Shown: piece by piece, positions 1 to 39,048 of the stretch | Layout: every line of letters starts with the position of its first letter | Position numbering within the stretch: position 1 is the first letter of the stretch | IMG/VR virus record: IMGVR_UViG_3300038954_000279 | Coordinates: 1-39,048 of that record | Source: a virus | DNA: 39,048 nt | Direction: 5' to 3' (one strand) | The notes under the pieces: generated by a model | What the model saw: only the letters and a program-made list of their open reading frames with translations | The model's database searches: none | Told to the model about the DNA's origin: nothing | Translations under genes and position numbers: made by a program

Positions 1-252
1 CCATTTTGCATGTTTTTCAGTTTCACCAGTACAATCTAACTTTCCGCCTGATACGGTAGCGTTTGTCAATGTTCCCGTAAGTGTCCCATCACCCCAATTG
101 CCGTTTTCATTATTAGTAAATGTTGAGGCAAATGTTGCACTGTCAGGAGTTAAATCTTTTAATTTAATTTGACCATTGTCTATTTCAACTAAATCAGAAT
201 CATAAGTATAATCTGTTGTATTCCCAAAAGTTAATATTATTTTTTTTGACAT
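1..252 (-). CDS. N-terminal part of a tail/fibre-like protein (partial)
   Basis: An open frame starts at ATG 252 and runs off the left edge after 84 codons, so only the N-terminus is visible. It begins MSKKIILTFGN and is rich in Thr, Gly, Asn and Asp, with a segment LTGTLTNATVSGGKLDCTG that looks like beta-strand repeats of a lectin or jelly-roll domain. No signal peptide or catalytic motif is visible. Its place directly after the decoration-protein gene is where tail, neck or fibre genes start in many siphoviruses. The assignment rests on position and composition, not on a recognised family. The upstream ribosome-binding site is weak. Confidence 0.5.
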   Translation of the reverse strand, partial: MSKKIILTFGNTTDYTYDSDLVEIDNGQIKLKDLTPDSATFASTFTNNENGNWGDGTLTGTLTNATVSGGKLDCTGETEKHAKW

Positions 253-258
253 AATTGT

Positions 259-297
259 TAATAATACCCGGCCGCCGAAAAGACGACCGGGCTTGTT
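259..297. terminator. GC-rich hairpin between decoration and tail-like genes
   Basis: A 10-bp stem (minus strand CCCGGTCGTC paired with GGCGGCCGGG) with a short T-rich loop lies just after the decoration-protein stop. It is far more GC-rich than its surroundings. On the minus strand the following bases (TATTATT) are only a weak T tract, while the plus-strand side is followed by TTGTTTATTTT. It may reduce read-through from the capsid genes into the tail genes or protect the 3' end of the mRNA. Confidence 0.5.
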
Positions 298-301
298 TAT
301 T

Positions 302-781
302 TTACAGAGTTGCCACCAGAAAAGCATCAACTTTTTCTGAACTTTCATCAGCATCAGTAGTATACTTCAGGTGAATAAAATCGTCCTTGTAAATCTGCTT
401 TGAGGGAATAGGAATTTCGCATATCAAATCCCCTGCAGAAAATTTAAGCTCACCATCACTTGAATCCTTATAGAGCGGATACCAATGACAGTTAGCCTGT
501 GCAGTAGTCGTACCCGAACTCTTGTACCAAAATGGAGGTCGAGCAGAGCTTGCACTATCAGAAGTGTAAGTTTCAACTTCGATAGTAAATTTCTGAGCTG
601 TCGCAATAGTGATGTCGGTATTCGCATATACGAAAATAGACAATCCGCTATTTGTTTTTTTTCTGCCGGAACTTCCTGGAATTTCAACCATGTTAGTTGA
701 ATCTGATGTGCCAGCGTTCGGTAACGCTTGCGCGTCAGAAAGCTCCTCTAAAATTGAATGTCCATATCTTGCATCAGCCAT
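302..781 (-). CDS. Capsid decoration protein, Bbp16-like
   Basis: This 159-residue protein lies 11 bp downstream of the major capsid gene and has a strong ribosome-binding site (AAGGAGG). The N-terminus (SDAQALPNAGTSDSTNMVEIP) and the beta-rich remainder resemble the Bbp16 family of capsid cement proteins, which follow the major capsid gene in Bordetella phage BPP-1 and relatives. No signal peptide or membrane segment is seen. Expected role: trimeric cement on the outside of the capsid. The family call is from recognition of the N-terminal pattern and from gene order; a different small head protein is possible. Confidence 0.6.
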   Translation of the reverse strand: MADARYGHSILEELSDAQALPNAGTSDSTNMVEIPGSSGRKKTNSGLSIFVYANTDITIATAQKFTIEVETYTSDSASSARPPFWYKSSGTTTAQANCHWYPLYKDSSDGELKFSAGDLICEIPIPSKQIYKDDFIHLKYTTDADESSEKVDAFLVATL

Positions 782-792
782 TTTTAACCTCC

Positions 793-1773
793 TTAGTCGA
801 GAGCTGTAGTCTCAGAGTCGGATATATTTTCTTCGAGAACAATCGGTATGTTCGCCCAAGAAGCGACCTGATTATCGTAGTTTTTATCGGCGGTAGTCAT
901 TTCAAGATTACCGTCTTTTAAGTCATTTATGTATCTCCAACCTCTGCGGTTGCAGTAAATAACTGTGCTGCTTGTCATTGCCCTAACGTAATCGAGCAAC
1001 TGATTCATATTTGAAGCAGTCGGTTTATTCGAGCTATCAATCTGAGTAATTCCAGCTACGTTATAGCGTGAAGCTGCAAAAAACCCAAGACTTGCCAAAT
1101 ACAGAATCTGATAAACGTAATATCTGTTTCCAGAACCGTCCGTTTCAATAACGGGCTCTCCGTTACTTATCGGACGAACATCGAGAAACTCGCCTCCCCT
1201 GTTCTGCATCATCGGATCGACAAGTATAGAACACGTAAGCGGATTCCAATTTACAGCCCATATTGATGTTCTGCTACCGGTTGTTCCGCCTTTTTCAATC
1301 AGATTCGTAGAATGTTCGTCATGATTATCTCTTGCATAATCCCAGATTCCTTTAAATCCAGTTGCATCTCCGAACGTTGAATTAATCCCATAAATCATCT
1401 GTTTTGCCAATTTTTGAGAAAATGCCTCCAGGTAAACCGGGTAATTATCCTCAAAATATTTTGCTTTGCCTCCCGTGTAGTCGTCAACAATTTCTACCGA
1501 TTCACTCTGAAGCATAGAAATCCGCTTTAAATCAATCTGCCCTATATTGTCGTTAGTAGTCGAGCTATCGGGAAGGGCTCCGCCATGCGCTGATATTGTT
1601 GCAGTCGGAAGCGCATCGGTTTTCTTATACAGATGCCATTTTTTTCGATTAGCAAGCTGTGCCAAACCGGTTTCAGCGAGTCCGCTTGTCTTTGTAAGAT
1701 GCGAGAGTATTGGTTTGCTACTGACTTTCTGATCAGTAACTATTTTTCTTAAAGTAACTCTTGAATCAGCCAT
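793..1773 (-). CDS. Major capsid protein
   Basis: This 326-residue protein is preceded by AGGAGGAAAATAA. It is encoded between a coiled-coil scaffold gene and a decoration-protein gene, which is the classic place for the major head protein. It resembles the phage major capsid family seen with Bbp16-type decoration proteins: an N-arm, a central region with DYTGGKAKYFEDN and GDATGFKGIWDYA, then a C-terminal segment with VIYCNRRGWRYINDL and IPIVLEENI. It should form the HK97-like shell. Base composition here is visibly less AT-rich than in the accessory regions, as is usual for conserved structural genes. No protease domain is fused to it. Confidence 0.8.
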   Translation of the reverse strand: MADSRVTLRKIVTDQKVSSKPILSHLTKTSGLAETGLAQLANRKKWHLYKKTDALPTATISAHGGALPDSSTTNDNIGQIDLKRISMLQSESVEIVDDYTGGKAKYFEDNYPVYLEAFSQKLAKQMIYGINSTFGDATGFKGIWDYARDNHDEHSTNLIEKGGTTGSRTSIWAVNWNPLTCSILVDPMMQNRGGEFLDVRPISNGEPVIETDGSGNRYYVYQILYLASLGFFAASRYNVAGITQIDSSNKPTASNMNQLLDYVRAMTSSTVIYCNRRGWRYINDLKDGNLEMTTADKNYDNQVASWANIPIVLEENISDSETTALD

Positions 1774-1795
1774 TTATTTTCCTCCTATTATTTTT

Positions 1796-2431
1796 TTAGT
1801 TGTCGCCGAAGTACTTCCTGAAAACACTTTTTTTCGGTTTTGTGTCTTTCGTTCCGTCTTCAGCTTCGTAACTATTTTTGCTATATTCTTTAGCGTGTTT
1901 TTCAATTTCTGCCTGTACAAGATTATTAAGTTTTTCTATCTTCTCCTCAATTTCTTCTTCTTCGTTTACGGAAATAAAATCTATCCAATCAATGTTTCTT
2001 TCCGAATCCTGCAGCTTCTTTGTCGTCTTGACTTTTAGCTCATACTGTTTAGCTTCACTTTTAGCATTTTGACTTTCGCTTTTTAGCTTCTCTAATTCTT
2101 TCTGAGCCTCTTCAAGTCGTTTCTGTTTAAGCTGCTCTTCATTTAATTTTGACTCCTCCAACTTTTTAATTTTAGATTCGAGTTCCTGCTTTTCCTTTTC
2201 AAACTTTTTCTGCTGCTGAGCAGCTGCCTTGTCATAGCCACTCTGTGTCTGTTTCAGTTCTTCATTTTTCTTTTGCAGTTCCTCAATCTGTTTCTTAAAA
2301 GAGTCAATATCTGCATCAGTATCACTGTCGTCATGACCTTGATCCTGTGCTTCGTTCTCCTCTGCATTCTCTTCAGCCTCTTCAGCGTGGAGCTGCAGAT
2401 CAAAATCTTCTGCGTTTACTTTATACTTCAT
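1796..2431 (-). CDS. Capsid scaffolding protein
   Basis: This 211-residue protein is almost entirely charged. An acidic N-terminus (EENAEENEAQDQGHDDSDTD) is followed by a long coiled coil of Glu, Lys and Gln (about residues 42-150) and a basic C-terminal tail ending VFRKYFGDN. That layout is typical of phage scaffold proteins, in which the basic C-terminus binds capsid subunits. The gene is immediately upstream of the major capsid gene and is the first structural gene after the sigma-54-type promoter and terminator-bearing leader at 2476-2653. DUF4355-type scaffold proteins are the closest family I can name. Confidence 0.75.
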   Translation of the reverse strand: MKYKVNAEDFDLQLHAEEAEENAEENEAQDQGHDDSDTDADIDSFKKQIEELQKKNEELKQTQSGYDKAAAQQQKKFEKEKQELESKIKKLEESKLNEEQLKQKRLEEAQKELEKLKSESQNAKSEAKQYELKVKTTKKLQDSERNIDWIDFISVNEEEEIEEKIEKLNNLVQAEIEKHAKEYSKNSYEAEDGTKDTKPKKSVFRKYFGDN

Positions 2432-2475
2432 TTTTGCCTCCTTGTTTGACCGATCTCTCGTTCAACCAATTTATT

Positions 2476-2627
2476 AATAAAAAAAGCCCGACGTATAATC
2501 CTCATATTTGAGAACTATACATCGGGCTTATTTTTTCAAAGTATTCCGAATTTTATATAATAAAAATGGGATTCGAACCCATACAGAAATTACGTCTTTC
2601 ACCACCTGTATTTATTCAAAGATCGTA
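2476..2627 (-). ncRNA. Predicted sigma-54-driven leader or small RNA with tRNA-like module
   Basis: A transcript starting about 12 nt after the -12 box at 2639 would begin near 2627 and end at the poly-U after the terminator near 2476, about 150 nt in all. It contains a 58-nt tRNA-like unit (2559-2616): an acceptor-like pairing of AATAAA with TTTATT, an inner stem TACAG/CTGTA, and a canonical T arm (ATGGG, loop TTCGAAT, CCCAT). There is no separate D arm plus anticodon arm and no encoded CCA, so it is not a normal tRNA. It could be a free RNA or the attenuated leader of the scaffold-capsid operon. A degenerate tRNA gene is the main alternative. Confidence 0.45.
2484..2529 (-). terminator. Strong intrinsic terminator before the scaffold gene
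   Basis: A 14-bp stem (AAGCCCGATGTATA paired with TATACGTCGGGCTT, one G-U pair) carries an 18-nt loop that holds a second small hairpin (CTCAAATATGAG). On the minus strand it is followed by TTTTTTTATT. It sits between the sigma-54-type promoter and the scaffold gene, so it should either end a small RNA or act as an attenuator of the head genes. The flanking A run on the other side would also let it work for plus-strand transcripts. Confidence 0.8.
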
Positions 2628-2637
2628 CTAATATACA

Positions 2638-2653
2638 AGCAATTATCGTGCCA
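2638..2653 (-). promoter_or_regulatory. Sigma-54-type promoter P1
   Basis: The minus strand reads TGGCACG-ATAA-TTGCT, an exact match to the -24/-12 consensus TGGCACG-N4-TTGCW, with GG and GC ten bases apart. The predicted start is near 2627. It lies in the intergenic space after the small gene 2709-2858 and points at the scaffold-capsid genes. About thirty bases (GGCAC through AGTAC) are closely similar to promoter P2 at 31927. Sigma-54 promoters need an NtrC-type activator, which is not encoded in this window. Confidence 0.75.
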
Positions 2654-2708
2654 TATAAAAACCTTATTTTATGTTTTTGCCGTTTTTCTGCTAAACCTTA
2701 CTTTATAA

Positions 2709-2858
2709 TTATTCCTTTAAACTAATATCAACTTTTATGAATTTCCCTGTTTTATTACAATTTATCGTTACCTCCAGTTTCTCATTTACTTTGCTGTGAA
2801 ACCGGGAAGTAAGCTCTTTTAGGGCTTGCTTGTACTCTACTATTATTCTTTTATTCAT
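2709..2858 (-). CDS. Small hypothetical protein
   Basis: A 49-residue frame begins MNKRIIVEYKQALKELTSRF and ends KVDISLKE. Its ATG overlaps the stop of the gene at 2855 (ATGA), indicating translational coupling. It is mixed charged and soluble with no recognisable motif. It is the last gene before the P1 regulatory segment. No function can be given. Confidence 0.5.
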   Translation of the reverse strand: MNKRIIVEYKQALKELTSRFHSKVNEKLEVTINCNKTGKFIKVDISLKE

Positions 2859-3040
2859 TTGTCTAATTTCTGAAGTTCCTTAACATACTCTTCAGGCCTA
2901 ATTCGACATTCCGCTAATTTTTTTTTGAGCATGTTTTTAATTTCCGGTTTTGTTTTAGGTTTAGAAGACCTGTAATTTTGTATAAATCTTTTTACTGCTG
3001 CTTTTTCTTTTTTGTCTTTACACTTTATTAAATTAAACAT
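2855..3040 (-). CDS. Small basic hypothetical protein
   Basis: The 61-residue product is very basic (MFNLIKCKDKKEKAAVKRFI) with predicted helices and no cysteine pairs or membrane segment. It lies between kdsA and the small gene at 2709, overlapping the latter by 4 bp. Basic, helical small proteins are common next to head genes, but no family is recognised. Confidence 0.5.
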   Translation of the reverse strand: MFNLIKCKDKKEKAAVKRFIQNYRSSKPKTKPEIKNMLKKKLAECRIRPEEYVKELQKLDK

Positions 3041-3110
3041 TATGTTTTATACCCTTCTTTTCCCATATTGTCTTATACATTATTTGTGTAGTAAAATTAT
3101 TCAAAATCAA

Positions 3111-3863
3111 TTAACTACATGAATTTTGAATTTTACGGGTTTCTTTTAGTATTTTTTTTACTTCTCTAAAATTTAAACTTACAGCACTATCTGATAAAGC
3201 CTTTTCGGGTTCAGGATGACATTCAAAATACAGTCCATCTATTCCATAAGCTATTCCAGCCCGTGCTAAATTTCTACAGTACTCTTTATTTCCCCCGCTT
3301 TCAAATCCTATCGACGGTTTTTGTACAGAGTGTGTTATGTCAAAAATAACCTGATATCCGAGTTTTTTTAAAATACTAAAAGATCGAAAATCTACTACTA
3401 AATCGTGGTATCCAAAAAAAGTTCCACGCTCTGTTATTGTTATTTTTTTGTTGTTCATTGCTTCAATTTTTTCTGTAATAAATTTTACATCTTCCGGCGC
3501 TATAAATTGACCCTTTTTAATGTTAATCGGCTTTTTTGTATAAGCAGCGGTTTGTATTAATTTTGTCTGTCTACATAAAAAAGCAGGTATCTGTATATAA
3601 TCTACTACCTCGGCAACTTGACTAATTTGACTTACTCTATGAACGTCTGTAAGTATTTTAATATCTACATCCTCTTTTATTTTTTTTAATATTTCAAGTC
3701 CTTTGTCTATTCCTAAACCTGTAAAACTGTAAGCAGACGTTCGATTAGCCTTTTCAAAACTTGCCTTGAATATAATATCCATATCTAAACTTTTTAAAAA
3801 TTTTGCGGTATTATATGTAGTTGCAAAATTTTCTATAACACAATTTCCCGCAATTATTATCAT
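3111..3863 (-). CDS. kdsA: 3-deoxy-D-manno-octulosonate 8-phosphate synthase (KDO-8-P synthase)
   Basis: This 250-residue protein is a full-length-looking KdsA, which condenses phosphoenolpyruvate with arabinose 5-phosphate to make KDO-8-phosphate. Visible family motifs in order are IIAGNCVIE (Cys8), FKASFEKANR, ILTDVH, QIPAFLCRQTKLI, NIKKGQFIAPEDV, TERGTFFGYHDLVVD, FDITHSVQ, and ECHPEPEKALSD. The Cys in IIAGNC and the His, Glu and Asp in the later motifs are the residues of the metal-dependent form. The gene is slightly shorter than the usual 260-285 residues. Its ATG overlaps the stop of the minor head gene (ATGA), so it is co-translated with virion genes. Sugar-transfer genes at 12-17 kb are plausible partners. 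Confidence 0.85.
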   Translation of the reverse strand: MIIIAGNCVIENFATTYNTAKFLKSLDMDIIFKASFEKANRTSAYSFTGLGIDKGLEILKKIKEDVDIKILTDVHRVSQISQVAEVVDYIQIPAFLCRQTKLIQTAAYTKKPINIKKGQFIAPEDVKFITEKIEAMNNKKITITERGTFFGYHDLVVDFRSFSILKKLGYQVIFDITHSVQKPSIGFESGGNKEYCRNLARAGIAYGIDGLYFECHPEPEKALSDSAVSLNFREVKKILKETRKIQNSCS

Positions 3864-5011
3864 TTATTTCCCTCCTCAATCATTTCTTCTTTTCGCTTTT
3901 TGCTTATAAGCGACGATCTCACGTCTTTATTTTCTATATCTTTCAGTTTACCAAAATCATACTTTTCACCATACTTGTTTTTTGTCAAACCGTTTTCCTT
4001 TGCCCAGGTTTCAAATGTTTTATAGGGTTCTAAATTTGACTTCGGTTTTTTTCCGGGTTCTGTCTGTACTGGTCTTATCCTTCGACGCTTCGGTTCATGT
4101 CCTTCAACATAACTGATTACTCTTTCTCTGTCGTTTATATCCCATTTTGCTATTCCTGTATTTCCAGGAGTATGATAATATCTACCATTCGGATATTTGA
4201 AATGCCAACCTAAATTTCCATTTACATCTCTTGTATATTCTGCAACTCTTCCATCCATAACAGCAGATTGATTCCGTGTTCTGACGTCAAGTGTAGCTGA
4301 AATACGTCTGACCATTTTAACGCCTTCAGCGTCCATTTTGTCCATCCCGGCAATCCTTGCTTTTTCTGATATTTTGTGTCCTTCAGTACGGGCTAATCTC
4401 TTCCAGTTATACGCTGTTTTTTGAGTCTTTTCTTTAAGCTTCCGTGCCATTTCCATATATCCGTCCCCGGTCGTAAATCCCTGTGTTATTACGTTTTGCA
4501 TACCCTTAATATCAATGTCTTTCGCTCTTGATATTGCTGCTTTTTTGAATTCGTTGTTTAATGCCTTTCTCAATACATTCTCATTTATTCGTGTATATAC
4601 TGAAAGATTCTGATTTGGCTTTACAGCAAGTGCCTTTCTTATTTCTATAGAGTCGTTGATTGTATATTCAGTTTCATATATCGTAGTATAAAAGTTTTCG
4701 TAATATAAGTCTTCCTGCAGATCGGTAATCATTTCAGCGTTATTTCTGAAAAGCCGTGCTGTTTTCTGTTGTATTCTTTTATGTAAATTCGCAAGTCTGC
4801 CAGCTTGTTTTATTTTGTTTTCCGGAACAATAAACTTTCTTACCTTTTTACCGTCTATATCGATAGTTTTATACTCTCCGTATCGTTCGTATATTTCAGA
4901 CAATTCGGACTTAACTTCTTTCAAGGCGCGGGTATAATTTTCAGCAAGCCGCCTTTCTACGCCGTCAAGCCGTGTATTAAATCTACTTTCAAGTATATCT
5001 ATTAATGCCAT
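3860..5011 (-). CDS. Minor head protein, SPP1 gp7 / Mu F-like
   Basis: This 383-residue protein follows the portal gene, as minor head (head morphogenesis) proteins do. The diagnostic C-terminal part of the family is present around residues 205-310: RTEGHKISEKARIAGMDKM, then RRISATLDVRTRNQSAVMDG and a Gly/Trp/His segment. The N-terminal half is helical and charged. The usual role is a few copies per virion inside the head at the portal, sometimes ejected with DNA. Its stop overlaps the start of kdsA by 4 bp. It has a sigma-70-type promoter upstream at 5162-5190. Confidence 0.8.
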   Translation of the reverse strand: MALIDILESRFNTRLDGVERRLAENYTRALKEVKSELSEIYERYGEYKTIDIDGKKVRKFIVPENKIKQAGRLANLHKRIQQKTARLFRNNAEMITDLQEDLYYENFYTTIYETEYTINDSIEIRKALAVKPNQNLSVYTRINENVLRKALNNEFKKAAISRAKDIDIKGMQNVITQGFTTGDGYMEMARKLKEKTQKTAYNWKRLARTEGHKISEKARIAGMDKMDAEGVKMVRRISATLDVRTRNQSAVMDGRVAEYTRDVNGNLGWHFKYPNGRYYHTPGNTGIAKWDINDRERVISYVEGHEPKRRRIRPVQTEPGKKPKSNLEPYKTFETWAKENGLTKNKYGEKYDFGKLKDIENKDVRSSLISKKRKEEMIEEGNK

Positions 5012-5161
5012 TATTTATTTTCCATTTAATTATACTCTTATTATATCGTTATTATGCCCTGTAATAATAGGGGTAAAGTATGGGTAATCCAAAAATCCCC
5101 ATAGAGCCACATAGCCGGACGTGGTGCGGTCGGGTTCCTTTTTCTTCCTTTATTTTTGCCA

Positions 5162-5190
5162 ATTTTACCACTTTTTCAGTATTTTGTCAA
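5162..5190 (-). promoter_or_regulatory. Sigma-70-type promoter upstream of the minor head gene
   Basis: The minus strand has TTGACA, 17 bases, then TAAAAT, within the 261-bp space between the portal stop (5273) and the minor head start (5011). The rest of that space holds only very short frames (18-23 codons) and a GC-rich patch near 5110-5130 with CCGCACCACGTCCGG, for which I see no clear function. Confidence 0.65.
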
Positions 5191-5272
5191 AATATTTCAG
5201 TTTTTTCTTTGGTTATATGGCTGTATGGGGTAATTATATACATTTTCTAGACCCTATTTCCGGTATTTTTTA

Positions 5273-6694
5273 CTATATTTTATCTAATGCTTTATCAAAA
5301 TCAACCTGTTCGCCTTGCTCCTCTTTCAGCCTTTGCTCTTCCTTGTCTGGGTCTTTAATAAAGCTAAATACCTTTTCCCAGATTGTGCGCTTACTTACTT
5401 TCCCCGCAAGTTTGTCAGCAATTTCAGCTTCGGCTTTTAGATTCAACGGAAAGTTTTTATTATATGTCTGCTCAATATAAAGATAACTAAAATCCCTTTT
5501 ATTCCCGGACGAAAAATTCCAGTAGTCAAACAGCAATTTAAACATCTGCCTATTTGACTCCGTAAAGCTCCGCCAGGTATTTGAACATTTAGTAATAAAG
5601 TCAAGCAATTTCTGCTCTACTGCTGCTTTAGTTTGATTTCCTTTAAAAGCGTCATTTGTCAAATCAACTATATTTGACATTTCGTATATGTTTTTATGTA
5701 GCATCTCTTTACAAAATTTAATTACTCCTTCATAATCTATATCTTTTGTCAGCCACTTTACTTCGCCGTCATCTCCTACTTCGATCGCACCCGGCTTCTG
5801 TAATTTTTTTAACTTTTCTTCAGTCATGTGGAAATTTTTTAATATAAGATAAGCCAATCTGAATTTTGCCGTTTCAGTACTTACATCACTTACTAACACG
5901 TCAACCGCATCAATTAGCTCAAGCACTCGGTCCGCATCTCCCATAAATTCCCCGTTATTCGCATATCCGATATTCGGTTGAGCTGAAAATATATTATCAT
6001 ACTCTTTAGTGACAGTATACATTGTTTTAGTTTCTGTTATTTCATATTTCTGTACTTTATCGGGAGTGTAAAACTCAAATATTTTATATCCCTGTTGTAG
6101 TTCATAAATCCTTGCAGAATATTCAGCATCTATAATATTGTACTTTGACTTATCAATAAATATAACTTCCTGCGGATCAAGATTTTTAACTCTGACTTCT
6201 TCATATATGTCGTCGTAGTATAGATGTCTTACAGCATATCCTGCTATTCCGGCAATTTTTCCCGTTTCCGAATCTTTATTCTCAATGTTGTTGATTAAAA
6301 AAAACCTGTTAAGCCGCTCTTGTTTATCTTCTACATTTTCAATCTGTTCTTCGTCAAACTTATATGTTGCCGGTTTTCCGAAAATAAAACCTCGCTTAAT
6401 ATTGATAAGTTTTGAAAAGTAGTCAATATTTATTTTTCTGTCAATCCAGGGGTCTTGATCATCATAATTTTTCCCTCTTATAACCAAATTTCTTTCAAAT
6501 ATTGGAACTCCGTTTTCTCTCTTGTTTTTAAAACGTCCCATTCGGTTTTGTATACGTTCGAGTTCATGTTCATGGTCGTTTATTAATGCTCTAATAGTAT
6601 CGTCAGATAATTCTCCCGTTTCAATATACTCTTTGTGTACGATATTATAGTATTTATTAGTCTGTAATTCTGTCATCTTGTTTTCTCTTTTCAT
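5273..6694 (-). CDS. Portal protein, SPP1 gp6-like
   Basis: The 473-residue protein lies directly after the large terminase gene, 9 bp away. It shows the features of the SPP1-type portal family: an N-terminal region INDHEHELERIQNRMGRF, a wing region with YFSKLINIKRGFIFGKP, then GIAGYAVRHLYYDD, and a helical C-terminal part (SNTWRSFTESNRQMFKLLFDYWN). It would form the dodecameric ring through which DNA is packaged. The start at ATG 6694 is supported by GGAG five bases upstream. The C-terminus is charged (KDPDKEEQRLKEEQGEQ). Confidence 0.85.
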   Translation of the reverse strand: MKRENKMTELQTNKYYNIVHKEYIETGELSDDTIRALINDHEHELERIQNRMGRFKNKRENGVPIFERNLVIRGKNYDDQDPWIDRKINIDYFSKLINIKRGFIFGKPATYKFDEEQIENVEDKQERLNRFFLINNIENKDSETGKIAGIAGYAVRHLYYDDIYEEVRVKNLDPQEVIFIDKSKYNIIDAEYSARIYELQQGYKIFEFYTPDKVQKYEITETKTMYTVTKEYDNIFSAQPNIGYANNGEFMGDADRVLELIDAVDVLVSDVSTETAKFRLAYLILKNFHMTEEKLKKLQKPGAIEVGDDGEVKWLTKDIDYEGVIKFCKEMLHKNIYEMSNIVDLTNDAFKGNQTKAAVEQKLLDFITKCSNTWRSFTESNRQMFKLLFDYWNFSSGNKRDFSYLYIEQTYNKNFPLNLKAEAEIADKLAGKVSKRTIWEKVFSFIKDPDKEEQRLKEEQGEQVDFDKALDKI

Positions 6695-6703
6695 ATCTAC
6701 TCC

Positions 6704-7942
6704 TCAAAATATTTCATTGTAATCGTAAAATTTGACTTCGTTTTGTGTTCTTAGATCGTCTATTGAATATCGTATAGCATCCATAGCATGATCATTAATT
6801 GGCAGCGGCTCTTCGAGTGCTTCACCGTCTTTATTCTCTTTTCGCTTATACTGCTGTATCTCATTTATTACGTTCTGGCAAGCAGGGTCAATTATTATTT
6901 TTTTTGATAATAACCAATCAATTCCATGCTTAACTGAGTTCTTATTTTTCTTTACAGCCCTTGCATTAAAACCAGCCCGTTTAAATTCCTTAATTCTATC
7001 AGGTTCTGCTGAGTCGCATAATAACGTTTTAGTTTTATCTAATATTTCGCATTTTTGTATTAATTCGCTATTTGTTAACTTGTTTTTATATATTTCACTT
7101 TTTATATATACTTTGTCATCCTTTATACCTACTCCGATTATTGCCGAAGGATTAGTGAATCCAAAATCAACCCCATAAGCAAAATAATCAAAATCTTTAA
7201 TATGATATTTAACGGGTTTAACTTCATAATTTGTATAAATTAAGTTTCCAAGAACACCCCAATTTCCATAAAGATAAACATCGTTATAATATTTATCGTC
7301 TGTAGTGTTTTCCAAATTCCATATATCTTGATCAGTAAGAAACTTGTTATCTTTATACGTTGTTTTTAATACAGAAACATAATCAAGATTTTTATCAAAT
7401 AACTCTTTCTTAATCCAGTGAGTCGCATATATCGGATTAAATGTCATTGATATTTGCTTAAATATTTTCTTTTTTGTTTTACCTCTTAACCGTTTTTTTA
7501 ATTGTTCTAAATCTTTCTTAGAAATTTCTGTGGCTTCTTCGACCCATATATCTGTTATTATTCCTTTATCAGGTTTAATTGATTTTATTTTTTCTGAGTC
7601 ATCTAACCCTCGAAAATAAAACCCGTTTCCGTGAATTTTGTTTATTATTTTTAGCGGCCTTACTGTCGCTTTAAAATCTTTGTAAAGACCCCATTCTTTT
7701 ATTCGGCCAAGTATCTCATTATAACAGCTTTCTTTTACTGTGTCTCCGACCTTACGAGTACATAAAAAATTTCTTTCAGGATTACTAAGTATTTTCAGTA
7801 AGTTTTTTTGACTTACAAAATGACTTTTTCCTGAACTTGAACCTCCATAATATATTTCTATAAAATTATTGTTTCTTAAATACGGCAAATAAACAGAATT
7901 AAAGTTTTCATCATTAATCGTTATATCTTTCAATTTTCCCAT
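6704..7942 (-). CDS. terL: Terminase large subunit, PBSX-type
   Basis: The 412-residue protein has the two-domain layout of the PBSX family. The ATPase has Walker A GGSSSGKS (33-40) and Walker B WVEEA (about 134-138). The RNase H-like nuclease has acidic residues in YGVDFGFTNPSAI (about 236), LLCDSAEPDRI (about 308) and NDHAMDAIRYS (about 388). It cuts concatemeric DNA and powers packaging into the prohead through the portal. The start overlaps the end of the small-subunit gene by 29 bp, indicating coupled translation. Confidence 0.92.
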   Translation of the reverse strand: MGKLKDITINDENFNSVYLPYLRNNNFIEIYYGGSSSGKSHFVSQKNLLKILSNPERNFLCTRKVGDTVKESCYNEILGRIKEWGLYKDFKATVRPLKIINKIHGNGFYFRGLDDSEKIKSIKPDKGIITDIWVEEATEISKKDLEQLKKRLRGKTKKKIFKQISMTFNPIYATHWIKKELFDKNLDYVSVLKTTYKDNKFLTDQDIWNLENTTDDKYYNDVYLYGNWGVLGNLIYTNYEVKPVKYHIKDFDYFAYGVDFGFTNPSAIIGVGIKDDKVYIKSEIYKNKLTNSELIQKCEILDKTKTLLCDSAEPDRIKEFKRAGFNARAVKKNKNSVKHGIDWLLSKKIIIDPACQNVINEIQQYKRKENKDGEALEEPLPINDHAMDAIRYSIDDLRTQNEVKFYDYNEIF

Positions 7943-8246
7943 TTTTTTCTATTTTAATGTTGTACCCTGAAAAATCATGTTCTATTTTCTGGTTGTCTAC
8001 TGCTTTGCCGTATACTCTATCCATTACATCTTTATAAAATTGATAGCTGCCCTTATTCGCTTTTTTAATTGCCTGTAATATAAGCTGTACTTCGACACTT
8101 TCAGGATCAATATCTTTTTGTTCAGCTATTTTGCTTATTGCCTTGTAAAAAAGCGTTTTAAAGTTTTTCTTGCCTTTCGGGTAGCCTTTAGGATTGCCGG
8201 ATTCACCTTTTTTAAACTGTGTATTTTTATTCGGAAATTCTGCCAT
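7914..8246 (-). CDS. Terminase small subunit-like (DUF5681) protein
   Basis: The 110-residue protein has the N-terminal signature FKKGESGNPKGYPKGKKNFK, the DUF5681 pattern found in proteins encoded directly before large terminases. The middle (SVEVQLILQAIKKANKG.YQFYKDVMDRVYGK) matches the same family. The likely role is DNA recognition for packaging. It overlaps the large subunit gene. Function is inferred from family and position. Confidence 0.75.
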   Translation of the reverse strand: MAEFPNKNTQFKKGESGNPKGYPKGKKNFKTLFYKAISKIAEQKDIDPESVEVQLILQAIKKANKGSYQFYKDVMDRVYGKAVDNQKIEHDFSGYNIKIEKNGKIERYND

Positions 8247-8257
8247 AATACCTGCTT

Positions 8258-8824
8258 TTATACCTGCTTTTTATAATTTTTAGTATTAGTATATATATAA
8301 TATTTCTGTGTTCCTCCATGTACAACACTAACATAATATATTTTTTTTATTCCTTTTTTCCTGAGAAAATAACAAAACTTTGTAAAATTATTTTTACTAA
8401 ACAAAGTAGGACACTTTTTAATCATATTTTTTGTATAACCAAGTGAACATAATATATTATTCGATAACCTTCCAAAACTTATACTTATAAAAGTAATAAA
8501 AATTATACCTTCATAACTCTTATTCATTATTATGTCTAATTGCTCGTCGGGCATTCCATATGCATCTAAATCAATTATATCAAATTCGTTTAAGTTTATC
8601 TTTTTTAAATATTTACGATTATCACCTACTAAATCAATGTTTTTGTTCTTTTTTTTATCTATAGATATTACATTTATATTTTTTATTTTTTTAATATTAT
8701 TCCAGATTAATCCCTTTCCGGCGTAACAATCTAATACATTAATTTTATTTTTTTGAGGTAAAAACTTTTTTCTAATCTCTACCTTTTTTAAAAAATAACT
8801 ATTGTCAGTTTGCTGATTGCTCAT
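8258..8824 (-). CDS. Rossmann-fold methyltransferase-like protein
   Basis: The 188-residue protein begins with a class I methyltransferase-type core: INVLDCYAGKGLIWNNI (SAM-binding loop), INVISIDKKKN (acidic end of strand 2) and FDIIDLDAYGMPDEQLDII (strand 4). The C-terminal half has strands but no DPPY or NPPY motif, so the substrate is not obvious; an RNA or protein methyltransferase is as possible as a DNA one. It overlaps the ParB-like gene upstream by 20 bp and is followed by the terminase genes. AT content is high. Confidence 0.5.
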   Translation of the reverse strand: MSNQQTDNSYFLKKVEIRKKFLPQKNKINVLDCYAGKGLIWNNIKKIKNINVISIDKKKNKNIDLVGDNRKYLKKINLNEFDIIDLDAYGMPDEQLDIIMNKSYEGIIFITFISISFGRLSNNILCSLGYTKNMIKKCPTLFSKNNFTKFCYFLRKKGIKKIYYVSVVHGGTQKYYIYTNTKNYKKQV

Positions 8825-9389
8825 AATTTATTTCATTCTTTGTTAAAAAATCTTTTATTTTTTTTATTGTCATTATGTTTTCTAAATCTATTGATATTAA
8901 AAAATGTACTTTTTCATATTCTTGTAGCTCTTTTTCTTCTATTTCGTCATCTATGTCGCTTAAAAAATCAAATTCAATTTCATTAAAATTAAAGTCAGAA
9001 ACAAACTCCTCAAAATCTATATCATCAATAAAGTTTTCTATGCCTTCTTTACTATACTGTCCAAAACTACTATTAATTAATAACAACTTCTTTTTAGCTT
9101 CCTTTCTGTTTTCTGCCTTTACCTCATAATATGGTATTTTGGGTATCTCCCACCCTTCCTTCTCAAGTGCTGCTAACGCTGTTTTCGTTTGATGTCCGTC
9201 TATAATATAATAGTTTTCTTCATTTATCCATACAGCTTTTGGAAAAGTGAATCCGTATTTGACAATAGCGTTTTTTAGTTTATTTAGATTCTCTTCAGAC
9301 AATTTTTTTAAGTTACCCTGAAAGTCTTTTAGCTTTTTATAGTTTATGGTTGGTAAATTGCTTCTGTTTTCTATTTGTATTTTATTCAT
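8805..9389 (-). CDS. ParB/sulfiredoxin-like nuclease-domain protein
   Basis: This 194-residue protein has a ParB N-terminal-type domain: LKKLSEENLNKLKNAIVKYGFTFP, then YYIIDGHQTKTALAALEKEGW and IPYYEVKAENRKEAKKKLLLIN. In phages such proteins often stand near terminase and methyltransferase genes, and some act as NTP-dependent DNA-binding or nicking proteins. The acidic C-terminal part (FIDDIDFEEFVSDFNFNEIEFDF) is low-complexity. Its 3' end overlaps the methyltransferase-like gene, suggesting a joint function that the sequence does not reveal. Confidence 0.7.
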   Translation of the reverse strand: MNKIQIENRSNLPTINYKKLKDFQGNLKKLSEENLNKLKNAIVKYGFTFPKAVWINEENYYIIDGHQTKTALAALEKEGWEIPKIPYYEVKAENRKEAKKKLLLINSSFGQYSKEGIENFIDDIDFEEFVSDFNFNEIEFDFLSDIDDEIEEKELQEYEKVHFLISIDLENIMTIKKIKDFLTKNEINYEQSAN

Positions 9390-9440
9390 ATATGTATCTA
9401 TTACTTATTTGTAATCATTACAATTACTGGGCAAAAAAAA

Positions 9441-9731
9441 TTAGTCACTAAATAAAAAGTCTCTTAATTTTTTATTATCTTTTAATACTGTTAATATTCC
9501 AGCTGATAATGAACATATTTTTTCTTCCGATAATTCTATTCCAAGATGTCCATCTAACACATGTAATATTTCGTGAAATAAAGTATTTTCAGCAAGATCT
9601 TTTTTAAGCCCTCTTTTTATTAATATACTGCTTCTTGCGTAGTGGCTTTGACCTAACTGACTGTTATAAAATCCATCGGTTTCTTTAATATCTATTTCTA
9701 TGTCAAATAATTTTATCTTATTTAAAATAAT
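9441..9731 (-). CDS. Small HExxH metallopeptidase-like protein (no standard start codon)
   Basis: An open frame translates to KLFDIEIDIKETDG..., with ENTLFHEILHVLDGHLGI (HExxH zinc motif) and a tail LSEEKICSLSAGILTVLKDN. This pattern is common in small phage ImmA/IrrE-like or SprT-like metallopeptidases. The frame has no in-frame ATG, GTG or TTG before the motif. The best initiation is an ATT pair at 9726-9731, five bases after GAGGAG inside the end of the radical-SAM gene. I give the larger bound; the true start is uncertain. The catalytic motif is intact, so a pseudogene is less likely than an unusual start. Confidence 0.55.
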   Translation of the reverse strand: MILNKIKLFDIEIDIKETDGFYNSQLGQSHYARSSILIKRGLKKDLAENTLFHEILHVLDGHLGIELSEEKICSLSAGILTVLKDNKKLRDFLFSD

Positions 9732-10522
9732 TTATACTCCTCAAATGGCTCTGGGTTATGCTCGTCCATTAATACTTCATTTCCATACAGCCTTATATCA
9801 GGAGCTGCCTCCCGTAAATCCTTTTTAATATAAAACCGTTTATCTTCTCTTCTTAATATATTTACTACATCCGATAAAAAATCAGACCAATTTATTTTTT
9901 TATCTATTCCTTTATAGTTATTTAGTTTTCCTACCTTGTATACGTCAACAAAATCTACTGTCCTCTTAATAAGTTCTAATGATTGATTAATGTCTATAAC
10001 CGGCTCAAAGCTCGCCCAGGTTCTTATGCCGTTCTTTTTTAATTTTTGTAAAGCATATATTCTGTTTTCCGGAGTTGCTGAGTTCGGTTCCCATTCTATA
10101 TGATCTTTTGGGTTTATAAAAGTTAGTGTCGCTCCTACCTGTATTGACTTTCCGAATTTTTTAAATAAATCTATATCTCGCAATACCTTTGTTCCTGCCT
10201 TTGAAAGTATTGACACAGGTATTTTTTTTTCTAAAAATATTTCAAGTGTTTTTTTTGTTATTTCCTCCTCAATTTCCATGTCTAAATATGGATCATGCAT
10301 AAAACAAAGTAATACAGGCTCAGATGAGTTTTTATGTTTTTCAGCACTTTTCTTTACTTTTTTTATTATTTCTTTCCGTTGTACTACTGTATTATAATCC
10401 TCTCTTGTTTTTCTTCTTATTCGAGGTGCATAACAATACTTGCAGCCAAAATTACAACCGGTATATAAATTTAGTGCTAACGGACTGTATTCTCTTGCTT
10501 TACCTGACGGTGTATAAATCAT
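9722..10522 (-). CDS. Radical SAM protein, spore photoproduct lyase-like
   Basis: The 266-residue protein has the radical SAM cluster motif CNFGCKYC (Cys23, Cys27, Cys30) in the context LNLYTGCNFGCKYCYAPRI, typical of the SPL/Rv2578c-like group. Further family segments are LLCFMHDPYLDMEIEE, KIPVSILSKAGTKVL and IRTWASFEPVID. It should bind a 4Fe-4S cluster and cleave SAM. True spore photoproduct lyases repair UV thymine dimers, and phage members of this group have no settled substrate. A strong ribosome-binding site (AAGGAG) precedes ATG 10522. Confidence 0.8.
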   Translation of the reverse strand: MIYTPSGKAREYSPLALNLYTGCNFGCKYCYAPRIRRKTREDYNTVVQRKEIIKKVKKSAEKHKNSSEPVLLCFMHDPYLDMEIEEEITKKTLEIFLEKKIPVSILSKAGTKVLRDIDLFKKFGKSIQVGATLTFINPKDHIEWEPNSATPENRIYALQKLKKNGIRTWASFEPVIDINQSLELIKRTVDFVDVYKVGKLNNYKGIDKKINWSDFLSDVVNILRREDKRFYIKKDLREAAPDIRLYGNEVLMDEHNPEPFEEYKLF

Positions 10523-10554
10523 TATTTTCTCCTTTTATTTTTAATATAATCAAT

Positions 10555-10692
10555 TTATACTGCTCCGTCAAGTCTTTTATTTTCTATATTGTCAATTCTA
10601 TTTTCTATTTCCGTTTGTTTATGCTCTATATTGTCAATTCTGTTTTCGAGTTGGTTTAAAGTTATTTTGTTCTTGCGGTATTGTCGGGATAT
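10555..10692 (-). CDS. Coiled-coil mini-protein, possible remnant
   Basis: A frame of up to 46 codons contains two copies of the heptad-like unit ENRIDNIE and ends LDGAV. It overlaps the end of the 10634 gene. No ATG, GTG or TTG start exists. An ATA codon at 10690-10692 lies eight bases after AAGGA. The same RLDNIENKI motif occurs in the protein at 10923, so this may be a duplicated and decaying copy or a non-AUG-initiated gene. Confidence 0.3.
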   Translation of the reverse strand: MSRQYRKNKITLNQLENRIDNIEHKQTEIENRIDNIENKRLDGAV

Positions 10693-10816
10693 AGTTCAAA
10701 TCCTTTTTAAAAATTCCCGCTAATGAAATAAATAATTCTTTAGCTTCTTTAATATTTAATTCAATTATCTTTCCGTTAATTTCCACGTTAATTGATTTTA
10801 TTTTATCTTTTTCCAT
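10634..10816 (-). CDS. Small hypothetical protein
   Basis: The 60-residue product starts MEKDKIKSINVEINGKIIEL and is soluble with beta then helical segments (IKEAKELFISLAGIFKKDL). Its ATG directly abuts the stop of the Arg/Gly-rich mini-gene upstream, whose end supplies the AAGGAG ribosome-binding site. No family is recognised. Confidence 0.5.
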   Translation of the reverse strand: MEKDKIKSINVEINGKIIELNIKEAKELFISLAGIFKKDLNYIPTIPQEQNNFKPTRKQN

Positions 10817-10939
10817 TTATTTTCTCCTTGGCTGTCTTTTAGTTCCGTAATTCCCCCTGCCTCTTCCACTTCCATCTCTACGTCTTGGACCGCCACACGC
10901 ACCTCTTTTTCCTCTTCCCGCATTACCGCGTTTTGCCAT
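10817..10939 (-). CDS. Arg/Gly-rich 40-residue protein
   Basis: The frame encodes MAKRGNAGRGKRGACGG followed by PRRRDGSGRGRGN and ends KRQPRRK. It has ten or more Arg, many Gly and one Cys, and is much less AT-rich than its neighbours. A good ribosome-binding site (GGAG) lies upstream. The composition suggests a disordered nucleic-acid-binding peptide. I do not recognise a characterised family. Its stop abuts the next start, so it is part of the same operon. Confidence 0.6.
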   Translation of the reverse strand: MAKRGNAGRGKRGACGGPRRRDGSGRGRGNYGTKRQPRRK

Positions 10940-11111
10940 AATTAATCTCCTTTTCTATATATTTTCCTTTTTTTAAATCATATGTTAAATTTAACATTTT
11001 TTCACTTACATATAATCTATCGTTATTCGTTCTTATTTTATTTTCTATATTGTCAAGACGATCGTTTATTTCGTTTAATTCCTGCTGAATATATTTTAAG
11101 TCTTTATTCAT
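10923..11111 (-). CDS. Small coiled-coil protein
   Basis: The 62-residue product begins MNKDLKYIQQELNEINDRLDNIENKI, a clear coiled coil, with a basic C-terminus. The start at 11111 is chosen because it overlaps the upstream stop (ATGAATAA) and has GGAAAGAG upstream. Its end overlaps the Arg/Gly-rich gene. Such short coils near head or host-interaction genes have no defined role. Confidence 0.5.
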   Translation of the reverse strand: MNKDLKYIQQELNEINDRLDNIENKIRTNNDRLYVSEKMLNLTYDLKKGKYIEKEINYGKTR

Positions 11112-11250
11112 TTTTCTCTTTCCATTGTTGATTGCAGACTGCATATCTCTGTTCCTCGTCTTTGTATTCTTTTTCCATAACAGGGTTTCCCATACATCTT
11201 GCTAAAAATCTTTCCTTGCTTTCTGATTTTCTCGGTTTCGGTATCGGCAT
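11104..11250 (-). CDS. Conserved small phage protein, MPxPKPxxxES...RC...QRYAVC type
   Basis: The 48-residue product reads MPIPKPRKSESKERFLARCM, then NPVMEKEYKDEEQRYAVC, then NQQWKEKNE. This is a widely seen small phage protein, or N-terminal unit, with two conserved cysteines (about residues 19 and 38), usually found near head protease or portal genes. Its function is unknown. There is no Shine-Dalgarno sequence before ATG 11250, and a sigma-54-type promoter (P3) predicts a transcript start at 11251, so the mRNA may be leaderless. Confidence 0.65.
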   Translation of the reverse strand: MPIPKPRKSESKERFLARCMGNPVMEKEYKDEEQRYAVCNQQWKEKNE

Positions 11251-11261
11251 ACTAAATGACA

Positions 11262-11278
11262 AGCAATATTCATACCAA
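11262..11278 (-). promoter_or_regulatory. Sigma-54-type promoter P3
   Basis: The minus strand reads TTGGTATG-AATA-TTGCT, with GG and GC ten bases apart as required for sigma-54. The -24 half is weaker than in P1 (TGGTAT rather than TGGCAC), but the TTGCTTGT part equals P1 and P2. The predicted start falls at about 11251, directly at the ATG of the next gene. It overlaps the end of the membrane mini-protein frame at 11270. Confidence 0.45.
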
Positions 11279-11419
11279 TTTAATAGTAATACAATAAATA
11301 AAACAAATTATCATTGATAATATTAATACAAATATCATATTATTGCTTTTAATAAGTCTTGTTTTAAGTTTATTCTTGCCGGGATAACTGCTGTCTTTTT
11401 TTATTCCCTTTATAACGAT
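11270..11419 (-). CDS. Possible small single-pass membrane protein
   Basis: A frame ending at 11270 encodes a basic segment (KNKLKTRLIKSNN) followed by a hydrophobic helix MIFVLILSMIICFIYCITI and a short tail. An ATG exists only at 11338 (22 residues, without a ribosome-binding site). The longer form would start at an ATC at 11417-11419, seven bases after AAAGGA and overlapping the previous gene. The helix is convincing but the start is not. Confidence 0.3.
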   Translation of the reverse strand: MVIKGIKKDSSYPGKNKLKTRLIKSNNMIFVLILSMIICFIYCITIKLV

Positions 11420-11697
11420 AAATTTTCCTTTGCCTGTTTCCAGTTCTCATAAACCCATAAACAAAATGGTCTGATAAACGAGAAAAATGAAATCATAATT
11501 ATTAAAACAAAACATGTCCAATATAAAAATATCGACAATCCCATAGCAAATAAGTTTCCCAACACTACAGGAACAACTAAAATTATTATAATCGATGAAA
11601 TAATCAATTCTAAAATATGATTTTTATGTATACACAACCATTTTTTTAATTTTATTATATTAAGTATAATAAATTCTTTTAATATTTTAAATATCAT
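11410..11697 (-). CDS. Two-helix membrane protein
   Basis: The 95-residue protein has a basic N-terminal part and two hydrophobic segments (about 30-50, LIISSIIIILVVPVVLGNLF, and about 53-75), ending in a short charged tail. It is probably an inner-membrane protein. It lies between another membrane protein and the small-gene run before terminase. Holin-like functions are conceivable from size and topology, but no lysin is visible, so none is assigned. Confidence 0.5.
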   Translation of the reverse strand: MIFKILKEFIILNIIKLKKWLCIHKNHILELIISSIIIILVVPVVLGNLFAMGLSIFLYWTCFVLIIMISFFSFIRPFCLWVYENWKQAKENLSL

Positions 11698-11709
11698 ATT
11701 TTCCCTCTT

Positions 11710-12198
11710 TTATTCTCCGTCTAAAATATAGTTTTGTTTAATTGTTCCTTCCGGAATATTTATTTCATAATATGTTTTACTTTCTTTATAATACCATACC
11801 CATTTAAAATCACTTTTCCATTTAGTAACTTTCGGCTTTTTACTATATCTAATTACAGCATCTCTATAATCTATTTGTTTTAATTTTATATATTCTTTCT
11901 CTTTATAGTAAAAAATATACTTCATGGTTCCGTTTATACTTCCAGATCCAAGAAAAAAATTACCACTAACTGAATTTATATCTTTTATATTTATTATATC
12001 ATACGTCTTTTCTGGTTTGAAATCTGTTTTGAAATATTCTTCACTAAAAAATAATCCGATACCAAACACAACAAACAGTGGCATAACAATCGTTAAAACA
12101 ATTCCCACAGAAAAAACTTCGTCTTCATATATGGTATTTTTTACAAGTATAAATGTAATAGAAAAAAATATTATAAATATAGCTATTCCTAAAATCAT
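11710..12198 (-). CDS. Membrane-anchored hypothetical protein
   Basis: This 162-residue protein starts with two hydrophobic helices (MILGIAIFIIFFSITFILV and VGIVLTIVMPLFVVFGIGLFF). A soluble beta-rich region follows with SGNFFLGSGSINGTMKYIFYY and many Lys and Tyr. The topology resembles DUF3592-like or other small two-helix proteins with an extracytoplasmic or cytoplasmic beta domain. No enzyme motif is visible. It follows the glycan cluster and may act at the cell envelope. Confidence 0.5.
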   Translation of the reverse strand: MILGIAIFIIFFSITFILVKNTIYEDEVFSVGIVLTIVMPLFVVFGIGLFFSEEYFKTDFKPEKTYDIINIKDINSVSGNFFLGSGSINGTMKYIFYYKEKEYIKLKQIDYRDAVIRYSKKPKVTKWKSDFKWVWYYKESKTYYEINIPEGTIKQNYILDGE

Positions 12199-12225
12199 AA
12201 ATTTCTCCTTTAATGTTATTTTTTT

Positions 12226-12780
12226 TTATATCCTACTTATTTCACTTAAATTATTTACTTTTATTCCTTCATTTTCAATTATCTTTATAGCTTTTCGATA
12301 AGCGTCAATCTCTTCATATACTGTCTCTTCGTTTCGCAAATATACTTGACTATCTCTTGCTTTTGTATTGCCTGTAAAGTCAACTTCCCCATTTTTCCCT
12401 TTGCTAAAATCTATTCCTAATAGATTTATTTCGGGCGGGCGTAATGAATACGCATACCATAAGGCAAAAAATGTACTCGTTTTGCTGTAGGATGGCATAT
12501 CTTTATAAAAATGTCCCGGCCAACCAGTAAAGTTAACATATATATCATACTTTCCAAACTCCCTAAAATTATACGTCCCTGTTATTTTTAGTCCGTTTCC
12601 GTCATAATCCCATTTATTCCAGCCTTTACTATGATTTTGAAGATCGATATATACATCCGGATCGTAGTACTTATATATTCTATTTACGCCAACACTATGA
12701 AACTGGTCGATTTCGACCGGGTTCATTTTAGTTAACGATGATCCTGTTCCAAGTACTATAACTCTGTTATTCTTTTCCAT
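12226..12780 (-). CDS. GT29/DUF115-like sugar-transferase-related protein
   Basis: The 184-residue protein begins VIVLGTGSSLTKMNPVEIDQ and continues with VGVNRIYKYYDPDVYIDLQN. This glycine-rich start followed by a VxRxN-type segment is seen in GT29/GT42 sialyltransferase-like and DUF115-like proteins. Later it has TSTFFALWYAYSLRPPEINLLGIDF. The same fold type appears in the C-terminal half of the protein at 15587, so the two may be distant paralogues. A sugar-nucleotide-using role is likely but the donor and acceptor are unknown. Confidence 0.45.
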   Translation of the reverse strand: MEKNNRVIVLGTGSSLTKMNPVEIDQFHSVGVNRIYKYYDPDVYIDLQNHSKGWNKWDYDGNGLKITGTYNFREFGKYDIYVNFTGWPGHFYKDMPSYSKTSTFFALWYAYSLRPPEINLLGIDFSKGKNGEVDFTGNTKARDSQVYLRNEETVYEEIDAYRKAIKIIENEGIKVNNLSEISRI

Positions 12781-12809
12781 TATCTCTCATTTCCCGCATA
12801 GCAATGATA

Positions 12810-13157
12810 TCATTTTATCCCGCCAACAGATTCTCTGATTATATCATTCTTTTTAATTCCGTCTAAATAATAAAGTTCTAATGCCCTGCAACCTGTATCT
12901 GAAAAAAATTGATGATATTCTTTCGGTTTTACTACTGTAGTCTGAAATTTCTTTAATTTTGTTTTATCAACTAATTCGTAATCATTCTTCCATATCGATA
13001 TTTCAAGAGTTCCTTTTAATACAAAAAATATATTATTTCGGAAATTGTGTACGTGTTTACTGCAGTAACCGCCGGGCTTGACATATATATCATTAAGTAT
13101 AATAAACGAATTGCTTATTATCGGTCTATTCCAGCCCCACGCTTTACCTTGTCTCAT
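12810..13157 (-). CDS. Cupin-domain protein
   Basis: The 115-residue protein is a single small cupin. The metal-binding motif is GGYCSKHVHNFRNNIFFVLKG, and the second motif lies around VVKPKEYHQFFSDTG. Cupins of this size in sugar clusters are often epimerases, isomerases or sensors related to mannose-6-phosphate isomerase type II tails. The gene overlaps the upstream gene by 4 bp and lies in the glycan-modification cluster, so a sugar-nucleotide role is the best guess. Confidence 0.65.
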   Translation of the reverse strand: MRQGKAWGWNRPIISNSFIILNDIYVKPGGYCSKHVHNFRNNIFFVLKGTLEISIWKNDYELVDKTKLKKFQTTVVKPKEYHQFFSDTGCRALELYYLDGIKKNDIIRESVGGIK

Positions 13158-13441
13158 AATTGCTCCTTAAATTTTTTCTTATCATGTTTGTATTTTTCAT
13201 CAAGCCACTTTTCTGCTTCCATTTTTATTTTTTTCCCGCATTCTGTACACTTTTTATAATATTCTATTTTTTTTTCAGGCTCTACTTTATATTCTTTTTT
13301 CGGATCAATAATTTCTTTTTCAATTAAATAGCTGGCTTGATTTTTTAATATATCTAAAATCTTATCTATTTTTACTTTATTTTCTCTAATTTGTTCTTTA
13401 TTCGCAATAATGCTTTGATAATTATCCCAACTATCAGCCAT
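13154..13441 (-). CDS. Hypothetical protein with CxxC motif
   Basis: The 95-residue protein starts MADSWDNYQSIIANKEQIRE, chosen because AAGGAGG precedes ATG 13441. It is mostly helical and charged, with one CTECGKKI motif near residue 72 that could form half of a zinc site. It sits between the membrane protein at 13434 and the cupin and overlaps both. No family is recognised. Confidence 0.5.
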   Translation of the reverse strand: MADSWDNYQSIIANKEQIRENKVKIDKILDILKNQASYLIEKEIIDPKKEYKVEPEKKIEYYKKCTECGKKIKMEAEKWLDEKYKHDKKKFKEQL

Positions 13442-14009
13442 TATTTTCCTCCTTATAATATTCATATTCAGCGTGTTTACATATGTCTTGTTTTATTTTA
13501 TCAATTTCTTTTTTTAGTTCTTCATATATAGTTTGCTCTTTAGTTTCCGAAAATAGTCCACATTTTTTACATCTATATCCATAAAAAACCGGTTTATCAA
13601 ATCCAGTTTCGTATCCATAATCATCATCTTCTGGTTCCCAGTCATATTCTTCCTGCCAACTATGGTATTTACAGATAACACGATTTTCTATTTTATTAAT
13701 GCTTGATCGCAAATTTCTTATATCTTCTTTTATCGGAAATATATAGGATTTTATTTCGGTATTAATCTCTTCTTTATTTATATTTTTTTTTAACCATTCT
13801 TTTTTTTTCTCCTCTTTATCAATTTGTTCTTTGTATATTTTTATTAACCTAACCCCTAAACAAATAAATATAACCGCAAAAATAATATAAAGAATAAAAT
13901 TAAAAATTAAAAATGAGCGACTTTGTATAAATATACCCCAGATTGCAGGATATAAGGTTAACATTCCAAACAAAATAAATAATAACCAACTTTTTCTTTT
14001 ATAGTTCAT
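13434..14009 (-). CDS. Two-helix membrane protein with zinc-ribbon-like tail
   Basis: The 191-residue protein (start MNYKRKSWLLFILF, supported by GAGGG upstream) has two N-terminal transmembrane helices (about 7-25 and 30-52), a coiled-coil segment, and a C-terminal region with CKYHSW and YRCKKCGLF, a probable zinc-binding ribbon. It overlaps the sulfotransferase gene. A membrane-tethered cytoplasmic domain is likely; the role is unknown. Confidence 0.5.
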   Translation of the reverse strand: MNYKRKSWLLFILFGMLTLYPAIWGIFIQSRSFLIFNFILYIIFAVIFICLGVRLIKIYKEQIDKEEKKKEWLKKNINKEEINTEIKSYIFPIKEDIRNLRSSINKIENRVICKYHSWQEEYDWEPEDDDYGYETGFDKPVFYGYRCKKCGLFSETKEQTIYEELKKEIDKIKQDICKHAEYEYYKEENNG

Positions 14010-14568
14010 TTTTACCCTCAGCAAACTTAAATCCGAAATATTTTATTTCACTTTCGCAATATTCATAAATTTCTTGTCTCGCTTTTTCCGTGTAGTACTC
14101 TCGCCAATCGTATTCTCCGTAATAATGAGTATTTTCGTTTCTATTCAAGTCCGTCTTTGTACACAACAATTCTTTTATTTTTTTACTTAATTCTGTTTTT
14201 GAATAAATCAATAATGTATCAGTTAATATATTTCCGTTAATACAAATATAATCTAATTGACGAAATACAGATTCTTTATCATAAGCATTAAAAACAAAGT
14301 CCTCAAAATCTTTATACTTTTCATTATTTATATGTCCTGTTATCTCACGAAATCTAAATAAACTTACTATTCTTTCATATGTATTTCTTATTATTGCTAC
14401 TTTATTCCAGTCCTGATATTTCTTATAATCGTCAAGGGTTATTTTGTGATGTGTTCCTCTATGAAAAAAGTATTCAATATTTATTTTTCGTAGATAATCT
14501 AATAAAGCACCGCCCCCGTTTTTGGGTATATGTATAAAATAAATTTTATGGTTCGGTAAAAGTATCAT
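13999..14568 (-). CDS. Sulfotransferase family 2-like protein
   Basis: This 189-residue protein begins IYFIHIPKNGGGALLDYLRK, the phosphosulfate-binding loop signature of the Sulfotransfer_2 family (IHIPKTGGTS). The second nucleotide-binding element is WNKVAIIRNTYERIVSLFRF (R-x-P-x-x-R-x-x-S type). It should move sulfate from PAPS to a carbohydrate. The core loop has a Gly where Thr is usual (KNGGGA), so activity should be tested. It is within the sugar cluster and overlaps the methyltransferase gene upstream by 4 bp. Confidence 0.7.
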   Translation of the reverse strand: MILLPNHKIYFIHIPKNGGGALLDYLRKINIEYFFHRGTHHKITLDDYKKYQDWNKVAIIRNTYERIVSLFRFREITGHINNEKYKDFEDFVFNAYDKESVFRQLDYICINGNILTDTLLIYSKTELSKKIKELLCTKTDLNRNENTHYYGEYDWREYYTEKARQEIYEYCESEIKYFGFKFAEGKNEL

Positions 14569-15110
14569 TTTTTTCTCAATAAAAATTCTATCTGTGCTGA
14601 AGCAGCATCCCTTGTCTGGTCAGCTTCCGGATTGTTATAATCATAATTAGTGTCGTTTAATCTATAAAATAAAATATCAACTTCAAAGTTTTTTAAAAAA
14701 CTCTTTACATTTATTACCTTTTTTCTTCTGTATCTTCGCAGGGTAAAAGCCCATTTATGATCCGGATTATAAATTGACGGTGGAAATTTTTCTTTTTCGT
14801 AAAGAGTGTAATCCGGAACGGCAACAAATAAATAACCGCCGGGCTTTAATATTCTTAACCAATTTAATATTCCTTCTTCAGGGTCTTTAAGATGTTCAAG
14901 ACAATGACTGCTATAAACAAAATCGTATATGTTGTCTTTTATGTTACTCATATATTGAGCATTACCGTCTACTTTGTCGTAATTATCAACTGTTCCATTC
15001 TGAACCTTTAAACAATCGTTTCCACCACCTATATCAATTCCGTTTCCTTTCAAATATTTAAAAAGCCCTTCTTTTAATCTCTGCTTATATAATTTGCTTG
15101 TTTCTTTCAT
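14565..15110 (-). CDS. SAM-dependent methyltransferase, type 11
   Basis: The 181-residue protein has a class I methyltransferase core: NGIDIGGGNDCLK (SAM loop), DKVDGNAQYM, DFVYSSHCLEHLKDPEEGI (strand 4 region with the typical H-LEH) and LKPGGYLFVAVPDY. Such enzymes are frequent in LPS, flagellin-glycan and capsule loci. The start at 15110 lies immediately after the next methyltransferase gene. The substrate is probably a sugar or lipid, by context. Confidence 0.75.
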   Translation of the reverse strand: MKETSKLYKQRLKEGLFKYLKGNGIDIGGGNDCLKVQNGTVDNYDKVDGNAQYMSNIKDNIYDFVYSSHCLEHLKDPEEGILNWLRILKPGGYLFVAVPDYTLYEKEKFPPSIYNPDHKWAFTLRRYRRKKVINVKSFLKNFEVDILFYRLNDTNYDYNNPEADQTRDAASAQIEFLLRKK

Positions 15111-15113
15111 TTT

Positions 15114-15590
15114 TTACTCCTTTATAAGCCACCAATCCCCGACTGTTTCTCCTGTATTCTGTTTATGTTGTACATTATTTGAAAAACTTTGAACCGCAGA
15201 AGCTACTCTATCTTTATTCTCGTCATAGTCGTGTCCTGCTAAAATTCCGCCTTTTTTTACAAGCGGAAAATAATAATCAAGTTCATTTATTACGTGTTTT
15301 GTCGAATGATTGTTGTCTAAATATATATAATCGTATTTATAATATTTCACTATATCTGTTTTTAAAGAGATGCCTCTTATAATAATTACATCTGTCCCCG
15401 GAAAAGTTTTATTTACTTTTAGTAAATTATTAGCATATTTCCCTTGCCAATTATCAAGTAATATTAATTTTTCAATATTTAGATTATTATATATCTCTAA
15501 AGCATTTCCACCAAAATTAACGCCAACTTCCATCGCTATAACTTTTTTATCTTTAAATTTTTGTTTTGCTATTTTTAAACTTTCTCTCAC
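15114..15590 (-). CDS. SAM-dependent methyltransferase, class I
   Basis: The 158-residue protein shows VIAMEVGVNFGGNALEIYN, then KLILLDNWQGKYA and YDYIYLDNNHSTKHVINELDYYFPLVKKGGILAGHDYDE. The YLDNNHS and GGILAGHDY elements are typical of Methyltransf_24/TylF-like enzymes that methylate sugar or polyketide hydroxyls. It overlaps the long sugar-transferase gene by 4 bp and is followed by a second methyltransferase, which suggests sequential decoration of one glycan. Confidence 0.7.
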   Translation of the reverse strand: MRESLKIAKQKFKDKKVIAMEVGVNFGGNALEIYNNLNIEKLILLDNWQGKYANNLLKVNKTFPGTDVIIIRGISLKTDIVKYYKYDYIYLDNNHSTKHVINELDYYFPLVKKGGILAGHDYDENKDRVASAVQSFSNNVQHKQNTGETVGDWWLIKE

Positions 15591-17077
15591 TTATACCACC
15601 TATGAATTTTTTTTTCTTTCACCCATTTTTTTACTATTTTTTTTTCTTTGTCTGGTACGTGAGCATCATCATTTCCTCGCCATTTTTCGTTTATGTTATG
15701 TACTTTAGTTTTAAAAAAATCAAATCCGCCTATATTTAATTTCGCAGGTTCAAATCTCATTATGTCGCATATTGCCGAAAATCCCGTTGTTGGAACGTTG
15801 TCAATTAAATTAAAATTTTCTATAAAATGCGTTTCTTCAGCTATATAATATTTTACCGGAAACCACGGCAAGCGGTCATATATGCAGTCCGCCCAAAATC
15901 CGCTCTTTCCGGGTATATGTTTTTTCCAGTTTACGAGCGGATATTTACACATTATATATTTTACCTTGTCTTTTATTATTTCCATCTGTTGTTTTTTTAT
16001 ATTTTTTCCAAAATAACTATAGTATATGTCAATTTTATAATTATCATTAAAAAATTTGTAATTATTTGTTCGAACTACAATATCGTGTCCGTTTATTTGC
16101 CTGCTTGTCATCTTCTCTGAATTCGGAGCTGAACCAAGTATCAATACTTTTTTCCCATGAATATAATCATATAATTCTTTAAAACCTACTCTCTTTCGCA
16201 ATGCAAGTTTTATATTTAGATTACTATGAGTTTTACGTTCAATAGATGCCTGTTTTTGTTTATCCTCATCGCTAAATTTAATCTCTTGTTTTTCCTGTAT
16301 TGACCCCGTTTCAAGTTTATGAAATATAAACTGTATATAGTTCAAATCCCAACTATCAACAACATAATAAGAAGTATCTTTTGTCAATATTTTTCGAGGA
16401 GTAATAAACTTATAAAATCCGCCGGCTAAATTTGAAAGAAGCCCTGTTTTTGCCCAAAATATCATACATTTTTTATTTAATGCTTCGGCTGCTGCTATAA
16501 CATACCCAATCTGCCCAATTACAGCATCTGATTTGTCAATTACTGTCATCAACTGACGATAATTTGTTTTTCCCGTCAAGTCAAGGTCGATTCCATGAAA
16601 TCTATATGGTTCATAATGCGAAAATGTACCTAACTGAACAATATAATATTTTCTTTTTTGCCGTAAAATAAATTCTTGCATTTTTTCATAATCAGGTTCG
16701 CATACTCGATTTTCAGGATTTTTCCAATGAAGGGGAGTATACGGTCTTGTAATTACCATTATCTTTTTTTGGCCAGATGGTATATTTATATCTTGCTTTT
16801 TGTAATCAATTTCGAAAGGAATATCTCTCGGTATACCCGCTTCTACACAAATGTCATAAAATTGATTTGTAGTTTGTATAGATTTTCTTTCAATATAATT
16901 ACAGTATATATCTACTTTTTTTGTATATTTTTTTGTTTTTACGTTAAGCGGCTTATAAATTTCAGGAAATTTTGTTGCTACTGTCAGGGAGTATTTGTCT
17001 TTTAAATATTTTACGACAGGATAAAGGTATATTCCGTCTCCGAGTCCTGACGCCCCGGCAATCGTTTTACTTTTCAT
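15587..17077 (-). CDS. Two-domain glycosyltransferase: GT9-like plus GT29/DUF115-like
   Basis: This 496-residue protein seems to be a fusion. Residues about 1-250 look like a GT9 heptosyltransferase-type fold: SGLGDGIYLYPVVKYLKDKY at the start, KIMVITRPYTPLHW, then DKSDAVIGQIGYVIAAAEALNKKCMIFW. Residues about 305-490 begin KKVLILGSAPNSEKMTSRQI with HDIVVRTNNYKFF and later NVPTTGFSAICDI, resembling GT29/GT42 sialyltransferase-like proteins. The two halves could act successively on one acceptor. It is the first large gene of the glycan cluster and overlaps the methyltransferase gene downstream. The donor sugar is unknown. Confidence 0.6.
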   Translation of the reverse strand: MKSKTIAGASGLGDGIYLYPVVKYLKDKYSLTVATKFPEIYKPLNVKTKKYTKKVDIYCNYIERKSIQTTNQFYDICVEAGIPRDIPFEIDYKKQDINIPSGQKKIMVITRPYTPLHWKNPENRVCEPDYEKMQEFILRQKRKYYIVQLGTFSHYEPYRFHGIDLDLTGKTNYRQLMTVIDKSDAVIGQIGYVIAAAEALNKKCMIFWAKTGLLSNLAGGFYKFITPRKILTKDTSYYVVDSWDLNYIQFIFHKLETGSIQEKQEIKFSDEDKQKQASIERKTHSNLNIKLALRKRVGFKELYDYIHGKKVLILGSAPNSEKMTSRQINGHDIVVRTNNYKFFNDNYKIDIYYSYFGKNIKKQQMEIIKDKVKYIMCKYPLVNWKKHIPGKSGFWADCIYDRLPWFPVKYYIAEETHFIENFNLIDNVPTTGFSAICDIMRFEPAKLNIGGFDFFKTKVHNINEKWRGNDDAHVPDKEKKIVKKWVKEKKIHRWYK

Positions 17078-17079
17078 TT

Positions 17080-17289
17080 CTAATTCTCCTTTATTATTTT
17101 GCTTACTTCTTCTGCGAGCTTATCCCTTTCACTTTTTGAAAATGTTATTGAGTTTCTTCCGGCAGATACTAACCGATACATTGTCTCAATTAACATAAAC
17201 CCCCCTGTTATAATCCACAAGTAAACCGGAATAACAATATTTGTGTTTACATTAAGTACAAGCAATATTAATAATACTAAATAAAACAT
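17080..17289 (-). CDS. Small membrane protein
   Basis: The 69-residue protein has two hydrophobic segments (MFYLVLLILLVLN and TNIVIPVYLWIITGGFMLIE), then a charged tail (SERDKLAEEVSKIIKEN). It lies just upstream of the sugar-transferase gene and one base after the gene at 17291. A small membrane partner of the glycan genes is possible but unproven. Confidence 0.5.
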   Translation of the reverse strand: MFYLVLLILLVLNVNTNIVIPVYLWIITGGFMLIETMYRLVSAGRNSITFSKSERDKLAEEVSKIIKEN

Positions 17290-17290
17290 A

Positions 17291-17500
17291 TTAATCTCCT
17301 GTTAGATTTTTTTTAACTTGATCGTGTACTTCTATTTTGTCAAGTTTATTTTTTATGCTTTTTGAAAGTTCCTGAACTTGTCCAGCGTAAATAACCGCAT
17401 CAGTAATATTATCTAAATCTATCATATCCATAATTCTATTAATCATTTCAATAATCAATAATATTTCACCGTCAATTTCATGTAGTCTTTTTTCTCTCAT
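17291..17500 (-). CDS. Small helical protein
   Basis: The 69-residue product (MREKRLHEIDGEILLIIEMI) is predicted to be helical, with repeated Ile/Met/Asp. Its ATG overlaps the stop of the 38-residue gene upstream (ATGA). No family is recognised. Size and position suggest it belongs with the two mini-genes at 17497-17707. Confidence 0.45.
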   Translation of the reverse strand: MREKRLHEIDGEILLIIEMINRIMDMIDLDNITDAVIYAGQVQELSKSIKNKLDKIEVHDQVKKNLTGD

Positions 17501-17613
17501 AGTCGATCCCGTATTATCATTAAAAATAATACTAAATTGTAAAATCTTTCCTTTGCCGATAGTCGATGTATTATCGTATTTAATAATAATTTAATTTTTT
17601 TTCTTAATTTCAT
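17497..17613 (-). CDS. 38-residue basic peptide
   Basis: The frame MKLRKKIKLLLNTIIHRLSA... is amphipathic and basic and ends RDRL. It overlaps its downstream neighbour by ATGA and lies within the 3' end of the membrane mini-gene at 17591. Tight overlaps on both sides are the main evidence that it is translated. Confidence 0.4.
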   Translation of the reverse strand: MKLRKKIKLLLNTIIHRLSAKERFYNLVLFLMIIRDRL

Positions 17614-17707
17614 TTTTAATTTTCCTTATCTGTTCCTCTATTTCCTTTTGTCTTATTATTATTCCAATTATTAACAAAATTTCAAGCGTTGCTATTATTA
17701 TATACAT
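17591..17707 (-). CDS. 38-residue single-pass membrane peptide
   Basis: MYIIIATLEILLIIGIIIRQ forms one transmembrane helix followed by a charged coil (KEIEEQIRKIKNEIKKKN). An AAAGGAGAG ribosome-binding site precedes ATG 17707. The layout (helix then charged coil) is seen in small phage membrane proteins. No function is assigned. Confidence 0.45.
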   Translation of the reverse strand: MYIIIATLEILLIIGIIIRQKEIEEQIRKIKNEIKKKN

Positions 17708-17729
17708 ATATTCTCTCCTTTAATATATG

Positions 17730-17912
17730 CTATTTTTTCACTGGTTGTATGATGTTACTGCCTGCATCTTGTATTCTTTTAATAAAGTAATCACATTTTT
17801 TATCAAATTCAAACAATGAATATGATTGATAAGCGTTTGGAATTGCTGTATATCTATAACAATCATTTTTCATAGGACAATTATTATTTTTACACATTGT
17901 TATATCTGGCAT
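17730..17912 (-). CDS. Array II cassette 8: small Cys-rich protein
   Basis: The 60-residue product begins MPDITMCKNNNCPMKNDCYR and has a later CDYFI. The Cys spacing (CxxxxCxxxxxC...C) suggests a metal site, a pattern common in small accessory-region proteins. It directly follows attC-like site II-6 and has AAAGGAAA upstream, but no attC-like site follows it. It is therefore either the last cassette, with its site lost, or the first gene of the phage backbone after the array. Confidence 0.5.
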   Translation of the reverse strand: MPDITMCKNNNCPMKNDCYRYTAIPNAYQSYSLFEFDKKCDYFIKRIQDAGSNIIQPVKK

Positions 17913-17940
17913 ATTTGTTTCCTTTCGGCGGTAATGTCAT

Positions 17941-18008
17941 ACAACGTTTGCGATTATACGCAGTCGCCATCAGGCGATTGAGCGTTAGCGTCGTATAATC
18001 GTTGTTGT
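17941..18008 (-). repeat. attC-like site II-6
   Basis: 68 bp. On the plus strand ACAAC-GTTT-GCGATTATACG pairs with CGTATAATCG-T-TGTTGT, with an inner hairpin GTCGCC/GGCGAT. Outer boxes and spacer asymmetry (4 versus 1-2 bases) match the other sites. The sequence TTGACAACA at the right end overlaps the box. Confidence 0.75.
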
Positions 18009-18023
18009 CAAATCGTTGCAAAA

Positions 18024-18161
18024 TTATCCAAATAGATTATTTCGCTCTATTCTTATGTACGCTTCACAGTCAGATAGTGATCCATGGAATTTGTGCTCAC
18101 CTGTTTCTGTATCATAAACCTCCCACGTATCGTCCTGATAAAACCTTATTTTCAATTTCAT
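18024..18161 (-). CDS. Array II cassette 7: 45-residue protein
   Basis: MKLKIRFYQDDTWEVYDTET... ends RIERNNLFG. AAAGGAG precedes the ATG and the stop lies 16 bp before the next attC-like site, so the cassette is complete. It resembles small DUF-type beta-hairpin proteins with a W-V-Y-D strand but no named family is certain. Confidence 0.5.
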   Translation of the reverse strand: MKLKIRFYQDDTWEVYDTETGEHKFHGSLSDCEAYIRIERNNLFG

Positions 18162-18190
18162 TTTGTACTCCTTTAATTTTGCAATTTCCG

Positions 18191-18239
18191 ACAACGTTCG
18201 CAGTTATCGGAAGTTTTAATTTCTGATAACTGCTGTTGT
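18191..18239 (-). repeat. attC-like site II-5
   Basis: 49 bp, short form. ACAAC-GTTC-GCAGTTATC-GGAAGTTTTAATTTC-TGATAACTGC-TGTTGT. The stems GCAGTTATC and GATAACTGC are perfect complements. Confidence 0.8.
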
Positions 18240-18281
18240 GTGATGTATTGATTTTTACTTATCAATAATAATTCAAATACA

Positions 18282-18539
18282 TTATAATTTTTCATTTAAT
18301 AAACCATAATCACGTTCTAAAAATTTGAATTTATTTTTTTTGCATGCACGATTCAAATAACTTGCTAATTTCATTGTACATTCTCCGCATAATTCCATTT
18401 TATCTCTCAGTGTCCATACTTCATGTATCTGATCATCTTGAGATGCTATACTTACAATATATGGAGATTTCCTTGATGTACTTTCATAAGAAATAACTTC
18501 TTTTCCACATACATCACAATAATATTTTTCTTCTAACAT
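18282..18539 (-). CDS. Array II cassette 6: zinc-ribbon-like protein
   Basis: The 85-residue protein starts MLEEKYYCDVCGKEVISYES, with a second pair in MELCGECTMKL (about residue 62), a four-Cys zinc ribbon. The start at 18539 is chosen because GGAGG lies seven bases upstream. The stop falls before site II-5. Host-takeover or transcription-related roles are typical for such ribbons, but nothing specific is visible. Confidence 0.55.
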   Translation of the reverse strand: MLEEKYYCDVCGKEVISYESTSRKSPYIVSIASQDDQIHEVWTLRDKMELCGECTMKLASYLNRACKKNKFKFLERDYGLLNEKL

Positions 18540-18564
18540 ATTATCCTCCAAATAATAATAAAAA

Positions 18565-18756
18565 TCAATATTTCATACAACGTTTGCCGATAAACGAAGT
18601 TTTAATTTTGTTTATCGGCTGTTGTACGCTGTTTGTCGTAGAGTATTCCCTAACAACATTGTTACACCTTGTGCAGTTTAAGACTTTATCACCATTTGAG
18701 TTTTCTGATACCGTGTAAAGTTTCGCTCCACAATCATTACATTCATTAAAATTCAT
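18565..18756 (-). CDS. Array II cassette 5: zinc-ribbon protein read through attC
   Basis: The 63-residue product starts MNFNECNDCGAKLYTVSENS with a second pair CTRC, a compact zinc ribbon of about 35 residues. The frame has no stop before site II-4 and translates the whole site (VQQPINKIKTSFIGKRC), ending in the next cassette leader. The tail is thus encoded by the recombination site. Confidence 0.55.
   Translation of the reverse strand: MNFNECNDCGAKLYTVSENSNGDKVLNCTRCNNVVREYSTTNSVQQPINKIKTSFIGKRCMKY
18577..18625 (-). repeat. attC-like site II-4
   Basis: 49 bp, short form, with stem GCCGATAAAC paired with GTTTATCGGC and centre GAAGTTTTAATTTT. Fully inside the reading frame of cassette 5. 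Confidence 0.8.
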
Positions 18757-18798
18757 AATTACTCCTTAGACAAAACTTATTACTTAACAGCTTTAAAA

Positions 18799-19221
18799 TT
18801 AATATCTTAATTCTCTTTCAGGTAAAAAATCTATATTAGTAGCCTCCATAGTTATTATTTCTATTTCACCATTCTCATTTTTAGTTAATTCAAAATAATA
18901 CTTATCTTTATCACCATCATAAATTTTTGAATATAATCCTGTTGTTTTAGAATTATAATATAATAAATCATGTATAGTTTTAAGAATACCATCTTTAATA
19001 TTATCAGCATAAACCCCACTTGAAAAATAATAGTCTTTATCTGGAGTTTCTCCCGTATACCTTACTGGCTCAAACACATAATTTAAAATACAATCCTTAT
19101 TATGATTATATTTTATTACTAAAATATATCTTTTATTATCATAATGTATTATTTTAGGAATAATTTTCAAAAGTTTATCTAAACTTAACCTTTTAATATC
19201 ATCAATATGTAATACTTTCAT
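18799..19221 (-). CDS. Array II hypothetical protein without its own attC
   Basis: The 140-residue protein (MKVLHIDDIKRLSLDKLLKI...) is soluble and beta-rich in the middle (NKRYILVIKYNHNKD) with no recognised motif. Upstream is only a half attC-like site (II-3), and downstream no site separates it from cassette 5. Its DNA is more AT-rich than neighbouring cassettes. It may have been inserted, or two cassettes may have fused through loss of sites. Confidence 0.5.
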   Translation of the reverse strand: MKVLHIDDIKRLSLDKLLKIIPKIIHYDNKRYILVIKYNHNKDCILNYVFEPVRYTGETPDKDYYFSSGVYADNIKDGILKTIHDLLYYNSKTTGLYSKIYDGDKDKYYFELTKNENGEIEIITMEATNIDFLPERELRY

Positions 19222-19277
19222 TTAGTTCTCCTTTAACTAAACCCTTTTCAGTATATTTTATTTTATCCTTTTATGTT

Positions 19278-19330
19278 AAGTTGGCGAAGCCAATTTGGGC
19301 TAGGCGTTAGCGTCGTATAATCGCTGTTGT
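19278..19330 (-). repeat. Half attC-like site II-3
   Basis: The right part is intact (AAGTTGGCGAAGCCAATTTGGGC...CGTATAATCGC-TGTTGT), but the left arm ACAACGTTTGCG is replaced by unrelated AT-rich sequence. A deletion or insertion breakpoint at about 19278 is implied. Confidence 0.7.
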
Positions 19331-19519
19331 ACGCTGTTCAAACACACTCCCTTTTTTAAGTTCAGTAACAAAGGCTTTGCGTTTTTCATCTGGGACCATA
19401 TAACATTTACCCTCTAAAACGCCGTCTGGAACATGTTTACTAAGTATGCACTCCGCAGAAGCAAAGCCGTATTTGTTACCGTGCTCAATATATTTTTGTG
19501 CCAATAATTTATCTTTCAT
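19307..19519 (-). CDS. Array II cassette 3: small protein ending in attC
   Basis: The 70-residue product (MKDKLLAQKYIEHGNKYGFA...) ends EQRTTAIIRR, where RTTA and following residues come from the attC-like box. It has AAAGGAGA before the ATG. A similar ending (RTTAN) occurs in three cassettes of array I. It looks soluble, alpha/beta, without a known motif. Confidence 0.5.
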   Translation of the reverse strand: MKDKLLAQKYIEHGNKYGFASAECILSKHVPDGVLEGKCYMVPDEKRKAFVTELKKGSVFEQRTTAIIRR

Positions 19520-19557
19520 AATATTTCTCCTTTAATTAAAAAGTGTTTGAATTGCAT

Positions 19558-19710
19558 ACAACGTTTGCGACTATGAGAAGTTGCCGAGTTTTTTTATGCT
19601 TGTATATACTTGCAATATGTGTTTAGGTTTTATACCTAATCTTTCACAATTATTACAAACATCTGTTAAACTCGGCAATTTAGGCGAAGCCGTCGCATAG
19701 TCGCTGTTGT
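19558..19710 (-). repeat. attC-like site II-2, long form
   Basis: 153 bp. Outer stem GCGACTATG/CATAGTCGC, inner stem TTGCCGAGTTT/AAACTCGGCAA, and a loop of about 80 bases that is coding (C-terminal part of cassette 2). Much longer than the 49-84 bp of most sites here. Confidence 0.75.
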
Positions 19711-19870
19711 CGGAGCGTTCGAGGAGGTGTTTAATGTCATCGTATTCAACCCAGTCTCCATCATCGCATAAACGAAATCCGGTTAATCTATCTTCTTCTT
19801 CAAATTCAATAATACTTAAATCTGGATTTTTCCATTTCCAGACATAATCAAGCTCATATCGTTTAATTAT
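19571..19870 (-). CDS. Array II cassette 2: protein with attC-encoded tail, non-AUG start
   Basis: The frame encodes IIKRYELDYVWKWKNPDLSI... and ends LLERSDNSDYATASPKLPS then DVCNNCERLGIKPKH. From ERSDNSDY onward the residues are specified by site II-2. The paralogous cassette at 25962 shares the 5' flank CGAGGAGGAAT and the LLERSDNSDY tail and has an ATG, whereas here the equivalent position is ATA or ATT (19865-19870). A TTG in the upstream attC box (19894) is the alternative start. The stop TAG is supplied by the attC stem. Confidence 0.5.
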   Translation of the reverse strand: MIKRYELDYVWKWKNPDLSIIEFEEEDRLTGFRLCDDGDWVEYDDIKHLLERSDNSDYATASPKLPSLTDVCNNCERLGIKPKHILQVYTSIKKLGNFS

Positions 19871-19890
19871 AATTCCTCCTCGAATGTCCG

Positions 19891-19966
19891 ACAACGTTTG
19901 CGGATATGAGAAGTTGACCGCAGGTCAATTTGGGCGATCATTAGCTAGCCTCATATCCGCTGTTGT
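19891..19966 (-). repeat. attC-like site II-1
   Basis: 76 bp. Outer stem GCGGATATGAG/CTCATATCCGC is perfect; inner hairpin TTGACC-GCA-GGTCAA; conserved TTTGGGCGA element. Boxes ACAAC and GTTGT are intact. Confidence 0.85.
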
Positions 19967-19978
19967 ACGCAGTTCATT

Positions 19979-20197
19979 TCAGTTAATTGGAACAGGAGCA
20001 ATGTCAAAATTAAAATCGCTTTCCATTCCGCATTCTTCACATTTATATTTAACGTGATTATCACCATTATCGTCATATGTATCAGAAATAAATGAATTAT
20101 CTGAACACATTTCATTTCCACATTTACAATAAATAAATGTCGTTTGTTTTTTATGTTTTATAAAAACTGATAAAATCCAATTTTTAATATTTGACAT
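19979..20197 (-). CDS. Array II cassette 1: zinc-ribbon protein
   Basis: The 72-residue product has a basic N-terminus (MSNIKNWILSVFIKHKKQTT), then YCKCGNEMC and KCEECGMES, a four-Cys ribbon about 30 residues apart. Its stop lies 12 bp before site II-1. It is the first cassette after the array II leader, which is the position where an integron places the newest and best-expressed cassette. Confidence 0.6.
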   Translation of the reverse strand: MSNIKNWILSVFIKHKKQTTFIYCKCGNEMCSDNSFISDTYDDNGDNHVKYKCEECGMESDFNFDIAPVPIN

Positions 20198-20221
20198 TTG
20201 TTTTTCCTTTATGAATTGCGT

Positions 20222-20271
20222 ACAACTACAATTATACGTACTTCTCTTTTTTTCAGAAAAGCGTTATTATA
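20222..20271 (-). repeat. Array II leader, attI-like or half attC
   Basis: ACAACTACAATTATACGTAC, then TTCTC, a T run, and CAGAAAAGCG with TTATTATA. It differs from the array I leader (26250-26299) at one of 50 positions. It starts with the ACAAC box and an arm resembling attC but lacks the matching right arm. It lies between the array promoter and the first cassette, the place of attI in an integron. Confidence 0.6.
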
Positions 20272-20414
20272 TTGCATATATGCAATATAATAATATAACC
20301 TTCAATCGTCAAGTTTTTTTTAATCAATTTAATCAATTTTTTTATTAACTCATTTTCCTTACTTTCGGCGTAGCCCTTTTTGTATTCCTTGCTTTTTATA
20401 TCTTTATCGTTCAT
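20253..20414 (-). CDS. Small lysine-rich hypothetical protein
   Basis: The 53-residue frame starts MNDKDIKSKEYKKGYAESKE and continues through the array II promoter to a stop in the leader. The N-terminal 35 residues look like a charged helix; the C-terminal part (IIILHICNIITLF) is encoded by the promoter and palindrome and may be incidental. It follows rusA by seven bases. Confidence 0.35.
   Translation of the reverse strand: MNDKDIKSKEYKKGYAESKENELIKKLIKLIKKNLTIEGYIIILHICNIITLF
20264..20293. promoter_or_regulatory. 30-bp perfect palindrome at the array II promoter
   Basis: TTATTATATTGCATA followed by its exact complement. It covers the -10 box (20284-20289) and the predicted transcription start, so it could be an operator for a dimeric repressor or form a hairpin at the 5' end of the mRNA. 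The array I promoter lacks it. Confidence 0.6.
20284..20312 (-). promoter_or_regulatory. Array II promoter
   Basis: TTGACG, 17 bases, TATATT on the minus strand. Same spacing and -10 as the array I promoter. It reads directly into the leader and cassette 1. Confidence 0.7.
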
Positions 20415-20421
20415 ATATCAT

Positions 20422-20778
20422 CTACTTTGTGTTTTTTATAAAATCGATCGGGTCAAAGGCAGGCGTATAAATATATATTTCAACTTTATCTTCTTTCCCT
20501 TTGCGGCTGCTTATTAATATATTTCGAATATCTTTATATCCGTCTTTCTCAAATATACAATCCTCAATCAACTTTATCATTGCAGAACAATTTGAAGCAT
20601 CGAGCGGATATTTTTTAAATGTAAATTTATATTCAACCGTAAAGATACCTTTCAGTTTTTTAGGAAAATATTTTTTTAGCACTAATAAATAATCGTCTTT
20701 TATTTTTTTTCGCTTTGACCAGTGTGTGCCGGAATACCATTTATTTAAGCTGATTTTCGGGAGTCCTTTAATTATCAT
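20422..20778 (-). CDS. rusA: RusA-type Holliday junction resolvase
   Basis: The 118-residue protein has the RusA layout: an N-terminal KGLPKISLNKWYSGTHWSKR segment, VEYKFTFKKYPLDASNCSAM, then IKLIEDCIFEKDGYKDI with the acidic residues (D-x-x-N, E-D, D-x-x-D) that bind Mg2+. It resolves four-way DNA junctions during late replication and packaging. It overlaps the HNH gene by 11 bp. Length matches the family (about 120). Confidence 0.8.
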   Translation of the reverse strand: MIIKGLPKISLNKWYSGTHWSKRKKIKDDYLLVLKKYFPKKLKGIFTVEYKFTFKKYPLDASNCSAMIKLIEDCIFEKDGYKDIRNILISSRKGKEDKVEIYIYTPAFDPIDFIKNTK

Positions 20779-21076
20779 TTATCTCCTCAAAAATTTTCCG
20801 TAAAAGTCTATTTCTTTTAACTGGCTGATTTCCGATATTAAAGTAGGAATTACACAAATGACAAGATGCTTTTACGTTTTGCCTATGATTTATTATTTTT
20901 TTAACGGTTACTTTTTTTAAAAACTTACCGTATAAACTTAAGTAATATCTTGCTATATATTTACGATTGCTTTTTGTATTTGCTATTCTGTGAGCTAATT
21001 CTGTAGCCCTGCAGGAACATCTTTGACATATATAACCGTCTCTTTTGAATATTTCTCTTCGCTCTTCTTTATTCAT
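20768..21076 (-). CDS. HNH endonuclease-like protein
   Basis: The 102-residue protein begins MNKEERREIFKRDGYICQRC with CxxC, a conserved ELAHRI segment, and a second zinc pair in ASCHLCNSYFNIGNQP. This order (CxxC, H, CxxCN) is the HNH zinc-finger nuclease layout. Its ATG overlaps the upstream stop (ATGA). It may act in recombination with RusA or as a free homing-type nuclease. Confidence 0.65.
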   Translation of the reverse strand: MNKEERREIFKRDGYICQRCSCRATELAHRIANTKSNRKYIARYYLSLYGKFLKKVTVKKIINHRQNVKASCHLCNSYFNIGNQPVKRNRLLRKIFEEINDN

Positions 21077-21222
21077 TTTATCCTTGCATATTCAATATCG
21101 TTTTTATATATTCTATCTTCACACCACGATATATCCGCTGATCCTACAAGGTTGTCAAAGTCAGCATCTTCTTCGACATCTTTTCCTATTTGTAAATAAA
21201 TTTTATCCGGTATGTTTTTCAT
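21073..21222 (-). CDS. 49-residue acidic protein
   Basis: MKNIPDKIYLQIGKDVEEDA, then DNLVGSADISWCEDRIY. It has AAGGAG upstream and a 4-bp overlap with the HNH gene. The W-C-E-D-R-I-Y motif is shared by many short phage proteins of unknown function that begin with a beta strand (IYLQIG). Confidence 0.55.
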   Translation of the reverse strand: MKNIPDKIYLQIGKDVEEDADFDNLVGSADISWCEDRIYKNDIEYARIK

Positions 21223-21323
21223 ATATTCTCCTTATTTACCATATCCCATAATTTCTCATTTTGCTTGTTAGCTCCGCGCAGTTCTTTTTTTAATCTCTTA
21301 TTTTCTTTATTTATTAAAATTAT
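21219..21323 (-). CDS. Possible coiled-coil mini-protein without standard start
   Basis: An open frame ending in an ATGA overlap with the next gene encodes IILINKENKRLKKELRGANK and QNEKLWDMVNKENI, a hydrophobic start plus coiled coil. No ATG, GTG or TTG lies at its beginning and no ribosome-binding site is clear; a start at ATA or ATT near 21320 or a frameshift from the upstream gene would be needed. Confidence 0.3.
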   Translation of the reverse strand: MILINKENKRLKKELRGANKQNEKLWDMVNKENI

Positions 21324-21613
21324 AAGTAGCCCGGGTGTGGTTTTATTCGCCCTAAGTGGTCAGTTTTTATTCCAGGAACATCGACATGTTTAATAAGGCA
21401 CAAATATCCGTCTTTAATACAACAAATACCTTGAGCATCGTCAGCGGTCATATAATCACCGGTCGACGAAGCCGTCATGTTAACTCCATTGCTCTGAAAT
21501 GGTTCATCTTCAAATGCATCAGGAAATATTCCTTTCAAAATCCTCTTAACATCATCACACTGTTTAGCTGTTTCCAAAACCCGTTCCTTTTTTACTTTTA
21601 AATATTTTGACAT
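21320..21613 (-). CDS. Hypothetical protein
   Basis: The 97-residue protein (MSKYLKVKKERVLETAKQCD...) has an N-terminal helical region with DDVKRILKGIFPDAFEDE and a C-terminal beta region GDYMTADDAQGICCIKDGYL. It has AAAGGAGG before the ATG. No family is recognised. It lies in the small-gene run between the PAPS-reductase-like gene and the nuclease genes. Confidence 0.5.
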   Translation of the reverse strand: MSKYLKVKKERVLETAKQCDDVKRILKGIFPDAFEDEPFQSNGVNMTASSTGDYMTADDAQGICCIKDGYLCLIKHVDVPGIKTDHLGRIKPHPGYL

Positions 21614-21661
21614 TTTGTCCTCCTTTATTTTTATTACAAAGCATTAATTTATATACTCTTT

Positions 21662-21862
21662 TCATATATCTCTTATCCCCGTTTTGTCGATAATCTCTTT
21701 CATTTCTTCTTCTCCAATTCCTATGTAGTTTTGTATTTTTTTAAGTTCAAATCCGGAATTAAACATTCTACAGAATAATCTTTCATTCGATGTCATATCT
21801 GAAGTTTCTTTTATTTTAAGAGTTCCGTTTAAATAATATGCTGGTAATTTTGTCGATTTCAT
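21662..21862 (-). CDS. Small hypothetical protein with HTH-like segment
   Basis: The 66-residue protein (MKSTKLPAYYLNGTLKIKET...) has a C-terminal segment FELKKIQNYIGIGEEEMKEIIDKTGI that could be a helix-turn-helix or a helical hairpin. GAGGAG lies upstream. DNA binding is possible but unproven. Confidence 0.45.
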   Translation of the reverse strand: MKSTKLPAYYLNGTLKIKETSDMTSNERLFCRMFNSGFELKKIQNYIGIGEEEMKEIIDKTGIRDI

Positions 21863-21933
21863 TTGTTCTCCTCAATTTTTTATTCCTTAAATAATTCTTT
21901 ACAGCACTCCTATATCAGTTTCATAATATTCTT

Positions 21934-22101
21934 TCATATCGCATTTATATAAAAAGCGTATGGGCACTTAAGTGGATCATCCTCTTTATAAGCCTCGTAT
22001 ACTCTTTCCCAATCATCACTCATAAATTCTTTTACTAACACCTCACACCAGGTTTTTCCGGACTTCCTTCGAAAATGTATGCAATCAATACAGCTATTCA
22101 A
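21934..22101 (-). CDS. 55-residue Cys-containing protein (TTG start)
   Basis: From TTG 22101, eight bases after AAGGAA, the frame reads (M)NSCIDCIHFRRKSGKTWCEV and ends KCPYAFYINAI. Four cysteines (CxxC, WC, KCPY) suggest a small zinc site. The pattern with CIDCIHF and CPYA is like other short phage Zn proteins. Confidence 0.5.
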   Translation of the reverse strand: MNSCIDCIHFRRKSGKTWCEVLVKEFMSDDWERVYEAYKEDDPLKCPYAFYINAI

Positions 22102-22105
22102 TTTT

Positions 22106-22270
22106 TTATTCCTTAATTAATTTTTCAATATATTTTTTTATATTGCTTTCACTGTGTATATATATTAATTTTATTATATCTTCTAATCTAAAACAATAAC
22201 CTACTATGTCAATATTCTTATCATCTCTATAGTTATCTCTTATATTTTGTATTAATCTATTTTCATTCAT
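22106..22270 (-). CDS. Small hypothetical protein
   Basis: From ATG 22270 the product is 54 residues, MNENRLIQNIRDNYRDDKNI with later EDIIKLIYIHSESNIKKYIE. A longer upstream extension would overlap the PAPS-reductase-like gene out of frame and is not preferred. No known family. Confidence 0.4.
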   Translation of the reverse strand: MNENRLIQNIRDNYRDDKNIDIVGYCFRLEDIIKLIYIHSESNIKKYIEKLIKE

Positions 22271-22275
22271 ATATT

Positions 22276-23052
22276 TTATTCGAAAAGAATTGTCTGGTCT
22301 GGTAAAGTTTTGCTTGTTTTCTTTTCTCTTATCCACCACCAAAACATATCTTCTCCGTTTTCCCATTTTTCCATATTCCAGCTGTCTTTTTTATTTTCAT
22401 ATAACCGGTTAAACGCTTTAATAAAATTTTTAGTATAGACAGGATATTCTTTCGTCTCTCTCTCTCTCTCTCTCTTCGGTTTCATAGGACAAAATAAACA
22501 ACCTATTCGCTTATATCCTTTATCGTAAAGTTTGCAATATTTCAAATTATATTTATTTATATATTCCCAGACATCGTCATCTGTAAAATCTATAATTGGA
22601 TGTAAATACCTTTTGGTTTTATCTTTTATGCAAAATTCTACCTGTTTTCTTCCAGCACGTTTATTGCTTTCAGCTTTTCTTATTCCTGTTATAACTAATC
22701 TTCCACCTCCACCGGTCTCTTTATATTCTGAACAACACCACCTTGCTTGCCTAAGAGGAAAACCCTTTTCAGATAAACGAATTAAAAAAGGTATTTCAGG
22801 TCTATCTATTGTAATATTTGTATAATTTTTCTTCATAAAATATATCACTTCCGGAGGATCTATCGTTGTAAGAGAATGATGTCCATCAAATTTTACTCCA
22901 GCCCTTTTAACTATATCATATAATACAATACTGTCTTTTCCACCACTGAAAGCAAGGTAATACCCTTCAGGCGGCTCTAAATCTTGTATAATTTGTATAG
23001 CATTTTTTTCTTTGTCAACAAAATTGAATAAAGTTTTCTCTTGCAAGCTCAT
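22276..23052 (-). CDS. PAPS reductase / DndC-like ATP-pyrophosphatase
   Basis: The 258-residue protein has the PP-loop LAFSGGKDSIVLYDIVKRAG (SGGKDS 36-41), a Cys pair region RWCCSEYKETGGGG, ITGIRKAES, and a C-terminal CLFCPMKP motif. This is the phosphoadenosine phosphosulfate reductase family form carried by many phages and related to DndC, which uses ATP to activate sulfur chemistry, possibly on DNA or tRNA. A (GA)10 tract at 22455-22475 encodes RERERE in frame. It lies between the two cassette arrays. The substrate cannot be told. Confidence 0.75.
   Translation of the reverse strand: MSLQEKTLFNFVDKEKNAIQIIQDLEPPEGYYLAFSGGKDSIVLYDIVKRAGVKFDGHHSLTTIDPPEVIYFMKKNYTNITIDRPEIPFLIRLSEKGFPLRQARWCCSEYKETGGGGRLVITGIRKAESNKRAGRKQVEFCIKDKTKRYLHPIIDFTDDDVWEYINKYNLKYCKLYDKGYKRIGCLFCPMKPKRERERETKEYPVYTKNFIKAFNRLYENKKDSWNMEKWENGEDMFWWWIREKKTSKTLPDQTILFE
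22455..22475. repeat. (TC)10 dinucleotide tract in coding sequence
   Basis: An uninterrupted dinucleotide run (GA on the coding strand) inside the PAPS-reductase-like gene. A change of one unit would shift the frame about 60 codons before the normal stop, so it is a candidate contingency (phase-variable) tract. Confidence 0.85.
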
Positions 23053-23081
23053 TTATATTTCTTTAAAAATCTTTTTATTAT

Positions 23082-23267
23082 TTAATATAATCTGTTTTCT
23101 TTGGTTCTATTCTCATTTAATTCATCTTTTATTTTGACCATTGCTTGAGTTAATGTATCAAAGTCTGGACAAACACCATAAACATAATCAAGGTTATCAG
23201 ATGACTCTCTTTCAATATAATCTATTGCTTTCCATAAACACTTTATTGCTTCTTCAGTAGTTTCCAT
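23082..23267 (-). CDS. Array I last gene: small acidic protein
   Basis: The 61-residue product METTEEAIKCLWKAIDYIER... has AAGGAG eight bases before ATG 23267 (an earlier ATG at 23273 is too close to it). It is helical and acidic. It follows site I-9 but no attC-like site follows it, the same situation as the last gene of array II. Confidence 0.5.
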   Translation of the reverse strand: METTEEAIKCLWKAIDYIERESSDNLDYVYGVCPDFDTLTQAMVKIKDELNENRTKENRLY

Positions 23268-23294
23268 AATCATTTCTCCTTTAAAATATTTCTG

Positions 23295-23344
23295 AAAACG
23301 TCCGCAAATAAGCAATGTTTTAATGGCGTTATAATCGCTGTTGT
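23295..23344 (-). repeat. attC-like site I-9 (arm-mismatched hybrid)
   Basis: 50 bp, short form. Left arm GCAAATAAGC equals that of site I-2, but the right arm is TTATAATCGC, which would pair with GCGATTATAA and not with this left arm. The left box is AAAAC. It cannot form the normal outer stem. Confidence 0.65.
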
Positions 23345-23351
23345 GTGATAG

Positions 23352-23621
23352 TTACTCGGCTTCTTTATTTTCAAGCAATTTATTCAACGCCTTTACATCA
23401 TCTGACGTAAGGTATATTTTTGCGTAATTGTCTTTGCCTATGCCCACAATAACCTCAAAATGTTCAATAATATGTTTAATTTTTGTTGGTGCTAACATAT
23501 CATCACAGACAAAAAGTTTTTCGTCTCCTTCGTGATTGTCATTTTTTACGCTTCTACGCAATATCTCATGTAAGAGTACCTTTGTGTCGATGTCTTTAAT
23601 TAAAAATGTTTCTTTGCTCAT
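23352..23621 (-). CDS. Array I cassette 9: hypothetical protein
   Basis: The 89-residue protein (MSKETFLIKDIDTKVLLHEI...) is soluble alpha/beta with HIIEHFEVIVGIGKDNYAKI. Its ATG overlaps the end of cassette 8, which is translated through the attC-like site, so the two may be coupled. AAAGGAGG lies upstream. No family is recognised. Confidence 0.5.
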   Translation of the reverse strand: MSKETFLIKDIDTKVLLHEILRRSVKNDNHEGDEKLFVCDDMLAPTKIKHIIEHFEVIVGIGKDNYAKIYLTSDDVKALNKLLENKEAE

Positions 23622-23893
23622 TTTGAGCCTCCTTTTATTTTATTTAAGCCGAGTAATTTCACACAACGTTTGCGGATGTACGAAGTTATGCGAAGCATAA
23701 TTTGGGTGAGGCTGGTAATCCAGCCGAACCGTACATTCGCTGTTGTGCGATGGTTAAACTTTTTACTTTCGTAAAAGTATGAAATTGTTGTCTTCCCACA
23801 ACGTGGACAAGGAAAATCTATAATTGCATTATTTCTTTCAATTTCTGGAATAAGATACCGACACCTTGGATTCGGGCATTGAAACAATTTCAT
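23618..23893 (-). CDS. Array I cassette 8: zinc-ribbon protein read fully through attC
   Basis: The first 55 residues (MKLFQCPNPRCRYLIPEIE... FPCPRCGKTTISYF) are a compact four-Cys zinc ribbon. With no stop, translation continues as HRTTANVRFGWITSLTQIML through all 84 bp (28 codons) of site I-8 and ends in an ATGA overlap with cassette 9. The attC-derived tail is basic. The tail may be dispensable or may serve translational coupling. Confidence 0.55.
   Translation of the reverse strand: MKLFQCPNPRCRYLIPEIERNNAIIDFPCPRCGKTTISYFYESKKFNHRTTANVRFGWITSLTQIMLRITSYIRKRCVKLLGLNKIKGGSK
23663..23746 (-). repeat. attC-like site I-8
   Basis: 84 bp. Outer stem GCGGATGTACG/CGTACATTCGC, two inner hairpins (TTATGC-GAA-GCATAA and GGCTGG-TAAT-CCAGCC), conserved TTTGGG between them. 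Boxes ACAAC/GTTGT intact. Confidence 0.85.
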
Positions 23894-23922
23894 ATTTTAT
23901 CTCCTAAAAGTTTAACTTTCGC

Positions 23923-23998
23923 ACAACGTCCACGGCTATACGAAGTTGGCGAATCCAATTTGGGCGAAGCGTAAGCGTAGCCGTATAGCCGTTGTTGT
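23923..23998 (-). repeat. attC-like site I-7
   Basis: 76 bp. Stem CGGCTATACG/CGTATAGCCG, inner hairpin TTGGCGAATCCAA, TTTGGGCGAAGC, and boxes ACAAC/GTTGT. Confidence 0.85.
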
Positions 23999-24015
23999 AC
24001 GCTGTAACAAAACAT

Positions 24016-24288
24016 TCAATATTTCCCTGTCCAAGAACAATTATGAAGTTCATTCGTATTAACAATTTTAAATCCCCATCTGTAAGAAAATGGTGAAATA
24101 TTATCATTTGGTTTTTCATCGATTATTAAAAAGCCTTTTTTATGAACACACCATGTTTTACCAAACTGAACAAAGCCTAATGTTTTTCTAAATATCGGTA
24201 ACAAATAAAACCCGAACGAATAACGTGAATGATGCCCCCATATAATAGGTGATATTTTCATAATTGTTCTATATATTTTTTTTAACAT
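24016..24288 (-). CDS. Array I cassette 7: basic hypothetical protein
   Basis: From ATG 24288 (AAGGAG upstream) the 90-residue product is MLKKIYRTIMKISPIIWGHH... ending NELHNCSWTGKY. It is basic and aromatic-rich, with an N-terminal amphipathic stretch. The frame extends upstream into site I-6, but that part is attC sequence and is excluded. No family is recognised. Confidence 0.5.
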   Translation of the reverse strand: MLKKIYRTIMKISPIIWGHHSRYSFGFYLLPIFRKTLGFVQFGKTWCVHKKGFLIIDEKPNDNISPFSYRWGFKIVNTNELHNCSWTGKY

Positions 24289-24316
24289 GTTTAATCTCCT
24301 TGTTTTGTTATTGCGT

Positions 24317-24365
24317 ACAACGTTTGCGGATAACCGAAGTTTTAATTTCATTTATTTGCTGTTGT
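24317..24365 (-). repeat. attC-like site I-6 (arm-mismatched hybrid)
   Basis: 49 bp, short form. Left arm GCGGATAACCG, right arm TTTATTTGC. The right arm is the partner of the left arms of I-2 and I-9 (GCAAATAA), not of this site. Centre GAAGTTTTAATTTC is conserved. Confidence 0.7.
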
Positions 24366-24767
24366 ACGATCGTTATTGGCCTGCCTCTTGGCTATGATTT
24401 CAAAAGAACTTAAGGCCGGGCGGGCGTGTAACTCATAACCGACACACCATAACCTGAGAAGTCCGCTCTTTGGTAAACAATCGATATTCCATGACATAAC
24501 AGGCAATGTTTTAGGAAGTGGGCTTGAATACAAATCACCATAACCACCAATACCGTTAATGTGTATTACATCACTGCACCCAGATAAACGACAAATTGCC
24601 TTGTCAGAACGGACTGCAACAAAGTCCATCAATCGGTATCCGCTGCCATGAAGTGGTTTAGCCCGGCCCGGCAAAATTACTAAAGAGTCAAATTCTCCTA
24701 TATCTTCATTCCACTTGCGGCATGGCAATTGTTCAAAATCCTTTTTACTCATTTCGTTAATATTCAT
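24348..24767 (-). CDS. Array I cassette 6: hypothetical protein
   Basis: The 139-residue protein (MNINEMSKKDFEQLPCRKWN...) is the largest cassette product. It has VILPGRAKPLHGSGYRLMDF and MSWNIDCLPKSGLLRLWC. I do not know the family, although the beta-rich, Gly/Pro-rich middle resembles phage proteins that accompany lipoprotein or DUF clusters. The last residues (NDRTTANK) are attC-encoded. Its GC content is higher than neighbouring cassettes, suggesting a separate origin. Confidence 0.55.
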   Translation of the reverse strand: MNINEMSKKDFEQLPCRKWNEDIGEFDSLVILPGRAKPLHGSGYRLMDFVAVRSDKAICRLSGCSDVIHINGIGGYGDLYSSPLPKTLPVMSWNIDCLPKSGLLRLWCVGYELHARPALSSFEIIAKRQANNDRTTANK

Positions 24768-24776
24768 AATTCCTCC

Positions 24777-25109
24777 TTATAGGGCCAATAATGTCGTACA
24801 ACGTTTGCGACTATCTGACGTTTTAATGTCGGATAGTCGCTGTTGTATGACGTTGGCAGGTATTTTGTTTTTATCAATTAACTTACCTATAAATGGCAAA
24901 TTTAATAATATTCTGTTTTTCAATTCTTCAAATCTTGCGCATAATAACCAACACCTGAAAGCATAGGACTGATAAATAATATTTATACTTTCATCAGAAA
25001 CAAATCCTGTTTTTACTCCATTTTCAATTTTAATTTCAACTGCTTCTGGAAGATTTATTTCGATAAAATTGATAACTTCATTTTTCTGTTCTTCTGTTAA
25101 ATTTGCCAT
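24777..25109 (-). CDS. Array I cassette 5: protein read fully through attC
   Basis: The first 85 residues (MANLTEEQKNEVINFIEINL...) are soluble with an acidic N-terminal helix and a hydrophobic helix (SYAFRCWLLCARFEELK). The final 25 residues (VIQQRLSDIKTSDSRKR, then CTTLLAL) are encoded by site I-5. The stop comes 9 bp before cassette 6 begins, so termination and reinitiation would be coupled. No family is recognised. Confidence 0.5.
   Translation of the reverse strand: MANLTEEQKNEVINFIEINLPEAVEIKIENGVKTGFVSDESINIIYQSYAFRCWLLCARFEELKNRILLNLPFIGKLIDKNKIPANVIQQRLSDIKTSDSRKRCTTLLAL
24798..24846 (-). repeat. attC-like site I-5
   Basis: 49 bp, short form with a perfect stem: GCGACTATCTGAC with GTCGGATAGTCGC. 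Centre GTTTTAAT. Entirely within the frame of cassette 5. Confidence 0.85.
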
Positions 25110-25129
25110 TTATTTTTCTCCTGCCAATG

Positions 25130-25321
25130 TTACACAACGTCCTGCGAACAGATGTTTATTTTTTCTTCACCGAATTTTTCATTTGCGACTTCCTCACAAG
25201 CATAAACAATATGTTTTATTCTATCTGGATTCACCATTTCCGCATAAGTAATATCGTGTGATACTTCTTGTCGCAAATCCTCAAGAGTTTTACATTTTTG
25301 ATAACTTTCTTTGTATGTCAT
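25130..25321 (-). CDS. Array I cassette 4: small protein
   Basis: The 63-residue product (MTYKESYQKCKTLEDLRQEV...) is acidic and helical. It ends KINICSQDVV, with the last residues read from half site I-4. GAGGTG lies upstream. Only half an attC-like site separates it from cassette 5. Confidence 0.5.
   Translation of the reverse strand: MTYKESYQKCKTLEDLRQEVSHDITYAEMVNPDRIKHIVYACEEVANEKFGEEKINICSQDVV
25134..25152 (-). repeat. Half attC-like site I-4
   Basis: Only ACAAC-GTCC-TGCGAACAG is present; the complementary arm and second box are missing and the gene sequence continues instead. It marks a lost cassette junction. Confidence 0.55.
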
Positions 25322-25350
25322 AAAATCACCTCTTTAAAAATAAATATTGT

Positions 25351-25434
25351 ATAACGTTCGCAGTTATGAGAAGTCGGCTTTAGCCGATTTGGACGGAGCA
25401 ATCTATGATTGCGAAGTCTCATAACTGCTGTTGT
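25351..25434 (-). repeat. attC-like site I-3
   Basis: 84 bp. Box ATAAC instead of ACAAC, then GTTC-GCAGTTATGAG paired with CTCATAACTGC, inner hairpin TCGGCTTTAGCCGA, TTTGGACGGAGC, and right box GTTGT. Confidence 0.8.
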
Positions 25435-25448
25435 CAGATAGTCACGGT

Positions 25449-25619
25449 TTAGTCTTTTATAAACTCTTCCGTTTTTACGATTGCCACACCCTCTTTAAGT
25501 TCAGCACTGTCTGTTGTTACGATTATTTTGCAATGAGGGTGACCATTTTTATTGAGCCATTTTATAAGGGGCTTTGCCGCCTTTAACATACTGTCTGATT
25601 GCTTTCTTGATATTACCAT
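25449..25619 (-). CDS. Array I cassette 3: small conserved-looking protein
   Basis: The 56-residue product (MVISRKQSDSMLKAAKPLIK, WLNKNGHPHCKIIVTTDSAE) matches a widespread small phage and plasmid protein pattern, 'PLIKWLNxNxHPHxxIxVTxxxAEL', whose role is unknown. GGAGTTATCA precedes ATG 25619. The stop is 15 bp before site I-3. Confidence 0.6.
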   Translation of the reverse strand: MVISRKQSDSMLKAAKPLIKWLNKNGHPHCKIIVTTDSAELKEGVAIVKTEEFIKD

Positions 25620-25658
25620 TGATAACTCCTTATTTTATATTTTAAACCGTGATTTCTG

Positions 25659-25707
25659 AAAACGTCCGCAAATAAGCAATGTTTTAATTTCGTTTATTTG
25701 CTGTTGT
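25659..25707 (-). repeat. attC-like site I-2
   Basis: 49 bp. Stem GCAAATAAG with TTTATTTGC, centre CAATGTTTTAATTTC. Left box AAAAC. Its two arms reappear singly in sites I-6 and I-9. Confidence 0.75.
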
Positions 25708-25920
25708 ACGATGGACTTGCCACATTTTCAAAAGTGTTTTTAAAAACAAAAAAAATACCTTAAGAATTTGCCCCGGGTAAACAAAAAATGCTCCGTAGGT
25801 TGCAGTATCGTGCCCGCAGTAGGGACAATACTTCCCGAAAAAGACACTTCCGGAATGGCAAAAACAAACCCTTAAAGGTAAATCATTTCCATTCAAAATT
25901 CTTTTTATTTTCAAATTCAT
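25684..25920 (-). CDS. Array I cassette 2: zinc-ribbon plus hydrophobic segment
   Basis: The 78-residue protein (MNLKIKRILNGNDLPLRVCF...) has CFCHSG and CPYCGHD, a four-ligand ribbon, then a hydrophobic stretch ILKVFFLFLKTLLKMW that could associate with membrane. The end VHRTTANKRN is attC-encoded, and the stop lies within site I-2. Confidence 0.55.
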   Translation of the reverse strand: MNLKIKRILNGNDLPLRVCFCHSGSVFFGKYCPYCGHDTATYGAFFVYPGQILKVFFLFLKTLLKMWQVHRTTANKRN

Positions 25921-25948
25921 AAATTCTCTTATGTGATAAATCTTTCAC

Positions 25949-26098
25949 ACAACGTTTGCGATTATGCGAAGTTGCCGAGTTCATTTCCACAAACTGGACA
26001 ATATTTCAAACCCCAATCCCACTTATTACACAAATCTTTTGTTTTAGCACAACAACTCGGCAATTTAAGGAGCTTGTCTCCCTCATAATCGCTGTTGT
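25949..26098 (-). repeat. attC-like site I-1, long form
   Basis: 150 bp. Stem GCGATTATG/CATAATCGC, inner stem TTGCCGAGTT/AACTCGGCAA, and a coding loop holding the C-terminal zinc ribbon of cassette 1. Same design as long site II-2. Confidence 0.8.
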
Positions 26099-26228
26099 CG
26101 GATCGTTCGAGGAGGCCATTAACAATTTTTATAGTTTCCTCAAAATCAAACCCGCTAATTAATGTGTCATCACCTATATTATGACGATACTGCCTTTGTG
26201 CTTTGTACAATATTTTGGGTACTTTCAT
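25962..26228 (-). CDS. Array I cassette 1: protein with attC-encoded zinc-ribbon tail
   Basis: The 88-residue product (MKVPKILYKAQRQYRHNIGD...) continues LLERSDNSDYEGDKLLKLPS and then a ribbon with C-C...C near DLCNKWDWGLKYCPVCGNEL. Everything from ERSDNSDY on is encoded in site I-1; the stop TAA is formed by the attC stem. GAGGAGGAATAA precedes the ATG. Its 5' flank (GTTGTCGGACATTCGAGGAGG) and the inverted copy at 26096-26117 bracket the gene. It is paralogous to the cassette at 19571. Confidence 0.6.
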   Translation of the reverse strand: MKVPKILYKAQRQYRHNIGDDTLISGFDFEETIKIVNGLLERSDNSDYEGDKLLKLPSCCAKTKDLCNKWDWGLKYCPVCGNELGNFA

Positions 26229-26249
26229 TTATTCCTCCTCGAATGTCCG

Positions 26250-26299
26250 ACAACTACAATTATACGTACTTCGCTTTTTTTCAGAAAAGCGTTATTATA
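26250..26299 (-). repeat. Array I leader, attI-like or degenerate attC
   Basis: The same 50-base sequence as at 20222-20271 except one base. It contains ACAAC-TACAATTATACG and the hairpin CGCTTTT/AAAAGCG. Here an extra GCTGTTGT lies at 26317-26324, so the whole 26250-26324 could be a degenerate attC-like site whose right box overlaps the promoter -35 (TTGACAACA). Confidence 0.6.
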
Positions 26300-26327
26300 A
26301 TATACTAATTTTTATTGCTGTTGTCAA
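26299..26327 (-). promoter_or_regulatory. Array I promoter
   Basis: TTGACA, 17 bases, TATATT on the minus strand. The last bases of the -35 box are part of ACAAC (TTGACAACAGC), the attC-type box. It reads into the leader and cassette 1. Confidence 0.75.
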
Positions 26328-26367
26328 GTTTTTTTATTTTTTTCCCGCAAAATGGACAAAATAACAT
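26305..26367 (-). CDS. 20-residue zinc-knuckle mini-protein
   Basis: MLFCPFCGKKIKKLDNSNKN has a CPFCGKK knuckle and a TTTGAGGA ribosome-binding site. Its end overlaps the array I promoter. It could be a real mini-gene or the start of a zinc-ribbon gene whose rest was lost when the array arrived. Confidence 0.35.
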   Translation of the reverse strand: MLFCPFCGKKIKKLDNSNKN

Positions 26368-26370
26368 TCC

Positions 26371-26490
26371 TCAAAAATAATACTTTATATTTTTAATATA
26401 TTTATGTTTTTCTTTTTTGTAAAAGTATGCTCTTACTGCTATATACGTTACTGTCAAAATCCATATAATAAATAATATCAATAGTGTCAT
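26371..26490 (-). CDS. 39-residue single-pass membrane peptide
   Basis: MTLLILFIIWILTVTYIAVR is a membrane helix, followed by a basic tail (YFYKKEKHKYIKNIKYYF). Its ATG overlaps the stop of the exonuclease gene (ATGA). Function unknown. Confidence 0.45.
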   Translation of the reverse strand: MTLLILFIIWILTVTYIAVRAYFYKKEKHKYIKNIKYYF

Positions 26491-27020
26491 TTTGAAAATA
26501 TATAATGAGTTATTTCACGTAAAGCAAGTACATCATTTCTGCTGTTATGGAACTCAGTTATATTTCCTCCTATATTTTTTTTGTATACTGATTCAAGTGA
26601 ATATTTACGTTTTTCCCCGGCTTTTACGTTTTTTCCTTGATAATATGCCGATCCGTCAAAAAAGTGGTAGTCAATATAATCGAATAAATTTTTACCGATT
26701 CTGTCCATTGCTTTATATATAAATGGAATGTCAAGATGTCCATTCCAAGTTACCGGAATAATATCCGAATATTTTTGAATATCTACAACCAAACATTTCA
26801 TAATTTCCCTTATGTCGGTGCCGGAAGTAAAATTATCAAATTTATTTATTTCCATAGCTGCAGAATCGATATTTAAGGAATTTTCTATTTTTGCCCGGCG
26901 GGTTCGGAATAATAGTACTCTGTCTTCTAAATAATCCTCAAGTAAATACGATATTTCGAGTATGTCGTTTTTACAGTGATTAATTCCGGTCGTTTCGATA
27001 TCTAAATATAATAAATACAT
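26487..27020 (-). CDS. DnaQ-like 3'-5' exonuclease
   Basis: The 177-residue protein shows the DEDD exonuclease motifs: ExoI YLLYLDIETTGINH (Asp7, Glu9), ExoII NGHLDIPFIYKAMDRI, and ExoIII FHNSRNDVLALREI. A metal-dependent 3'-5' exonuclease acting on DNA or RNA is expected; phages use such enzymes for proofreading or host DNA/RNA turnover. No polymerase gene is in the window. AAGGAGAAG lies upstream of ATG 27020. Confidence 0.75.
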   Translation of the reverse strand: MYLLYLDIETTGINHCKNDILEISYLLEDYLEDRVLLFRTRRAKIENSLNIDSAAMEINKFDNFTSGTDIREIMKCLVVDIQKYSDIIPVTWNGHLDIPFIYKAMDRIGKNLFDYIDYHFFDGSAYYQGKNVKAGEKRKYSLESVYKKNIGGNITEFHNSRNDVLALREITHYIFSK

Positions 27021-27063
27021 TCACTTCTCCTTCGTTTAACATAATAATTTTAGTAAAACAGTT

Positions 27064-28713
27064 TTATTCTAATAATTTAATTTTGCTTTTTATCTCAAAA
27101 TATTTCGGCTTTTCATAATAATATTTATCTATATCGTCTTGACTCAATTCAAGCTCTTTTCTCGCTTCAGCTTCATTTTTTATCCACCCGCATAGTTTAG
27201 CCATTCTTATATTTAACTTTTTTATAAATTCTTTATTAAATTTACAATGTACATTCCCGTTTTTATAACACCGAACTTTCATAAATATTTCAGTCTTCCC
27301 ATTTTTATGATAATAAAATTCTTTTTCTTTCCCCGGTTTCCATTGAAAGTTAAAAGAACTGTCAATCCTTTCAAATCCTAAATTATATCCGATTGTACAT
27401 ATATCGTTTATGAATTCGTGAGTATCTTTATATAATCCGTTCGGGTATTGATAGTCTCCAAATTTATCAGAATTGAAATTATTATATCTTTGAAATACAA
27501 GCCGATAATCAAGTTTGTAGTTTCTCATTTCTTTCTGCTGATTGTAACGCCACTTATCTTTGATAAAATGAATATTTGACTTATATGCTATTACGTTATC
27601 CTTCTCTGTCATTTCAAAATACATTTCTTTTATCTGATTGTCAAGGTATCTATTAGCGTTTTTAATAATCCATATTAGTATAGCATATATATTTTTTTCA
27701 GTAAAATCTATATTGACGTTACGTAATAAAACACTCATTAACCTATCTCTGCTTTTTGATGTTAATCTGTTTTTAATTTTATCCAACTTATCAAATAATT
27801 CTTTCCAGTAAAAATTTTTTAATCCGGCAATTCTTTCCTGAAGAGATTTTTTTACATTTTCAATATTTACGCCCAGCTCCTTCATTATATTATAGTCTAT
27901 ATTTTCTAAACTTTTGAAGGTTTTTAATAGCTTCTGTAGATCATTATCGTATAATTTAACTAACTCTTTGACAAATTCTCCTTTCGATATTATATCATTT
28001 ATTTTTTTCTGTTTTTCTTTATATTCAGTTTCAGTATGCTCAATAGAATCAGCATTGATTTTGAAAAAACGATCAAACCATACTTCAAACGGGTCCCGTG
28101 ATCTACTTTTTAGTCTAATTTTTACAATGTCAACTTTTGCCCGTGCTTTTCTGTACTCTGAATTTATAAAATCTAACGTTTCTAATATTTCGTATTCTCC
28201 ATCAAAAACTGATATTCTGTCTTTAATAGCTTTTTTAATCTCTTTGTTATTTCTCCATCTTACAGGAATAATTAAGTAAATATAATCACAGTTAGCTTCT
28301 CTTATTATTTTTGTTGTCCACGCTTGATACTCGCTATACGGCGGGTTACAAAATACAATATCTGTTTTTTTGTCGATTAATGATTGCTGGTAAAAATCTG
28401 TTCCTACTACGATTATCTCTTCGGAAAGCTGCTGTATAAGAATATCCGATTTTTCAATAGCATATTTTCTCTCTATATGCCATTCCTTATCATCTTCGAT
28501 ATCCTTATTCCTTAACTCCTCTATAATTTTAAATACATTTCCATCCCCCGCACCTATATCCATAAGTGAAAAATTATCCCAAAAAAAACCATATTTTGTA
28601 TCTTTAGATAAATCTTTATATACAATTTCAATCATCTCACGTGTTGTCGGATACCATTCAAAATCCTGCTTATTTTCTTTTAAATTTTCTATCTGCTTAT
28701 TTATTTTATCCAA
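27064..28713 (-). CDS. Large N6-adenine methyltransferase-like protein with DUF4942 region
   Basis: The 549-residue protein has SAM motif I MDIGAGDGNVFKII (52-58) and the catalytic motif IV DIVFCNPPYSEY (NPPY 123-126), so the N-terminal third is an adenine methyltransferase fold. The middle and C-terminal parts (YWKELFDKLDKIKNRL, FTEKNIYAILIWIIKN, NGKTEIFMKVRCYKNGN) match the DUF4942 type found behind phage methyltransferase domains. The start is TTG 28713, eight bases after AAGGAG. It may protect phage DNA from restriction. Confidence 0.7.
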   Translation of the reverse strand: MDKINKQIENLKENKQDFEWYPTTREMIEIVYKDLSKDTKYGFFWDNFSLMDIGAGDGNVFKIIEELRNKDIEDDKEWHIERKYAIEKSDILIQQLSEEIIVVGTDFYQQSLIDKKTDIVFCNPPYSEYQAWTTKIIREANCDYIYLIIPVRWRNNKEIKKAIKDRISVFDGEYEILETLDFINSEYRKARAKVDIVKIRLKSRSRDPFEVWFDRFFKINADSIEHTETEYKEKQKKINDIISKGEFVKELVKLYDNDLQKLLKTFKSLENIDYNIMKELGVNIENVKKSLQERIAGLKNFYWKELFDKLDKIKNRLTSKSRDRLMSVLLRNVNIDFTEKNIYAILIWIIKNANRYLDNQIKEMYFEMTEKDNVIAYKSNIHFIKDKWRYNQQKEMRNYKLDYRLVFQRYNNFNSDKFGDYQYPNGLYKDTHEFINDICTIGYNLGFERIDSSFNFQWKPGKEKEFYYHKNGKTEIFMKVRCYKNGNVHCKFNKEFIKKLNIRMAKLCGWIKNEAEARKELELSQDDIDKYYYEKPKYFEIKSKIKLLE

Positions 28714-28928
28714 AATATTTTCTCCTTCTTTTTGCTCAATTTCTCATTTATCCACAAATTTTTAATTTCTTTATTATTGTCGAAAGTTACTTTTACTTTG
28801 TCGCCCTTTTTCAGTAGATTTTCATTTAATACAATTATAATTTTCCCGGCTTCGTAGCAGACGTATTGCGGATATACATTTATATTATGTTCTTTTACTC
28901 TATCGATTTTATATTCTTTATATTTCAT
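28701..28928 (-). CDS. Small hypothetical protein
   Basis: The 75-residue protein (MKYKEYKIDRVKEHNINVYP...) has beta-rich character (GKIIIVLNENLLKKGDKVKV) and a basic C-terminus. It overlaps the upstream 47-residue gene by ATGA and the methyltransferase gene by 13 bp. No family is recognised. Confidence 0.5.
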   Translation of the reverse strand: MKYKEYKIDRVKEHNINVYPQYVCYEAGKIIIVLNENLLKKGDKVKVTFDNNKEIKNLWINEKLSKKKEKIFWIK

Positions 28929-29068
28929 TTATTCCTCAATTTTCTAAATATTTTAATTTGTCTTTTTGCTTGTTCTTCTGTTTCAAATCCCCATCCTACT
29001 AGTTTTCTGCCTTTTTTTATTTGCCATTCATTTTGTTTTTTGCTGTATACAACTTTATATTTTTTCAT
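28925..29068 (-). CDS. 47-residue DUF2188-like protein
   Basis: MKKYKVVYSKKQNEWQIKKG..., then FETEEQAKRQIKIFRKLRNK. The beta-beta-helix pattern with W-x-(V/I)-K and 'T.EEA' is like DUF2188-type small proteins. Starts overlapping the end of the gene at 29055 and overlaps the next start by 4 bp. Confidence 0.5.
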   Translation of the reverse strand: MKKYKVVYSKKQNEWQIKKGRKLVGWGFETEEQAKRQIKIFRKLRNK

Positions 29069-29363
29069 TTATCCCTCTTAAATTTTCCTGATAGTGTATC
29101 ATATTTTCGAGCTTATGCGGGATGTTATTTGTTGCTTCTTTAATTATATCCTTTATACAAATTTTATATAGCTGAAATAAAGCATCCATGGCTTCCGGCG
29201 ACAACCGTATAGAAGTTTCATGTATTCTTTCGCCGTTTACTTTTTCTTTTTCTGTAGGTAGTCGTTTAAAAACTATCTGCCAATCTCCATCCGGTCTAAT
29301 TCCAAGCATTACTCTTCTGTTCTTTAATTTTTTTGCTTTCATCTCTACTTTATTTTTACCCAT
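29055..29363 (-). CDS. Hypothetical protein
   Basis: The 102-residue protein (MGKNKVEMKAKKLKNRRVML...) has a beta segment GIRPDGDWQIVFKRLPTEKE and a helical part EAMDALFQLYKICIKDIIKE. It overlaps the end of the Imm-5-like gene upstream. No known motif. Confidence 0.5.
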   Translation of the reverse strand: MGKNKVEMKAKKLKNRRVMLGIRPDGDWQIVFKRLPTEKEKVNGERIHETSIRLSPEAMDALFQLYKICIKDIIKEATNNIPHKLENMIHYQENLRGINEKI

Positions 29364-29892
29364 ATTTTTCTCCTATTTTTAAATATTTTCGGCAGATATC
29401 AGCTGTCTTTTTCTGATTTTCTTTTTTGTCACCAGCATCAGCACCAGCAGCATAAGCATAAGCAGCAGCAAAAAAAGCAGCATCAGCAGCAGCAGCATCA
29501 GCATAAGCAGCATAAGCATCAGCATCAGCATCAACATAAGCAGCATCAGCATAAGCAGCAGCATCAGCATAAGCAGCAGCAGCAGCAGCATCAGCAGCAT
29601 CAGCAGCAAATTGTAACTCTTCCTCTGTAGCTTTGCCTTCTCCGTATGCTATTGCAGTATCTACAGCTTTTTTACTTCTTTCATCTTTCATTAAATGCCG
29701 TATTGTATTTGCGCAATGAGCTGCAGCTAATACTCTTTCCCGTTTCTTTTCCGGAAAGAATTTTTCGTGAGCCCATAATATCCAGTCTCCTCGGGGGCAA
29801 TCCCTGAATGCTTCTTCCATTGTTCTGTCTCCTACCCACTCGACAGCTTCTTCGCAGGCGACTAATTTAATTAGTTTTTGTTTAAATTTCAT
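29356..29892 (-). CDS. Imm-5-like protein with alanine-rich triplet-repeat tail (copy 1)
   Basis: The 178-residue protein has a conserved N-terminal domain (EEAVEWVGDRTMEEAFRDCP, WILWAHEKFFPEKKRERVLA, RHLMKDERSKKAVDTAIAYG), an Ala/Tyr/Asp low-complexity region (about residues 95-155), and a conserved end KKENQKKTADICRKYLK. This layout matches the family annotated Imm-5-like putative immunity protein, frequent in phages. The low-complexity part is coded by triplets GCT, GAT and TAT. Five paralogues are in this window. Immunity function is a database label, not shown. Confidence 0.65.
   Translation of the reverse strand: MKFKQKLIKLVACEEAVEWVGDRTMEEAFRDCPRGDWILWAHEKFFPEKKRERVLAAAHCANTIRHLMKDERSKKAVDTAIAYGEGKATEEELQFAADAADAAAAAAYADAAAYADAAYVDADADAYAAYADAAAADAAFFAAAYAYAAGADAGDKKENQKKTADICRKYLKIGEKYG
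29430..29607. repeat. Triplet-repeat tract, copy 1
   Basis: An array of GCA, TCA and TAA triplets on the plus strand (GCT, GAT, TAT codons in the gene), about 178 bp, which changes length in steps of three and so keeps the frame. Confidence 0.85.
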
Positions 29893-29903
29893 TTCTCGCC
29901 TCC

Positions 29904-30407
29904 TTATATTTTAAGATATTTTCTACAGATATCAGCTGTCTTTTTCTGATTTTCTTTTTTGCCACCAGCAGCATAATCAGCATCATCAGCAGCATCAGCA
30001 GCAGCATAAGCGGCATCAGCAGCAGCAGCATAAGCATAAGCGGCATCAGCATCAGCAGCATAAGCATAAGCATAAGCATCAGCAGCAGCAGCATAAGCAG
30101 CATCAGCAGCAGCATAAGCAGCAAATTGTAACTCTTCCTCTGTAGCTTTGCCTTCTCCGTATGCTATTGCAGTATCTACAGCTTTTTTGCTTCTGTCATC
30201 TTGCATTAAATGCCGTATTGTATTTGCACAATGAGCGGCGGCTAATATTCTTTCCCGTTTCTTTTCCGGAAAGAATTTTTCGTGAGCCCATAATATCCAG
30301 TCGGCTCTGGGGCAGTCTCTGAATGCTTCTTTCATTGTCCTATCTCCTACCCATTTTATTGCTTCTTCGCATGCCTTTATTTTAATTAGTTTTTGTTTAA
30401 ATTTCAT
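29904..30407 (-). CDS. Imm-5-like protein (copy 2)
   Basis: The 167-residue paralogue has the same N-terminal domain as copy 1 (ACEEAIKWVGDRTMKEAFRD) and end (KKENQKKTADICRKYLKI). Its Ala/Asp/Tyr tract is shorter (about 50 residues, triplet coded, 29965-30120). It is in tandem with copy 1, 11 bp apart. The two copies differ mainly by substitutions in the conserved domain and by tract length, as expected for duplication followed by slippage. Confidence 0.65.
   Translation of the reverse strand: MKFKQKLIKIKACEEAIKWVGDRTMKEAFRDCPRADWILWAHEKFFPEKKRERILAAAHCANTIRHLMQDDRSKKAVDTAIAYGEGKATEEELQFAAYAAADAAYAAAADAYAYAYAADADAAYAYAAAADAAYAAADAADDADYAAGGKKENQKKTADICRKYLKI
29965..30120. repeat. Triplet-repeat tract, copy 2
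   Basis: About 156 bp of GCA/TCA/TAA triplets coding for Ala, Asp and Tyr. Interspersed GCG variants (gcggcatc) suggest older and newer repeat units. Confidence 0.85.
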
Positions 30408-30994
30408 TTTATTCTCCTGTTTTCCCCGTCAATTTTCAATATTTTGCAGCTTTCATTTATTCTGCCGGATATTTTTTCAGCGGATAGTTTATTTATTTTT
30501 TTTATTCTATTCGTTAATTCTAACAAAGAGTAATTCGATATATATACAGTTTGATAATTATTTACGTATCTTTTGTCAATGATTATATCATATATGTCAA
30601 CTCTATTTTCATTTAACGGTTTTGCTGCTATATCATCAATATATAATTTTTCTTTTTCGATTATTTCTGAAAGATATACTTGACTTTCACGATAATCCTT
30701 GCCATAAATATTTAAAAATAAATCCCTCTCGTTTATATAATATCCATATATTTTTTTTAGCAAAGCAAAAGCCGTGTAGGTTTTTCCGATTCCAGGCGAC
30801 CCAAACAGATAATAAGATTTTGTAGTATCTTTAATCAAAGTTTTACTTATATCTGCATCTTTGTATCTTTTCGGAATAGTTTTAAGTATACTTTTATATT
30901 CCTGCTTTTTCATATATTTTGTACACATCCGGTTTTCATTTATTATCATCCCGTCAATACATACATCTTTGTATTTGCATTTATTACAGTTCAT
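30404..30994 (-). CDS. DnaC-like helicase-loader ATPase
   Basis: The 196-residue protein has an N-terminal Cys cluster (Cys3, Cys6, Cys12, Cys24; zinc-binding) and an AAA+ core with Walker A LFGSPGIGKTYTAFALL (65-72) and Walker B KLYIDDIAA. It is in the operon position after the DnaD-like replication protein, with which it probably loads the host replicative helicase. Its start overlaps the replication gene. It is shorter than E. coli DnaC, like many phage versions. Confidence 0.8.
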   Translation of the reverse strand: MNCNKCKYKDVCIDGMIINENRMCTKYMKKQEYKSILKTIPKRYKDADISKTLIKDTTKSYYLFGSPGIGKTYTAFALLKKIYGYYINERDLFLNIYGKDYRESQVYLSEIIEKEKLYIDDIAAKPLNENRVDIYDIIIDKRYVNNYQTVYISNYSLLELTNRIKKINKLSAEKISGRINESCKILKIDGENRRIK

Positions 30995-31781
30995 TTTCTT
31001 TCTCTTCTAATTTATTTAAAAATTCCTCAAACTTCTCGCCGCCGGATTGATAATCGTCTTGTTCTTTTTTATTAATATACTTTCCCTCAAGCACTTTAAT
31101 ATAATTAGTATCGTTGCTAATCAGCCAATCAAAACTTACAACCCAGCCATAATCATTTTCGCCTCTTAAAAATTCTTGATCCTCTATTAAATTTATTGCT
31201 TGCTTTAATTCTGCTATAAAGTCAGAGTTTTCTTTTATCCGTGTTCTGATTTTCTTTTTTCTCTTTTCTGTTATTGCCCGTAAAGAAGAGAGTTTATCGT
31301 ATTTGTCTGATAAATTATTCCAAGTTGCAAGTAATTCTTTAGTATTAATACTACTCTTATCTAATCTATTCTTATCTAATCTATTCTTATCTATACTATT
31401 CTGTGTATCCCTGTTGTCTCCCGCGTGGTATACCAGATGGTCTACCGCTTGACTACTGTTTATAATTTCTTTTAGTTCCTCTTTATAAATTTCAAGGTAT
31501 TTACTTTTACTATATCGGTCTTTTCGTATATAATTATTTTCCTGCCAGTCGGTTATTAGCAAAACAAGCTCATCAAATATTTTTATATAGTTTTTTGATT
31601 GTAATATTCGAAGATCGTCCGGTTTGCTATCTGTCATTCTCATTATAGCAAAGTGTTCACAAAATCCGTCGTCGTCTGCATTCATAGATAAGTGAAAATA
31701 TAAACATTGAGCCGAAGCCGGCATCATTAAAAATTTACTGCTGTTAGTTATACTCTTATTAAACATTCTCTTCTGTGCCAT
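30984..31781 (-). CDS. Replication initiation protein, DnaD-like replisome organiser
   Basis: The 265-residue protein begins MAQKRMFNKSITNSSKFLMM and has a winged-helix-like N-terminal domain (PASAQCLYFHLSMNADDDGF, VLLITDWQENNYIRKDRYSK) typical of phage replisome organisers, then a linker and a C-terminal helical part. It would bind the phage origin and recruit the DnaC-like protein next to it. The repeated linker (KNRLDKNRLDKS) comes from a short tandem DNA repeat. It begins downstream of the P2 leader terminator. Confidence 0.75.
   Translation of the reverse strand: MAQKRMFNKSITNSSKFLMMPASAQCLYFHLSMNADDDGFCEHFAIMRMTDSKPDDLRILQSKNYIKIFDELVLLITDWQENNYIRKDRYSKSKYLEIYKEELKEIINSSQAVDHLVYHAGDNRDTQNSIDKNRLDKNRLDKSSINTKELLATWNNLSDKYDKLSSLRAITEKRKKKIRTRIKENSDFIAELKQAINLIEDQEFLRGENDYGWVVSFDWLISNDTNYIKVLEGKYINKKEQDDYQSGGEKFEEFLNKLEEKENEL
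31366..31395. repeat. Short tandem repeat in the replication gene
   Basis: Plus strand CTTATCTAATCTATT is repeated about two and a half times, giving KNRLD repeats in the linker of the replication protein. Fifteen bases per unit, so the frame is kept. Confidence 0.7.
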
Positions 31782-31792
31782 ACAGTCCCCTT

Positions 31793-31916
31793 AAAAATAA
31801 AAACCCCGACTGTACGAAAACTACCGCCAAGTAATTTAAAAATACAGTCAGGGTTAAGATTTTTATTTCTGATTTATAGCGGTAGTTTATCATAATATTC
31901 ATAGTATCTTCAAGTA
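31793..31916 (-). ncRNA. Predicted sigma-54-driven leader RNA with pseudoknot attenuator
   Basis: From the predicted start (31916) to the U-tract (about 31793) the RNA contains AAACTACCGC (31879-31888), then the terminator 5' arm, then GCGGTAGTTT (31818-31827) inside the terminator loop, then the 3' arm. The 10-bp pairing AAACTACCGC/GCGGTAGTTT crosses the terminator stem, so the two structures form a pseudoknot or exclude each other. This is the arrangement of an attenuator or riboswitch-like element before the replication gene, or of a free small RNA. Confidence 0.5.
31802..31855 (-). terminator. Intrinsic terminator with large loop
   Basis: A 13-bp stem (AACCCTGACTGTA with TACAGTCGGGGTT, one G-U pair), 28-base loop, followed by TTTATTTTT on the minus strand. 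It lies 20 bp before the start of the replication gene, in the same relation to it as the terminator at 2484 has to the scaffold gene. Confidence 0.75.
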
Positions 31917-31926
31917 CTTTTACACA

Positions 31927-31942
31927 AGCAATTACTGTGCCG
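31927..31942 (-). promoter_or_regulatory. Sigma-54-type promoter P2
   Basis: CGGCACA-GTAA-TTGCT on the minus strand with GG and GC ten bases apart. Predicted start 31916. Extended similarity to P1 continues into the transcript (GGCAC..TAATTGCTTGT.TA..AGTAC). Confidence 0.65.
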
Positions 31943-31964
31943 GACTTTTTTTTATTCAAATAAT

Positions 31965-32282
31965 TCAACTCCATTTAGAAATTTTGCCGGAGCGGTCTGT
32001 AAAAAATAGTGTTAATTTACCAGTCTGCTGGTTCTCAATAGCAGTAACGGGATCGATAGTGGCCTCAATTCCATACTCTCCGATATAGTATATTACTTCT
32101 GTTTTTTCTATAAGTTTTTGTGTTTCAATGCCATGCCTTCGCATACAATATTCAAAATATTGAAAAGTTTTTTCTGTTTTATATCCGTTCCACTCTTTTA
32201 CAATTTTTTTTAATTCATTTTTCTTCTCTTCGTGTGAAAGCTGTTTAAATTTTTCTTTTCGTTCATTATAATAAACAAGCAT
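31965..32282 (-). CDS. Hypothetical protein
   Basis: The 105-residue protein (MLVYYNERKEKFKQLSHEEK...) has a helical N-terminus and a beta-rich C-terminus (GIEATIDPVTAIENQQTGKL, FTDRSGKISKW). Its stop is 20 bp before P2. AAGGAGATG lies upstream. No family is recognised. Confidence 0.55.
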   Translation of the reverse strand: MLVYYNERKEKFKQLSHEEKKNELKKIVKEWNGYKTEKTFQYFEYCMRRHGIETQKLIEKTEVIYYIGEYGIEATIDPVTAIENQQTGKLTLFFTDRSGKISKWS

Positions 32283-32342
32283 CTTTCATCTCCTTATATT
32301 AAATATATATACAAAAAACGTTGATTATTTTCAATAGGTGTG

Positions 32343-32534
32343 TTATTTTTTCAATACATACTTAGCAAATCGTTTATTATTTTCTCGAATCATTTCGGTT
32401 TCTATTGACATTTGACGTCGCAATTCGTATATTCGAGCTCCGAGCCGGAAGCAGCCGTAAAGTTTTAAAGCGTCAATCGGTGTTATGCTTCCGTGTTTTT
32501 GTAAGTGCTTTTTAATCTGTTTACACTGTGTCAT
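32343..32534 (-). CDS. Small helix-turn-helix protein
   Basis: The 63-residue protein (MTQCKQIKKHLQKHGSITPI, DALKLYGCFRLGARIYELRR) matches a small phage helix-turn-helix family with 'I..YL..G.ITP.DAL..G..RL.ARI..LR'. It probably binds DNA. The start overlaps the end of the methyltransferase gene upstream (shared bases 32525-32534 region). Target unknown. Confidence 0.65.
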   Translation of the reverse strand: MTQCKQIKKHLQKHGSITPIDALKLYGCFRLGARIYELRRQMSIETEMIRENNKRFAKYVLKK

Positions 32535-32538
32535 CTTC

Positions 32539-33180
32539 TTACTCCTTTTCTATTGCTATCCACCGGCGGCGTAATCTTTCACATGCTACTGCGGTTGTAC
32601 CTGTTCCGCAAAATGGGTCTAATATCATATTTCCGGGCCTACTGCTTACCATTATCATTTTTTCTATCATCCATAAATATTTTTGTGTCGGAAAATTGTA
32701 CTCATTTTTTGCAACATTATCTATCATTAGTTTACGATACTGATTATAATTCTTTTCCTTGCTGAAATAAGCTCCGGGCTCTCTTATAAATACACAAAAT
32801 TCAATATCTGACATATAAGAATTATTATATGACGGTATAGGATTATTCTTACCCCACACAAGTATATCATAATTATAATTTTTTTTCTTAGCAAAATCGA
32901 TATAATCATACAGTAATTTCGAAGAGCACCATATATACATATTCAGTACACTATATTTAAAACATTTTTCAATTTTATCCAAAAAATTTTTCGGATTGAA
33001 ATTGCTCATCTCTCTCATTTTCTTCTCTCGGTATGAGTATTTTTTACCCACCGAACCGGCTCCGGCCCAGCTCTGTAAATAAGGGGGATCTGTAACTATT
33101 AAATCTATATTATCATAATTAAGATACTTATTGTCACCATAATATAGTATCCCTAATTTAGTTCTGTAATATTCTTTCAT
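32539..33180 (-). CDS. N6-adenine DNA methyltransferase, beta-type order
   Basis: The 213-residue protein has motif IV DLIVTDPPYLQSWAGAG (DPPY 31-34) near the N-terminus and the SAM motif NMILDPFCGTGTTAVACERL near the C-terminus, the beta-class order. It probably methylates adenine in a short DNA site. No restriction enzyme is next to it, so protection from host restriction or regulation is more likely than a restriction-modification pair. Confidence 0.85.
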   Translation of the reverse strand: MKEYYRTKLGILYYGDNKYLNYDNIDLIVTDPPYLQSWAGAGSVGKKYSYREKKMREMSNFNPKNFLDKIEKCFKYSVLNMYIWCSSKLLYDYIDFAKKKNYNYDILVWGKNNPIPSYNNSYMSDIEFCVFIREPGAYFSKEKNYNQYRKLMIDNVAKNEYNFPTQKYLWMIEKMIMVSSRPGNMILDPFCGTGTTAVACERLRRRWIAIEKE

Positions 33181-33335
33181 ATAAATTGCCCCTCATATAT
33201 CAACTCACCTTTTTTGTCGAGAAGGCGTATAGTTTTGGTTTCTGATTCGATGTATTTTGCTATGTCTTCTGATTTGTCGCATTGCCCTCCATATAGCTTT
33301 ATTATTATCGTACGCCCATCTCTATTTATTGTCAT
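33177..33335 (-). CDS. 52-residue hypothetical protein
   Basis: MTINRDGRTIIIKLYGGQCD..., ending IYEGQFI. It overlaps the methyltransferase start (ATGA). The first part is beta-rich and the second alpha/beta. No family is recognised. Confidence 0.5.
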   Translation of the reverse strand: MTINRDGRTIIIKLYGGQCDKSEDIAKYIESETKTIRLLDKKGELIYEGQFI

Positions 33336-33368
33336 TTTACCACCTTCATAACATAACTTATTGTAATT

Positions 33369-33887
33369 TTATTTAGTTATCTTTTCAAATTCTAAATATT
33401 TTCTACAAATATCTGCTGTTTTCTGTAGGTACCTTTCTTTTAGTGTAATATAATCAGCAGATCCATCAACAGCAGCATCAGCAGCATAAGCAGCAGCATC
33501 AGCAGCAGCAGCATAAGCGGCAGCAGCAGCAGCATAATCAGCAGTAAAAAAAGAAAAAGCAGCAGCAGCATAATCAGCAGCCTCGGCAGCAGCATCAGCA
33601 GCAAATTGTAACTCTTCCTCTGTTGCTTTGCCTTCGCCATATCGGATTGCAGTGTCAACAGCTTTTTTGCTTCTGTCATCTTGCATTAAATGTCGTACTG
33701 TGTTTGCACAATGAGCTGCTGCTAATACTCTTTCCCGTTTCTTTTCCGGAAAGAATTTTTCGTGAGCCCATAATATCCAGTCGGCTCTGGGGCAGTCCCT
33801 AAAGGCTTCTTCCATTGTTCTGTCTCCTACCCATCTTATTGCTTCTTCGCAGGCGCCTAATTTAATTAGTTTTTGTTTAAATTTCAT
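33369..33887 (-). CDS. Imm-5-like protein (copy 3)
   Basis: From ATG 33887 (AAGGAGAAGAG upstream) the 172-residue protein has the conserved domain (KLIKLGACEEAIRWVGDRTM) and a tract of Ala, Asp and Tyr interrupted by SFFTADYAAA and ending DGSADYITLKERYLQKTADI. The final segment differs from the KKENQKKT form of other copies but keeps KTADICRKYL. An in-frame TTG farther upstream is not needed. Confidence 0.65.
   Translation of the reverse strand: MKFKQKLIKLGACEEAIRWVGDRTMEEAFRDCPRADWILWAHEKFFPEKKRERVLAAAHCANTVRHLMQDDRSKKAVDTAIRYGEGKATEEELQFAADAAAEAADYAAAAFSFFTADYAAAAAAYAAAADAAAYAADAAVDGSADYITLKERYLQKTADICRKYLEFEKITK
33458..33606. repeat. Triplet-repeat tract, copy 3
   Basis: About 150 bp of GCA/TCA/TAA triplets, interrupted by an AGTAAAAAAAGAAAAAG segment (coding FFF-type residues) that also occurs in copy 4. 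Confidence 0.8.
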
Positions 33888-33911
33888 TTCTCTTCTCCTT
33901 ATGTTCAAATG

Positions 33912-33983
33912 TTAGACGTATTTTTTATTATGGCAACAATCAATATTCCCGCAATCTTTATTACAATAAGTTATGTTAATCAT
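33912..33983 (-). CDS. 23-residue Cys-rich peptide
   Basis: MINITYCNKDCGNIDCCHNK carries four Cys and one His in 20 residues, and its ATG overlaps the stop of the gene at 33976. Weak upstream ribosome-binding site. Could be a metal-binding micro-protein. Confidence 0.35.
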   Translation of the reverse strand: MINITYCNKDCGNIDCCHNKKYV

Positions 33984-34209
33984 TATTAAATTTCTTTTTA
34001 ATCTCTGTTTTGTTTCGCATCATATTATTTATTGCCGATTCAAGTTCTACTTTCATTAAACCGATAAAATCAATTGCAGAAACATTAAATGACAGTCTAT
34101 TCGTGTTGATGTTTTCTCCATCTGACCGGTAAAACAGAATTACTGCTTTATCGTAATTTTCAGCTATTTTGTCGTTTACTATTTTTTCAAATTCTTTTTT
34201 TAAACTCAT
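33976..34209 (-). CDS. Hypothetical protein
   Basis: The 77-residue protein (MSLKKEFEKIVNDKIAENYD...) is alpha/beta with RLSFNVSAIDFIGLMKVELE. AAGGAGG precedes the ATG. It is in the recombination gene run after the NinB-like gene. No family is recognised. Confidence 0.5.
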   Translation of the reverse strand: MSLKKEFEKIVNDKIAENYDKAVILFYRSDGENINTNRLSFNVSAIDFIGLMKVELESAINNMMRNKTEIKKKFNND

Positions 34210-34219
34210 TTAATCCTCC

Positions 34220-34630
34220 TTATATTTCATTAGCTTTTATCCAATTTTCCCAACTCGGGAATGTCAACTCAATTCCTTTTTCTGAAAAAAACTTGTCGAA
34301 TGTTCTTAATATTTCGTTTATATCTGACGTGGTTAACTTTGTCGTACTTTCCTTTCCCGTTATAGCTTTTTGTACAGGGCGCCACACAAACTCTTTAACG
34401 ATAGTCACATTGTACGGGATTTCGTACGTGTCTTTTAATCCTTGATATTGAAAAGACGTAAACTCATTAAGCGCATCGGCCATGAAGGAAAAATATAAAT
34501 GTAAGGCTCTATTCTGCTGATTAGTACGTGTTTTTTTATACGGTTCTATTTTTACGTGATCGTAATTTTCAAATAATAAATCAATATATTTTTTGCTGTC
34601 GATTTTATTGTTAAATAATTTACTTTGCAT
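34220..34630 (-). CDS. NinB-like recombination protein
   Basis: The 136-residue protein has the phage motif KTRTNQQNRALHLYFSFMAD, VKEFVWRPVQKAITGKEST and TKLTTSDINEILRTFDKFFS. This family is related to or annotated as NinB/Orf-type single-strand-DNA-associated recombination mediators and occurs beside SSB and nuclease genes as here. It overlaps the exonuclease gene by 11 bp. Confidence 0.65.
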   Translation of the reverse strand: MQSKLFNNKIDSKKYIDLLFENYDHVKIEPYKKTRTNQQNRALHLYFSFMADALNEFTSFQYQGLKDTYEIPYNVTIVKEFVWRPVQKAITGKESTTKLTTSDINEILRTFDKFFSEKGIELTFPSWENWIKANEI

Positions 34631-35369
34631 TTGTTCTCCTGTTTTTTACTCTACGATTTCTGAAATCGTAATAAAAGTCAAGTAAATCTAAAAACGAACT
34701 AAAAGCAGATTCAATATTTGTATATTCTTTCCATTCCGGCTCTCCTGTTAGCTTGTCAAGTCTCAATATTCCCATACCGTCGGGATATATTTCCGGATAA
34801 TAAACTTCATACTCAGAGCCCTCTCTTGTTTTTATTTTATTCGTAGTGTTGTTGCATTTTATACGAGCTAATAAATAAGCAGCTATTTGTAAAGAATTTT
34901 CTTTATAGTGCGCTTTCGAAGTTTTAAAATCTATAACCCGTGTTTCTCCGTCTTTAAATTTTGCTATAGCATCAAGTGTTCCAGCGTAGCACCTGTCGGG
35001 GTCAAACACGGGCTTTTCAGATTCAATCCATTTATCAATATTATTATTTTCCCATTCTAAAAAAGCTAAAAAGGCTTTTTGTACTTTGTCGGGATACCCT
35101 TGAAATTCTGTTTTATCTGTTTTGATATATTTTTCAATTAAGTCGTGAACCTGTGAGCCGATATTAAGCGCTGTTTTACTGATTTCACGATAATTAAACC
35201 TTGCTTCTTTTATGAGCGCAGGTATATCTTTACAGGACTTTAAATTAAGTTCAATGTACTCCTGCATACATTTTGTCGCCCAGCCCATGAGAGCTGGACT
35301 CTTATCAAGTTGTCCTGTTATCGTAGTAACACTCGGGTATTCGTTTCCGTTGATTGTATATTTTGACAT
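34620..35369 (-). CDS. PD-(D/E)XK exonuclease, Cas4/RecB-like
   Basis: The 249-residue protein has the nuclease core DPDRCYAGTLDAIAKFKDGE (motif II Asp) and TRVIDFKTSKAHYKENSLQI (D-x-K and Gln motif III, with QIAAYLLAR). The N-terminal YPSVTTITGQLDKSPALMGW segment is typical of phage members. It likely resects DNA ends for the ERF/Sak-like annealing protein. No Cys cluster for an FeS site is evident. Confidence 0.8.
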   Translation of the reverse strand: MSKYTINGNEYPSVTTITGQLDKSPALMGWATKCMQEYIELNLKSCKDIPALIKEARFNYREISKTALNIGSQVHDLIEKYIKTDKTEFQGYPDKVQKAFLAFLEWENNNIDKWIESEKPVFDPDRCYAGTLDAIAKFKDGETRVIDFKTSKAHYKENSLQIAAYLLARIKCNNTTNKIKTREGSEYEVYYPEIYPDGMGILRLDKLTGEPEWKEYTNIESAFSSFLDLLDFYYDFRNRRVKNRRTNAK

Positions 35370-35384
35370 ATTTTCCCCTTATTA

Positions 35385-35412
35385 TTGCAGCCCCCGGATT
35401 AACCGGGGTTTT
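35385..35412. terminator. GC-rich hairpin between ssb and the exonuclease gene
   Basis: CCCCGG-TTAA-CCGGGG stem just after the ssb stop, followed on the plus strand by TTTTTATT. On the minus strand no T tract follows, so for these genes it is more likely a partial terminator or an mRNA-stabilising hairpin. Confidence 0.45.
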
Positions 35413-35414
35413 TA

Positions 35415-35813
35415 TTAAAACGGAATATCATCATCATTTTTTTCAATATTTTCTGTATCATTTTTTTCAATGTTTTCTGTTTTGTTTTTAGACGATTCTG
35501 CAATTAATATCCTGTTTACCTTGATTTTGATTTTGCTTCGAGAAGAGCCATCTTTTGTTTTCCACCTGTCTTGTTTTAACTCTCCTGAAACATAAATCAT
35601 ACTTCCTTTCTTCATTTTTTGTTCGATTGCTTCTCCTAATTTTCCCCACAAAAAACAATCGAAAAAACTTGCCTCTTCTTTCCATTCTCCGCCCTTTTTT
35701 ACGGAGCGGTTGGTCGCTATTGAAAACTCAAGTAGCGGATTATCTCCGGCATACTTCAGCCTTGCATTCTTTGTTAATCGACCTGACAGATTTACTGAGT
35801 TAATGTCCTGCAT
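35415..35813 (-). CDS. ssb: Single-stranded DNA-binding protein
   Basis: The 132-residue protein has the OB fold signatures of SSB: INSVNLSGRLTKNARLKYAG, LEFSIATNRSVKKGGEWKEE, FFDCFLWGKLGEAIEQKMKK and GELKQDRWKTKDGSSRSKIK. The tail contains two repeats of NDTENIEKN and ends DDDIPF, the acidic tip that binds partner proteins. It works with the annealing protein and exonuclease in recombination and replication. Length is that of phage SSBs. Confidence 0.92.
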   Translation of the reverse strand: MQDINSVNLSGRLTKNARLKYAGDNPLLEFSIATNRSVKKGGEWKEEASFFDCFLWGKLGEAIEQKMKKGSMIYVSGELKQDRWKTKDGSSRSKIKIKVNRILIAESSKNKTENIEKNDTENIEKNDDDIPF

Positions 35814-35997
35814 TTTTTCCTCCTTCTAAATTATATACTTTTTTATAAGAGTTACTTTCGACAAAGTGCTGTACCGCTACAGTAATAAACTTTGTTTTGC
35901 TAAGTTTTTTTTCAGTTTGTCGAGTGTTTATTTCGGATATGGCCTCGGCTATTTTTTCGTGCCATTCCTCCGTTGCTTTAAAAACTGTTGATTTCAT
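35800..35997 (-). CDS. Small RHH-like protein
   Basis: The 65-residue protein (MKSTVFKATEEWHEKIAEAI..., LSKTKFITVAVQHFVESNSY) resembles a ribbon-helix-helix dimer with an N-terminal strand and two helices. It lies between the annealing protein and ssb, overlapping ssb by 14 bp. It could regulate the recombination operon. Confidence 0.5.
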   Translation of the reverse strand: MKSTVFKATEEWHEKIAEAISEINTRQTEKKLSKTKFITVAVQHFVESNSYKKVYNLEGGKNAGH

Positions 35998-36659
35998 TAT
36001 TTGTCCTCCTTGTCAACGATTGTGTTTATATGATTTTTTATATTTTCCCTTTCCTTTTCAGTAAGATCGTAAAGATTTTTCTTTCCAGTTTCCTCGATTA
36101 ATTCAGTTATAAGTTCCGATTTTATGCCAACGTGCTTTACGGATTCACGTATATATTCGTAGTCTTCAATAATTTTTTTGAGTTCTGTCTGCTGCTCGGT
36201 AGTGAGATTTTCAATATTTTTCCCGTATTTTCCTCTTACAATATCTCCGGCCTTATCGAAATTTATATATTTTTGATTTTCAATAAACTTGTTAAAGCGG
36301 TCTATTACGGGGTTTTTAGGTTCCTGCTTATTCATAGCATTTGCTACCTCTTCAGCTGAAGCTATACCGGCATCAATACCTATTCCCATGCATCCAAGCG
36401 CTCTTCCGACTGCTGAAGTTTCACAGTTTTCAATAAATGAAGTTTTATTGATATATCCATCACCTTGCTTTTCTTCAGCATGTCCTGTAGCAATTACACG
36501 CCCTTTTTCATTTTTGACGATAGCCTTCATGATTATCTGTCTATCGTCCAATTTTATTATTTCCGTCTCAAGTGAATATTCAGGTAAATTTTCACGGAAA
36601 TATTTTATACGTTCATTTACCATGACATACTCTTTCCCCTTAATATTTACTGTTTTCAT
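35997..36659 (-). CDS. Phage annealing/recombination protein, ERF/Sak3-like
   Basis: The 220-residue protein starts at ATG 36659, with AAGGAGG upstream (an earlier ATG at 36674 is less likely). The diagnostic part is VIATGHAEEKQGDGYINKTS, FIENCETSAVGRALGCMGIG and IDAGIASAEEVANAMNK, the 'TSAVGRALG ... IASAEEV' motif of ERF/Rad52-related and Sak3-like single-strand annealing proteins. The C-terminal half is helical. Next to ssb and a PD-(D/E)XK nuclease it completes a phage recombination set. A sigma-70 promoter lies directly upstream. Confidence 0.7.
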   Translation of the reverse strand: MKTVNIKGKEYVMVNERIKYFRENLPEYSLETEIIKLDDRQIIMKAIVKNEKGRVIATGHAEEKQGDGYINKTSFIENCETSAVGRALGCMGIGIDAGIASAEEVANAMNKQEPKNPVIDRFNKFIENQKYINFDKAGDIVRGKYGKNIENLTTEQQTELKKIIEDYEYIRESVKHVGIKSELITELIEETGKKNLYDLTEKERENIKNHINTIVDKEDK

Positions 36660-36677
36660 ATTATCCTCCTTCATTAT

Positions 36678-36706
36678 AGTATAATGATTATATTAATAAA
36701 TGTCAA
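36678..36706 (-). promoter_or_regulatory. Strong sigma-70-type promoter for the recombination operon
   Basis: TTGACA, 17 bases, TATACT on the minus strand. The -35 box contains the TGA stop of the small gene upstream. Confidence 0.8.
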
Positions 36707-36846
36707 GTTTTCTTATATATTTTATGAGCAATTATTATACTTTGTTTCGTGTGCTTGTTGAGGCTTCTGCGGCATAATTCGACTAAGTCTTCTTTACTGT
36801 AGTTTTCACGTAATATTTTTATAAATTCTTTGTCTTTATTATTCAT
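36703..36846 (-). CDS. 47-residue basic protein
   Basis: MNNKDKEFIKILRENYSKED..., LCRRSLNKHTKQSIIIAHKI. It looks like a small helical, basic, possibly HTH-type protein ('I..L...YSKEDLVELC.RSLN.....I...A.K'). Its ATG overlaps the end of the Imm-5-like gene and its stop lies in the promoter. Confidence 0.5.
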   Translation of the reverse strand: MNNKDKEFIKILRENYSKEDLVELCRRSLNKHTKQSIIIAHKIYKKT

Positions 36847-37333
36847 ACTTTTCCTCCTTAGTAGTTAAATATTTTCTACAGATGTCAGCTGTCTTTTTCT
36901 GATTTTCTTCTTTGTCATCGGCAGCAGCATGAGCAACAGCATAAGCAACATCATAAGCATCTTCACCATAAGCAGCAGTAGAAAAAGAAAAAGCAGCAGC
37001 AGCAACAGCATAATCAGCATTCTCAACAACAGCATAAGAACCATAAGCAGCGGTTCGTAACTCTTTCTCTGTCACTTTGCCTTCTCCGTATGCTATTGCA
37101 GTATCTACAGCTTTTTTGCTTCTGTCATTTTTCATTAAGTGTCGTACTGTGTTTGCGCAATGAGCGGCGGCTAATACTCTTTCTCTCTTCCTTTCCGGAA
37201 AGAATTTTTCGTGAGCCCATAATATCCAGTCGCCTCGGGGGCAGTCTCTGAATGCTTCCTTCATTGTTCTGTCTCCTACCCATTCGACAGCTTTTTGGCA
37301 GGCGCCTAATTCTTTTAATTTATCTTTAAACAT
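36839..37333 (-). CDS. Imm-5-like protein (copy 4)
   Basis: The 164-residue protein starts MFKDKLKELGACQKAVEWVG and keeps the conserved domain and the ENQKKTADICRKYL end, but its alanine tract is the most degenerate (AAYGSYAVVENADYAVAAAA). Weak triplet purity suggests this copy is older or no longer expanding. AGGGAGGTAG precedes the ATG. Confidence 0.65.
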   Translation of the reverse strand: MFKDKLKELGACQKAVEWVGDRTMKEAFRDCPRGDWILWAHEKFFPERKRERVLAAAHCANTVRHLMKNDRSKKAVDTAIAYGEGKVTEKELRTAAYGSYAVVENADYAVAAAAFSFSTAAYGEDAYDVAYAVAHAAADDKEENQKKTADICRKYLTTKEEKYE

Positions 37334-37348
37334 TTTCTACCTCCCTAC

Positions 37349-37795
37349 TTAAATAAATTCAACATATTGGGCTGCTATTTTAAGAGCATGCTTATAATCA
37401 TCCAAACACGCTTTATTAAAGTTGCCTTCAAGTATATGATTATAGTCGTGTCCTTTTAAAAATTCTGCCCTCTTTAAATAATTCAACTCATATTTCCTAT
37501 CTACTTTTGTTAATTCCCGGGCAAATTGACAACAAGAATACATATATTTTCTATACTTTCTATCTTTGTAATATTTATAAAACGGACACTTTCCACAACC
37601 TGTATCTATAGAGAAAAAATTATTATAATCCCTGAATAAGGCACAAAAAATATTTAACGGTACATAAGGAATATCACAGGGTTTTTTTTTCGCTTTTATT
37701 TTTCTATGCTCGTATGTTACAGAATTTTTCTTTAATGTAAGATAATATTTTTTAATTATCTTTTCATACTTCTTAGGAATTTTTAATTTCCTCAT
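37349..37795 (-). CDS. Cys-containing protein, paralogue of the next gene
   Basis: The 148-residue protein has IPKKYEKIIKKYYLTLKKNS near the N-terminus and a Cys-rich centre DTGCGKCPFYKYYKDRKYRK with YSCCQFARELTKV. The protein at 37808 has matching KKYETIIKKYYLRLKKK and CCRACPFYKARVKDRE segments, so they are tandem paralogues. The CxxCPFYK motif could bind zinc or an FeS cluster. No known family. Confidence 0.5.
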   Translation of the reverse strand: MRKLKIPKKYEKIIKKYYLTLKKNSVTYEHRKIKAKKKPCDIPYVPLNIFCALFRDYNNFFSIDTGCGKCPFYKYYKDRKYRKYMYSCCQFARELTKVDRKYELNYLKRAEFLKGHDYNHILEGNFNKACLDDYKHALKIAAQYVEFI

Positions 37796-37807
37796 TCATT
37801 TCCTCCT

Positions 37808-38197
37808 CTAAACAAATTTTATATATTTATTAATTGCTTTAAGTGATTTTATATACTCATCTAATTTGTACTTCTCGAAAGGGATAATATTCATCATTGA
37901 TCCTAATTCCTCAAATACTGCAACCTTTGCCAACCATGATGAACACGGATAAAAATTAAATCCAGTAATTTCTCTATCTTTTACACGTGCTTTATAAAAC
38001 GGACAAGCCCTACAACAATCGGGCTTAGAAATAGTTTCATCTATATATATATAACAAAGAATACAATTTGAGCGTCGTATTCTAAAGTGATATAGTTTAT
38101 TGTCTTTCTTCTTTTTTAATCTTAAATAATACTTCTTGATTATTGTTTCATATTTTTTAGGTATCTCAATTACCTCTGGTTTATTTGTTTTATTCAT
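37808..38197 (-). CDS. Cys-containing protein, paralogue of the previous gene
   Basis: The 129-residue protein shows SNCILCYIYIDETISKPDCC followed by RACPFYKARV and YPCSSWLAKVAVFEELG, parallel to the 37349 product. Six or more cysteines suggest a metal site. It overlaps the gene at 38190 by 8 bp. Confidence 0.5.
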   Translation of the reverse strand: MNKTNKPEVIEIPKKYETIIKKYYLRLKKKKDNKLYHFRIRRSNCILCYIYIDETISKPDCCRACPFYKARVKDREITGFNFYPCSSWLAKVAVFEELGSMMNIIPFEKYKLDEYIKSLKAINKYIKFV

Positions 38198-38387
38198 CTT
38201 TTGCCTCCTCTAAATATTTTTTGATTTTGTTTGCTAATTTTCTGGCATATTCCCTACTTTCCATACTATATCCGTATCTTATTCTTGCCAATTCTACACC
38301 TCTGTAATCGCCCCACAACGGAATATGATAATCATCAGATAAAATAAGAAACATATCATCAGTTTTTTCTTCTCTTATCTTTATCAT
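38190..38387 (-). CDS. Small hypothetical protein
   Basis: The 65-residue protein (MIKIREEKTDDMFLILSDDY...) has an acidic N-terminus and a helical C-terminus (REYARKLANKIKKYLEEAKD). It overlaps the Imm-5-like gene upstream by 4 bp. No family is recognised. Confidence 0.5.
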   Translation of the reverse strand: MIKIREEKTDDMFLILSDDYHIPLWGDYRGVELARIRYGYSMESREYARKLANKIKKYLEEAKDE

Positions 38388-38890
38388 TTTTTCTCCTTAA
38401 TAGTTAAATATTTTCGGCAAATATCAGCTGTCTTTTTCTGATTTTCTTTTTTGTCACCAGCAGCAGCATAATCAGCAGCAGCAGCAGCATAAGCAGCAGC
38501 AGCAGCATAAGCATAAGTAGCAGCATCATAAGCAGCCATAGCATCATAAGCAGCAGCATAAGCAGCATAAGCAGCATCAGCAGCAACCTTGGTAGCAGCA
38601 TTAGCAGCGGATTGTAACTCTTTCTCTGTTGCTTTGCCTTCGCCGTATCGAATTGCAGTATCAACCGCCTTTTTGCTTCTTTCATCTTGCATTAAATGTC
38701 GTACTGTATTTGCGCAATGAGCGGCTGCTAATATTCTTTCTCTCTTCCTTTCCGGAAAGAATTTTTCGTGCGCCCATAATATCCAGTCTCCTCGGGGGCA
38801 ATCCCTAAAGGCTTCTTCCATTGTCCTGTCTCCTACCCATTCGACAGCTTTTTGGCAGGCGCCTAATTCTTTTAATTTATCTTTAAACAT
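38384..38890 (-). CDS. Imm-5-like protein (copy 5)
   Basis: The 168-residue protein starts MFKDKLKELGACQKAVEWVG with the same domain and a pure Ala/Tyr/Asp tract (38456-38610), ending KKENQKKTADICRKYLTIKE. AGGGAGGTAG precedes the ATG, the same leader as copy 4, so copies 4 and 5 form one subgroup and copies 1-3 (MKFKQKLIK start) another. Confidence 0.65.
   Translation of the reverse strand: MFKDKLKELGACQKAVEWVGDRTMEEAFRDCPRGDWILWAHEKFFPERKRERILAAAHCANTVRHLMQDERSKKAVDTAIRYGEGKATEKELQSAANAATKVAADAAYAAYAAAYDAMAAYDAATYAYAAAAAYAAAAADYAAAGDKKENQKKTADICRKYLTIKEKK
38456..38610. repeat. Triplet-repeat tract, copy 5
   Basis: About 155 bp of GCA/TAA/TCA triplets in the frame of copy 5, with few interruptions, which suggests recent expansion. 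Confidence 0.85.
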
Positions 38891-39047
38891 TCTCTACCTC
38901 CCTACTTAATTCAAAATTTTTAAAGCAATCACTACTTAACATTTGTAAAGTAAAGCCGCTATACTGCATCTTATTAATCAGTTTAGCAGCTCTACTTTTT
39001 GAACAGTAGTATTCTCCTGAAACAGGTGCTCTGTCGTAACGCTCACA
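38883..39047 (-). CDS. C-terminal end of an unknown protein (partial)
   Basis: A frame entering from the right edge encodes CERYDRAPVSGEYYCSKSRA, AKLINKMQYSGFTLQMLSSD and stops 8 bp inside the next gene. Two cysteines and a helix are visible, which is too little for a family. It overlaps the Imm-5-like copy 5 start, so the run continues to the right. Confidence 0.45.
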   Translation of the reverse strand, partial: CERYDRAPVSGEYYCSKSRAAKLINKMQYSGFTLQMLSSDCFKNFELSREVENV

Positions 39048-39048
39048 C

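Follow-up and report, generated by a model that had tools for sequence, protein, structure and literature searches.

Two cassette arrays in a tailed-phage genome

We analyzed the IMG/VR virus record IMGVR_UViG_3300038954_000279, and the window refers to this whole stretch of 39,048 nucleotides. The record is classed as linear without end repeats, as is often the case for fragments, and is not complete. This fragment of a tailed-phage genome carries 13 complete and two half attC-type sites, all in a single orientation and grouped in two clusters. The count agrees with that of the earlier note, and coordinates could be assigned to all 15 sites (Table 1). The sites alternate with mostly single, co-directional open reading frames (ORFs), as the note had also described, which lie on the minus strand in both clusters. 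Array A extends slightly further to the left than the note had placed it (position 17941), by one cassette with matching ends at 17744-17945.

Table 1 Features of cassette arrays A and B. Complete attC sites run from ACAAC, or a variant of it, to GTTGT on the plus strand, and all attC sites are given on the bottom strand. E-values refer to the covariance model R2.
Feature	Position	Strand	Remarks
Cassette array A	17744..20226	- (coding)	read leftwards from attI-like pad at 20222
Outermost cassette ORF, 60 aa	17730..17912	-	ends matched at 17744/17945; far end without attC
attC A1	17941..18008	+	E 1.9e-6; fold
Cassette ORF, 45 aa	18024..18161	-	within TTGCAAAATTA wrapper
attC A2	18191..18239	+	E 1.7e-8
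Cassette ORF, 89 aa	18282..18551	-	CXXC-type zinc-ribbon-like; weak Pfam matches
attC A3	18577..18625	+	E 2.5e-9
ORF, 140 aa	18799..19221	-	merged cassette between A3 and A4
Half attC A4	~19278..19330	+	right half only; 79% identity to 23943-23995
Cassette ORF, 70 aa	19307..19519	-	
attC A5	19558..19710	+	E 2.6e-9; long central region read by cassette ORF
Cassette ORF, 107 aa	19571..19894	-	passes through attC A5
attC A6	19891..19966	+	E 2e-12
First cassette ORF of array A, 72 aa	19979..20197	-	
attI-like pad 1	20222..20243	-	core AAGTACGTATAATTGTA/GTTGT
Promoter-like site of pad 1	20284..20312	-	TTGACG-17-TATATT, 10/12; Pc-like, upstream of pad
Cassette array B	23290..26254	- (coding)	read leftwards from pad at 26250
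attC B1	23297..23344	+	E 0.1; degenerate R box
Cassette ORF, 89 aa	23352..23621	-	
Cassette ORF, 91 aa	23618..23893	-	zinc-ribbon-like; passes through attC B2
attC B2	23663..23746	+	E 4.2e-12
attC B3	23923..23998	+	E 3.1e-12; 77% identity to a class 1 integron attC
Cassette ORF, at most 111 aa	24016..24351	-	start may be internal at 24321
attC B4	24317..24365	+	E 9.2e-7
Cassette ORF, 139 aa	24348..24767	-	
Cassette ORF, 110 aa	24777..25109	-	
attC B5	24798..24846	+	E 2.5e-10
ORF, 63 aa	25130..25321	-	adjoins half site
Half attC	25134..25160	+	left half only
attC B6	25350..25434	+	E 1.1e-9
attC B7	25658..25707	+	E 2.4e-5; R box degenerate on one side
Cassette ORF, 78 aa	25684..25920	-	
attC B8	25949..26098	+	E 2.9e-8; long central region read by cassette ORF
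First cassette ORF of array B, 88 aa	25962..26228	-	within TTCGAGGAGG wrapper
attI-like pad 2	26250..26271	-	core equals pad 1 core over 22 nt
Promoter-like site of pad 2	26299..26327	-	TTGACA-17-TATATT, 11/12; Pc-like, upstream of pad

Authenticity and polarity of the attC sites

The earlier note had proposed a covariance-model search and folding as checks, and both came out in favor of attC. Our own model R2, for whose training 69 Patescibacteria sites and no others were used, recovered 12 of the 13 complete sites at E<1e-4 (2e-12 to 2.4e-5), all on the plus strand; it also detected the attC of a class 1 integron in Klebsiella pneumoniae (L086) and returned zero matches on ~97 kb of other phage DNA. 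The site at 23297 reached 51.8 bits with model R1, to whose training set it belongs, and is too degenerate for independent confirmation. Using DNA parameters, the plus-strand fold was more stable than that of the minus strand at 13/13 sites, and the unequal spacers seen before (GTTT versus T) indeed produce a bulge of 3 bases that is confined to one side of the plus-strand fold. A scan of the region against Rfam gave no family, only a chance match. Furthermore, the R box at the start of a cassette matches the R'' of its own attC. The repeats of the window are genuine integron attC sites. The features by which integrase-less attC clusters (CALINs) are recognized are found here, namely at least two sites with folded R/L architecture (13 complete), a strand-asymmetric fold with bottom-strand preference, co-directional ORFs between the sites and this R box match.

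The recombinogenic strand had been left unsettled in the note, and in view of the spacer asymmetry we considered an inversion of the ORFs with respect to attC. The class 1 site in L086, which is 77% identical to 23923-23998, shows the same polarity when compared with its ORF and with intI1, and the Patescibacteria arrays inspected likewise agree. Because both share this polarity, the ORF direction is canonical; the class 1 comparison rules out the inversion and, judged from sequence, settles that the plus strand of the window is the attC bottom strand.

Complementary cassette ends

The ends of the phage cassettes are complementary well past the R boxes, with a matched run of 8.1 compared to 2.9 for mismatched ends (permutation p<5e-5). 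This extended complementarity is a trait of the Patescibacteria type, where the values are 6.9 (matched) and 3.0 (mismatched); it is absent from class 1 cassettes (3.0 versus 2.8). According to our computation, the hairpin of the excised circle gains 11.5 kcal/mol from the extended ends, compared to 0.3 in the control.

Paired attI-like pads

Each array starts, at its gene-proximal end, at a near-identical pad with a promoter-like site behind it. The elements at ~20222 and ~26250 were also considered as attC halves, which was rejected: they are mutually similar attI-like pads (86% identity over 71 nt, 20201-20271 on the side of pad 1) that carry an R box and are positioned at the array heads. 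Their match to a weight matrix of Patescibacteria attI sites is moderate, with ranks 8-9 of 1223 GTT positions when one gap is allowed. The sigma-70-like promoter sites precede the R box by 45 and 58 nt, and the one at pad 2 is the top of 70 in a 10-kb region. Two phages unrelated to the window phage (L120 and L123) each contain their own pad twice, the copies again heading the gene-proximal side of their arrays, and in L123 a single cassette is found at each pad. Searching viral contigs with the pad sequence as a DNA pattern yielded no further contig.

Integrases and the distribution of the attC type

Integrons usually carry an integrase beside attI. No tyrosine recombinase (PF00589) was detected in ten viral records of up to 43 kb, the window record included, so the arrays are not accompanied by intI as in a complete integron; this agrees with the lack of an integrase noted before for the window.

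Scanned with an exact pattern, 84,980 species genomes gave matches in Patescibacteria and in one Chloroherpetonaceae genome and no match in Treponema, which is weak evidence as the pattern is strict and fits only some of the window sites. The link to Treponema drawn in the earlier note is therefore unsupported. The attC type of the window, to which the phage sites conform, occurs in ~10% of the Patescibacteria sampled, alongside IntI-like integrases. Such integrases were found in 17/28 attC-bearing and 17/259 other Patescibacteria genomes (Fisher p 2.4e-11), and in 12 of the 17 genomes with both, a site lies on the integrase contig within ~3 kb, with the strand always shared. Six catalytic-type residues are conserved in these integrases (25/25), and segments corresponding to IntI1 residues 194-205, 211-229 and 237-247 are missing. 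The array-linked enzymes are shown, at the level of their sequences, to lack the integron-specific I2 segment that IntI1 possesses; the innovation credited with enabling single-stranded attC recognition is the I2 helix. This I2-less, IntI-like integrase is the Patescibacteria-type trait absent from the phage record. Homologues with 36-43% identity, in which the length of the segment is also absent, are present in 42/198 Bacteroidota genomes, where the attC type of the window is nearly absent (2/198). For this reason, not the presence of an integrase but its linkage is evidence for arrays.

Comparison with known integrons

The Patescibacteria arrays (G001, G002, G007 and others) share attC type, polarity and extended cassette-end pairing with the phage arrays, and their attI consensus resembles the phage pads. 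In contrast to the phages, they encode an integrase next to the array, in divergent orientation to the cassettes, and the phage attC sites score highest against one another. With class 1 integrons (IntI1), the arrays have in common the attC fold architecture, the G/TT junction and, in terms of the Pc-like sites and attI-like pads, the order Pc-attI-cassette, but the R box of the window is GTTGTRYG and class 1 cassette ends are unpaired beyond the R box. Small cassettes are also found in the chromosomal integrons of Treponema, whose attC sites are likewise short (63-68 bp; PMC3607928); there, however, intI is transcribed towards attI, and we found no sequence link to them.

Virulent phages with CALINs have been described by Qi et al. 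2023 (PMC9892861), and the phage attC sites tested there recombine with IntI1. As far as the sections of that report considered here describe them, these clusters likewise combine attC arrays and cassettes of a single direction without intI, whereas the attC type is another; the same sections mention neither a repeated attI-like pad with promoter heading the arrays, nor a two-pad layout or extended complementary ends. The arrays in the window are real, but their novelty is weakened: going by these sections, they are a variant of the published phage attC clusters and not a new kind.

Origin and mobility of the arrays

Altogether, we consider it likely that the window holds two integron cassette arrays with phage-carried attI-like docking sites and promoters, in a phage that lacks an integrase and on which a host integrase acts. 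Each array would consist of a docking site, the promoter behind it and single-gene cassettes with genuine attC sites, and the two promoter-like sites would express the pad-proximal cassettes first. Since the phage record lacks an integron integrase, a host-made enzyme most likely inserts, loses and shuffles the cassettes during infection or lysogeny. The attC type, the cassette-end structure and the attI consensus would tie the arrays to the integron lineage found in Patescibacteria. The long complementary ends are predicted to extend the attC stem in the excised circle only, which might favor re-insertion over excision. Of the capture of cassettes suggested in the earlier note, the integron-type arrays in a record without integrase stand, and the connection to Treponema does not.

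A rather unlikely explanation is that homologous or illegitimate recombination passively brought pieces of a host chromosomal integron, including attI and promoter, into the phage, where they no longer move. Qi et al. proposed passive capture for other phage attC clusters (PMC9892861), and the two half sites and the degenerate sites at 23297 and 25658 attest some decay. Nevertheless, the majority of attC sites and cassette-end pairings are intact. Three unrelated phages each possess two separately located copies of a pad of their own, which looks like repeated use, as do the single cassettes at the pads of L123. That the cassettes are of Treponema type, acquired from a spirochaete host, is a distinctly weaker candidate: chromosomal integrons whose attC sites are short do exist in Treponema, but the relatives of the attC sites turned up in Patescibacteria and the Chloroherpetonaceae genome and, with the strict pattern, not in Treponema. 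Because the record is linear and incomplete, an integrase could sit in the missing part, and an integrase is reported in some phages (PMC9892861); a complete phage-borne integron is still very improbable given the absence of PF00589 from all ten viral records and of an integrase adjoining any pad. Finally, each site is an intergenic hairpin and two also scored as terminator-like, so a role in termination, attenuation or RNA processing between small phage genes comes to mind. We give this hardly any credit, as the same sites adjoin IntI-like integrases in Patescibacteria and occur in a class 1 integron, the R boxes match between both ends of one cassette, and no Rfam family was matched.

Returning to docking sites served by a host integrase, a broader proposal is possible and is put forward tentatively: a separate integron lineage, with an I2-less integrase and circle-stiffening cassette ends, may be exploited by several kinds of phages via paired integrase-less docking sites and the enzyme of the host. 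Should the pads function as attI sites, phages would keep dedicated, promoter-driven docking sites, beyond accidental cassette carriage, and the arrays would represent a trans-acting mobile integron without integrase, served by the host enzyme. The Patescibacteria integrases with the same attC type bear on the origin of single-stranded attC recognition, an open question in integron evolution, and the extended cassette ends offer an idea of how an I2-less integrase might find its substrate and why insertion might beat excision.

Host and relatives of the phage

The phage encodes a KDO8P synthase gene, which argues for a lipopolysaccharide-bearing host. As lipopolysaccharide is mostly lacking in Patescibacteria, the donor integron may be another than theirs. 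Terminase and portal searches in viral contigs returned no close relatives of the phage, and against named phages the terminase had only deep matches (46% to Marinitoga viruses). By DNA similarity to named phages and plasmids, the arrays matched a single attC, from a class 1 integron of Klebsiella. Their remaining DNA matches were short, one to a gene of a Maribacter phage and the others AT-rich.

attC sites in the viral record

The viral record (39,048 bases; portal, large terminase, head and scaffold genes present) contains two clusters of hairpin sites within 17,744-26,254, interspersed with small minus-strand ORFs. The boxes, spacer asymmetry and alternation of sites and ORFs described in the earlier note proved correct on re-inspection, and the same count of 13 complete and two half sites was obtained. 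Terminase and portal searches of viral contigs yielded no close relatives of this phage.

A covariance model built from the window sites (R1) detected further arrays, both in Patescibacteria genomes and in viral contigs besides this one. To avoid circularity, a second model (R2) was built without the window sites, using only 69 Patescibacteria sites, which had originally been detected with R1 and were validated by genomic linkage to an integrase. In the attC model search proposed by the earlier note, our own model R2 recovered 12/13 window sites at E-values of 2e-12 to 2.4e-5, all on one strand; the remaining site, whose R box is degenerate, scored E 0.1 on the same strand. In ~97 kb of other phage DNA together with 12 kb containing a class 1 integron, R2 gave a single match, namely the attC of the cassette adjoining intI1. 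The window sites are attC sites.

Folding with DNA parameters showed the plus strand to be more stable at 13/13 sites, which is the asymmetry expected of attC in the earlier note. The site at 23923-23998 is 77% identical to one in the class 1 integron of Klebsiella pneumoniae plasmid NZ_CP044036 (L086), where the polarity relative to the ORF and to intI1 is the same as in the window; the cassette-attI1 joint is unusual there, and the direction is fixed by intI1 and neighbouring genes. Judged by this shared polarity, the attC bottom strand corresponds to the plus strand of the window, and ORF direction is canonical; this settles the recombinogenic strand previously left undecided. At the same plasmid locus, a cassette annotated as AAC(6')-Ib7 appears by eye to be a restriction-enzyme fragment joined to the attI1 start, and its resistance label looks wrong.

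Linkage to integrases in Patescibacteria

As already noted for the window, an integrase is lacking: no tyrosine recombinase was found in ten viral records. Among 287 Patescibacteria genomes, 28 carry this attC type (E<=1e-5), 34 an integrase closely related to the one adjoining the array of Patescibacteria locus L040 (E<=1e-50), and 17 both (Fisher p 2.4e-11). In 12/17 genomes, integrase and attC site share a contig and are no more than ~3 kb apart; judged by their coordinates, the site is always on the integrase strand. With sites on the integrase strand and cassettes on the other, as in L040, this corresponds to the usual divergent intI-attI-cassette layout.

The best solved structure match of the Patescibacteria integrase is the Vibrio integron integrase 2A3V, residues 183-239 of which are unaligned. 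IntI1 (L086) residues 194-205, 211-229 and 237-247 have no counterpart in >80% of the 25 integrases compared by alignment; R146, K171, H277, R280, H303 and Y312 (IntI1 numbering) are kept in 25/25. We take the absent stretch to include the integron-specific I2 helix. In PMC7790495, single-strand recombination is traced to the acquisition of I2. IntI-like genes without the I2 segment and with all catalytic residues were seen at L039, L040, L042, L043 and 21 further Patescibacteria loci, many adjoining attC arrays. In NCBIfam, the Patescibacteria integrases fall under the integron-integrase cut-off and score roughly equally with a XerA-like family. Bacteroidota homologues are 36-43% identical, and this attC type is nearly absent from that phylum (2/198 genomes with any); a lone site was seen in a Chloroherpetonaceae genome (L018).

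Array heads

Each cluster is headed, on its right-hand (gene-proximal) side, by one copy of a repeated element of 71 nt (86% identity between both copies); an assignment as attC half was rejected. At these heads, here called pads, GTTGT is preceded on the coding strand by AAGTACGTATAATTGTA, where most attC sites instead have CGCAAAC. Upstream of pads 1 and 2 are TTGACG-17-TATATT and TTGACA-17-TATATT, respectively; the latter ranks first of 70 promoter-like matches in a 10-kb region, these calls being consensus matches only, with a total not clearly exceeding that of shuffled sequence. Two unrelated viral contigs (L120, L123) share this design, each with its own pads, and another (L118) has one pad. 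In L123, each pad heads one cassette, flanking a helicase-like gene on both sides; these single-cassette inserts behind identical pads are a clear natural case of empty-site logic.

Patescibacteria attI sites read approximately TTCGTATARAAACGAGTTR. When scored with a weight matrix built on 18 such sites, one gap being allowed, the window pads ranked 8th and 9th among 1223 GTT positions, those of L120 4th and 5th of 582, and those of L123 6th and 12th of 422. This ranking supports, but does not prove, an attI-like nature of the pads; attI sites are described as poorly conserved (PMC3607928).

Coordinates of pads, cassette wrappers and further features
Record	Position (strand)	Feature
Window	20226	Pad 1, AAGTACGTATAATTGTA then GTTGT
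Window	26254	Pad 2, AAGTACGTATAATTGTA then GTTGT
L120	100; 2908	Pads, AAAGTACTGATAAAAACAA then GTTGT
L123	8174; 9646	Pads, GCAGATAGATATA then GTTGT
L123	8174-8378; 9646-9919	Single-cassette inserts
Window	18195(-)	TTGCAAAATTA/TAATTTTGCAA wrapper
L118	2732(-)	TTGCAAAATTA/TAATTTTGCAA wrapper
L120	632(+); 1492(+)	TTGCAAAATTA/TAATTTTGCAA wrapper
Window	19895(-); 26254(-)	ATTCGAGGAGG/CCTCCTCGAA wrapper
L123	8174(+)	ATTCGAGGAGG/CCTCCTCGAA wrapper
L086	6179-6655	AAC(6')-Ib7 annotation
L018	7595-7690	Lone attC
Window	3111-3863(-)	KDO8P synthase
Window	9722-10522(-)	Radical SAM protein
Window	22276-23052(-)	PAPS-reductase-family protein

Paired cassette ends

The two ends of each cassette are complementary far past the R box. 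Across positions 12-27, the longest stretch of identity averaged 8.1 nt for 25 phage cassettes vs 2.9 with ends of different cassettes (0/20,000 permutations; automatic end pairing was wrong for two L120 cassettes, an error that depresses the observed mean and does not inflate it), and 6.9 vs 3.0 with mismatched ends for 34 Patescibacteria cassettes. Class 1 cassettes (n=14), unlike both, reached 3.0 vs 2.8 despite matching R boxes. A fixed mismatch separates R box and extension: the cassette start has GAAAT or GCAAT, and the end in most cases GATGT or GCTGT. Within an array, the extensions cannot pair inside one attC because the end of the neighbouring cassette comes next; they adjoin in the excised circle. 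In DNA folding of 12 cassettes, the circle hairpin was on average 11.5 kcal/mol more stable, compared with 0.3 for a wrong cassette end. End pairing would thus favour hairpin extrusion of free cassettes and, thereby, their insertion. We infer that the integrase is probably supplied by the host, that cassettes would enter at the pads, and that the putative upstream promoters would drive pad-proximal genes.

Qi et al. 2023 (PMC9892861) described 21 phages with integrons and attC clusters, and functional attC sites in phages that are virulent; the present arrays are therefore not a first. In the open-licence papers searched, we found no report of phage arrays that lack an integrase and start at repeated pads with promoters, of Patescibacteria integron arrays with I2-less integrases, or of cassette ends paired past the R box.

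Cassette contents and other genes

Cassette products are mostly without known function, and some are zinc-ribbon-like. One in L118 resembles a DNA methyltransferase, as do products of other phage cassettes (PMC9892861). Near-identical flanks, TTGCAAAATTA plus AAGGAG on one side and TAATTTTGCAA on the other, surround four ORFs without detectable similarity. The ribosome-binding site comes from the 5' flank and a stop codon possibly from the 3' flank; it is as if genes were swapped within a constant wrapper. A second common wrapper (ATTCGAGGAGG ... CCTCCTCGAA) encloses different ORFs.

Among the phage head genes, a kdsA-like KDO8P synthase gene, a cell-envelope sugar gene, suggests a host with lipopolysaccharide. 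The PAPS-reductase-family protein between the arrays has 46-53% identical relatives in two other viral contigs, and a radical SAM protein resembles the PA0069 / mobile-pair type.
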